Position numbers and translations under genes: made by a program. The notes beneath the pieces are model-generated. The model was given only the letters and a program-made list of their open reading frames with translations, had not been told where the DNA came from and did not search any database. Below, piece after piece: positions 1 to 43,540 of a stretch of DNA of 43,540 nucleotides. The stretch comes from an uncultured Ruminococcus sp. (GTDB lineage Bacteria > Bacillota > Clostridia > Oscillospirales > Acutalibacteraceae): assembly GCA_902802795.1 (NCBI GenBank), contig CADCNI010000004.1, positions 1 to 43,540 of the forward strand, in the 5' to 3' direction. Position 1 is the first letter of the stretch. Every line of letters begins with the position of its first letter.

Positions 1-5
1 TTCCT

Positions 6-78
6 TGACATTTTACTGTGCCTTTTCCCTGACATTACCCTTGCCTGTGTGACATTATACAGTGCCTTCTGGATGACA
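6..78. repeat. Degenerate direct repeats, possible insertion-sequence end
   Basis: Three same-orientation copies of TGACATT begin at 6, 30 and 50, and a shorter TGACA begins at 74, so the spacing is about 24, 20 and 24 bases. The first and third copies continue into nearly the same tail (TTACTGTGCCTT against ATACAGTGCCTT). Multiple short terminal repeats of this type are known from the ends of IS21-family elements, so this may be the edge of an element lying to the left of the window. No transposase gene is visible here, and the assignment is a guess. Confidence 0.35.
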
Positions 79-214
79 GAATGGCTCGGCGGTAACAATT
101 TCCCTTGTGCGACAGCCCCATAAATCACTATTATGATGGTGATTATAATGATAGCCACTTGTCAAAGCATAAGACTTGTATCATGTGACAAACCAAACTG
201 CCTGTAAAGAGCCG
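79..214. other. Non-coding tail downstream of the capsule operon
   Basis: No convincing gene is seen. A small hairpin (AATCAC at 123-128 pairing with GTGATT at 139-144) lies downstream of the last operon gene but has no run of T on the minus strand, so it is not a clear intrinsic terminator. Confidence 0.4.
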
Positions 215-1462
215 TTAATCTCTGCGGAACAAATCACGTGTATAGACCTTATCTTCCACATCATCAAGTATGCTATCATACCGATTGGCTATGATAGCAT
301 CAGCGTCCTTCTTAAATTTCTCAATATCGTTGACAATTAATGAACCAAAAAATGTCGTTCCGTCTTCCAGCGTCGGTTCATAGATAATAACCGTCGCGCC
401 TTTTGCCTTGATACGCTTCATAACACCCTGAATGGAGCTTTGGCGGAAGTTGTCACTGTTAGATTTCATCGTCAGTCGATAGACGCCAATCGTACAAGTT
501 TTTTCCGAATCAGCACTGTATTCCCCACGGTCATAATAATCATAGTAGCCTGCCATGTGCAGCACACGGTCGGCAATAAAATCCTTGCGGGTACGATTGG
601 ATTCCACAATAGCGGACATCATATTCTGAGGTACGTCCTGATAATTGGCCAATAGCTGCTTGGTATCCTTGGGTAAACAGTAACCGCCGTAACCGAAAGA
701 CGGGTTGTTGTAGTGGCTGCCAATGCGTGGATCAAGGCACACGCCGTTGATAATGGCCTGTGTATCCAATCCCTTCATCTCGGCATAAGTGTCAAGCTCG
801 TTGAAATACGACACACGCAGCGCCAGATAGGTATTGGCGAACAGCTTAACTGCCTCAGCCTCAGTGAAACCCATAAAAAGGACATCAATTTTTTCCTTTT
901 CAGCGCCCTCTTTAAGCAACGTAGCAAAGGTCTGAGCCGCCTCATTCAGTTTGTCTGAACCGTCCGTGCTGACGATAATGCGGGACGGATAGAGGTTATC
1001 GTAGAGAGCCTTGGATTCGCGCAGGAATTCAGGGCTAAAAATAATATTGTCGCTGCCGAATTTCTCTCTGACCAGCTTGGTATAACCAACAGGAATCGTA
1101 GATTTGATCACCATTATGGCCTTCGGATTAACCTTCATGACCAATTGAATGACCGCTTCCACCGCGCTTGTATCAAAATAGTTCTTCTGACTGTCATAAT
1201 TGGTGGGTGCAGCGATAATAACAAAATCCGCGTCCGAATAGGCAGCTTCGCCGTCTGTTGTCGCGATCAGATCAAGCTCCTTCTCGGCGAGATATTTTTC
1301 AATATAATCGTCGCGAATAGGCGATTTTTTGTTGTTAATAAGATTCACTTTTTCGGGAATAATATCCACTGCTGTGACATGATTATGCTGCGCCAGCAAC
1401 ACTGCCAGCGACAGACCAACATAGCCGGTACCGGCTACTGCGATATTATATATCTTTTTCAT
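215..1462 (-). CDS. ugd: UDP-glucose 6-dehydrogenase
   Basis: This cytoplasmic enzyme oxidises UDP-glucose to UDP-glucuronic acid with two NAD+, supplying an acidic sugar for the capsule. The 415-residue protein has the N-terminal Rossmann motif GTGYVG at residues 11-16, the IKSTIPVG signature near 119-126, SPEFLRES at 143-150, the central helix Lys207 ([10 protein letters not shown]), and the catalytic cysteine Cys262 in [11 protein letters not shown]. Length fits the short Gram-positive Ugd type. The start has AAGGAGAGGGG upstream. It is the last gene of the operon, 20 bases after the epimerase. A related UDP-ManNAc dehydrogenase is possible, but the cysteine-loop sequence favours UDP-glucose. 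Confidence 0.9.
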
Positions 1463-1482
1463 GAATGCCCCTCTCCTTCCGT

Positions 1483-2658
1483 TTACGAATCCTTACGCCA
1501 GACCATCTTATTGACAACGCCTGTGTATGACTGGATTATTTTAACAACCTTATCAGAAACATTTTCGTCCACATAATCGGGTACAGGAATGCCGTTGTCA
1601 CTGTTGCGCACCATTTCCACCGCAGTATCAACGGCCTGAAGCAGTCCTTTGGTGTCTATACCAGAAAGAATAAAGCATCCCTTATCCAGTGCCTCTGGAC
1701 GCTCAGTGGATGTGCGGATACACACGGCAGGAAAAGGATATCCAATTGATGTGAAGAAACTGCTCTCCTCAGGCAGTGTGCCGCTGTCAGAAACCACAGC
1801 AAAAGCGTTCATTTGCAGGCAGTTGTAATCGTGAAATCCAAGTGGTTCATGCTGAATCACGCGACTGTCGAGAGCAAAGCCGGATTCCGCCAGACGCTTT
1901 TTGGAGCGCGGGTGGCAGGAATACAGAATTGGCAGATCGTATTTTTCCGCCATTTGATTGATAGCGGTAAAAAGCGAGAGAAAATTCTTTTCCGTGTCAA
2001 TATTTTCTTCACGGTGTGCGGAAAGAAGGATATATTTGCCCTTTTCCAGACCGAGTTTCGCGTGAATATCAGAATCTTGAATAGGCGCAAGATTCATGCG
2101 CAACACTTCCGCCATCGGACTGCCTGTAACATAGGTACGTTCTTTGGGCAAACCACAGTCAGCAAGATAACGCCGTGCATGCTCTGAATACGCGAGATTG
2201 ACATCGGAAATAATATCCACAATACGTCGGTTGGTTTCTTCTGGCAAGCATTCATCCTTGCAGCGATTTCCCGCTTCCATATGAAAAATCGGGATATGCA
2301 GACGTTTTGCGCCGATAACAGACAGGCAGGAATTCGTATCCCCAAGCACCAGCACTGCATCAGGCTGAATTTGTGCCATCAATTGGTAGCTCGACGCAAT
2401 GATGTTCCCCATCGTCTCTCCCAAGTCATTTCCTACCGCATTCAGATACACATCCGGCTCGTCCAGTGCAAGGTCGCGAAAGAAAATACCATTGAGATTG
2501 TAGTCATAATTTTGGCCCGTATGGGTGAGAATGGTATCAAAATACTTCCGGCATTTTTTTATCACAGCGGCCAATCGAATGATTTCGGGGCGGGTTCCTA
2601 CGATTATCAGCAACTTTAATTTGCCGTTGTCTTTCCAATTCACATTGAATTCACTCAT
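1483..2658 (-). CDS. capG: UDP-N-acetylglucosamine 2-epimerase family, CapG/FnlC-like
   Basis: This is a non-hydrolysing UDP-HexNAc 2-epimerase. It follows CapE and CapF, so the likely job is the last step of UDP-N-acetyl-L-fucosamine synthesis: C2 epimerisation of UDP-N-acetyl-L-pneumosamine. The 391-residue GT-B-like protein shows GTRPEI (residues 21-26), LGDTNS (105-110), HMEAGNR (126-132) and the HREEN signature (215-219), all characteristic of WecB/CapG enzymes. A strong AAGGAG site precedes the ATG. If it acted on UDP-GlcNAc instead it would be WecB/MnaA, but the conserved gene order E-F-G argues for the FucNAc role. Confidence 0.85.
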
Positions 2659-2676
2659 AAAAATGCTCCTTAAAAA

Positions 2677-3885
2677 TTATTCTTTTTCTACCGGCTCAAA
2701 AAAAGTATCGGGATGATTCGGGTCAAATGGCTCGTTTGCCCACATGACGGTGACAAGATTTTCGGTATCACTGAGGTTGATGATATTGTGGGTATATCCC
2801 GGCAGCATATGCACCGCTTGAATTTTGTCACCTGACACTTCAAATTCAATCACCTCATCGGTACCTATTTTGCGTTCCTGAATCAAACCGTGACCGGACA
2901 CAACAATGAAAAATTCCCACTTACTGTTGTGCCAATGCTGCCCTTTGGTAATGCCCGGCTTTGAGATATTCACTGAAACCTGACCGCAATTCGCCGTTTT
3001 AAGCAATTCGGTAAAACTCCCGCGGTCATCGGTATTCATCTTCAAATCAAAAACGACCTTGTCCTTCGGCAGATACGACAGATACATGGAATACAGTTTC
3101 TTTTCAAAGCTGTTCGGTGGAATTTCCGGCATAACCAACGTCTGCGGCTGATTGTGAAAAACTTCAAGAAGATCCACAATTCTGCCAAGCGTTGCCTGGT
3201 GTGTAACGGGTGCAGCACAATATTTTCCATCTGGCGTCAACACTGTTTTCACACCGTCAAATTCGCAGTGATGTTCTTTACCTTCAAGCGCATCAAGCAT
3301 TTCCTCCACCAAATCGTCAATAAAAAGCATTTCCAGCTCCAAATTCGGGTCATTGACTGTAATCGGCAAATCATGGGCAATATTGTGACAGAAGGTTCCC
3401 ACCGCACTATTGTAATTAGGACGCACCCATTTACCCACTAAATTAGGAAATCGGTAAACCAACACTCTCGCACCTGTTTGGGCGGCATAGGCAAAGAATA
3501 AATCTTCGCCCGCTTTCTTGGAAAGACCATATTCCGATGTGCCAAAGCGCCCCTGTAAGGTGGCTTGAATAGAACTGGCAAGCATAACAGGGCAGGTGTT
3601 GCTGTGATTTTTTAGCATATCCAGCAATGTCAAGGCGAAGCCATAATTTCCCTTTTTAAAGTCCTCCGGATTTTTGGGACGGTTTACGCCGGCAAAGTTA
3701 AAAACAAAATCTGCTTTGGAGCAGTATTCGTCCAGTTCGTCCAGAGTGGAATTAATGTCGTATTCATAAATCTCGTCAATGATAAGATGGGGACGGGTGC
3801 GATTTTTCCCGTCCCTGATGGATTTGAGATTTTCGGTTAAATTGCGACCCGCGAACCCTGCCGCGCCGGTAATCAAGATGTTCAT
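2677..3885 (-). CDS. capF: CapF/FnlB-type bifunctional epimerase-reductase
   Basis: This is the second enzyme of UDP-L-FucNAc synthesis, which epimerises C3 and then reduces the C4 keto group of the CapE product with NADPH. The 402-residue protein has two modules. The first is an SDR domain with GAAGFAG at 7-13 and the catalytic YGLSK at 119-123. The second is a C-terminal cupin of about 110 residues with metal ligands in GQHWHN (His317, His319), nearby Glu324 and His366 (PGYTH). This SDR-cupin fusion is specific to CapF/FnlB. The ATG has GGGAGG about 8 bases upstream, and the gene lies 24 bases after capE. Confidence 0.92.
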   Translation of the reverse strand: MNILITGAAGFAGRNLTENLKSIRDGKNRTRPHLIIDEIYEYDINSTLDELDEYCSKADFVFNFAGVNRPKNPEDFKKGNYGFALTLLDMLKNHSNTCPVMLASSIQATLQGRFGTSEYGLSKKAGEDLFFAYAAQTGARVLVYRFPNLVGKWVRPNYNSAVGTFCHNIAHDLPITVNDPNLELEMLFIDDLVEEMLDALEGKEHHCEFDGVKTVLTPDGKYCAAPVTHQATLGRIVDLLEVFHNQPQTLVMPEIPPNSFEKKLYSMYLSYLPKDKVVFDLKMNTDDRGSFTELLKTANCGQVSVNISKPGITKGQHWHNSKWEFFIVVSGHGLIQERKIGTDEVIEFEVSGDKIQAVHMLPGYTHNIINLSDTENLVTVMWANEPFDPNHPDTFFEPVEKE

Positions 3886-3909
3886 TTGCGTTTCCTCCCG
3901 AATGCGGCA

Positions 3910-4953
3910 TTACTTGCGGATTAATGCAAGCTGTTCCTGCACATAATCAGTCGTAAGGATTTTTTTGACTGTACCTTCCACATCAAGCCGATTGGTATTG
4001 TGACTGTTATAGCTCTCGTTGGCCTGTGTTTCCACCTTTCCTTTGATGAAATACTGGTCGTAGTTCAAATCGCGGTTGTCGGCCGCAACGCGGAAATAAT
4101 TGCCCATATCCTCCGCGCGCAGACGTTCTTCTTTTGTCATGAGGGTTTCATAAAGTTTCTCGCCGTGGCGGGTACCGATAATATTGGTTCCCGTGTTACC
4201 AAAGAGCTGCTGCACCGCTTTTGCCAGATCGCCAATCGTGCTTGCGTCTGCCTTCTGAATGAACAGGTCGCCGGGGTTGGCGTGTTCAAAAGCAAATCTG
4301 ACCAGATCCACCGCTTCGTCCAGATTCATCAGGAAGCGTGTCATTTCAGGGTTGGTAATGGTGATGGGATTGCCGGCTTTGATCTGATCGACGAACAACG
4401 GAATGACCGAACCACGGCTGCACATGACATTTCCATAACGGGTACAGGAAATCACCGTACCGCCGCGTTCTGCCGCAACGCGTGCATTCGCGTAAATCAC
4501 GTGTTCCATCATGGCTTTTGAAATACCCATCGCGTTGATGGGATAGGCCGCTTTATCCGTGCTCAGGCAGACGACTCTCTTTACACCCGCGTCAATCGCA
4601 GCGTGAAGCACGTTGTCAGTACCCTCCACGTTGGTTTTGACCGCCTGCATGGGGAAAAATTCGCAGGACGGCACCTGCTTCAGAGCCGCAGCGTGGAATA
4701 TATAATCCACTCCCGGCATGGCGTCTGCCACCGAACGAGGATCACGGACATTGCCAACGTAAAACTTGACCTTGCCCGCATAATCGGGGAAACGCGCCTG
4801 CAAATCGTGACGCATATCGTCCTGTTTTTTTTCGTCGCGGCTGAATATGCGGATTTGTCCGATATCTGACTGCAAGAAATGTTTGAGAACAGTGTTACCA
4901 AAACTGCCTGTACCGCCTGTGATCATAAGTGTTGCACCGTTAAATGTACTCAT
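3910..4953 (-). CDS. capE: UDP-GlcNAc 4,6-dehydratase/5-epimerase, CapE/FnlA-type
   Basis: This enzyme commits UDP-GlcNAc to the L-FucNAc pathway, forming the 4-keto-6-deoxy L-arabino-hexulose. The 347-residue SDR protein has GGTGSFG at residues 13-19. In the active-site segment, MGISK at 142-146 carries methionine where other SDR enzymes have the catalytic tyrosine, as in CapE and PseB relatives. The start has GAGG upstream with normal spacing. Its product could also be a substrate for the DegT aminotransferase at the head of the operon (compare PseB-PseC), which would make it a branch point. That second use is inference. Confidence 0.92.
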   Translation of the reverse strand: MSTFNGATLMITGGTGSFGNTVLKHFLQSDIGQIRIFSRDEKKQDDMRHDLQARFPDYAGKVKFYVGNVRDPRSVADAMPGVDYIFHAAALKQVPSCEFFPMQAVKTNVEGTDNVLHAAIDAGVKRVVCLSTDKAAYPINAMGISKAMMEHVIYANARVAAERGGTVISCTRYGNVMCSRGSVIPLFVDQIKAGNPITITNPEMTRFLMNLDEAVDLVRFAFEHANPGDLFIQKADASTIGDLAKAVQQLFGNTGTNIIGTRHGEKLYETLMTKEERLRAEDMGNYFRVAADNRDLNYDQYFIKGKVETQANESYNSHNTNRLDVEGTVKKILTTDYVQEQLALIRK

Positions 4954-5030
4954 AGTTAATATACCTCAATTTCTAATCATTTGTGATAACCACATAATCC
5001 GAAAGGAATAATCCCGAAATAAAAGTAAAC

Positions 5031-6494
5031 TTAGACTTGTGCCTTCTTTCGTTTTATTATTGAAGAAAAGACCGATTTAAATTCACTTTTTATGTTAATT
5101 ACTTTAAATTTAACTCCCAAAAGACTAACAATAGCTAAATATATGCCTCCACCAACACACATTTCAATGATAAGTTTATAAACAGAAGCCAAATCAATTA
5201 TTTTATTTAATAAATAAACAGAGCTATACATTATTACGCCCGACACTATAAAAATTAATGAATCTTTAAGAAATGGTATGACATTAAGTTCTTTTCTAAG
5301 TTTTAGTGTACTGTATATACAATTAAGCGCCTCTGAAAGCAGTGAAGCAATGGCTACACCAAATGTACCAAACCAGCGGACAGCAACTAAACTGATCAGA
5401 ATATTTATCAAAGAAGCAAAAACAACAGATTTCGTGTATATTTTGTCATAGCCTGACGGAAGCATATACTGTGTCCTTATTACATTTCCCCATCCTATAA
5501 AAATCAGCATAAAAGCAAGAATTGACAAAAGACCAACTGATTCATCAAACCCCGGTCCTAAATACAATGGCATAAAAACATCAGAAACCGAGGATAATCC
5601 AAAAGCTATAGCGGAAGTACACATAATAACGACAGACATAGATTTTCTCATGTATTTTTGACTCTCGCTCTTTTTTCCGTCGGCTATCAATTTGGTTATT
5701 CGTGGCATCATTACGTTCCCTATGGCGGTAACAAATACAACAGGTACTTTTGCAATTTTATAAGCATTTTCATAATATCCCACATGCTTTACATCCAATA
5801 CGGAGCCAATGATCGTTTTATCAACTATGGAAAAAATCTGTGTAGATAATACAGGTATGAATAATTGGAGTAACGGAAAAATTCTTTTTTTAATGTTCTT
5901 AATTTCAAGATGAACAAATATTGTGGATTTCTTAACTTCAAGCCACATCGACAGAGCACCTATTAAATTACTTATTGCCATTATAAATACATAAATAAAT
6001 GCGTCGTCATAATCGTGTATTAGGCTGAATACTAATATTATTTCTAAAAGTCTGACAATGATATTTCTGATTACTACGGATTTAAATCTTTCCAATCCAA
6101 AAAGAAACCAACTAATATCAAAAAGACCAACTAATAGTTCTAGTGCCTGAATGGTAAGTGCTTTCTTGGTTGCTTCGTCTTGCACGCCTAATACAATAAA
6201 AACGATATAAGAAAACAATACAATAAAAAACAGTAGTAACTGAATAAGCCAGATTTCCCAAAATGTAGTTGAAAATTTTTTTTGGTTGTCATTTACTTTC
6301 GCTATTTCACGTTTACCATATAATTTTACACCTAGCTGAATAAAAATCACAAAGTAAAGACATATTGAATAGCTATATGAATATAACCCGACGCCGGAAG
6401 CTCCCAGTTTTCTAGACAGATATGGTGTCAGTAATAGCGGCACAATCAAACCGAGTATTTCATACGCGATCATTAATATACTATTTTTTTTCAT
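5031..6494 (-). CDS. wzx: Wzx-type polysaccharide flippase
   Basis: This is a polytopic membrane protein of the MOP superfamily, predicted to flip undecaprenyl-linked repeat units to the outer membrane face. The 487 residues contain roughly 12-14 hydrophobic helices. The N-terminus (ILMIAYEILGLIVPLLLTPY) and the segment VFVTAIGNVMMPRITKL are typical of the RfbX/Wzx group. The gene is distinctly AT-rich compared with capE and ugd, like the next genes upstream in the operon. The ribosome site is weak (AGAGAG). The substrate cannot be read from the sequence. Confidence 0.85.
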   Translation of the reverse strand: MKKNSILMIAYEILGLIVPLLLTPYLSRKLGASGVGLYSYSYSICLYFVIFIQLGVKLYGKREIAKVNDNQKKFSTTFWEIWLIQLLLFFIVLFSYIVFIVLGVQDEATKKALTIQALELLVGLFDISWFLFGLERFKSVVIRNIIVRLLEIILVFSLIHDYDDAFIYVFIMAISNLIGALSMWLEVKKSTIFVHLEIKNIKKRIFPLLQLFIPVLSTQIFSIVDKTIIGSVLDVKHVGYYENAYKIAKVPVVFVTAIGNVMMPRITKLIADGKKSESQKYMRKSMSVVIMCTSAIAFGLSSVSDVFMPLYLGPGFDESVGLLSILAFMLIFIGWGNVIRTQYMLPSGYDKIYTKSVVFASLINILISLVAVRWFGTFGVAIASLLSEALNCIYSTLKLRKELNVIPFLKDSLIFIVSGVIMYSSVYLLNKIIDLASVYKLIIEMCVGGGIYLAIVSLLGVKFKVINIKSEFKSVFSSIIKRKKAQV

Positions 6495-6528
6495 AAAAAA
6501 ATCTCTCTTCGAATAATATAATTAATTT

Positions 6529-7578
6529 TTACTGTATGCATTCAGAAATAATAGCCTGTATATATTTTTTTGAATCGCTGATAGTCTGATTCAAAAGCGT
6601 TTTATCATTTTTACTCTTTATACGCTCATTATCTTTGATACCGGCAAGAGCCAATAAAGTGTCAATTCTTCCACCTCTGCCATTATTTAAAGGAATATAT
6701 ACTAGATCTCTATCAAAAACAACACTGAATGCCAATGCATGAAACGAATTCGAAATGATACATTGCGCATGTGCAATCAATCCTAAATATTGCTCGGGCG
6801 TAGCAGACTTGTAATGTATATCGGCCTTATAAATATTATTGAAACTGCCAATAGAAATGATTTTTGCATCAGGATATATTTTCTTTACTCTGTTAATTGC
6901 ATTAGTAACCATATTCACATCTGTTTCAAGTGTATACACTAGTATATAGTTCTTATATTCAGGCAATTCAGCTATTTTTAAATAATCTGTTTTATCAAGT
7001 AAAAAAACAGGGTCAACATTCAGGTAAATGTTTCCAACACCTGATTTTTTTAATGAATCATATAACTGTAGTTCTCTAACGCCAACTTTGCTAAAATGTT
7101 TTAATTTTTCTTTGATCTCCAAACAGCACTTTTCATCTTTGTCATTATTCCCCATACTTGCAGCATAACTATATTTATACGGAGAAGCTGAGAAAGATAA
7201 AAAGTAGACATCATCGAAGTTATTACCTGTGATGTTCTTATTCCAGACTTGGTCGCTTCCCACAATAAACACCGCTGGTTGCTCTAACTCAGCGTTATGA
7301 AAATCAATCATCCTTATTCTTGAATTGATAAAAGCGTTAAAACCTGATGCCCTTTTTTTTCTCGAAGGATAGGCAATAACATTGTGTAAAACCCATTTCA
7401 CAAAGTTTTCATTATCTCTTCTATGAATTAATTTTGGAACCAAAAAATCAGGCCGATAATCAAGACAAAATACGTCCTCATCTGGTACTGTGTTTTTTAT
7501 GTACCTTTGCAGTGCATATGCCTGCAAAACCGCTCCATAATTATGTGCTGCGTGAAATGTAACAGTAATAATTTTCAT
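6529..7578 (-). CDS. Polysaccharide pyruvyl transferase family protein
   Basis: The 349-residue protein begins with a hallmark of this family, NYGAVLQAYALQ near residues 13-24. Later it has FIVGSDQVWN near 105 and a C-terminal GLIAHAQCIISNSFHALAF segment, both typical of CsaB-like GT-B-fold enzymes. Members attach pyruvate ketals from phosphoenolpyruvate to sugars, or in some cases act as glycosyltransferases. The ATG overlaps the stop of the upstream gene by four bases (ATGA), so the pair is translationally coupled. The precise acceptor is unknown. Confidence 0.8.
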   Translation of the reverse strand: MKIITVTFHAAHNYGAVLQAYALQRYIKNTVPDEDVFCLDYRPDFLVPKLIHRRDNENFVKWVLHNVIAYPSRKKRASGFNAFINSRIRMIDFHNAELEQPAVFIVGSDQVWNKNITGNNFDDVYFLSFSASPYKYSYAASMGNNDKDEKCCLEIKEKLKHFSKVGVRELQLYDSLKKSGVGNIYLNVDPVFLLDKTDYLKIAELPEYKNYILVYTLETDVNMVTNAINRVKKIYPDAKIISIGSFNNIYKADIHYKSATPEQYLGLIAHAQCIISNSFHALAFSVVFDRDLVYIPLNNGRGGRIDTLLALAGIKDNERIKSKNDKTLLNQTISDSKKYIQAIISECIQ

Positions 7579-8513
7579 GTTAGCATCTCCTTAACTGAAT
7601 CTCCGTATTTTCTCATTATACAATTCAACTGTTCGTCATTTTTATTCTGAAGGACATTGACAAGTGATAGTCCATCTTTTTCTGAGCCTTGTACTGATAA
7701 AAAGGTATAACTATATCGGCTGCCTCTGACAACCATTGTGTTTTTCAGCAAACTCATAATTTTGAGCCACAAATCATCTGCCTTAAGGCAATTTTCTACA
7801 ATGAAATCTTTATCAAACACATCCTCATAAAGACAATGAGGGGGATATAAAACGCCGCCAACGCCGATAGGACACAAAAATAGAGACGGGCCTATTTCAT
7901 CTGTTGAATGAATCCAATCTGAATAACTTTTAATATTTCCAAGTGAATCCGTAGTCATGTAGTGCGCCGTTGTACAGCAGATGCAACCGGGATTATTATC
8001 CGAGAGATTTACCAGTTCTTCCAGCCAATCTGATGGATAAAACACATCATCGTCCACCGTAACTACCGTAGCATCAGGATAGGCTCTCATCGTCTCAAAA
8101 TATTTTTTATGCGGCTTCAAATCCTCGCAAAAACGTACTTCAAACCACTTGATATTTTCCACTCGCTCAACAATTTCTTTGGACAGTTCATCTAATTTAC
8201 CTGTATACTCATCTTCTGAAAGCCAGAGAATCACCTTTTCAGGCTTAACTGTCTGTAAGAAAAGACTATCTAGAGTCATATGTACTCTATTGGTTCTGCT
8301 TCCATAAGTTGTCAACGATATAATCAGGTGATTCGTACCGTTTTTCAACTCTTTCATTTTCTCTTTGCTAAGCGGTTTATAGCGAAAATTGGCTATTTTT
8401 GAAAAAAAACGATACAAGGCTCCTTTTATTCCTTTTACATTATATAAATTCATTTTTCTCAAGATTTTAAGAACACTTTGCAAACAGCGGTAGTATTTGT
8501 CATGAGAATACAT
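7575..8513 (-). CDS. GT2/GT-A-like glycosyltransferase
   Basis: The 312-residue protein is predicted to be a GT-A-fold transferase. It has a first beta strand LIISLTTYGSR near residues 63-73, an NTP-binding region, and a DDD metal-binding triad at 154-156 (VTVDDDVFYP). A late KADDLWLKIMSL motif resembles the acceptor-side aspartates of similar capsule transferases. It probably adds one sugar of the repeat unit on the cytoplasmic membrane face. It is coupled to the pyruvyl-transferase gene by a four-base overlap and is AT-rich like its neighbours. Confidence 0.72.
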   Translation of the reverse strand: MYSHDKYYRCLQSVLKILRKMNLYNVKGIKGALYRFFSKIANFRYKPLSKEKMKELKNGTNHLIISLTTYGSRTNRVHMTLDSLFLQTVKPEKVILWLSEDEYTGKLDELSKEIVERVENIKWFEVRFCEDLKPHKKYFETMRAYPDATVVTVDDDVFYPSDWLEELVNLSDNNPGCICCTTAHYMTTDSLGNIKSYSDWIHSTDEIGPSLFLCPIGVGGVLYPPHCLYEDVFDKDFIVENCLKADDLWLKIMSLLKNTMVVRGSRYSYTFLSVQGSEKDGLSLVNVLQNKNDEQLNCIMRKYGDSVKEMLT

Positions 8514-8530
8514 TATATCACGTCTTTCAG

Positions 8531-9793
8531 TTATTTAAGATGGTTATTTATATTAACTATATTTTGCTTAGGTAATCTGTAGCACAAATAAAACGATGAA
8601 TACCAAAAAATAAAATCTGAATAGTTAAGAATTCTCGCATGTTGTTGAATAATCAACGGAAAACAGCACCAAAATAAAAATACTATCATCTGGTCATAAT
8701 ATTTAAATTGCTCTTTTGATTTTATGATTATCATAGAGTTTCTTAACGCTTTCAAAACAACATATATTTCCACAATTACAAAAAAGATACCATAAGTTGT
8801 TGCGTTTTTCAGAATTCCTATTTCTGATGTAGCGCCTAAAAGCCTCCCCATTTCATAAGATATGGATACAGGTCCATATCCTATAATCGGATGAGTGACA
8901 AAAAGATTCCAGTAATATTCCCATAATCCAAATCTGCCATTCAGGATTACCGATACTGTATTGCTGTTAATAGAAGATTGATTTAATAGAAAGAAATCAG
9001 ATATTATATCAAAGCCAAATATTACAATACACAAAAAAGCCCCAAAACCAAATAATTTTTTTACATTAAAATCTTGTTCCAACCATGTTACAAACAGGCA
9101 AATCATAAACAATAACGCTTGTGTACGTGTTGCAGTTGACAATGTGATGATGACCGAAATGATTGTAATTATAAATAAAAGTTTTGATTTATTTTTTAGC
9201 AAATCATTAATACAAGAAAAAATAACCAAAAACACTGGTACAGAAAAAAGGCTCCAGATGGTAACTTCTCCTCTGCTTTTTCTTGAAAACTCAAAATAAA
9301 TGATCCCATATTTTCCACTTGCCAAATAAACTAAAATCAGACCTATCATCATTAATGCCATCATTATATATGACATTGCTTTATAATCATAGTCAAATTG
9401 GGATGTATTGTTCCTTTGTATATCTCCATCTCTTATCGAAAGATAGCAAACAAATAAAATTACAAGTAAGTCATAAACGTAAGTCTTAGCACTTTCAAAT
9501 AATCGTGAATTGATGATTCCCGATAATAAAATAATAAATGCAAATAACCATCCAACATTTAACTTGATAGTATACTTACTTTTGTGAAAATCTATAAGAT
9601 AAACTACTATTACTGAAAAAAGGAGTAAAAAGGCAGGATTAAGAGTGAAGGTGGTACTGTTTACATACATACCCACCTTGCCGGAATGCAGTGCTGAATA
9701 TGGACTAGGAGTTAAAGCACAATTTATAAGCATTAAAATAATATAAATAACTGAAAAAACGAAAAAAGAGGATTTATTTTTTACTATCTTCAT
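8531..9793 (-). CDS. wzy: Wzy-like polysaccharide polymerase
   Basis: The 420-residue protein is almost wholly hydrophobic, with about 10-12 predicted membrane helices. A large external loop near the C-terminal third contains NGRFGLWEYYWNLF followed by THPIIGYGP, the pattern typical of the O-antigen ligase/polymerase (Wzy/WaaL) superfamily. In a locus with Wzx and an initiating transferase, it is best read as the polymerase that links repeat units outside the membrane. The ribosome site is weak (GGTGAG). Sequence divergence is normal for this family, so the call rests on topology, loop motif and context. Confidence 0.8.
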   Translation of the reverse strand: MKIVKNKSSFFVFSVIYIILMLINCALTPSPYSALHSGKVGMYVNSTTFTLNPAFLLLFSVIVVYLIDFHKSKYTIKLNVGWLFAFIILLSGIINSRLFESAKTYVYDLLVILFVCYLSIRDGDIQRNNTSQFDYDYKAMSYIMMALMMIGLILVYLASGKYGIIYFEFSRKSRGEVTIWSLFSVPVFLVIFSCINDLLKNKSKLLFIITIISVIITLSTATRTQALLFMICLFVTWLEQDFNVKKLFGFGAFLCIVIFGFDIISDFFLLNQSSINSNTVSVILNGRFGLWEYYWNLFVTHPIIGYGPVSISYEMGRLLGATSEIGILKNATTYGIFFVIVEIYVVLKALRNSMIIIKSKEQFKYYDQMIVFLFWCCFPLIIQQHARILNYSDFIFWYSSFYLCYRLPKQNIVNINNHLK

Positions 9794-9893
9794 TTCTCAC
9801 CACTACAACCTTTGCACTTATGTTTGTTAAAAATCGATTAATCACTCTTTTGCCAACTCTGCGGAAATTACCAAAGCGATATACACTCTTCAT
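9774..9893 (-). CDS. Possible small basic ORF or gene remnant before wzy
   Basis: A 39-codon frame runs from an ATG at 9893 to a TAA at 9774-9776, overlapping the first 20 bases of wzy. The encoded peptide is rich in Arg, Lys and Val and has no recognised domain. It has no clear ribosome site. It fills the only sizeable gap (115 bases) in this part of the operon, so it may be the remnant of a lost gene or just leader for wzy. Confidence 0.2.
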   Translation of the reverse strand: MKSVYRFGNFRRVGKRVINRFLTNISAKVVVVRNEDSKK

Positions 9894-9908
9894 TTGTTAT
9901 TTCATGCA

Positions 9909-11033
9909 TCACATTGCGAAAAACATTGCTTCATAATCCGTCTTTAACTGACTAATGTCGAGTTTAAAGTCTATATAACAAGCTAATTGATCGCAAAATT
10001 CTGCATATGCTTCTGATGACATATCCACCAATTGCTGTATTCCTTTTGTCCACATTGCATTTTCGGTTAGAGGGATGGTGTAGCCGCCATTTTGGTCAAC
10101 ATCATCCCAAGGCGTAGTTCCTCTGCTGATAATAATCGGACAGCATGAAATCATGGCCTCCGCAATCACATGACCGTAATTTTCGCTCAAGGTAGGAAAC
10201 AAAAATGCGTCATATCGGCTGAACACCTCATGAACTTGCTCATGAGAAACCAATCCGCAGTATTTCACATGAATATGATCCGGCAGCTTCTTGATTTCTT
10301 CCTCACATTCCTGCCAGTATGCCTCATCTTCAATAGGTCCATATATATCAAAGATAACTTGTCCCTGAACAGTATGAAAATATCGGATGGCACTTAAAAG
10401 ATTCTTCTTGGGATGAATACGCGACAAAAAAACAAAGCGTCCTTCACCCGCCTGTTTGACACGTCGGGGATATTCTTTGCTAGGAATGGACGGAATATTA
10501 TCAAGCATGTGAATCTTATCATCGGAGACTTTCAGCCATTTTTTGATTGCCTCTGTTTCTTCCTCACTGGTCGATTGAAAGTGAAGATTCCGTGTCAGTC
10601 CAAGTGCTTTTATCAAATAAATATAAGGAACCTTTTTTTGTTTTTTCAAATGCAAGGCACCCGCACAAAGTTCCCCTCTGGGTGCAAGCAATACTTTCAA
10701 ATGACGCTTTTTGGCAAGCTGCAAACAGGGGAACACACAGGATTGAAAAAGCCCTTGCATATAAAGAACGTCCGGCTTTATCTCCTCCATTACTTTTTTA
10801 AAAGTGCGTTTATTATATTCCGAATCACTCAGGTAGAGAACCTTACAATTTCCTCGGTCATTCCATCCATCATCAATATTGGAATATTTTTCTGTTTCAA
10901 ACAGATCATGATTATGGGTCACGATGTAACACGCATACTCTTTCATTAAAGAACAGAAATTATCAATACTGACAGGCGGACCTCCGTATTTCTTGCCGGG
11001 AAAAAAACCGCCCATTACGATAAGGATTTTCAT
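9909..11033 (-). CDS. Glycosyltransferase family 4
   Basis: This is a GT-B-fold retaining transferase of about 374 residues. The N-terminal domain starts MKILIVMGGFFPGKKYGGPP with the usual glycine-rich acceptor loop. The C-terminal nucleotide-sugar domain has FVFLSRIHPKKN and the EX7E-type segment SENYGHVIAEAM. The frame is open to 11063, but the ATG at 11033 is preferred because AAAGGA lies 8-10 bases upstream and the protein then starts at the first beta strand. The start is two bases from the TGA of the preceding gene. The sugar donor is unknown. Confidence 0.85.
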   Translation of the reverse strand: MKILIVMGGFFPGKKYGGPPVSIDNFCSLMKEYACYIVTHNHDLFETEKYSNIDDGWNDRGNCKVLYLSDSEYNKRTFKKVMEEIKPDVLYMQGLFQSCVFPCLQLAKKRHLKVLLAPRGELCAGALHLKKQKKVPYIYLIKALGLTRNLHFQSTSEEETEAIKKWLKVSDDKIHMLDNIPSIPSKEYPRRVKQAGEGRFVFLSRIHPKKNLLSAIRYFHTVQGQVIFDIYGPIEDEAYWQECEEEIKKLPDHIHVKYCGLVSHEQVHEVFSRYDAFLFPTLSENYGHVIAEAMISCCPIIISRGTTPWDDVDQNGGYTIPLTENAMWTKGIQQLVDMSSEAYAEFCDQLACYIDFKLDISQLKTDYEAMFFAM

Positions 11034-11034
11034 G

Positions 11035-12246
11035 TCAATTCGATCCTTTCTGTATGATTTCATATGCCATCTCGGTCGTGTAATGCGCAGTCAGATACTC
11101 ATAGGCCCTTTTGCCAAGATTGGTCATATCAAATTGAATGGCTTCATCAATCCGCGCCATAAAAGCCTCTGTAGAATTGCTTTCGCACCACCAACCGAAA
11201 CCGCCTTCCTCGATCACCTTGCCGATATCGGTGTTAGGATCCGTGCAGGCCAGCACGGGTAGTTTTGCCTGCATATATGCCAGCAATCTGCTGGGAAAAT
11301 TGGGAATGGTAAATCTGTGATCAAGAAAAATCATGCCAACGTCGCATGCCGCGACCATCGTGTCATAATCTTCCTTTGGCAGCCGCTTCATTAATTTCAA
11401 ATTCGACTGATTAGCGGTTTGCACATAATCCTCCAGCAGTCCGTACTCGGTGCCGTCACCCACAATCAAGAAAAATGCCTCGTCAATCTCTTTCGCCTTC
11501 TTCATGCATTCCAACAGGAAAGGAATCCCCTGCGGCTTTCCAAGATTGCCTCCGTAAACAAACACTTTTTTATCAAGCGGTATGCCATACTTGTTTCGGA
11601 TGGCGATCCGCGTTTCTTTGTCAACGCTCTTATCGACTACTTCAATGCTGTTAGGGCATATTTCCACAATGGCAGGATCTATTTCAGGATTGTGCTCAAT
11701 CACATAATCGACATTCGCCTGAGACATACATCCGATTACGTCGGAATTTCGATACAGTTTCTTTTCCTGACGGCGAAAATGCCTGTACAATATACCTTTC
11801 AGACCACTTGTCGTCATCATACCAATATCGACCGCGTTCTGTGGAAAAATGTCTTTGAGCAAAAGGTAGGTTTTGGCACGATCGCGTTGCTTGACATATT
11901 CAATCGCACCTACAAAAGTGATAGGAGGCGTCGAATATAAAACCAAATCGAACTTTACATCCGAAAAGTATTTCTTGATACCGCTCTTAAACGTCGGCTC
12001 AATCAACACTGTCGAGATTCCCTTTTCAATAATGTTGGTCTTTTGTGTGTTGCCAATTTGCAGTTTGAGAATCGTTATGCCGTCCTCTTTCACCAAATGC
12101 GTTTTCTGCTGCTTTCTTTTTTCCACAGGAGATATGGCAAACATCTGATGACCGTTTTTGACAAATTCCCGCAGCAGGTCCGTATAGATACTTCTCTCCT
12201 GCAACGATTCAAAATCCAGCAGCGTCAAAAACAATACATTCATCAT
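11035..12246 (-). CDS. GT4 glycosyltransferase, WbuB/CapL-like (candidate L-FucNAc transferase)
   Basis: This is a GT-B-fold enzyme of about 403 residues. It resembles WbuB-type transferases: an N-terminal strand VLFLTLLDFESLQERSIY, a middle YSTPPITFVG segment, GCMSQANVDYV, and late VFVYGGNLGKPQG, PNFPSRLLAYMQAKLPVL and TDIGKVIEEGGFG. WbuB relatives transfer L-FucNAc, which fits the capEFG genes in this operon, so that donor is a reasonable inference. The frame is open to 12291, but the ATG at 12246 has AAGGGGA just upstream. The tandem ATG at 12243 is an alternative. Confidence 0.82.
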   Translation of the reverse strand: MMNVLFLTLLDFESLQERSIYTDLLREFVKNGHQMFAISPVEKRKQQKTHLVKEDGITILKLQIGNTQKTNIIEKGISTVLIEPTFKSGIKKYFSDVKFDLVLYSTPPITFVGAIEYVKQRDRAKTYLLLKDIFPQNAVDIGMMTTSGLKGILYRHFRRQEKKLYRNSDVIGCMSQANVDYVIEHNPEIDPAIVEICPNSIEVVDKSVDKETRIAIRNKYGIPLDKKVFVYGGNLGKPQGIPFLLECMKKAKEIDEAFFLIVGDGTEYGLLEDYVQTANQSNLKLMKRLPKEDYDTMVAACDVGMIFLDHRFTIPNFPSRLLAYMQAKLPVLACTDPNTDIGKVIEEGGFGWWCESNSTEAFMARIDEAIQFDMTNLGKRAYEYLTAHYTTEMAYEIIQKGSN

Positions 12247-12277
12247 AACATCCCCTTCATATGAAATATTAGGACTT

Positions 12278-13528
12278 TTATCTGTCCACACCCACTACAA
12301 ATACATAATTCGTGGTTGCACTGCCGCCGATATTAAGCATCATCGCGTTTCTCACGCCATGAATCTGATATCTGCCCGCCGTACCTGTTACCTGCTTATA
12401 TAAATCCAAAAACATTCTTGCTCCTGACGCACCAACAGGGTGTCCGCAGCCAATCAGACCTCCGCTCGGATTAATGGGTTTCTTTCCGTCAAAAGAGATC
12501 AAACCGCTTTCCACCGCTTCATACTCTCTGCTCGGCTCCGTCAATCCAAACGAAGAAATAGCGGCATACTCGCTTGATGTGAAGCAATCATGGGTTTCAA
12601 ACACATCCATATCATCCACCGTCAAACCACTTCTTTTGTAAGCGTCCACAACAGCCTGCCTTGTCCACGGCAGAATAAAAGCGGACGCGGCGTTATCCGC
12701 CATTTTCTTTTCAAACAACATGGGAGCAACGCGATGACCATAGCCTTTTATGACAGGCTTTTCCTTAATGCCGCGTTCTTTCATGAATTTTTCCGAGGCA
12801 AGGACCACAACGGCAGCTCCGTCAGTCACCTGAGAGCAATCCGAAACCGCGAGTTTGCCACCGACAAGCGGATTGGTCTCCGTCCCTCTTGTACTGGCCT
12901 GCTCATAACTCATAAACCATTTTCTGGTCTGCGCCATGGGATTTCTTTTTCCGTTAGAATAGTTAATCGCGGAAATAGAAGCCAACGCATCCATATAGCG
13001 TTTTTCCTCTATCGGATATTTTTTCAGTGTTTCATCCGCCAGTTTTCCAAAGAGTTTTGGAAAAGGAAAATCAATATCCTTTCCCTCCTTCTCGTAAAAA
13101 GCAGCCCTTCCCAGAAAATCTCCGCCCGTTTTGGAGTCAACCGTTTTCATCAATTCCCAACCGACCACAATCGCTACATCATAATCGCCCGACTTGATTT
13201 TGGTTTGTGCTGCATCAATGGCTACAGAGCTTGAAGCACACGCTGCTTCATAACGGGCAGATGGCACTCCGTAAAATGCTGCATTAACCTCTGTCATAAA
13301 GGCACCGAGATGTCCCTGCTCTGTGTACTTTTCAGCAATAAAATTTCCCACAAAACAGGCAACCCGGTTGTCTTTGTTCAATTCTTTAATATCATCAAAT
13401 GTAATATCAGCATTCGCAAGACCGTCAGTCACCGCTTCCTTGAGCAAAGCAACCATGTTCTTGCCTTCCTTTTTCCAGTTGCGCTCAAAATCGGTCTGTG
13501 CGCCGCCAAGAATATATACTTTACTCAT
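12278..13528 (-). CDS. Thiolase family protein (acetyl-CoA acetyltransferase type)
   Basis: The 416-residue protein is a full-length thiolase of the SCP-x/archaeal-like branch. It has the nucleophilic Cys97 in EAACASSS, His313 in [10 protein letters not shown], and the C-terminal [17 protein letters not shown] with Cys361 and His363. Thiolases either split 3-ketoacyl-CoA or condense two acyl-CoA units. Here the gene sits inside a capsule operon directly after a 3-hydroxyacyl-CoA dehydrogenase and a sugar acyltransferase. No enoyl-CoA hydratase or acyl-CoA dehydrogenase is nearby. Fatty-acid breakdown is therefore unlikely, and condensation to acetoacetyl-CoA is the favoured inference. Confidence 0.88.
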
Positions 13529-13540
13529 TCACGCACTTCC

Positions 13541-14863
13541 TTACTTTCCTGATTTGAAATATAATCTGTAGTCGTACCGAGAAGGCTTTATATCAGCCAA
13601 TAAACCATCTATATCTATTTTCCCACGGATATCAGTCAGTCTTTCTTTTATCAGAGTTTTTACATCAGATACAGAGGAAAGCGCCTGATACATCGCCAGC
13701 GGAGGACACCAATTAAAGCCTGTGGCCATTACATCGTCGGCTGCTTCAATTGTATAACCTACTTCCTTTGCGGCATACAATGAATAAACAATATATTTCA
13801 GCAGGAATGAAAGACATATCTCGGCTTCAAGTGAATGATTATTGACCAACTGATCAAATGCTTTTATATATTCACCCTCAGCGATGTACTTTTTCATGTT
13901 ATCAGCAAATGGAAATACGTATGGGATCCTGTCACGATACATTCCTGTGTTAATATCCAAAACGGTGGGACGTTTCAATCCGTTATCGTATCTCACCAGT
14001 TTATACAGCCCTTCTCCCGACTTTCGTCCCAGCTTTTTTTCATCAATCAGCTTTTGAACATATTGCGGGAGAATAAATGTCTCATGAGCATAATCGTCCG
14101 TATTTTGATAGATATTGTCTACAATTGCTTTGTGAACGTCCAAACCCACAAAATCAGAAGTGTTCAAAGGCGCCATGGAACGCCCTGTGAAAGAACCAAG
14201 AATTGCGTCAATATAATCTATTCCGCCGTTATCTTTGTATGTTTCCGCATATTGAAGCGCCTCATTGATAAACTGAAACCCGATTCTGTTTCCAAGAAAC
14301 GCCGGAGAATCCTTAACCTCGACGACCGTTCTTAAGAGCGTCCTGTCAAGATAATCCTTTAACTCATCCGCTAATTCTTTTTCCGAATATTTAGTTTCAA
14401 TCAATTCGCAAAGAGACATACTGTAAGGCGGATTGAACATATGCACGCCAAAGAATCGACTGCGCAGATCCTCAGGATAACATTCCGCCAATGCTGTCAC
14501 CGAAAGACCAGATGTTCCTGTGCAGGAAACCGCGTCAGATTTCAAAGCCTTACCAATTCTTGCGGCCGTTTCGGTTTTTACATGAATGTTTTCGGCACAA
14601 CTTTCAAATACCAAATCCGAATCGGCTACACATTGCTCCAACATGGTAAAATCGGCAGGAATTAAATTTTTTGCGATGCTGTCCGCTTTGACAGATTTGA
14701 CAGTTCTCGGTATGGTTCTTTTCACCTTTTCGATGTCTCTGCCAATCATATACACTTTTGCGCCGCCGAATGACGCAAAGATACCTGCAATGTTCGCGCC
14801 CATCGTTCCGGTTGCGCCAACCACGGTTACAGTTTTAATATTCAATGTCTCATCCTCACTCAA
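13541..14863 (-). CDS. 3-hydroxyacyl-CoA dehydrogenase
   Basis: This NAD(P)-dependent enzyme interconverts 3-ketoacyl-CoA and 3-hydroxyacyl-CoA. It has a Rossmann motif VGATGTMG near residues 15-22, VFESCAENIHVK at 85-96, the catalytic His141-Glu153 pair (GVHMFNPP and CELIE), and Asn192 in FLGNR. At up to 440 residues it is longer than the usual 280-residue form because a second C-terminal 3HCDH-like segment follows. No ATG is available: the frame opens with TTG at 14861-14863, overlapping the upstream gene by eight bases. A second TTG at 14843-14845 has GAGG upstream and gives a protein starting just before the Rossmann strand, so it may be the real start. Confidence 0.87.
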   Translation of the reverse strand: MSEDETLNIKTVTVVGATGTMGANIAGIFASFGGAKVYMIGRDIEKVKRTIPRTVKSVKADSIAKNLIPADFTMLEQCVADSDLVFESCAENIHVKTETAARIGKALKSDAVSCTGTSGLSVTALAECYPEDLRSRFFGVHMFNPPYSMSLCELIETKYSEKELADELKDYLDRTLLRTVVEVKDSPAFLGNRIGFQFINEALQYAETYKDNGGIDYIDAILGSFTGRSMAPLNTSDFVGLDVHKAIVDNIYQNTDDYAHETFILPQYVQKLIDEKKLGRKSGEGLYKLVRYDNGLKRPTVLDINTGMYRDRIPYVFPFADNMKKYIAEGEYIKAFDQLVNNHSLEAEICLSFLLKYIVYSLYAAKEVGYTIEAADDVMATGFNWCPPLAMYQALSSVSDVKTLIKERLTDIRGKIDIDGLLADIKPSRYDYRLYFKSGK

Positions 14864-15503
14864 AATATTTTATCGGTTTAGCCGGACTTCCTACTGCTGT
14901 GCATTTGGCAGGAATATCTTTCACAACGACTGCTCCCGCACCGATAATCGAATAATCACCAACAGTTTTTCCCTGAATTATTTGCATACCTGTTCCCAGT
15001 TCGCTTCCATATCCAATATGTGTCATACCGGATACATTCACACTAGGATACAGCGTTACAAAATCCTTTAAAATCGCGTCATGTCCAACGGTGCAGTCGA
15101 GATTCATAATGACATGATTTCCTATTTGGATATTGGTAGTCAAGATCGTATGGGCACAGATAATCGTTCCTTCGCCAAGCTCTACAAAATCCGATAAAAG
15201 AACGCTGGGATCCACAAGCGTGGCAAATCTGACAGCAGGGTTCTTTGCTTTGATTTTAGTGATAATGTTTTCTCTTGTTTTTGACGCTCCGACAGCACAA
15301 ACAAAATATGCTTGCATATAATCGGGAACCACATTGGTTGTGCCAATTACAGGATATCCATTAATGGATTTTCCCTGTATTTCACTGTTGTCATCTATGA
15401 ACCCCAAAAGATTCCATGTGCCGTTCACAGCATTGATACGTTCTACCAGCCACGCAACCTCTCGGCCAAATCCACTCGCGCCAATAATGATTAAATCTTT
15501 CAT
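14856..15503 (-). CDS. NeuD/PglD-family sugar N-acyltransferase
   Basis: The 215-residue protein has the two-part NeuD/PglD layout. A small Rossmann-like N-terminal domain (LIIIGASGFGREV, then a GFIDD motif) binds the UDP-sugar. A left-handed beta-helix of hexapeptide repeats follows (for example VELGEGTIICAHTI and IQIGNHVIMNLDC), with the catalytic base His141 in TVGHD. PglD acetylates the 4-amino group of UDP-4-amino sugars with acetyl-CoA. Its position just before genes for 3-hydroxyacyl-CoA metabolism suggests that the donor here may be a longer hydroxyacyl-CoA. That donor is inference, and plain acetyl-CoA remains possible. Confidence 0.85.
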   Translation of the reverse strand: MKDLIIIGASGFGREVAWLVERINAVNGTWNLLGFIDDNSEIQGKSINGYPVIGTTNVVPDYMQAYFVCAVGASKTRENIITKIKAKNPAVRFATLVDPSVLLSDFVELGEGTIICAHTILTTNIQIGNHVIMNLDCTVGHDAILKDFVTLYPSVNVSGMTHIGYGSELGTGMQIIQGKTVGDYSIIGAGAVVVKDIPAKCTAVGSPAKPIKYFE

Positions 15504-15588
15504 GGTGCCACCTCTTGCTTAATAGGCAGGAAAAGATAGCTTTCTTTTTCACAACTTTTGGAATTATATTTTCCAACGGATTTTCCTG

Positions 15589-16260
15589 CTATCTGTCTGC
15601 TATGATTTCTCTGATCAGATTAAATGATTCTGCTGCATTTACTCCAACCGTTGTTCCCCTGTATATAGCCAGTGCTTCAACAGCTTTAATGGATCGGGCA
15701 TTGGGATAAACCGCGATCTGAGATTGAAAATATGACAACGCTTTCAGTTTTGTCTCTAAAAACCCGCTTATATCGTTGTAAACATTTGGAATGAACTCAT
15801 TTACAGTATTAGGTATATCCCATCCTGTTTCCGATACCGTCTCATAAGCGTATATCTTGCTTACCAGATGCTCATATTTAGGGCGTAATGCCACCATAGC
15901 AGCGTCTACTGTCATTTTATGATCTAACTGCATATCTCCCCGATGTGGAAGATATACCACCTCAGGCCTTATTTTCTGTATCAGTTTAATCAACGTCTCA
16001 TTCAATTCATGACGAGGAACTTCTTCCATCCTCGCCGCGGGAAAATCCAAGAAGATAGTCTCTTTGACGCCAAGAAATGAATCCGCTTTACGACATTCGG
16101 CTCTTCCCTGCTCAATCAATTCAGCGGGAAACATTGGCGATGTTCCTTTTGTAACAACAGCCACAAAAACATCATCTCCAAAAGCCGCATGTTTTGCGAT
16201 TGTACCGCCACAGCCTAAGATTTCATCATCCGGATGAGGAGCAATTACTAATATATTCAT
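15589..16260 (-). CDS. PIG-L/LmbE family N-deacetylase
   Basis: This is a zinc-dependent deacetylase of 223 residues, similar in length to BshB and LmbE proteins. It has the family signature APHPDDE (His9, Asp11, Asp12, Glu13) and the second metal motif HRGDMQLDH with His106, Asp109, Asp113 and His114. Members remove acetyl from N-acetyl amino sugars. Next to the formyltransferase it probably frees an amine so that another acyl or formyl group can be placed on the same sugar. The order of these steps is inferred. The start is five bases from the formyltransferase stop, which implies coupling. Confidence 0.88.
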   Translation of the reverse strand: MNILVIAPHPDDEILGCGGTIAKHAAFGDDVFVAVVTKGTSPMFPAELIEQGRAECRKADSFLGVKETIFLDFPAARMEEVPRHELNETLIKLIQKIRPEVVYLPHRGDMQLDHKMTVDAAMVALRPKYEHLVSKIYAYETVSETGWDIPNTVNEFIPNVYNDISGFLETKLKALSYFQSQIAVYPNARSIKAVEALAIYRGTTVGVNAAESFNLIREIIADR

Positions 16261-16264
16261 ATCA

Positions 16265-17164
16265 TCACCTCAACTTATGACCGACAAACATTTTTACACC
16301 ATCTACGTTTTCAAAGTCCGTTACGTGAAGTAGTCCGTCTTTGCAAACTATATCCATATAATCTGATCCGATTTCTGCTATCTGGCCATTCATACCTACA
16401 TACTTTTGATTCTCTTGCACATCTGCTCTCCAAATAATGAGCTGATGGGTACCATCATACATACCAAATGCTCCCGGAAAAGGCCGTGAAACTGCCCTGA
16501 TTAAACGATGAATCTCTTTGACCGAATCATTCCAATCAATCAATCCGTCTTCGGGGGAGCGTTTCAGCAAAAAGGTTGCTTCCTCCTCGTTTTGCTTTAC
16601 AGGGTTCAGTGTTCCTTCCATAGCCTGTTGCAACACTCTTTTGGCCAAACGGTATGTTGCGTCTTCTATTTTTCGATATACATCCTCTGCGTAATCCGTA
16701 TCTTCTATGATATACTCTTCCTGACCCAAAATATCCCCGCTGTCCATTCCGTCATCAATAAAGAACATGGAACATTTTGTTTCATGCACCCCCAGCAAAA
16801 CCTGCCATACATTCGCTGCTCGACCTCTCATTTTGGGAAGCGGAGTAGGATGAAACCCTACCACTCCTAATTTTGCGCTATCAATAATTTCCCGCTTTAC
16901 CAATTGAGAAAAACCAATGACAAAAATATAGTCAGGATTTATTTTTTGAATGATGGATACGTTTTCCGGATCATTAATTCTGTGAATCTTGGTAAACGGA
17001 ATACCGTGCGCTTCGGCAATCTTATGAATCGGTTGATATCCGGAAATATTCTTTGAATATTCTTCATCAATTGAGAATACATGTGATACCGGAAAATTTA
17101 CATCGAGCATTGCCTCAAGCATTTTTTTACTTGAACCAACGGAACCAATTAAAACAGATTTCAT
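16265..17164 (-). CDS. Formyltransferase family protein (sugar N-formyltransferase candidate)
   Basis: The 299-residue protein has a Fmt/ArnA-like N10-formyltetrahydrofolate-dependent domain with GFHPTPLPKMRG at 103-114 and the catalytic aspartate Asp141 in MDSGDIL. The C-terminal part, from about residue 210, has the small beta-barrel seen in Fmt and ArnA. The usual catalytic Asn of the NxH motif is replaced by Gly103 (GFH), while His105 and Asp141 remain. Its operon place between an initiating transferase and a deacetylase argues for a sugar amine substrate and against initiator tRNA. Confidence 0.82.
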   Translation of the reverse strand: MKSVLIGSVGSSKKMLEAMLDVNFPVSHVFSIDEEYSKNISGYQPIHKIAEAHGIPFTKIHRINDPENVSIIQKINPDYIFVIGFSQLVKREIIDSAKLGVVGFHPTPLPKMRGRAANVWQVLLGVHETKCSMFFIDDGMDSGDILGQEEYIIEDTDYAEDVYRKIEDATYRLAKRVLQQAMEGTLNPVKQNEEEATFLLKRSPEDGLIDWNDSVKEIHRLIRAVSRPFPGAFGMYDGTHQLIIWRADVQENQKYVGMNGQIAEIGSDYMDIVCKDGLLHVTDFENVDGVKMFVGHKLR

Positions 17165-17166
17165 TT

Positions 17167-17796
17167 TTATACTTCCTCCGATTTCTTTTCTGCCAGTATT
17201 CCCATGAATTCGCTATTAGTAGCTTCACCGGGTTCATTGATTCCCTCGCGTTTGAAAACAATCGCAATCGTCCAAAAGATAATTTTTAAATCCATCAAAA
17301 AAGAAATATTATCTACATACTTAATATCCAACTCAAATTTCTTATCCCATCCCGCCGAATTTCTCACCGTGGCCATAGCCAATCCGGTCAGACCCGGTCT
17401 GACCTCGTGCCTTCTATGCTGCTCCGGAGTATAGCGATCAAGATATTTTACCAACAACGGTCGGGGACCGACAATTGACATATCACCTTTGAGAATATTG
17501 ATTAATTCAGGAAGTTCATCCAAAGAAGCAGATCGAATGAATAATCCATATCGTTTCAAACGCATATGATCAGGAAGGAGATTTCCGTCTTTATCTTTTT
17601 CATTGGTCATGGAACGGAATTTTATCAGTTTAAAAATTTTTTCATTTCGTCCCGGTCGCTCTTGTGTGAAGAAGGGATTTCCCTGCATCTGAATCGCTCC
17701 TATCACTGTCAGAAGCAACAAAACAGGAGAGAGAATAATGAGTGCCAGCAGACTCAAAATAAAATCGAGTGGTCGCTTGAAAAATTTAGCGTACAT
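17167..17796 (-). CDS. Initiating sugar-phosphate transferase, PglC/WcaJ-type
   Basis: This is a polyprenyl-phosphate phosphoglycosyl transferase of about 209 residues, the small monotopic form. A single N-terminal membrane-embedded helix (residues about 10-35) is followed by KFRSM (59-63), the catalytic Asp93-Glu94 pair in LDELPELIN and GDMSIVGPRP. It starts repeat-unit assembly by moving a sugar-1-phosphate from a UDP-sugar onto undecaprenyl phosphate. The frame is open to 17847 inside the aminotransferase gene, but the ATG at 17796 has a GGGGG site 8 bases upstream. An amino-modified sugar is a likely substrate given the aminotransferase and acyltransferase beside it. Confidence 0.9.
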   Translation of the reverse strand: MYAKFFKRPLDFILSLLALIILSPVLLLLTVIGAIQMQGNPFFTQERPGRNEKIFKLIKFRSMTNEKDKDGNLLPDHMRLKRYGLFIRSASLDELPELINILKGDMSIVGPRPLLVKYLDRYTPEQHRRHEVRPGLTGLAMATVRNSAGWDKKFELDIKYVDNISFLMDLKIIFWTIAIVFKREGINEPGEATNSEFMGILAEKKSEEV

Positions 17797-17818
17797 AAAC
17801 AAAGCCCCCGTTGATGAA

Positions 17819-19090
17819 TTATGCAAAACATTCGTGAATAACAGCAACGATTCTGTCCACCTGTTCCGATGTCATCTTGTTATCGGAAGGCAGACACAGA
17901 CCGCGTTCAAAGATATCCGCGCCTACGTCAACAAAGCCGTTTTCCTTTATGTAGGCATTGCTCCTTGCCCGTCCGTTGCCGCTTGCCGTGATAAAGGGAT
18001 TCATGCGGTAAATCGGCTGCATATGCATGGGCTTCCAAATCGGACGCCCTTCGGCGTTATATCTCGCCAGTGCTTCCAGAATTTCTGTAGGGCATGACTT
18101 GCCGGGCTCACTGATATAAAGAGCCTCCTTTTCACCGCGCACCTGCTTACTCATGGCGCATTGCTCAATCAGCAAGCAGGACAACCAATAATTCGGTTGA
18201 CTGATTGCGGAGTCAAATGGATTCAACGTAACAGGCAAATCTTTCAACCCTTCACGGTATCTATCATAGATTGCCTTTTTCTGTGCGATGTGCTCTTCCA
18301 AATACGGAAGCTGTCCACGCACAACACCCGCAATAATATTGCTCATGCGGTAGTTATAACCGAGTTCCTCATGCTGGTACCATGACGCGTCCTCGCGGCT
18401 TTGTGTGGACCATTTGCGAACCTTGTGCGCCCACTCTTCGCTGTCGGTCAGCAGCATACCTCCACTGGAACCAGTGATGATTTTGTTGCCATTGTAGCTG
18501 ATGATGGACACATCCCCAAAGCATCCTGTTTGTACCTCTTTGTAAGAAGCACCAAAAGATTCCGCCGCGTCCTCCACCATCAAAGCGTTGTGCTTATCGC
18601 AGACAGAACGGATTTCATCCATTTTGGCGGGCGTTCCATAAAGGTGAACCAACACAACCAAACGCACATCAGGATAAATTTCAAAGGCCTTTTCCAATGC
18701 CGCCGGATCCATATTCCAGGTATCTCGTTCGGTATCAATAAAAACAGCCTCACCGCCCTCGTACGCCACGGGATTGACCGTCGCGTCAAAGGTCATATCG
18801 GAGCAAAAGACCTTATGTCCCTCCAAAGAACCGTGACCTACTTTCGGCTGACCATATATTTTTTCTCCGCACAGCTTGATGGCCAAATGCAGCGCCGCCG
18901 TTCCCGAAGAAAGGGCAACCGCATATTTTCGACCGATTTTTTCGGCGGTCATGCGTTCCACTTCATTGATATTCGCTCCCACCGTGCTGACCCAATTGGT
19001 CAAAATCGCCTCATCCACCCACTTCTGCTCGTCGCCGTGCATGGTGGGAGACGAAAGCCATATTTTATTTGTAAACGGTTTGATTTCCAT
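17819..19090 (-). CDS. DegT/DnrJ/EryC1 aminotransferase
   Basis: This PLP-dependent sugar aminotransferase of 423 residues is the first gene of the capsule operon. It has SSGTAALHLA (61-70), the cofactor-contacting Asp174 in VEDAAESFG, and the PLP lysine Lys203 in SYNGNKIITG. It transfers an amino group from glutamate to a 4-keto nucleotide sugar, as PglE or PseC do. No PglF-type retaining dehydratase is in this window, so its keto-sugar could come from CapE or from a gene elsewhere. The start has AAGGAAA upstream. Confidence 0.9.
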   Translation of the reverse strand: MEIKPFTNKIWLSSPTMHGDEQKWVDEAILTNWVSTVGANINEVERMTAEKIGRKYAVALSSGTAALHLAIKLCGEKIYGQPKVGHGSLEGHKVFCSDMTFDATVNPVAYEGGEAVFIDTERDTWNMDPAALEKAFEIYPDVRLVVLVHLYGTPAKMDEIRSVCDKHNALMVEDAAESFGASYKEVQTGCFGDVSIISYNGNKIITGSSGGMLLTDSEEWAHKVRKWSTQSREDASWYQHEELGYNYRMSNIIAGVVRGQLPYLEEHIAQKKAIYDRYREGLKDLPVTLNPFDSAISQPNYWLSCLLIEQCAMSKQVRGEKEALYISEPGKSCPTEILEALARYNAEGRPIWKPMHMQPIYRMNPFITASGNGRARSNAYIKENGFVDVGADIFERGLCLPSDNKMTSEQVDRIVAVIHECFA

Positions 19091-19500
19091 ATGTCATTTC
19101 CTTCATTTTCTTTTAAAAATCCTTATAATGTATGATGTTGGAACAAAATACAATATATTTGCCTTTGCGTTTGGTGATGTGCCTGTCAATCATCACATCT
19201 GATCCATCCGCTGTGTCCAAGGCGTGTCGAAGCACTCCAAAAGACCAATGTAGAAAGATCCTCGCACAGCTTAATATCGAAAAAGGATTCCACCATTCCG
19301 GTCAAGTGAAAGATGCACGCCTTTTCCTTTTTTCTGATAACATAAAAAGAGCCGGTTCTTAGGCTTCTCAGTTATAGTTGAAACAACGATAATGCCATAG
19401 TAACAGCCCCCTTCTGATTGTATCAAGACTTTCTATTGGATATAGATGCTCACGACGGTCAAAATAATTTCCCGAATTACAATATTCCAACATATCAATG
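19091..19500 (-). promoter_or_regulatory. Long untranslated leader of the capsule operon
   Basis: About 410 bases separate the candidate promoter from the first gene. No conserved ORF is seen. The minus strand has a small hairpin (GATGTG pairing with CACATC, around 19180-19200), a short uORF-like MALSLFQL after AAGGGGG around 19398-19410, and a weak hairpin ending in CTCTTTTT near 19350. Long leaders before capsule operons often carry antitermination signals, but no known one was recognised. Confidence 0.3.
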
Positions 19501-19503
19501 GTC

Positions 19504-19532
19504 ATTTTAACACACGATTCATCGGAAATCAA
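19504..19532 (-). promoter_or_regulatory. Candidate sigma-A promoter of the capsule operon
   Basis: On the minus strand TTGATT (19532-19527) and TAAAAT (19509-19504) are separated by exactly 17 bases. It is the best promoter match found upstream of the aminotransferase gene. Confidence 0.45.
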
Positions 19533-19712
19533 TAGATTTTCACTAATAAAAAAGAACAAAAATATATTTCGTGAAGTTATCCGAAAAAGAACACTTTATT
19601 GACCACAAGTTTGGTTTATTTCATAACCTTCCTCCCACCTTTTGACTTTTGAAAAAAGCCCGCATCGTGTAAAAACCACACCAAATCATCAAAAAATCTG
19701 AATCAAATAAAC

Positions 19713-19741
19713 GTGAAAAGTTTCTCATAATATGGTATAAT
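19713..19741 (+). promoter_or_regulatory. Promoter of the HAD hydrolase gene
   Basis: A perfect TATAAT at 19736-19741 lies 17 bases after GTGAAA (19713-19718), a moderate match to the -35 box. The gene starts about 39 bases downstream. Confidence 0.6.
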
Positions 19742-19779
19742 AGCATTGCTATAAACCGTTACCGGGAGGAGACTGCGAC

Positions 19780-20403
19780 ATGTGCCGTATGATTCAATGG
19801 TTATTCTTTGATATCGGCTCGACGCTGGTGGATGAAACCATCGCCTACCGCCACCGCGTGGCCGATATGATGGATGCGACAGGTCTTTCCTATGATGAAA
19901 TCTATCACACATTGCTGCGATATTACCGTCTCGGTCAGAAAGGCGACAAGGCCGCTGCGCAGAAGTACGGACTGACGTTGACGCCATGGCACAGTGAGGA
20001 TGAAGTGCCGTATCCCGACGCCGAGGACTGCCTGCGCCGTCTTCACCAATCCTTCCACATCGGCGTCATCGCCAATCAGGAACCGGGCACAGAGGAGCGG
20101 CTGCGCCGCTTCGGTCTGTTGCCCTACATTGACCTGATCGTTGCATCTGCTGAGGAAGGTGTGGCAAAGCCCGACCCCATGATTTTTCAAATTGCACTGA
20201 AACGGGCGAATTGTGAACCCGAACACGCCGTAATGATCGGGGATCGACTCGACAACGACATCGCCCCCGCCAATGCGCTCGGTATGATGACGGTCAGAAT
20301 CAAACAGGGCTTTTCCCGCTTTGCCAAGCCGCAGCAGGCAAGAGAAAAGCCCCATATTACCGTTTGTTCGCTTGAGCAGATTGCAGAATTATTCGGTCAA
20401 TAA
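19780..20403 (+). CDS. HAD-superfamily hydrolase with DxG motif
   Basis: The 207-residue protein is a haloacid-dehalogenase-like hydrolase. Motif I is FFDIGSTLVDE, with nucleophile Asp11; the usual second aspartate is replaced by Gly13. Motif III is the lysine in VAKPDPMIF and motif IV is GDRLDNDI, and there is a helical cap between. HAD proteins usually remove phosphate from small molecules, and the substrate is unknown. GGGAGG lies 8-10 bases before the ATG at 19780, and an in-frame ATG at 19789 is also possible. It converges on the SNF2 gene with only 17 bases between stops and no visible terminator. Confidence 0.82.
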   Translation: MCRMIQWLFFDIGSTLVDETIAYRHRVADMMDATGLSYDEIYHTLLRYYRLGQKGDKAAAQKYGLTLTPWHSEDEVPYPDAEDCLRRLHQSFHIGVIANQEPGTEERLRRFGLLPYIDLIVASAEEGVAKPDPMIFQIALKRANCEPEHAVMIGDRLDNDIAPANALGMMTVRIKQGFSRFAKPQQAREKPHITVCSLEQIAELFGQ

Positions 20404-20420
20404 TCGCGTTTACCAGACTA

Positions 20421-23400
20421 TCATTGCACCAGTGAAAGCAGATCTTCTCTGCTCAGGCTGCCGATATGTCCCATCTCGCCCGTGAGTATCTCATCGGCGA
20501 GATTTTTCTTTATCTCCTGAAGCTCAAGAATCTTCTCTTCCACCGAATGTCTCGCAATCAGCCGATAGACCGACACCACCTTGGTCTGACCGATACGGTG
20601 CGCACGGTCGGTCGCCTGATTCTGCGCCGCTACATTCCACCACGGATCATAATGGATGACCACGTCCGCGCCTGTCAGATTCAAGCCTGTCCCGCCCGAT
20701 TTCAGAGAAATCAGAAACACGGGGGTATCGCCTGCGTTAAACTGCTTGACCAGTTCCATGCGTTCCGCCTTGGGCGTTGCCCCAATGATTTTGTAGTATT
20801 CGATTCCCGCATCCCGCAAATCCTGCTCCAGCAGTTCCAGCATCGTAGTAAACTGCGAGAAAAGCAGAATTCTGTGTTCACCTTCGATAGCGCTTTTCAC
20901 CAGATCAAGACAAGCCGTACGTTTGGCGGATTGACCCTTGTAATCCTCAAAGAGCAGTGAAGGATCGCAGCAGATCTGCCGGATTTTCGTCAGTTCCGCG
21001 AGAATCTGAATCTTGTTCTTCCTCACGCTCTGCTCGTCCTGCGACTCCAGCATTCCCTTCATATGAGCCACCTGCGCATCGTACAACCGCTGCTGTTCCC
21101 CTTCAAAGGCGGCGTACCGCACTTCCTCAATCTTCTCCGGCAGATCGTGCAGCACATCGGTTTTCAGACGGCGAAGAATAAAGGGAGACACCATGCGTTT
21201 GAGCTTTTCAGTCGCCTGCTCATCGTTCTTTTTGGCAATCGGCGTTTCAAAGTCCTTTTTAAAGGTTTCATATCCGTAGAGAAAACCCGGCATGAGATAA
21301 TCAAAGATGCTCCACAGCTCGCTCAGTCGGTTTTCGATAGGGGTGCCTGTCAACGCAAAGCGCACGCGGCTCTGAATCACCTTGACCGCTTTGGCTGCGG
21401 CAGTGGTATGGGTCTTGATATACTGCGCTTCGTCAATCACCTGATAGGCAAACGTACTGTTTTCATAGAAAGCAATATCGCGTTTGAGCAGATCATATGA
21501 TGTGATCGCCACGTCAAACTGCGTCAATTCTTGTATAATCTCCTGCCGTTCCTTCTGCGTTCCGGCGATCACGACACAGGAAAGGGACGGCGCAAAGCGC
21601 TGGATTTCCTCCTGCCAGTTGTAAACTAAAGAAGCCGGACAGACAACCAGCGACGGCATTGTTTGTTCTTCCCCGCGTCGCTCCCCTTTGGCCGCCATGA
21701 AAACCGAGATGACCTGCAAGGTCTTGCCTAATCCCATATCATCCGCGAGTATGCCGCCGAACCCGTACTTTTCCAAGGTTCGCAGCCACTTATGGCCAAA
21801 GATCTGGTAGTTGCGCATAATCCCCTGCAATGACTCCGGCACTTCAAAATCCGACTCACTGACCGTCTTGAATTCCTGGGCGATCTTTTTGAAATACCGA
21901 TCTCGCTGGAATCGCAGCGCGTCACATTTCTCGGTCATTTTGTCAAGGTACAACGCGCGATAGATCGGCAGCGACGCTTGCCCTTTTAAAAATTCGCTGC
22001 CTGACAGGTGCATCGTATCCACCATTGTTCCCAGTTCTTCGATCGTTTCGTCAATCTTGACAAAGTCGCCGTTTTTCAAGCGATGATAGCGCTTTTTCAA
22101 TTGGTAGCTTTTCAGGATTTCCAACAGTTCTTTCTGCGTCACATCGGTGGAGGAAATGGTCAAATCCATAAGATTGCTCTCCACCGAAACGCCGACCTTG
22201 ACATTGATGCGACTGCGCACATTCAGTCCTTTAAACGCCGCCGTCGCTTGCACCTCGCCGATATTCATCAGTTCGGCAACGCCCTCGGTCAGCAGTTCAT
22301 AAACACTGTCGTCGTCTCTGGGACACAGAAAAACGCCTCTCTCTCTGTCAGTTTCCGGGAAATACCGCATCACGGTTTCAACCGCTGCCTCCTCCCGATA
22401 AAAATCACGCAGACCTCCGCCAGAAGCGTCATGCGACAATACGTCCATCACGGAAAACATCTGATCTCCATATCTGGCTGCGGCACGGCAGCTCAGCACA
22501 CCTTCCGCCGAGTCAAGATAAAAAATAAATTCCACCTCTGGCGGCAGATATTGCTCCACCACCTCACCGTCGCGTTCCTCCACCTGTGCCATTTCCCGCA
22601 TCGCCGGCAGAACAGTGTAATAGAATTCGCTCAGATGACTTCGACCGATTTTAAAGGAGAGCCTGCCCTCATCATCAATCAGATGATAAAGAGGGCTTAA
22701 CTTCTGATCCTTCTCAGGGGGGATACGGTTAAGCTGACCGCCTCCGATAAAATAATTGTAATCGGCACCCTCAATGATGACGGGAGCCGTCCCTTCGGCA
22801 GTAATACCGTGAAACGGGCCGTTTTTTTCCACATCCTTGCGAATAGTGATGGCAATATCGGGCACGTTGCTGCCCATAGCCAACATTCCCGACGCAGACG
22901 GTTCACAGTCTTTGTCCGTAAAATGAACGCCCTGACTGTCGGACAGAATATCGTAAATCTGATCGAGGCGGCTGCCATATAGCTTCACGCTGCTTTTGAT
23001 GTTCTCCAGCTTGGCTACCGGTCGGCCAAAGGAACCCGCAGACAGATTTTCCTTCTGGTAGCCGAGATCATACACAATTCCCTTGACAAATTTGTACAGC
23101 CGCCCGTTACTTTCCGCTATGTGGTCACGGGAAAAATCCAGCGTCATTTTTCCGGATTGGTATTCCTGCCGCTGTTCTGCACACGCCACAAACTCCGCAA
23201 TATTTTTTATCACATAAACCTTGTCCGTTCCGGCGCGAAGGGAAAGCGTCAGTTCCCCTCCTTGCCTGACAAGACGCGGTTCCAGCGTCACCGTCCGTCC
23301 GTTTTCCTGACGGCTTCCGCCGCTTCTACCGCCTCGGAAGCCGTCCAGCAGCATTTGCGCGTTGCAGTCGGTGGAATCTCCCACATTGTTCTTTGCCAGC

Positions 23401-24089
23401 TCGTCCGCAATGAGGATCAGCATGGCGGCAATGTAAACATTGGGTTCACTCTTTCCGTTGACGTAACGCATACCGGAATAGTCAAAACCGGCACAGTAAA
23501 TGCCGCACGAACTGCGGAGAATACCGTTCCGGTTAAAGAACACACGCACCGCTTCGGTATAACCGTCTTTTCTGACAAATCCGTTGGCGTCACCCGTCAT
23601 TTCGCTGCCGACATAGCCATAATTGTTCGCGGGATAGCCAAACGTCAGTTGAAAGTTTTCAATCTTGTTTTGTTTCACCATCGCCTGCGCCTTTTGATAA
23701 GTGTCCTCATACCATACCAGATCCTTGGTAATGCGTGCCATATCAAAATAGCGGTACTCCTGATCGGCAGAGGGGATGGCATCCGACGTAAAGGGCTTCA
23801 CCTTTTTTCGTTCCGCAGGAGTCCTCTTTCCTCCTTTTTTCTCAATGGCGAACATCACTGCCGCCATATGCTTGCAGTGATTACCTGACGCGGCAAAAGG
23901 ACAGTCGCAATCCATCCATTCCACCTCGTCCTCCCTGAGCGATACAAGTACACGGTATGTATTTTCACCTTTGACGGTTGCTCCGTACATACCGTTTTCC
24001 ATTTTTAGATTATTCACACGCCCCAATCGGAAATACTCCATTCCACGAGAAAGAATGGGCTGTGTGAATAGATATCTCCATTGCAACAT
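20421..24089 (-). CDS. SWIM zinc-finger SNF2-family helicase/ATPase
   Basis: This large protein of 1222 residues is typical of the bacterial Snf2/RapA-like group found in Firmicutes. It begins with a SWIM zinc-binding motif (CDCPF, then CKH, about residues 60-75) and has a long SNF2-associated middle region. The two RecA-like helicase lobes follow: Walker A LADDMGLGKT near 783, DEAQ box near 884, FALTGTPIENRLSELWSI, then SGGTGLNLTGADVVIHYDPW and RAHRIGQ near the end. Such proteins translocate on double-stranded DNA and remodel protein-DNA complexes. The partner is unknown. The start has only a weak ribosome site. Confidence 0.92.
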   Translation of the reverse strand: MLQWRYLFTQPILSRGMEYFRLGRVNNLKMENGMYGATVKGENTYRVLVSLREDEVEWMDCDCPFAASGNHCKHMAAVMFAIEKKGGKRTPAERKKVKPFTSDAIPSADQEYRYFDMARITKDLVWYEDTYQKAQAMVKQNKIENFQLTFGYPANNYGYVGSEMTGDANGFVRKDGYTEAVRVFFNRNGILRSSCGIYCAGFDYSGMRYVNGKSEPNVYIAAMLILIADELAKNNVGDSTDCNAQMLLDGFRGGRSGGSRQENGRTVTLEPRLVRQGGELTLSLRAGTDKVYVIKNIAEFVACAEQRQEYQSGKMTLDFSRDHIAESNGRLYKFVKGIVYDLGYQKENLSAGSFGRPVAKLENIKSSVKLYGSRLDQIYDILSDSQGVHFTDKDCEPSASGMLAMGSNVPDIAITIRKDVEKNGPFHGITAEGTAPVIIEGADYNYFIGGGQLNRIPPEKDQKLSPLYHLIDDEGRLSFKIGRSHLSEFYYTVLPAMREMAQVEERDGEVVEQYLPPEVEFIFYLDSAEGVLSCRAAARYGDQMFSVMDVLSHDASGGGLRDFYREEAAVETVMRYFPETDRERGVFLCPRDDDSVYELLTEGVAELMNIGEVQATAAFKGLNVRSRINVKVGVSVESNLMDLTISSTDVTQKELLEILKSYQLKKRYHRLKNGDFVKIDETIEELGTMVDTMHLSGSEFLKGQASLPIYRALYLDKMTEKCDALRFQRDRYFKKIAQEFKTVSESDFEVPESLQGIMRNYQIFGHKWLRTLEKYGFGGILADDMGLGKTLQVISVFMAAKGERRGEEQTMPSLVVCPASLVYNWQEEIQRFAPSLSCVVIAGTQKERQEIIQELTQFDVAITSYDLLKRDIAFYENSTFAYQVIDEAQYIKTHTTAAAKAVKVIQSRVRFALTGTPIENRLSELWSIFDYLMPGFLYGYETFKKDFETPIAKKNDEQATEKLKRMVSPFILRRLKTDVLHDLPEKIEEVRYAAFEGEQQRLYDAQVAHMKGMLESQDEQSVRKNKIQILAELTKIRQICCDPSLLFEDYKGQSAKRTACLDLVKSAIEGEHRILLFSQFTTMLELLEQDLRDAGIEYYKIIGATPKAERMELVKQFNAGDTPVFLISLKSGGTGLNLTGADVVIHYDPWWNVAAQNQATDRAHRIGQTKVVSVYRLIARHSVEEKILELQEIKKNLADEILTGEMGHIGSLSREDLLSLVQ

Positions 24090-24136
24090 ACAATCATCTC
24101 TTTTCTATCAATTTTATCTTGCACTTCTTTATCGTT

Positions 24137-24165
24137 CATATAAAACAGAAAACAGGGTGTGTCAA
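24137..24165 (-). promoter_or_regulatory. Promoter of the SNF2 gene, overlapping a terminator
   Basis: On the minus strand a perfect TTGACA (24165-24160) is followed after 17 bases by TATATG (24142-24137). The spacer is the distal arm of the terminator hairpin of the upstream P-type ATPase gene. Confidence 0.6.
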
Positions 24166-24192
24166 ATGCACCTCATTCCACGCACACCCTGT
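24152..24192 (-). terminator. Intrinsic terminator of the P-type ATPase gene
   Basis: A perfect 10-base stem (ACAGGGTGTG at 24152-24161 with CACACCCTGT at 24183-24192) is followed on the minus strand by a T-rich stretch. It lies directly after the ATPase stop codon at 24199. Confidence 0.75.
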
Positions 24193-24198
24193 TTTTTA

Positions 24199-26982
24199 TT
24201 AATATTTCACCCAGGCGTACAATTTCGGGTATTCCCAGACGGCTAGCTGCACCGCCATCAGAATTCCTATCTCATACCATTCGCGGCTGTTCAGCGGCAC
24301 AAATCCCATCAACGTGCCGACATACGGCGCTGTTATCATGGCGGTAATCAGGATCGCAGCCGCCATCGTACTGAGCAGCATTCTGTAATTGCGCACAATG
24401 ACCGTCAGTACAAAGGGTTTGTCTGAACGTGTGCAAAGCGCGTGCAGCACCAGCCCGAACCCTAAGACAACAAACGCCATTGTCATGCCGCGTTCTTCCC
24501 CGCTGGCATCATTGAGCGAAACCGCCCCGCTGCCTACCGCGTACACAAGCACCGACGCAAAGGAAATCCAAATTCCCGCCAGCAACGCACGGTATTTTTC
24601 AAACAAACCTGTCAACTGACCGTTTTTCGGATCGGAAGTGTGTTTCATCACGTCTTTTTCGGCAGGTTCGTTTACAAAGCAGGGCTGCACGAAAAGGAAT
24701 AAAAACAGATTCAACACAATCAACGGAAGCAACCGCAGAATTCTTTCACCGAAAAACGCCGCACCGAGCAGCAGCACAGAAATCTGAGCCACTGCACTTG
24801 CCATGCTGTATTCGGTCAGTCTGGCAAGGTTTTTTCTGATTCTTCTGCCTTGGCGGATCAGTGCAAGAATACTACCAAATCCGCCGTTCGACATGGATAT
24901 ATCCGCCGCGTCGGTGGCAACATCGGTGGCGGTGTGCTCCGCCGAACAACTGATGTCCGCCGCATGCAGTGCCGCCGCATCATTCAGGCCGCCCGCTGTC
25001 ATAAGAACGCTTTCTCCCTTTTTTTGCCATGCCTTGACAATACGCACCTTATCTTCCGGCGCTACTCTGGCAAAAACAGAGCAATCCGAAAGCGCCCTTC
25101 CAAGCTGACGGTCGGACATGGCGGCCAGTTCTTTTCCGGTGAGTACGCTGCCGTTTTCCTCCATAATATGCAGTTCCTCAGCGATAGCGCGAGCCGTATC
25201 AGGCTGATCGCCCGTAATCATGACCGTTCGGATACCCGCTTTCTCGCACACACTGACCGCTTCCTGTACATCTTCCCGCAGCGGATCGGCTATGCCGATC
25301 AATCCGATAAAGGTGAGTTCCTTTTCAATTTCATCAGGAACAATCCCATCCGGCAAACGCCCCAGCACATGCACGGCTACGGCGATTACCCGCAGTCCTT
25401 CACGGCATAGTTCCTCCGTGCGGCGGTTCATTTCCTCTGTATTCACATCCACACATCGAGACGCCAGTGCATCGGGCGCGCCCTTGGTCACAACCAGGTA
25501 AACGCCGTCAATCTGGTAAACTACGGTCATGAGACGACGGGTGGAATCAAACGGAATTTCCGCACAGCGCGGGTATTGCTGTGCCAGTTCGTCCGGATCG
25601 TTGCCGTTTTTCAGATAGGCCTCCACAATTGCTGCATCCGTTTTGTCTCCGGTCAGTTTCTGACCGCCTTCCCATTGCGGAACAAATTTGCTCTCGCAGC
25701 AAAGCACCCCGCATTTCATCAGATATTTAAGTTCGTCCGACCAGAATCCCTCATAAACATCGGCTACTTCATCTCCCAGAGGCCATGCCTTGGCAACTCT
25801 CATTTTCTCTTTGGTGAGCGTTCCCGTTTTATCGGTGCAAATAACGGACGTGCTGCCTATAATCTCCGCCTTTCTGAAACGATGCAGTGTCACGCCTTCC
25901 TTACGCAAACGGGTAATACTTTTGGCAATATAATGGATGACATTCTGCGGCAGTCCCAACGGAACGGTGCACACCATCAATGTGACAAAAAACATGAAAC
26001 TGCGAAAGATTCCCCGTAAAGGCAAATGTTCCTGCATTCCGAGATAATCGGCGGGAAAAGCGGCATTTTCCTGAATGACCTGCCATGCCACATCCGGTTT
26101 CACGCCATCCCATGACGGCGGCTTCCGCACAATAAACAATGACGCCACTGTCAGCGACGTCAGGAGCATGCACAACACGAGCCATATAAAAAATCGCTTC
26201 GTTTGATAGGCATTCCTGACAAGAGGGGTGCGGCTGTTAACCTTCGGCGGCCGTTTGCCGCGCTTTAGAGCCATTTGTGTCCGGGTGCCCGTCTCTGTGA
26301 CCATCATTACGGCATATCCTGTGACTGCCACCGTGCCGGAATAAACCATATTGGAACGCTGCTGGAGCGGCGTTTCTTCCGGAAGCACCACGTCTGCATC
26401 CTTAATGATGGGCGTATCATCCCCCGTCAGCACATTTTCGTCACACATCAGGGTAATTGAAATCAACAGCCGACCGTCGGCAGGAACAATATCGCCAGCC
26501 TGAATCTGCACAATATCTCCTGGCACCAATTGTTTGGCGGGTATTTCCTTAATGATCCCGTTGCGGCGCACTCTGACGTCCGCTGCCGCTTCGCGTTTGA
26601 TTTTCACAATTGTATTATCCGCCGACAATTCACGTTTCGCTCTCACCACATCAAGCGCAAGGGCAGAAACCAACATGACCGCTGAAAAAATCAGCCGCAG
26701 AAGCAGCGACAAATCCAGTTGTCGGTATGTATAATAGCTAGTCAGATTCACCCATCCCGAGAGACCTGCCAACACAATCAGCAGAACGCTCATCGGAGAC
26801 AGCAATCGAGCAACAAACACGCCTATACGGGAACGCTTTCTGCGGGACACTCTGATATTTTCCCCGTAATCCATCATCCTCATCCCGGCAGTCATATCGG
26901 TCAGTCCTTTTTTGGGCTGGGAATCCAATTCCTTGGCCACCTCTTCTTTTTTGGCATTGTGCCATATCATAATAAAAAACAT
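24199..26982 (-). CDS. Divergent P-type ATPase (possible pseudo-pump)
   Basis: The 927-residue protein has the full P2-type layout: actuator domain, phosphorylation domain with DKTGTLT near residue 380, nucleotide domain with KGAPD, MITGDQPDTARAIAEEL and about eight to ten membrane helices. Several key motifs are altered. The actuator TGES is TGDD, the hinge TGDGxND reads TAGGLND with one aspartate lost (near 663), the membrane PEGLP is PLGLP, and the usual Asn-Asp pair of helix 6 is absent. The pump may therefore transport an unusual substrate or act without transport. The ATG at 26982 fits an AGGAAGGGG site, and an ATG at 26970 is possible. Confidence 0.85.
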   Translation of the reverse strand: MFFIMIWHNAKKEEVAKELDSQPKKGLTDMTAGMRMMDYGENIRVSRRKRSRIGVFVARLLSPMSVLLIVLAGLSGWVNLTSYYTYRQLDLSLLLRLIFSAVMLVSALALDVVRAKRELSADNTIVKIKREAAADVRVRRNGIIKEIPAKQLVPGDIVQIQAGDIVPADGRLLISITLMCDENVLTGDDTPIIKDADVVLPEETPLQQRSNMVYSGTVAVTGYAVMMVTETGTRTQMALKRGKRPPKVNSRTPLVRNAYQTKRFFIWLVLCMLLTSLTVASLFIVRKPPSWDGVKPDVAWQVIQENAAFPADYLGMQEHLPLRGIFRSFMFFVTLMVCTVPLGLPQNVIHYIAKSITRLRKEGVTLHRFRKAEIIGSTSVICTDKTGTLTKEKMRVAKAWPLGDEVADVYEGFWSDELKYLMKCGVLCCESKFVPQWEGGQKLTGDKTDAAIVEAYLKNGNDPDELAQQYPRCAEIPFDSTRRLMTVVYQIDGVYLVVTKGAPDALASRCVDVNTEEMNRRTEELCREGLRVIAVAVHVLGRLPDGIVPDEIEKELTFIGLIGIADPLREDVQEAVSVCEKAGIRTVMITGDQPDTARAIAEELHIMEENGSVLTGKELAAMSDRQLGRALSDCSVFARVAPEDKVRIVKAWQKKGESVLMTAGGLNDAAALHAADISCSAEHTATDVATDAADISMSNGGFGSILALIRQGRRIRKNLARLTEYSMASAVAQISVLLLGAAFFGERILRLLPLIVLNLFLFLFVQPCFVNEPAEKDVMKHTSDPKNGQLTGLFEKYRALLAGIWISFASVLVYAVGSGAVSLNDASGEERGMTMAFVVLGFGLVLHALCTRSDKPFVLTVIVRNYRMLLSTMAAAILITAMITAPYVGTLMGFVPLNSREWYEIGILMAVQLAVWEYPKLYAWVKY

Positions 26983-27006
26983 ACCCCTTCCTAAAAAATC
27001 ATTCGT

Positions 27007-27035
27007 ATTATAGCAATTTTTTAAGGATATTGCAA
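27007..27035 (-). promoter_or_regulatory. Promoter of the P-type ATPase gene
   Basis: On the minus strand TTGCAA (27035-27030), a 17-base spacer and a perfect TATAAT (27012-27007) lie about 25 bases before the start codon. Confidence 0.7.
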
Positions 27036-27164
27036 GTCCCTATTTAAAATATGTGTCGAAATATGCAATTCCATTTCTTTTTTGATTTTTTTCATAATAC
27101 GTTAATATTTTTATGATATGATTTATTATCTAATGAATTACAGTGAGATGCGGAGGAATGATTT

Positions 27165-28862
27165 TTGGATCGCCGTCAACGCAACGATGCAAACCGCCAG
27201 CGTCCATCCCATACAGACGCTTGGAATACACAGCAACCTACTCTTCAAAACGGGCAGCAACCCGCTCCACAGAACAGACAGCGACCTGCTTCACAAAACG
27301 GACAGCGGCCTGCTCCACAGAACCGACAGCAGTCCGCACCGCAAAACGGACAGCGGCCTGCTTCTCAAAACGGACAGCGACCTGCTCCACAGAACCGACA
27401 GCGGCCTGCTTCTCAAAACGGACAGCGACCTGCTCCACAGAACCGACAACGGCCTGCTTCTCAAAACGGACAGCGACCTGCTCCACAGAACCGACAGCGG
27501 CCTGCTTCTCAAAACGGACAGCGACCTGCTCCACAGAACCGACAGCGGCCTGCTTCTCAAAACGGACAGCGACCCGTACCCCAAAACAGGCAACGACCTG
27601 CTTCCCAAAACGGGCAGCGATCCGCACCCCAAAACAGGCCGCGACCCGTTCCTCAAAACGGTCAGGCTTCCCCTGTTCGCGGAAACACACAGAACGATCA
27701 AAACCGGGCAACAGTCAGCCGTCCCATGTCGGAGGAATTTCTCAATGATCGCAACAATCGACGCAGACAACGCTCGATAGGTTTTTCGTCAGACAGTGAC
27801 CCGCGCGACTTTCAGAATGTTCACGATGATGAGTTTTATAATTCCCCTCGGGCTGTTGACCCTCGCCGCAGAAACGACACGCAGGATGCGTTTTCCGAAG
27901 ATCATACCGTTTCCTCCATTAGCTCTTTCAAAATGAACTTTGACGATACGGAAAAAGCAGGAAACGCTTCGGTCATAGGAGCGGCGATTCTCTCCAAACC
28001 GATAATCCTCGGCGGACTGGCGCTGGCCGCCATTGCTGTTACCGTCATTATTGCTGTGATAATCGGTGGAAAAGGCAGCCGCACCTCCGCTGTAACGTCA
28101 AACGACAGCAATAAAAAATACGAATTCAAGATTCCCGACACTGTGACAATCGGCAGCGAAACCATCGAAACCGACACGGATTATATTGAACTCACTGACG
28201 CCGATCTCACCAATATCAGCGATTTGTCCTATTGCTATCTGGTCAAGAGTCTGTTTCTCAACAACAATCAGATCACCGATATCTCTCCGTTGGCAGATTG
28301 CATGACGATTCAAACGCTTGATTTGTCGGACAACCTGATTGCTGATCTTTCGCCCCTTTCACAGTTGAATGTACTGTCCGACCTCAAGGTCAACGGTAAC
28401 AGCGTTTCAGATCTCTCTCCGCTTTCTTCAGCAGAAAACATGGAATATCTGGAACTGGGCAATAATCAGATCACCGATATTTCGCCGATTAGCGAGCTTT
28501 CCTCGCTGCACCAGCTTTCGCTGACCCACAATCAGATCACCGATCTTTCCTCTCTCTCTCAACTGTCTCTGTTGACGACGCTGGATGTGAGCAACAATCA
28601 GATCCGTTCTGTCGCGGCTCTGGCAAATGTGAGCAACCTTTCCTCGCTCAATCTCAGCGACAACAGCATCTCCGATATTGCCCCTCTTGGTAATCTTTCA
28701 AATCTCAATATGCTTTATCTGAAAAACAATCCCATCAGTGACGTCTCGGTTCTCGCCAATCTCAAGGAGTTGGTGGAACTCGATCTGAGCGGAACCAACG
28801 TCAGCACAAAAGACATAGAGGAACTGAAAAAAGCCCTTCCTGCCTGCAATATCACAAAATAA
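27165..28862 (+). CDS. Membrane-anchored leucine-rich-repeat protein with Q/N/P/R-rich repeat domain
   Basis: The 565-residue protein has three parts. Residues 25-168 are 18 tandem octads of PAPQNRQR/PASQNGQR type, predicted to be disordered. After a charged linker, one membrane helix lies at about 279-301. The rest (about 345-550) is a run of 22-residue leucine-rich repeats of the internalin/SDS22 kind (LxxLxLxxNQITDISPL). The many arginines before the helix suggest a cytoplasmic N-terminus and external repeats. The start is a TTG at 27165 with GGAGG eight bases upstream; no ATG is suitable. The partner of the repeats is unknown. Longer frames in other phases over the repeat are by-products of its composition. 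Confidence 0.85.
   Translation: MDRRQRNDANRQRPSHTDAWNTQQPTLQNGQQPAPQNRQRPASQNGQRPAPQNRQQSAPQNGQRPASQNGQRPAPQNRQRPASQNGQRPAPQNRQRPASQNGQRPAPQNRQRPASQNGQRPAPQNRQRPASQNGQRPVPQNRQRPASQNGQRSAPQNRPRPVPQNGQASPVRGNTQNDQNRATVSRPMSEEFLNDRNNRRRQRSIGFSSDSDPRDFQNVHDDEFYNSPRAVDPRRRNDTQDAFSEDHTVSSISSFKMNFDDTEKAGNASVIGAAILSKPIILGGLALAAIAVTVIIAVIIGGKGSRTSAVTSNDSNKKYEFKIPDTVTIGSETIETDTDYIELTDADLTNISDLSYCYLVKSLFLNNNQITDISPLADCMTIQTLDLSDNLIADLSPLSQLNVLSDLKVNGNSVSDLSPLSSAENMEYLELGNNQITDISPISELSSLHQLSLTHNQITDLSSLSQLSLLTTLDVSNNQIRSVAALANVSNLSSLNLSDNSISDIAPLGNLSNLNMLYLKNNPISDVSVLANLKELVELDLSGTNVSTKDIEELKKALPACNITK
27237..27668 (+). repeat. 24-bp / 48-bp coding tandem repeat
   Basis: Eighteen 24-base units alternate in two versions, roughly CAGCGACCTGCTCCACAGAA plus CCGA and CAGCGGCCTGCTTCTCAAAA plus CGGA, giving a 48-base higher-order period. 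The middle copies are nearly identical and the edges are more diverged, the usual sign of expansion and contraction by slippage or recombination. Confidence 0.9.
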
Positions 28863-28873
28863 CCCAACGCAAA

Positions 28874-28926
28874 CAAAAAATCCATATCCGAAACGCCTTC
28901 CACGCATCGGATACGGATTTTTTTTG
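28874..28926. terminator. Bidirectional terminator between LRR gene and copA
   Basis: AATCCATATCCGA and TCGGATACGGATT form a stem of about 12 pairs with one mismatch, flanked by A-runs on the left and T-runs on the right. It can end both the plus-strand LRR transcript and the minus-strand copper operon. Confidence 0.8.
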
Positions 28927-28951
28927 CGGCATTGGTAACAGGAGAAATCAA

Positions 28952-29167
28952 TTACTCGATGACCTGATAGCCCTGCTGTTCTACCGTGGATTTGAGCAGT
29001 TCGTCAGATATCTCATCTTTGCAGGTGACAACCGCTGTACCTTTTTTATGGCTGACCTCCGCCTTTTCCACGCCGTCGAGTGCTTCGAGAGCGTTTTTCA
29101 CTCTCGCCTCGCAATGCTCACACATCATACCTTCCACTTTCAGTGTTTTTTTGTTTTTGCCAAACAT
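28952..29167 (-). CDS. Possible separately translated CopZ-like copper chaperone inside copA
   Basis: The last 71 codons of copA form a complete HMA domain (MCEHCEAR metal site) beginning with an ATG at 29167. A perfect GGAGG sits eight bases upstream, inside the copA coding sequence. CopZ chaperones are normally 68-73 residues. The site could therefore give a free chaperone as well as the fusion. The GGAGG also encodes Met-Glu-Glu-Glu codons in the linker, so chance is not excluded. Confidence 0.5.
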
Positions 29168-31498
29168 GTCTTCTTCCTCCATATCTTGTATTGATTTTAG
29201 TTCAGACACCTGTACCGTCTTCCCCGGCTTGTCTCTTTTGGCGCTGCGAATGTCAAATAGATTCAGCCGCAACGCGTTGGAAACCACGCAAAAGCTGGAC
29301 AGGCTCATGGCCGCCGCGCCGAACATAGGGCTGAGTTTCCATCCGAACAGCGGAATCCATACGCCTGCCGCCAGCGGAATTCCGATGATGTTATAGAAAA
29401 ACGCCCAGAAGAGATTCTGATGGATGTTACGCAGCGTCGCGCGGCCGAGTCGGATGGCGGCGGGCACGTCGCTGAGACGGTTCTTCATGAGCACCACGTC
29501 TGCCGCGTCCACCGCAATATCGGTGCCTGCGCCGATGGCAATGCCGATGTCCGCGCGGGTGAGGGCAGGCGCGTCGTTGATACCGTCGCCCACCATCGCC
29601 ACCTTGCCATATTCCTTTAGCTGGCGGATCACGCTCTCTTTGCCGTCGGGCAGAACGCCCGCGACCACTTCATCCACGCCGGCCTGACGACCGATCGCGC
29701 GGGCGGTGCGCTCATTGTCCCCCGTCAGCATGACCACACGTATGCCCATTTGCCGCAGCTCCCGGATGGCCTGCGGACTGTCGGCTTTCAGGGTATCTGC
29801 CACAGCGATTACGCCTAACAACTGCCTGTCTCTGCAGAAAAACAGAGGGGTTTTGCCTTCTTGAGCGAGATCCTCCGCACTTGCTTTGGTGGATTTTGAA
29901 AGCGTCGTGCTTTCACTGATAAATTTCTGATTTCCGCCCGCAAGAAGTACGCCGTCCAGCCACGCCGTCAGACCGTTGCCTGGCAACGCCTGAAAATCCG
30001 TTACCTCGGCCGCTGTCAGGTTTCGCTGCTCCGCTGCCGAGACAATCGCCTTGGCCAGCGGATGCTCGCTCCTGCTCTCCAGCGCAAAAGCAGCCGTCAG
30101 CAATTCCTCCTCGCTCACACCGTCGGCAGGCAGCAGATCGGTCACTTCCGGCGCGCCTTGGGTGATGGTGCCGGTCTTGTCAAGCGCCACCACCTGCACC
30201 TTGCCGACTTCCTCCAAGGAAGCCGCCGTCTTGAACAGAATGCCGTGCTTCGCGCCCATGCCGCTGCCCACCATAATCGCAACAGGTGTAGCCAGTCCCA
30301 GCGCGCACGGGCAACTGATGACCAGCACCGAAATCCCCCGCGCGAGAGCAAATCCCACGCTTTCTCCCAGCAGCAGCCACACGGCGGCTGTCACAGCCGC
30401 TATCGCTATCACTGTTGGCACAAAGATCCCCGACACCTTGTCGGCCACCTTGGCGATAGGCGCTTTGGTGGCGGCCGCGTCGCTCACCATGCGGATAATC
30501 TGCGACAGCGTAGTATCCTCTCCCACGCCTGTCGCTTCACAGCGGAGGTAGCCAGACTGATTCACGGTGCCAGCCGAAACGCCGTCACCTGTTGTTTTAT
30601 CCACCGGAATGCTCTCCCCGGTGAGTGCCGATTCATCCACCGCGCCCACGCCGTCCACAATCACGCCGTCCACCGGAATATGCTCCCCCGGACGCACCGC
30701 GAAGGTGTCTCCCCTGCGCACCTGCTCGATGGGAACGGTAACTTCTTGGCCGTCCCGCAGCAGCACGGCGGTTTTGGGCGCAAGCTTCATCAGACTTCTG
30801 AGCGCATCGGTGGTTTTGCCCTTGGAACGCGCCTCCAGCATTTTGCCCACGGTAATCAAGGCGAGAATCATAGCCGCTGATTCAAAGTAGAATTCATGCA
30901 TATACGCCATGACCGCTTCCGTGTCGCCCCTGACCTGCGCATCCGTCATGGCAAACAGCGCGTAAACGCTATAGACAAACGACGCACCTGAACCCAGCGC
31001 CACCAAAGTGTCCATATTCGGCGCGCCATGCAGCAGGCTCTTGCATCCGCTGACAAAAAATTTCTGATTGATCACCATGACAATCGCCGCCAGCAAAAGC
31101 TGCACCAGTCCCATCGCCACATGGTTTCCCTCAAAGAAAGACGGCAGCGGCCAGTGCCACATCATATGCCCCATCGACACATACATCAGCACCGCCAGAA
31201 ATCCGAGCGACGCAATCAGCCGTCGCCGCAGCACCGGGGTTTCCCGGTCTTTGAGCGCGTCATCGTCCGAATTTGCCGAAGCCGCGCGCTGACCCGACGC
31301 GCCTTTGACCGACGCACCGTAGCCCGCGTTTTCCACCGCGGCGATAATCGCCTGCGGCGAGGCCGTTCCCTCCACGCCCATCGAATTGGTCAGAAGACTG
31401 ACCGCACAGGAAGTCACGCCCTCCACCTGCGCCACCGCCTTTTCCACACGGGCGCTGCATGCCGCGCAGCTCATTCCCGTAATGTCATACTGTTCCAT
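28952..31498 (-). CDS. copA: Copper-exporting P1B ATPase with C-terminal CopZ-like domain
   Basis: This membrane pump exports Cu(I). The 848 residues contain an N-terminal metal-binding HMA domain ([11 protein letters not shown], 8-18), eight membrane helices, the ion-binding CPC near residue 396 ([12 protein letters not shown]), DKTGTITQG near 439, and [10 protein letters not shown]. After the last helix, about 95 residues lead to a second HMA domain ([10 protein letters not shown]) that looks like a free chaperone CopZ. An in-frame ATG at 29167 with GGAGG eight bases before it could start that 71-residue domain alone. The gene follows csoR, and copper should induce both. The ATG has GAGGAGG upstream. 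Confidence 0.93.
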
Positions 31499-31534
31499 GA
31501 CTTTTCCTCCTCTTTTAGCTGTTAGTGATTGTAA

Positions 31535-31576
31535 ACTTCACACTTCACATTTCACACTTCACATTTCACATTTCAC
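31535..31576. repeat. Heptanucleotide tandem repeat (A[C/T]TTCAC) x6
   Basis: Six seven-base units ACTTCAC or ATTTCAC lie head to tail in the csoR-copA spacer. Related arrays occur at 38283-38310 (inverted) and 38540-38574. Confidence 0.85.
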
Positions 31577-31581
31577 ACGAA

Positions 31582-31887
31582 TCACTTCATGAGCTTTTGG
31601 AGTACATTCACAAGCTCGTCAATAGTCTCGTCTTTTCCCTCGCGGATATCCTCCGCCACGCAGGTTTTGATGTGGCTGGCAAGCAGTTCCTTCGTAAAGG
31701 CGTTAAGCGCCGCGTTGGCCGCCGCCACCTGAATAAGAATATCCGGACAATAGGCGCTTTTTTCGACCATGCCCTTGATGCCCCGAATCTGCCCCTCAAT
31801 ACGGTTCAGCCGATGGATCAGGCACTTGTATTCCTCTTCCGAGCGTTCCTTGGTTCTGTGATGACAGCAGGCTTTTTCTTCCGCCAC
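31582..31887 (-). CDS. csoR: Copper-sensing repressor CsoR
   Basis: The 101-residue all-helical DUF156 protein is a cytoplasmic Cu(I)-responsive repressor. It has the CsoR ligand set Cys47 (AYCPD), His72 and Cys76 (SHIKTC), plus the core LNRIEGQIRGIKGMV. RcnR and FrmR relatives lack this Cys-His-Cys pattern, so copper is the likely signal. It begins with GTG, with GGGGAG nine bases upstream. It is cotranscribed with copA, and a matching operator is in its own promoter. Confidence 0.92.
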   Translation of the reverse strand: MAEEKACCHHRTKERSEEEYKCLIHRLNRIEGQIRGIKGMVEKSAYCPDILIQVAAANAALNAFTKELLASHIKTCVAEDIREGKDETIDELVNVLQKLMK

Positions 31888-31925
31888 GAAACACTTCTCC
31901 CCTCTCTTCTAATTAGTCTATGCTA

Positions 31926-31954
31926 ATTATATACCCCCACGGGGTATTTGTCAA
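31926..31954 (-). promoter_or_regulatory. csoR-copA promoter with CsoR operator in the spacer
   Basis: On the minus strand TTGACA (31954-31949) and TATAAT (31931-31926) are consensus boxes 17 bases apart. A perfect 7+3+7 palindrome ATACCCCCACGGGGTAT (31931-31947) fills the spacer, of the C-rich/G-rich type bound by CsoR. Repressor binding there would block polymerase, and copper would relieve it. Confidence 0.88.
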
Positions 31955-31991
31955 GTCCTTTTTGCTTCATCCCGAAGGGAAATAGAAAAAC

Positions 31992-32037
31992 AAAAAAATC
32001 GCAGAGCGTTTCGGAATGAATCGTTCTGCGATTTTTG
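31992..32037 (-). terminator. Intrinsic terminator downstream of purC
   Basis: AAAAATCGCAGAGCG and CGTTCTGCGATTTTT pair as a stem with a 13-base loop, followed by T on either strand. It lies 60 bases after the purC stop. Confidence 0.75.
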
Positions 32038-32096
32038 CTTATCACTGTGAAAAGAAACTCACAGGCTTCATTTTGAGACGCAACAAGGAAACAGCA

Positions 32097-32804
32097 TCAG
32101 TCGAGATGGAGTCTCTTGAAAACTTCCGCATAGGCTTCTTCCACGCCGCCCATATCGCGTCTGAATCTGTCCTTGTCGAGTTTCTGATGGGTTTCGATAT
32201 CCCACAGACGGCAGGTGTCAGGCGAAATCTCGTCTGCGAGGATGATGTCGCCATGAAAACGACCGAACTCGATCTTGAAGTCGATCAGCTCGATGCCGAT
32301 GGTCTTGAAGAACTCAATCAACACTTCGTTGACCTTGTACGCCATCGCTGCGATCTTGTCCAGCTCTTCCTGTGTGGCGGCGCCGATGGCAAGAATCTGG
32401 GTGTCGTTGATCATAGGATCGCCCAGCGCGTCATCTTTCAGGCAGTATTCAAGCGTGGGACAGTTGAGCTTTTGGCCCTCTTCTACGCCAAAACGCTTGG
32501 AGAAGCTGCCGGCAGCGGTGTTGCGGATAATAACTTCCAGCGGAACGATCTCCACCTTTTTCACGAGGGTTTCGCGGTCGCTGAGTTCCTCAACATAATG
32601 GCTGGGAACGCCCTTCTTTTCCAGCAGCTTGCAAAGCATGTTGGACATTCTGTTATTGACAACGCCCTTGCCCGCAATGGTGCCTTTCTTTTCGCCGTTG
32701 AACGCAGTCGCGTCATCCTTGTAGGAAACAATGCAGTAATCGGGATCATCGGTCGCAAATACCTTCTTGGCCTTGCCTTCGTAAAGCTGTTCTTTCTTTT
32801 CCAT
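32097..32804 (-). CDS. purC: SAICAR synthetase (phosphoribosylaminoimidazole-succinocarboxamide synthase)
   Basis: This cytoplasmic enzyme of purine synthesis joins aspartate to CAIR with ATP. The 235-residue protein has the family start [10 protein letters not shown], the mid signature [14 protein letters not shown], and the late SPDTCRLWD segment. Length is normal for the small bacterial PurC. The frame is open to 32843, but the ATG at 32804 has AAGGAG ten bases upstream. Other pur genes are not nearby, and it has its own promoter. Confidence 0.93.
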
Positions 32805-32903
32805 ACTATTATAGCTCCTTAGATTTGGATTCGTAACGTACAAGGCGTGCCTCCATGCGGTTTGCCCTGCCCGTTATAGACATGTTTCAGTCACGGTAAA
32901 GAC

Positions 32904-32932
32904 ATCATACCACGATTTTGATGCAATTGCAA
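32904..32932 (-). promoter_or_regulatory. Promoter of purC
   Basis: On the minus strand TTGCAA (32932-32927) and TATGAT (32909-32904) are 17 bases apart, with a leader of about 95 bases to the ATG. Confidence 0.55.
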
Positions 32933-32950
32933 GAGGATTTGATGAATAAA

Positions 32951-34294
32951 TTAATAAATAGAAAGATAACGTTCGATCTCCCACTCGGTCACGGCTGTGC
33001 GGAAACTGTCCCACTCGGCCTTTTTGCCGGCAACATAACTCTTGTAAACATGCGCACCGAGCACGTCGGTGATAAATTCATCTTCCTCCAGCGCGTCAAG
33101 CGCCTCTTTCAGATTGCCGGGCAGACTTTCGATGCCCGCCGCTTTTCTCTCCTTTTTGGTCATGGCAAAAATATTCGCGTCGGTGATCTGATCGACCGGC
33201 TGCATATGATTCCGGATACCGTCCAGACCTGCCGCGATGCAGACCGCCAGCTCGAGATAGGGATTGCAAGCGGGATCAGGATTGCGCAGTTCCACACGGG
33301 TACCTGCGCCGCGGGAAGCAGGAATACGGATGAGCGCCGAACGATTGCTGGCTGACCATGCGATATAGCAGGGCGCTTCATAGCCCGGAACAAGGCGCTT
33401 GTAGGAATTGACCAGCGGATTGGTAATGGCCGCCATGCCCTTGACATGCTTCATCAGACCCGCGATGAAGGAATAGGCAATTTCGGAAAGCCCCAGTCCT
33501 CTCGGGTCGCTCTCGTCGCAGAATACATTCTTTCCGTCAAGCGTGCAGAGCGAAATATTGGTGTGCATGCCCGAACCGCACACACCGAAACGGGGCTTGG
33601 GCATGAAAGTGGCATAAAGTCCATGACGGTAGGCAACGGTCTTGACCGCGAGTTTGAAGGTCATGATGTTGTCGGCGGTGGTCAGCGCGTCGTCATACTT
33701 GAAATCCACCTCGTGCTGCGCTTCGGCTACTTCATGGTGCGAGGCTTCGATTTCAAAACCCATCTGACCGAGCGTCAGGCAGATGTCGCGGCGGCAGTCC
33801 TCGCCCAGATCGGTGGGCGCGAGGTCAAAATAGCTCGCTTCGTCGTAGCTGTTGGTAGTGGCGTGACCATGTTCATCGGTGTCAAAGAGGAAAAATTCCG
33901 CTTCGGGTCCGATATTGGCTTTGAAACCCATTTCTTCGGCCTGTTTCAACACTTTTTTGAGCACATAACGGGGATCACCCTCAAAAGGGGTACCGTCGGG
34001 CTTGTAAACGTCGCAGATAAAGCGAGCCACCTTGCCCTGCTGTGGGCGCCACGGAAAAATCAGAAACGTATCGAGATCGGGACGGAGATACATATCAGAT
34101 TCCTCAATGCGAACAAAGCCTTCGATGGACGAGCCGTCAAACATGCACTGATTATCCAGGCATTTCTCAAGCTGGCTGGTGGTGATTGCGACATTCTTCA
34201 GATGACCGAAGGTATCGGTAAATTGCAGCCGGATAAATTGAACGTCTTGCTCCTCCACAATCCTCACGATGTCTTCTCTGGTGTATTTTGCCAT
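32951..34294 (-). CDS. glnA: Glutamine synthetase type I
   Basis: This enzyme makes glutamine from glutamate, ammonia and ATP in a dodecamer. The 447-residue protein has [10 protein letters not shown] near 27, [10 protein letters not shown] near 58, the metal glutamates in [18 protein letters not shown] and the ATP-loop region [10 protein letters not shown] with NRSALIRIP. The length and the absence of the insert and adenylylation tyrosine segment of the long form fit the Gram-positive GSI-alpha subgroup, which is usually feedback-inhibited. The ATG at 34294 has GGAGG eight bases upstream; the frame itself opens at 34309. Confidence 0.93.
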
Positions 34295-34309
34295 TAATAT
34301 AACCTCCAA

Positions 34310-34557
34310 AATGCAGTAGCGTCCGGGAATGCCCTCACAGTCGAAACGGCTTTCCCGATCAACGCCCCTTTCATGATATGAATGTCAGCCGATTGTAAAA
34401 GTTGAAAAATGGCGTAAATACGGATTTGCTCAATGGGAAGGGGACGGATTTTTCTCCATTTGGAGCAAGGCAAATCTTGCTATGGGGCTGTTTCCGAATT
34501 CGCCCGACCCCGTCGCAAATCCAAGCTCGTTCCGCTCGTTCGGCTTCGCCTCACTCG
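34310..34557. other. Non-coding upstream region of glnA
   Basis: No convincing gene, GlnR-type operator or strong promoter was found. Its left half holds the glnA leader. The right half is GC-rich and runs into the dispersed repeat. Confidence 0.4.
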
Positions 34558-34832
34558 TGGGGCGCTGCCCTTGACCCGCCAGGGAACTAGTCCGAGATGA
34601 CGCTTGCCGTCATCGGCTGGGCTCCCGCGCTCGCATACGCTCGCTATAGCAATCCAAACAAACAAAAAGACAAATTCGGCGCGCTGGTGAGCACATGGCT
34701 GCGTTGTCGTCCTAGGTGGGCGCCAACCCACCGTCGTCCTCCGCCTTGCCCTGCACTCTCCATCATCGCCTCCTTTTGTCTCCCTGATTATTTGGATTGC
34801 TATAGTTACGCTTCGCTTTTCTTCTTTTTTTC
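34558..34832 (-). repeat. Dispersed GC-rich repeat, copy B, interrupted by a MITE
   Basis: On the minus strand this reads GAAGAAAAGCGAAGCGTAAC, then a 156-base insertion, then AGCGAGCGTATGCGAGCG, and later GGTCAAGGGCAGCGCCC. The same blocks in the same order and direction occur on the plus strand at 43380-43500 without the insertion. It contains no real gene; ORFs across it are by-products. Confidence 0.8.
34647..34802. mobile_element. 156-bp MITE with TA target duplication
   Basis: The perfect terminal inverted repeats TAGCAATCCAAA (34647-34658) and TTTGGATTGCTA (34791-34802) are flanked by TA on both sides (34645-34646 and 34803-34804). The related repeat at 43.4 kb carries a single TA at the equivalent site, so it shows the empty site. 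TA duplication is the hallmark of IS630/Tc1-mariner transposition. There is no transposase inside, so it must have been mobilised in trans. Confidence 0.85.
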
Positions 34833-34874
34833 ATTTGCTTTGTACAATCGCCTATAGTATGACTGTGTTTATGA

Positions 34875-34914
34875 GAAAAAAGCGTCCCGAAAAACAACTT
34901 TTTTTTCGGAACGC
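34875..34914 (-). terminator. Intrinsic terminator
   Basis: On the minus strand GCGTTCCGAAAAA and TTTTTCGGGACGC form a stem with one mismatch, followed by TTTTTT. It probably ends the transcript of the 35083 gene. Confidence 0.7.
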
Positions 34915-35082
34915 CCTTGTTCTCTGAAAGCTTGCAGATAGTGTAGCACATTTTTTTTTCGCTGTCAATGTGTTGACTTTCTTATTTTATGACAAAGAAG
35001 ACATTTTCTGTTATGTTAACGAAAAGGAAAAGACCCGCCGCCTCTTTTTCGGTAGATTCACCAAGCCGCAAAGAATGAATCC

Positions 35083-35832
35083 TCACCATTCATTCACCAC
35101 ATACATCAACGAAAGAGCGATGCCTCGATACAAATCCTTGGTCAGCGCTTCATACTCAGCCGTCAGACCTTTGGCCTCTGCCGCTGCTCTGCCCTTGTCG
35201 TTCCAGCTACCCTGACCGCCAAATACATACGCGTCGGTCGCGGCCTGTAAGAGTCGTTGATGCGCAGGCACCATCTGATCTCCCCGCACAAAATCCGCCT
35301 GAAGCGATTTAAGCGCAGCATTGAAGGCAAAGGAGAATTCACTCAGTTCCAGCTTCTGCGCCAGAGCCCGCAAGCGTGGAAACAGTGTTGCCATATCCTG
35401 GGACACATCGCCAAAACGCGGTTTCTCCTTGGGGGGGTTTTCAATGATACTCTCTACCATAAACACCACCCATTTGTTGTTGGACGGATTAATTGTCCAC
35501 ATTCTGTTCCAGGTCGATACATAATCCTTGCCAAAGCAAAGCATGACACAGGGAACCTTGTTGAATACCGTCAGTTGACTGTAATCGTCCAGTTCATCCG
35601 CCAGAATCAGCTTAAAATCCTCGGCACCTCTTTCCTGAAGGATTTTCAGCCATTTCTCACGGGAATCCACTTCTATAGCGGGGTATGTTTCACCGTCGCC
35701 GTGCGCGGTAAAACGGAAGATAATTTTCTCAATGTTTTCGTTTGGCATAAGGCCGCTGTCAAAACTTCCCGCTTTGACCATATATTTTGCTGTCATCGTC
35801 AGCTTCGCCATCGTCATCAGTTCAATATTCAT
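35083..35832 (-). CDS. Conserved-looking protein of unknown function
   Basis: A soluble protein of about 249 residues without signal peptide or membrane helix. It starts MNIELMTMAKLTMTAKYMV and contains a mixed alpha/beta half with FRFTAHGDGETYPAIEV and FGKDYVSTWNRMWTINPSNN, then a helical C-terminal half (about 150-249) rich in Ala, Leu and Glu. I do not recognise the family. The ATG at 35832 is chosen because the frame's more upstream ATG (35901) falls inside the promoter. AAAGGAG lies about 13 bases before it, somewhat far. It has a divergent neighbour encoding a membrane protein. Confidence 0.65.
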   Translation of the reverse strand: MNIELMTMAKLTMTAKYMVKAGSFDSGLMPNENIEKIIFRFTAHGDGETYPAIEVDSREKWLKILQERGAEDFKLILADELDDYSQLTVFNKVPCVMLCFGKDYVSTWNRMWTINPSNNKWVVFMVESIIENPPKEKPRFGDVSQDMATLFPRLRALAQKLELSEFSFAFNAALKSLQADFVRGDQMVPAHQRLLQAATDAYVFGGQGSWNDKGRAAAEAKGLTAEYEALTKDLYRGIALSLMYVVNEW

Positions 35833-35872
35833 GATGGGATAATCGCTCCTTTTTTGCAATCGTGTTTTTACA

Positions 35873-35901
35873 ATAATATCATATATTTTCGTACTTTTCA
35901 A
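35873..35901 (-). promoter_or_regulatory. Promoter of the 35083-35832 gene
   Basis: On the minus strand TTGAAA (35901-35896), a 17-base spacer and TATTAT (35878-35873) precede the start by about 40 bases. Confidence 0.6.
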
Positions 35902-35985
35902 GTAAAAAATTGTGCATATTCCTCTTTACATAAATGCTATATGCTAAAAAACAATATAAGGACAAGTCGCCCGATCATTTCCCTG

Positions 35986-36014
35986 TTGACAAATCATGAA
36001 TAATATGTTAATAT
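35986..36014 (+). promoter_or_regulatory. Promoter of the 36146 membrane protein gene
   Basis: A perfect TTGACA (35986-35991) is followed after 17 bases by TAATAT (36009-36014). The leader to the ATG is about 125 bases. Confidence 0.55.
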
Positions 36015-36145
36015 AAAGCTAAAATGGATGGTATGTATCCGATATATTGTTAATAAATTTAAAATTTTTCGTTACAAAACGATGATTTATAGCAAAACTT
36101 CTTTGCAATCCGATATACATCATCATGGAAAGGATAACTTGACCT

Positions 36146-36949
36146 ATGCGCAAGAAAATTGTCAAAAGCATTCTGGTCGTGGTTGCTACCCTGGCGGCAT
36201 CCCTGCTCTTCGGCATCATAGGCGTCGGCAGACGCTACAGCTCCATTATGCCTGCCGGTGCGCCCGTCAACGGCCGCATCGGAGCCGCTCTGGTTATTAC
36301 AGGGCTGCTGGTAGGGCTGGCCACTTCCGTATTTATACTGCGATATTTTATCTTCTTTACCCGCACACAGGTGATAGACGCCGTCGGCAATCCTCTGATC
36401 GACAACAGTTCTATTGCCATAGGCTCCGCAAATGTGCCGCCCATCGTCATTGCCTCCGCAGCCGCGCTGCTGAGCATGATTCTGATCGGCATAGGCTTCG
36501 GCATGATGTTTGACACTCTCACTATGTACATCCTGTACATCTGTTCCATTTCTTTCGTGTTCTTTTTGCTGGCCGCCATCCTGTTTCTCTTTTCGGTCAT
36601 CAAGCACAAGATCCGCCGTCGATTTGCATGGATTGCCACCAGCCTGTTTTTGGCGGTCGCGGTGATGATATTCAGCAAAGCCATTCCCTCTATCAATGAT
36701 CTCGGCGTCAGCGACAGTGAATTGACAGCCGTGACGGGAACTATTTCACGTACTTCTTCTTATTCCGGACTGCTGGCGGGTCCCGGCAAAACGACTGTTG
36801 TCATCAAAGGCACCAGCGGAGAAACCATCACGCTGCACTACAGCGGCAGCTATGGCGTTCTCAAAAAGAACAAGCGCTATACCTTTTATTATCTCCCTAA
36901 CACCAGACTCATCGACAAAATGGTGGAAGCGGAAACGATAAAATATTAA
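36146..36949 (+). CDS. Membrane protein of unknown function
   Basis: A 267-residue protein with four or five hydrophobic helices: about 7-27, 47-67, 99-122, 128-150 and 160-178. These are followed by a soluble C-terminal part of about 85 residues with beta-rich composition (TAVTGTISRTSSYSG, TTVVIKGTSGETITLHYSG and YTFYYLPNTRLI), which may face outside. This resembles other Firmicutes proteins with a small membrane bundle and a beta domain, but I do not recognise it by name. AAAGGA lies about 11 bases before the ATG. It stands alone, before the glycolytic genes and divergent from the unknown gene to its left. Confidence 0.65.
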   Translation: MRKKIVKSILVVVATLAASLLFGIIGVGRRYSSIMPAGAPVNGRIGAALVITGLLVGLATSVFILRYFIFFTRTQVIDAVGNPLIDNSSIAIGSANVPPIVIASAAALLSMILIGIGFGMMFDTLTMYILYICSISFVFFLLAAILFLFSVIKHKIRRRFAWIATSLFLAVAVMIFSKAIPSINDLGVSDSELTAVTGTISRTSSYSGLLAGPGKTTVVIKGTSGETITLHYSGSYGVLKKNKRYTFYYLPNTRLIDKMVEAETIKY

Positions 36950-36994
36950 ATGTAAAATAATCATAAAATATTGTTGCAAATCTCCCCTTTCCCC

Positions 36995-37023
36995 TTGCAA
37001 TTTCTGGAAAAATAATGTAGAAT
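36995..37023 (+). promoter_or_regulatory. Promoter of the glycolytic genes
   Basis: TTGCAA (36995-37000), 17 bases, then TAGAAT (37018-37023) lie about 37 bases upstream of the pgk ATG. Confidence 0.6.
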
Positions 37024-37060
37024 GATTAAAGCAATATTGCTATGAAAGGATGTATTACCC

Positions 37061-38269
37061 ATGAGTTCTCTTCTGAACAAAAAAAGCGTCGATGACATCG
37101 ACGTAAAAGGCAAGAAAGTTCTTGTGCGCTGCGACTTCAACGTACCGCTCAAAAACGGTGTGATCACTGACACCAACCGTCTGACCGCTGCTCTGCCCAC
37201 CATCAAAAAGCTGGTTGCCGACGGCGGCAAGGTTATTCTCTGCTCCCATCTCGGCAAGCCGAAAGGTGAACCCAAGCCCGAGTTGTCTCTGGCTCCCGTT
37301 GCCGCCAAGCTCACCGAGCTTCTCGGTCAGGAAGTCAAGTTTGCGGCTGATAATGAGGTTGTCGGCCCCAATGCCAAGGCGGCTGTTGAGGCTATGAAGG
37401 ACGGCGACGTGATTCTTCTCGAAAACACCCGCTACAGAGCAGAAGAGACCAAGAATGGCGAAGCTTTCTCCAAGGAGCTTGCTTCTCTTTGCGACGTGTT
37501 TGTCAACGACGCGTTCGGCACTGCCCACAGAGCGCACTGCTCCAACGTCGGTGTGGCAAGCATCGTCGATACCGCTGTTGTCGGCTACCTCATTCAGAAG
37601 GAAATCCAGTTCCTCGGCAATGCTGTTGAGAATCCTGTCCGTCCCTTCGTTGCCATCCTCGGCGGCGCTAAAGTGGCCGACAAGCTCAACGTCATCTCCA
37701 ACCTGCTCGAGAAGTGCGATACCCTCATCATCGGAGGCGGTATGGCATACACCTTCCTCAAGGCGCAGGGCAAGGAAGTCGGTACCTCTCTGGTAGACGA
37801 CACCAAGATCGACTACTGCAAGGAAATGATGGAAAAGGCTGAGAAGCTCGGCAAAAAGCTGCTTCTCCCGGTTGACACCACCATCACCAAGGAATTCCCG
37901 AATCCGATCGACGCGGAAATCGAAGTCACGGTTTCCGATACCATTCCCGCAGACATGATGGGTCTGGACATTGGCTCCAAGACTGCCGAACTTTACGCAG
38001 AGGCTGTCAAGTCCGCTAAGACCGTTGTATGGAACGGCCCGATGGGCGTGTTTGAAAACCCGATTCTCGCCAAAGGCACCATCGCTGTGGCCAAGGCACT
38101 CGCTGAGACGGAAGCAACCACCATCATCGGCGGCGGTGACTCTGCGGCGGCTGTCAACCAGCTCGGCTTCGGTGACAAGATGTCCCACATTTCCACAGGC
38201 GGCGGCGCTTCCCTCGAATTCCTCGAGGGCAAAGAGCTTCCCGGTATCGCCTGCCTCAACGAGAAGTAA
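37061..38269 (+). CDS. pgk: Phosphoglycerate kinase
   Basis: This glycolytic enzyme transfers phosphate from 1,3-bisphosphoglycerate to ADP. The 402-residue two-domain protein has the substrate-binding start [12 protein letters not shown] (20-31), the SHLGKPKGE loop, [20 protein letters not shown], and the C-terminal nucleotide domain with [18 protein letters not shown] and GGGDSAAAV. Length is typical. AAAGGA precedes the ATG by 11 bases. It leads the series pgk, tpiA, gpmI; a 413-base repeat-filled gap separates it from tpiA. Confidence 0.96.
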
Positions 38270-38282
38270 TTCTTCCATTAAT

Positions 38283-38310
38283 GTGAAGAGTGAAGTGTGA
38301 AATGTGAAAT
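38283..38310. repeat. Heptanucleotide repeat (GTGAA[G/A][A/T]) x4
   Basis: Four seven-base units GTGAAGA, GTGAAGT, GTGAAAT, GTGAAAT lie after pgk. They are the reverse complement of the units at 31535-31576, and 14 bases (38290-38303) pair perfectly with 38540-38553. Confidence 0.8.
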
Positions 38311-38334
38311 CACTGTCCACAACTTAGGGAAATA

Positions 38335-38436
38335 AATTCCCTCCGTCACGCCTGCGGCGTGCCACCTCCCTCAGAGAGGGAGGCGAAAAATGGCTCCCTC
38401 TTTGAGGGGGCTGTCAGCGTAGCTGACTGGGGGAGT
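38335..38436. repeat. Palindromic dispersed repeat between pgk and tpiA
   Basis: Two linked hairpin arms are seen, CACGCCTGCGGCGTG with CCTCCCTCAGAGAGGGAGG, then GGCTCCCTC with GAGGGGGC and GTCAGCGTAGCTGAC. The whole is an imperfect palindrome. From memory, closely similar units are scattered in many Ruminococcaceae and related genomes, which suggests a non-autonomous mobile repeat. The rest of the 413-base gap holds the heptamer arrays and no gene. Confidence 0.7.
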
Positions 38437-38539
38437 ACCAAGTCGTTACTTCTTTGTTGAATAAGGGTATATTTCTTATGCGTTTTTCTGTGATTGGCAA
38501 ATCGCATTGCACAGCACAACAGCCGTTATTATCACAGCA

Positions 38540-38574
38540 ATTTCACACTTCACCTTTCAAATTTCACACTCAAG
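38540..38574. repeat. Heptanucleotide repeat, degenerate, before tpiA
   Basis: ATTTCAC, ACTTCAC, CTTTCAA, ATTTCAC and ACTCAAG run in tandem. The first two units form a 14-base inverted repeat with the array at 38290-38303. Confidence 0.75.
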
Positions 38575-38682
38575 TAAAAGCGGGGCTGATTCCGTGCAGG
38601 CTTTGGACTGCTTTCCGGGGTCGGCTCCGTATTGCTTTTTCACGTAAACACCAAATCAATCTATACAAAGGAATGAATCAAA

Positions 38683-39450
38683 ATGAACAAAACACTTCGC
38701 AAGGCTGTTATCGCCGGCAACTGGAAAATGAACAAGACCCCCGCTGAAACCACCGTACTCATCAACGAAATTGCTCCCCTCGTCAAAGACGCGGACTGCG
38801 ACGTGCTCGTATGCGTTCCCTACGTTGATCTTCAGAATGCGCTCGAAGCCACCAAGGACACCAACATCAAGGTCGGCGCGGAGAACTGCCACTGGGCCAA
38901 GAGCGGCGCCTTCACCGCGGAAGTCAGCGCAGAAATGCTCACCTCTATGGGCGTGCAGTATGTCATCATCGGTCACAGCGAGCGCAGACAGTATTTCGGT
39001 GAAACCGACGCAACCGTCAACATGAGAACCAGAGCAGCCCTTGACGCGGGCATGACCGCCATCGTCTGCGTGGGTGAAACTTTGGAGCAGCGCGAGAGCG
39101 GCACCACCGAATCCCTTGTCCGTGAGCAGACCACCAAGGCGCTCGAGGGCATTTCCGCCGAGGAACTTGACAGAATCATCATCGCTTACGAACCTGTATG
39201 GGCTATCGGCACCGGCAAGACCGCTACCGCCGAACAGGCCAACGAGGTCTGCAAGATCATCCGCGATCTCGTTGCGGAGCTTTACAGCACCGATGCCGCT
39301 GACAAGCTGGTCATCCAGTATGGCGGCTCTATGAACGACGGCAACGCTGTTGAGCTTCTCGACCAGCCTGATGTGGACGGCGGTCTGATCGGCGGCGCTT
39401 CCCTTGTCGCCACTAAGTTTGCGGCAATTGTTGCGGCAGCGAGCAGATAA
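38683..39450 (+). CDS. tpiA: Triosephosphate isomerase
   Basis: This enzyme interconverts dihydroxyacetone phosphate and glyceraldehyde 3-phosphate. The 255-residue TIM-barrel protein has the substrate Lys15 in AGNWKMNKT, the catalytic His in [11 protein letters not shown], the catalytic Glu in [11 protein letters not shown] and the C-terminal phosphate loops QYGGSMN and GGLIGGASL. Length is standard. AAAGGAATGAATCAAA precedes the ATG. The next gene, gpmI, begins 22 bases after the stop, so the two are cotranscribed. Confidence 0.96.
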
Positions 39451-39472
39451 CAAATATAGAAAGGACTTTTCC

Positions 39473-41008
39473 ATGAAAAAACCCCTTGTTCTTTGTATTA
39501 TGGACGGCTACGGCATTAAGGATCCCTACGGCAACGCCATTGTCGCCGCCTCCAAACCCCATCTTGACAAATTCTTCGCAGAAAATGCCTATACCACCAT
39601 TGGCGCATCCGGCATGGCGGTAGGTCTGCCCGACGGACAGATGGGCAACAGCGAAGTCGGCCACACCAATATGGGCGCGGGCCGCATTGTGTATCAGGAA
39701 CTCACTAGAATCACCAAGTCCATCGCGGACGGCGATTTCTTTGACAACGATGCCATGAAAGGCGCGATGGAAAACTGCAAGGCAAACGGCAGCGCGCTTC
39801 ACCTCATGGGTTTGATGAGTGACGGCGGCGTTCACAGCCACATCACCCATTTGTATGCCATCGTCGAAATGGCGAAGAAATACGGTTTGACCGAAGTGTA
39901 CGTACACTGCTTCCTCGACGGCCGTGACGTTCCTCCCGCTTCCGGTGCGGATTATGTTGCCCAGCTCCAGGAAAAGCTCGCGGAAATCGGCGTGGGCAAG
40001 GTTGCCACCGTCATGGGCAGATATTACGCCATGGACAGAGACAACCGTTGGGAACGCGTCGGCAAGGCATATGCCGCGATGGTGTACGGCGAGGGCGTTC
40101 AGAATCCCGACCCCGTCGCTGCAATCAAAGCCTCCTATGAGCAGATTGACGAGGAAGGTAAGAACATCACCGACGAATTTGTTATTCCGGTGGTTTGCAC
40201 CGAGGGCGCAACCATCAAAGCAAACGACTCCGTGATCTTCTTCAACTTCCGTCCCGACCGCGCCAGAGAGATCACCAGAACGCTGGTAGATCCCGATTTC
40301 AGCGGCTTCGAGCGCAGAAACGGCTTCTTCCCGCTCTACTATGTCTGCATGACACAGTATGACGCGACGATGCCCAATGTTAACGTAGCTTTCAAACCCC
40401 AGTCGCTCAAAAATACGCTGGGCGAATACATCTCCAACCTCGGCATGACCCAGCTCAGAATTGCGGAAACCGAGAAGTATGCCCATGTAACTTTCTTCTT
40501 CAACGGCGGCGTGGAAAAGCAGTATGAGGGCGAAGACAGAGTGCTGGTCAAGTCCCCCGCTGTCGCAACCTATGACCTCCAGCCTGAAATGAGCGCCTAT
40601 GAAGTGCGCGACCGTCTGGTCGAGTGCGTCCGCTCCGGCAAGTACGACATCATCATTGTCAACTTCGCCAACTGCGACATGGTGGGTCATACCGGCATCT
40701 TTGACGCGGCCAAGGCGGCCGTGGAAGCGGTTGACGCCTGCGTGGGCGATCTGGTCAAGGCGGCTGTTGACGAGATGGGCGGCGTGGTCATGATTACTGC
40801 CGACCACGGCAACGCTGATCAGATGCTCGACGAAAAAGGCGAGCCTTTCACAGCGCATTCCACCAACCCTGTCCCCTTCTGTGTGGTCGGCTACGACTGC
40901 AAGCTGCGTGATGGCGGTTGCCTCGCTGACATTGCCCCGACCATGCTCGAGGTACTCGGTATTGCCCAGCCCGCTGAGATGACAGGCGTTTCCCTGATCG
41001 AAAAGTAA
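39473..41008 (+). CDS. gpmI: Cofactor-independent 2,3-bisphosphoglycerate phosphoglycerate mutase
   Basis: This manganese-dependent enzyme converts 3- to 2-phosphoglycerate. The 511-residue protein is a member of the alkaline phosphatase superfamily with LCIMDGYGI (Asp11), the nucleophile Ser60 in [24 protein letters not shown], the GRYYAMDRD region and the metal site ITADHGNAD. The frame is open to 39404 inside tpiA, but the ATG at 39473 has AAAGGA eight bases upstream and starts at the first beta strand. Confidence 0.95.
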
Positions 41009-41016
41009 AACCTATT

Positions 41017-41172
41017 AAAATCCCGACTTACACACGGGTCATAAAAACATCGCGTTTACGGGGCAATAATCGTCATAATTATCGGAAATGGTGTTTTTGA
41101 TTTCCCAAAAAGCTGATAACGCAAACACGTCACTTCCCACTCAGTTGTGACCCACCTGCAAGTCGGGATTTT
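41017..41172. mobile_element. 156-bp MITE-like element with 8-bp target duplication
   Basis: The inverted ends AAAATCCCGACTT (41017-41029) and AAGTCGGGATTTT (41160-41172) are perfect over 13 bases, and an inner pair GGGTCA/TGACCC strengthens the fold. The element is flanked by identical 8-base direct repeats AACCTATT (41009-41016 and 41173-41180). There is no ORF inside. It sits right after the gpmI stop codon. Confidence 0.8.
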
Positions 41173-41195
41173 AACCTATTTACTACTATTGCAAC

Positions 41196-41247
41196 AAAAC
41201 CGGACAGACATGATTTTTCATAGGAAAACAGGTCTGTCCGGTTTTTT
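41196..41247 (+). terminator. Intrinsic terminator after gpmI, abutting the next ribosome site
   Basis: AAAACCGGACAGAC pairs with GTCTGTCCGGTTTTTT. The T-run ends exactly where the AAGGAG of the following HAD gene begins. Confidence 0.8.
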
Positions 41248-41262
41248 AAGGAGAATGCACCC

Positions 41263-41997
41263 ATGTATCAGAATTATATCTTCGACCTCTACGGCACGCT
41301 GGTGGATATCAACACCAACGAGGGGAAGCCATATCTCTGGAAAAAGACGGCGGAGCTGTACGCCTACCACGGCGCGCACTATACCCCTGCCGAATTCAAA
41401 AAAACCTATCTGCGGCTTTGTGCCTCCCACACGCAGGCGATGCGGGAGAAAAACGGCGCGAAGTATCCCGAAATTCAACTCGAATACGTCTTTGAGGATT
41501 TATTCAAGGAGAAGGGCGTCACCGTTTCGATGGACATCATCCGCACGATCGGACAGGCCTTCCGCACCATATCCACCAAATTTCTCTGTCTTTACGACGG
41601 CGTAACCGATCTGCTCGATTCCATCCACGCGACAGGCAAAAAGGCCTATCTGCTCTCCAACGCGCAGGAAATGTTCACTAAACACGAGATGATCGCCCTT
41701 GGCATTTACGATAAATTTGACGGCATTGTGTTTTCCTCCGACGAGGGACTTTGCAAGCCGGAAGAGAAGTTCTTCCGCACGGTGGTGGAGCGCTACGGAC
41801 TGCGCATCGACGAATGCATTATGATCGGCAACGACGCAGGCACCGATATCAAAGGTGCGAACCTCATCGGCATGGATTCCCTGTACATTCACTCCGACAT
41901 CTCCCCGAAGATCACCGACCTGACAGGTGCGGACATTCCCGCCACCTACAAAATCATGGACGGTGATTTCACCAAGGTCAAGGAATTGGTGCTGTAA
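41263..41997 (+). CDS. HAD-superfamily hydrolase with DxYGT motif
   Basis: The 244-residue protein is a HAD hydrolase of the phosphatase type related to YjjG/5'-nucleotidases. Motif I is FDLYGTLVD with nucleophile Asp8 and tyrosine at the place of the second aspartate. Motif II is LLSNAQ, motif III is the lysine in GLCKPEEKFF, and motif IV is GNDAGTDIKGA. A helical cap fills residues about 20-100. The substrate is unknown. AAGGAG lies nine bases before the ATG, straight after a terminator T-run, so expression needs read-through or a promoter within that region. Confidence 0.85.
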   Translation: MYQNYIFDLYGTLVDINTNEGKPYLWKKTAELYAYHGAHYTPAEFKKTYLRLCASHTQAMREKNGAKYPEIQLEYVFEDLFKEKGVTVSMDIIRTIGQAFRTISTKFLCLYDGVTDLLDSIHATGKKAYLLSNAQEMFTKHEMIALGIYDKFDGIVFSSDEGLCKPEEKFFRTVVERYGLRIDECIMIGNDAGTDIKGANLIGMDSLYIHSDISPKITDLTGADIPATYKIMDGDFTKVKELVL

Positions 41998-42010
41998 TCT
42001 TTTTTCAATC

Positions 42011-42056
42011 AAAACGGCAGCGATGTGACTGATAACACATCTGCTGCCGTTTTTTT
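42011..42056. terminator. Bidirectional terminator between HAD and GH3 genes
   Basis: AAAACGGCAGC and GCTGCCGTTTTTTT pair, with an inner ATGTG/CACAT pair, giving a strong hairpin with A and T runs. It serves both convergent genes. Confidence 0.85.
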
Positions 42057-43297
42057 CATGTATTTTTGTATAACCCCAGCCGCATTTTTAATTTCACAAT
42101 GCGCATGACCGACTCATCCACGCGGCTCTCCGCAATCTCACCGGACTGCACCGCACTGAGCACCGTCTGATAATCCTTCAAGGGATTCTTCGGTGCGCAC
42201 AAAATATCCACGCCCGCATTGACAGCCAGCACACAAACCTTACCACTGTCGCCGCCACTGTATTCATTGATCGCGCCCATTTCCAGACCGTCGGAAATGA
42301 TGACTCCTTCAAACCCCATCGTCTCCCTCATGAGAGACACCACATCGGGAGAAAGTGAACCGGGGGTTTCGCTGTCCACTTCCTTTATCACCGTATGGGT
42401 CAACATAATCGCGTCAGCTCCGTAACGAATGGCATTGACAAAAGGTATCAAATCCCTCGAAAAAAGTTCATCCAGCGTCTTTTCGTTGACCACAAGTTTC
42501 TCATGCGTGTCCCCCTCACTGTCGCCGTATCCCGGAAAATGCTTGACACAGCTCGCCACGGGATATTCGTTCATCGTCCGAACTACCGTTGTCACATACT
42601 CCGACGTCGCCTGCGCATCCTTACCAAAGGAGCGCTGATAGATAAAACCGCTCGATTTCTCGCAGACGTCGGCCACAGGAGCCAGATTCATGTTAATGTG
42701 GAGCGAATGAAGCAATTCGCACTTTTCGCGGGTATCCGATTCGATCAATTCATAACCGCCCGCTTTAAAGAGCGCCTGCGGCGATTGGAAGCGGCTGCTG
42801 CGCAGTCGGGTGTTCCGGCTGACACGCACCACGGTGCCGCCTTCTTCGTCCACCGCGACCAGCATTTTGCCGTCAGATGCATTTTGCAGTTGGTCAATCA
42901 TCTCCCGTACCTGATCGGCAGTCTTGCCTTTGAAATCTTCGGCAAACAAAACAACGCCGCCGGCATGGGTGTTGCTGACGATATCGGTGAATGGGCTGTC
43001 GGCATTATCCCGTACCATAAAAAGCAGGCCAACCTTTTGCTCCAGCGTCATCCCCTGCACAATCGCTTCGATCTCCTGCCTTTGCTGTTCTTCCTCGCTT
43101 TCGGGCTGATTCGTACTGTCTGAGGACGCAACAGGCGGAATAGATTGCCTTGGTTGCGTCTGAGATGGCGCACTCAGCAAATATTTCTTAGCCGCCACTA
43201 CCGACACCACCGTACACAGCAAAAAAATTACAACCATAAAATACAGCGGCGCGGGATTATCCTCTTTTCTGCCCCAGTTGCCCTGCACTTTCGCCAC
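42056..43297 (-). CDS. Membrane-anchored NagZ-like family 3 glycoside hydrolase
   Basis: This is a predicted extracellular beta-N-acetylglucosaminidase. About 413 residues: an uncleaved-type membrane helix (FMVVIFLLCTVVSVVAA, about 20-38), a Ser/Gln/Glu-rich linker, then the GH3 barrel with VAVDEEGGTVVR, KHFPGYGDSEGDTH (the His-Asp acid/base loop of NagZ) and GVIISDGLEM with the nucleophile Asp. It probably trims cell-wall fragments. The frame runs on to 43522, but that part is the translated dispersed repeat. The chosen start is a GTG at 43297 with GGAGG eight bases upstream. The ATG at 43318 has no ribosome site. Confidence 0.87.
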   Translation of the reverse strand: MAKVQGNWGRKEDNPAPLYFMVVIFLLCTVVSVVAAKKYLLSAPSQTQPRQSIPPVASSDSTNQPESEEEQQRQEIEAIVQGMTLEQKVGLLFMVRDNADSPFTDIVSNTHAGGVVLFAEDFKGKTADQVREMIDQLQNASDGKMLVAVDEEGGTVVRVSRNTRLRSSRFQSPQALFKAGGYELIESDTREKCELLHSLHINMNLAPVADVCEKSSGFIYQRSFGKDAQATSEYVTTVVRTMNEYPVASCVKHFPGYGDSEGDTHEKLVVNEKTLDELFSRDLIPFVNAIRYGADAIMLTHTVIKEVDSETPGSLSPDVVSLMRETMGFEGVIISDGLEMGAINEYSGGDSGKVCVLAVNAGVDILCAPKNPLKDYQTVLSAVQSGEIAESRVDESVMRIVKLKMRLGLYKNT

Positions 43298-43332
43298 ATT
43301 TAACGCCTCCGTTCCCATAGAGATAAACGCAG

Positions 43333-43360
43333 ATTGTAAACATGCTAATGCTGAGGTAAA
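43333..43360 (-). promoter_or_regulatory. Candidate promoter of the GH3 gene
   Basis: On the minus strand TTTACC (43360-43355), 16 bases and TACAAT (43338-43333) lie about 35 bases before the GTG start. Confidence 0.4.
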
Positions 43361-43379
43361 TGAGAATTTAGCGGGGGAA

Positions 43380-43540
43380 GAAAAAGAAGAAAAGCGAAGC
43401 GCAACTAGCGAGCGTATGCGAGCGCGGGAGTCCAGGGGGGCAGGCCCTCCTGGCAGGTCAAGGGCAGCGCCCTTGTGGGGAGTGGGGCAAGGCCCCACAA
43501 GCGCCGCAAACGGCGCGAGCAAGACGCGCCAAGGCCTAAG
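43380..43540 (+). repeat. Dispersed GC-rich repeat, copy A (empty MITE site), cut by window end
   Basis: This stretch shares GAAGAAAAGCGAAGCG, AGCGAGCGTATGCGAGCG and GGTCAAGGGCAGCGCCC with copy B at 34.5-34.8 kb, in inverted orientation. The join AACTAGCGAGC at 43403-43413 is uninterrupted. Several short inverted pairs (for example GGGGCAAGGCCCC) suggest folded RNA or DNA. It continues past the window. Confidence 0.8.

Follow-up and report, generated by a model that had tools for sequence, protein, structure and literature searches.

The window, a stretch of 43,540 nucleotides of contig CADCNI010000004.1 from an uncultured Ruminococcus sp. (assembly GCA_902802795.1), harbours a tightly spaced run of 17 genes on the same strand, which extends from position 19090 down to 215 with the widest gap of about 115 bases and may continue beyond the left contig end. 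The locus appears to be of the capsule type, since Wzx, Wzy-like, phosphoglycosyltransferase and glycosyltransferase genes are present. The following features were annotated:

17819..19090, minus strand: DegT/PglE-like 4-aminotransferase (PF01041), predicted maker of the 4-amino sugar acceptor
17167..17847, minus strand: phosphoglycosyltransferase, an initiating sugar transferase (PF02397)
16265..17164, minus strand: sugar formyltransferase-like protein (PF00551, PF02911; closest solved chains ArnA)
15589..16260, minus strand: PIG-L type de-N-acetylase (PF02585)
14856..15503, minus strand: PglD/NeuD/VioB-type sugar N-acyltransferase, hereafter NeuD (215 aa; TIGR03570; catalytic His141)
13541..14863, minus strand: 3-hydroxyacyl-CoA dehydrogenase, 3HCDH (440-aa ORF; PF02737 and PF00725 over cut-off)
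12278..13528, minus strand: SCP2-type thiolase (416 aa; NF004936; Cys97, His313, Cys315, His363)
11035..12291, minus strand: glycosyltransferase (PF00534)
9909..11063, minus strand: glycosyltransferase (PF00534)
8531..9793, minus strand: Wzy/O-antigen ligase-like polymerase (PF04932)
7575..8513, minus strand: glycosyltransferase family 2-like, a weak match (PF00535 slightly below cut-off)
6529..7578, minus strand: polysaccharide pyruvyl transferase (PF04230)
5031..6494, minus strand: Wzx-type flippase (PF01943)
1483..4953, minus strand: three CapE/CapF/CapG-like genes (PF02719 with PF08485, PF14667, PF02350)
215..1462, minus strand: UDP-sugar dehydrogenase (PF03721, PF00984, PF03720)

The closest solved chains of the DegT gene product, 1o61 (E 2e-64) and 4ztc (E 1.3e-63), are both PglE, and the three Cap-like genes resemble those of the UDP-L-FucNAc pathway. 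Neither an acyl-carrier protein (ACP) nor KAS III was found among the 17 genes of the operon in a scan of ORFs of 90 aa and longer; crotonase, a second condensing enzyme and acyl-CoA synthetase were likewise not seen among these 17 genes.

Family assignments of the central trio were above the thresholds. NeuD scored 207.5 bits with NCBIfam TIGR03570 (cut-off 160.8), its closest solved chain being VioB (7txp, E 2.2e-39), and the thiolase scored 572.2 bits with NF004936/PRK06289 (cut-off 375), with 4bi9 as the closest solved chain (E 7.5e-55). The 3HCDH carries both domains and the catalytic His-Glu pair with Asn; translation probably begins at a TTG (14845) that follows GAGG, which would yield a protein of 434 aa, and many of its relatives are 434-435 aa long. 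Thiolases of this kind rely on a nucleophilic Cys, an HDCF motif and the His of a GHP motif. Among 57 aligned thiolases, that of the window included, Cys97 and His363 were kept in all and His313 and Cys315 in 56; His141, Glu153 and Asn192 of the 3HCDH were kept in 54/54 rows (the window's included), and His141 of NeuD in 18/18 pair-associated and 28/28 other rows (46/46). The catalytic residues of all three enzymes are intact. The sequence-only reading, which had placed three adjacent genes with these active sites (NeuD His141, 3HCDH His141-Glu153, thiolase Cys97 and His313) inside a 17-gene polysaccharide operon, was borne out in the ORFs, the conserved residues and the close same-strand packing.

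NAD-type 3-hydroxyacyl-CoA dehydrogenases have an acidic residue where the second strand ends; in the alignment, the matching site is occupied by Asp in the NAD enzyme 3hdh. Such a residue was absent from the 3HCDH in all 54 rows compared, position 41 being Ser, Gly, Cys or Ala and Arg42 being invariant. The missing NAD-binding Asp and the invariant Arg beside the site suggest an enzyme of NADPH type that would work in the reductive direction.

The search for the gene set elsewhere, as the sequence-only reading had proposed, was carried out on a comparison set of 60 loci. In part of the analysis, L068 and L074 were set aside as the same places as L021 and L022, L082 because its thiolase is a fragment and 3HCDH was not recognised there, and L083 due to its identity of 28%. 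The 3HCDH gene was located directly upstream of the thiolase gene in all 56 cases in which the locus contained an upstream gene, the four further thiolase genes being situated at contig edges. A gene of the sugar N-acyltransferase type was found within a few genes of the pair in 46/60 loci. With profiles derived from the pair neighbours, a hexapeptide acyltransferase flanked the pair in 38/56 loci versus 43/391 control gene pairs within these loci. Where control pairs were available (50 loci), flanking was observed in 34, whereas 20,000 draws gave 15 at most. As the pair recurs across dozens of genomes, the arrangement is not a chance one, and chance adjacency was rejected in view of the invariable pairing and the flanking enrichment.

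The partner acyltransferases belong to several families: PglD, QdtC (represented by L025, E 1.2e-92 to 3fs8), LpxD-like (L020, E 1.5e-31 to 3eh0, and L065) and GNAT (L024, L045, L032 and L034), three of which have the hexapeptide fold in common. PglD-type partners occur, for example, in the cultured carriers Oceanobacillus rekensis PT-11 (L048) and Anaerocolumna sedimenticola CBA3638 (L067). On the thiolase tree, whose support is weak, at least 18 partner changes were counted over 42 labelled rows. Ten neighbour proteins, hand-picked from loci without a NeuD-like neighbour, were matched to Pfam; among these, the neighbours in L056 and L070 had no Pfam match and that in L028 was a nucleotidyltransferase. 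A recognised acyltransferase near the pair was lacking in 14/60 loci, several of them incomplete, and homologs of the other glycan genes of the window were lacking in 16/60. The database matches lend no support to an origin from plasmids or phages: each of the 1,200 plasmid records matched showed less than 60% identity (at most 40% among the 10 matches listed), and so did all 25 matching phage records, none of which spanned 80% of the query.

The carriers comprise many Clostridia, some of whose record titles point to gut and rumen samples, plus some relatives. The host genome is 98% complete and encodes only two thiolases, each in a thiolase-3HCDH pair; the second pair, on contig C7, has an LpxD-like partner, and a decayed 3HCDH gene is located beside a QdtC-type gene. 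An operon for butyrate metabolism or beta-oxidation would combine crotonase with thiolase and 3HCDH; since crotonase (PF00378) had no match anywhere in this genome, that reading was rejected. Of 50 carrier genomes scanned, 37 yielded no additional thiolase match over 60 bits, a threshold below which an extra SCP2-type enzyme would score and be missed; the scan covered 50 of the 60 loci, i.e. all except L026, L036, L049, L060, L068, L074, L078, L080, L081 and L082.

Pair-associated NeuDs cluster in the phylogenetic tree, which was calculated after removal of six short or distant NeuD-like rows: 17 of 18, including that of the window, fell in one clade of 19 rows. Three NeuDs without the pair were placed inside or beside this clade (L106, a NeuD-NeuB fusion; L110, from a cluster with nucleotidyltransferase, sugar dehydratase and DegT genes; and L125). 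The second NeuDs of L035, L046 and L078 were kept outside the pair group, that of L046 also flanking a pair. In the residue comparison, from which L106 was left out, Gln174 and Ser154 were each present in 16/18 pair-associated rows, and other residues prevailed in the 28 rows without the pair. Both this signature and the clade association are correlative and post hoc; the signature, picked among 215 columns of related sequences, may serve as a lead only. Several solved NeuD relatives carry acetyltransferase names, and the acyl specificity is not fixed by the NeuD sequence alone.

We propose, with a probability of roughly 0.7, that the 3HCDH and the thiolase constitute a local 3-hydroxybutyryl-CoA donor cassette for sugar N-acylation of a capsule-type glycan. 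The thiolase would condense two acetyl-CoA to acetoacetyl-CoA, from which the dehydrogenase would form 3-hydroxybutyryl-CoA at the expense of NADPH, most probably as the (S)-isomer. The PglE-like DegT aminotransferase, together with a PglF-like dehydratase that contig C71 of the host encodes outside this locus, would provide a UDP-linked bacillosamine-type 4-amino sugar, the 4-amino group of which would receive the acyl group from the PglD-like enzyme, after which the phosphoglycosyltransferase would initiate the repeat unit. The predicted product is a derivative of bacillosamine that carries 3-hydroxybutyryl on its 4-N. A donor-supply module had been suggested from the sequence alone, and this reading is now well supported by the pair linkage, the acyltransferase flanking, the several partner families and the absence of host thiolases outside the pairs. 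The 3-hydroxybutyryl identity and its transfer are inferred, as are the cofactor and stereochemistry, the acceptor, the sequence of the steps and the final polysaccharide.

Other operons combine donor and transfer functions in a related manner. In the Bacillus cereus group, the anthrose operon combines an acyl-CoA enzyme with neighbouring aminotransferase and N-acyltransferase genes; it differs in that this enzyme is an enoyl-CoA hydratase, not a thiolase with 3HCDH, and the acyl group is methylated. As outlined for Pseudomonas syringae pv. tabaci, the viosamine island (vioA, vioM, vioT, vioS, vioB, vioR and acp) similarly has donor-making genes beside an aminotransferase and a 4-N-acyltransferase and yields viosamine with a 4-N-(3-hydroxy-1-oxobutyl) group, modified viosamine being missing in a vioR mutant (PMC3927599). 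In contrast to the CoA-type thiolase and 3HCDH described here, that island employs an ACP, KAS III and 3-oxoacyl-ACP reductase, and the protein that it decorates is the flagellin of a Gram-negative bacterium (PMC3927599). The O-polysaccharide genes wfpC-G of Flavobacterium psychrophilum also place a PglD homolog, for which acylation of UDP-Qui2NAc4N at the 4-amino group is predicted, with local donor genes, but the system as outlined is ACP-based, with two ketoacyl synthases and a 3,5-dihydroxyhexanoyl product (PMC6519341).

The reported Acinetobacter baumannii capsule sugar QuiNAc4N with a 4-N-(S)-3-hydroxybutanoyl group (qhbCB/gdr) equals the sugar predicted here, which speaks for our proposal; the genes listed in that account include neither thiolase nor 3-hydroxyacyl-CoA dehydrogenase (PMC9676051). 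The sugar N-acyltransferases FdhC and QdhC transfer 3-hydroxybutanoyl onto Fuc3N and Qui3N; they differ in the (R)-isomer, the 3-amino sugars and the lack of local donor genes in the available accounts, the word "thiolase" being absent from the main texts (PMC4869667, PMC3726653). Among the other sugars described with 3-hydroxybutanoyl, several (Fuc3N, Qui3N, pseudaminic and legionaminic acid) carry the (R)-isomer (PMC9676051, PMC4869667, PMC3726653), which counts against our proposal, since an (S)-forming dehydrogenase would not supply them. In the Vibrio cholerae O31 NRT36S polysaccharide region, a 3-hydroxybutyryl-CoA dehydrogenase gene is annotated as a table entry only; "thiolase" is absent from the main text, and the available part proposes no donor role (PMC1847822). 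No description of a thiolase-3HCDH pair in a glycan locus was found in the open-access papers searched, most subscription papers lying outside this search. The earlier view that self-contained donor supply is unusual stands for the CoA/thiolase chemistry, a new form of such a module; the principle is already published for ACP-type modules (PMC3927599, PMC6519341).

Another acyl-CoA primer or a branched unit might instead lead to a longer or branched 3-hydroxyacyl donor for the sugar, which we regard as unlikely, albeit deserving of consideration. Chain-length specificity of the thiolase is not readable from its family assignment, crotonase lies directly upstream of the pair in L054, and the 3,5-dihydroxyhexanoyl module illustrates a different product (PMC6519341); against this, one condensing and one reducing enzyme are the minimal set for a C4 product, neither crotonase nor a second condensing enzyme accompanies them in the operon, crotonase is also unmatched genome-wide, and 3-hydroxybutanoyl is a documented N-acyl group of such sugars (PMC9676051). 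That NeuD is an ordinary acetyltransferase, with the pair serving general acetyl-CoA or butyrate-type metabolism and residing in the operon by chance or hitchhiking, is improbable: the acetyltransferase names among NeuD relatives would fit, as would two long loci (L063 and L077) in which glycan genes around the pair were not recognised and whose hosts have other thiolases, but the strong pair-acyltransferase link, the lack of a crotonase match in the host genome, the grouping of pair-associated NeuDs and the recurrence with several acyltransferase families all argue against it. Oxidative recycling of 3-hydroxyacyl groups released from the polysaccharide is very improbable, for although the operon contains a PIG-L de-N-acetylase and both enzyme families are reversible in beta-oxidation, no acyl-CoA synthetase was seen among the 17 genes, and the NADPH-like signature and co-location with biosynthetic transferases favour synthesis.

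The 3-hydroxybutyryl-CoA donor reading may be extended further. We consider it an even call whether the pair serves in general as a portable acyl-donor cassette, the sole 3-hydroxybutyryl-CoA route in many carriers, recruited by several N-acyltransferase families including Gram-positive LpxD-like enzymes. In that case, the latter would use a CoA-linked C4 3-hydroxyacyl group and not the long ACP-linked chain of lipid A, and one genome would put the same acyl group on several surface glycans at differing sugar positions. If the proposal is true, such thiolases should not be annotated as genes of butyrate or lipid metabolism. Finding the gene pair in the genome of an uncultured bacterium would then signal 3-hydroxyacylated glycans, and each partner enzyme would be a testable case of acyl specificity. 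Furthermore, many Clostridia and some relatives would make surface sugars with N-linked 3-hydroxybutyryl groups, with a dedicated donor route even where crotonase and other thiolases are missing, as in the host.

The sequence-only reading had described a sugar N-acyltransferase, a 3-hydroxyacyl-CoA dehydrogenase (3HCDH) and a thiolase side by side in a 17-gene operon. The three-gene set is indeed present and complete, its families being secured by profile matches, and the first of the 17 genes encodes a DegT aminotransferase (19090), the last a UDP-sugar dehydrogenase (215).

14856-15503, minus strand: NeuD, sugar N-acyltransferase of the PglD/NeuD type (TIGR03570)
13541-14863, probable start 14845, minus strand: 3HCDH (PF02737 and PF00725)
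12278-13528, minus strand: SCP2-type thiolase (NF004936)

Family profiles also assigned to the operon a phosphoglycosyltransferase, a formyltransferase-like protein, a PIG-L protein, glycosyltransferases, a Wzy-like polymerase, a pyruvyl transferase and a Wzx flippase; three genes resemble the UDP-L-FucNAc pathway. Two short stretches of the window (34640-34743 and 38357-38436) were common to host contig C71 with 95-96% identity and are probably dispersed repeats.

The structure nearest to the thiolase was the trypanosomatid SCP2-thiolase-like protein 4bi9 (E 7.5e-55); the predicted catalytic Cys97 and His313 are kept, as are Cys315 and His363. The 3HCDH resembles L-3-hydroxyacyl-CoA dehydrogenases (3hdh, E 3.1e-30), a family that yields (S)-products. 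Its glycine motif is GxxGxxG, and Gly41 followed by Arg42 stands at the place of Asp in 3hdh; in all 54 sequences compared, an invariant Arg42 follows Ser, Gly, Cys or Ala at position 41. Since a small residue plus Arg in place of Asp usually denotes NADP(H) binding, reduction appears the likelier working direction. The last 150 residues of the 3HCDH had no Pfam match, but a Staphylococcus FadB model spanned residues 8-414 with a score well under its cut-off. In two compared loci, the dehydrogenase frame (L027) and the thiolase frame (L052) were split in their assemblies, through either sequencing error or decay.

The host genome (98% complete) holds the module at three loci: the window, contig C7 and, as a remnant, contig C8. 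Thiolase_N was found in two genes only, that of the window and one on C7, which is 81% identical to it, adjoins its own 3HCDH (73%) and has an LpxD-like partner gene directly downstream. PF02737 matched the same two loci with 106 and 95 bits; four other matches reached at most 25 bits each, namely the UDP-sugar dehydrogenase of the window, its 90% relative on C7, and two sub-threshold ones, on C18 and C10, in frames 455 and 470 aa long. On C8, an intact QdtC-type acyltransferase (76% identical to that of locus L025) is followed by a 3HCDH remnant that contains stops and has decayed, with more small ORFs between it and the contig end.

L132:6746-7869 (near the end of host contig C8): decayed third version of the module

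No crotonase was found in the host genome by a search that matched 13 of 14 control genomes. An extra thiolase match above 60 bits occurred in 13/50 other carrier genomes (of unstated completeness) and was lacking in 37/50; the module thiolases themselves score just 30-55 bits in this search, so an additional SCP2-type thiolase could escape it. Other weak thiolase matches in carriers, mostly partial, were assumed to be ketoacyl synthases.

As to the sugar, a PglF-like dehydratase is encoded on C71, beside putative LytR-type and chain-length/kinase-type genes. Near the contig end it carries an unusual additional C-terminal stretch (L130:10140-12521), reflecting either an assembly break or recombination. 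The two chains nearest to DegT are aminotransferases, presumably PglE. With the dehydratase, DegT acting as PglE and NeuD acting as PglD, the genes would amount to the bacillosamine pathway using another acyl donor, for which the predicted product would be 2-acetamido-4-[(S)-3-hydroxybutyramido]-2,4,6-trideoxyglucose. One guess for PIG-L and the formyltransferase is deacetylation, then formylation at another nitrogen. In the papers cited here, the predicted sugar is listed in Acinetobacter baumannii capsule as QuiNAc4NHb (PMC9676051), sugars bearing N-linked 3-hydroxybutyryl groups are already known, as are the transferases for them, and several other 3-hydroxybutanoyl sugars are (R), which generally counts against (S) (PMC9676051, PMC4869667, PMC3726653). 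Self-contained donor supply had been considered unusual; local donor genes are already known in ACP form (PMC3927599, PMC6519341). Searches of an open-access library, in which few subscription papers are covered, turned up no cassette of CoA-type thiolase and NADPH-like dehydrogenase common to several transferase families.

A scan of 84,980 species genomes, seeded with peptides of the window thiolase and hence under-sampling distant relatives, returned 61 loci; three from whole-genome searches (L020-L022) were added and four dropped, leaving 60 for comparison. Wherever the thiolase gene has an immediate upstream neighbour (56/56), that neighbour is a 3HCDH on the same strand; four thiolases are at contig edges, and the split L052 thiolase was counted once, without its second fragment. 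The thiolase is rare among genomes. In the host family 13/150 genomes matched it at E <= 0.001 and just three, the host, G053 and G096, at identity of at least 68%; in the host phylum 4/398 passed E <= 1e-60, namely the host itself and three genomes at 35-38%. Most carriers belong to Bacillota, and some records bear the names Bacteroidota, Planctomycetota and Verrucomicrobiota; many carriers are MAGs, in which misbinning could have occurred. Counting against a glycan role, the pair in L063 and L077 lies within about 20 kb where no glycan gene was recognised, and 16/60 loci (eight of them <=12 kb) showed no counterpart to the remaining glycan genes of the window, by a crude homology test that leaves glycan genes unlike the window's uncounted. 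The pair of one Bacteroidales MAG has a crotonase directly upstream of it (L054:7937-8698), so the acyl group made may differ in some modules. Resolvase-type serine recombinase genes near the pair (Pfam-checked at L020:14844-15467; putative ones at L056:5820-6482 and L063:11412-12074) might switch or move these loci.

Apart from the window's own NeuD, the 29 best matches among 398 phylum genomes (35-53% identity) had no pair in their flanks of up to 1.5 kb, which says little alone given how rare the module is in those genomes. On the NeuD tree, 17/18 pair-associated NeuDs fell in one 19-row clade (support 99/95) with two no-pair rows, and the pair label changed 4 times against a shuffled average of 14.6 (0/300 shuffles as low). 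The second NeuDs of L035, L046 and L078, set apart from the pair-associated group, joined PglB in the tree, a grouping that would fit a division of hydroxyacyl and acetyl transfer between the two NeuDs. A NeuD-NeuB fusion in a single protein was seen at L106:481-2166, the pair being absent from the flanks examined.

Between the fourth gene upstream of the thiolase and the third downstream, ACYLTRANSFERASE partners of sugar N-acyltransferase type were found in 46/60 loci: PglD in 17, QdtC in 13, LpxD-like in 11, GNAT in four and other hexapeptide proteins in three, two loci having two types, as set by sequence clusters with tested representatives. The L025 partner matched QdtC itself (3fs8, E 1.2e-92); LpxD was the nearest structure for those of L020 and L065, and all four LpxD-like partners scanned were under the LpxD curated cut-offs. 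The PglD, QdtC and LpxD types have the hexapeptide fold in common, GNAT a different one. The pair has a hexapeptide acyltransferase as immediate neighbour in 38/56 loci, against 43/391 other same-strand gene pairs there; among the 50 loci that offered control pairs, 34 were flanked, the maximum in 20,000 draws being 15, an effect size somewhat inflated because the profiles were built from pair neighbours. Partner type switches at least 18 times on the thiolase tree (42 labelled rows), of which some may be tree error since strong support is limited to 6/54 inner branches. Rows with a QdtC partner cluster (7 changes against a shuffled mean of 11.2; 0/500 shuffles as low), and PglD and LpxD rows show no clear clustering. 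Given this switching across the tree, exemplified by the well-supported sisters L023 (PglD partner) and L025 (QdtC partner), it is the donor pair, rather than the transferase, that seems to be held in common.
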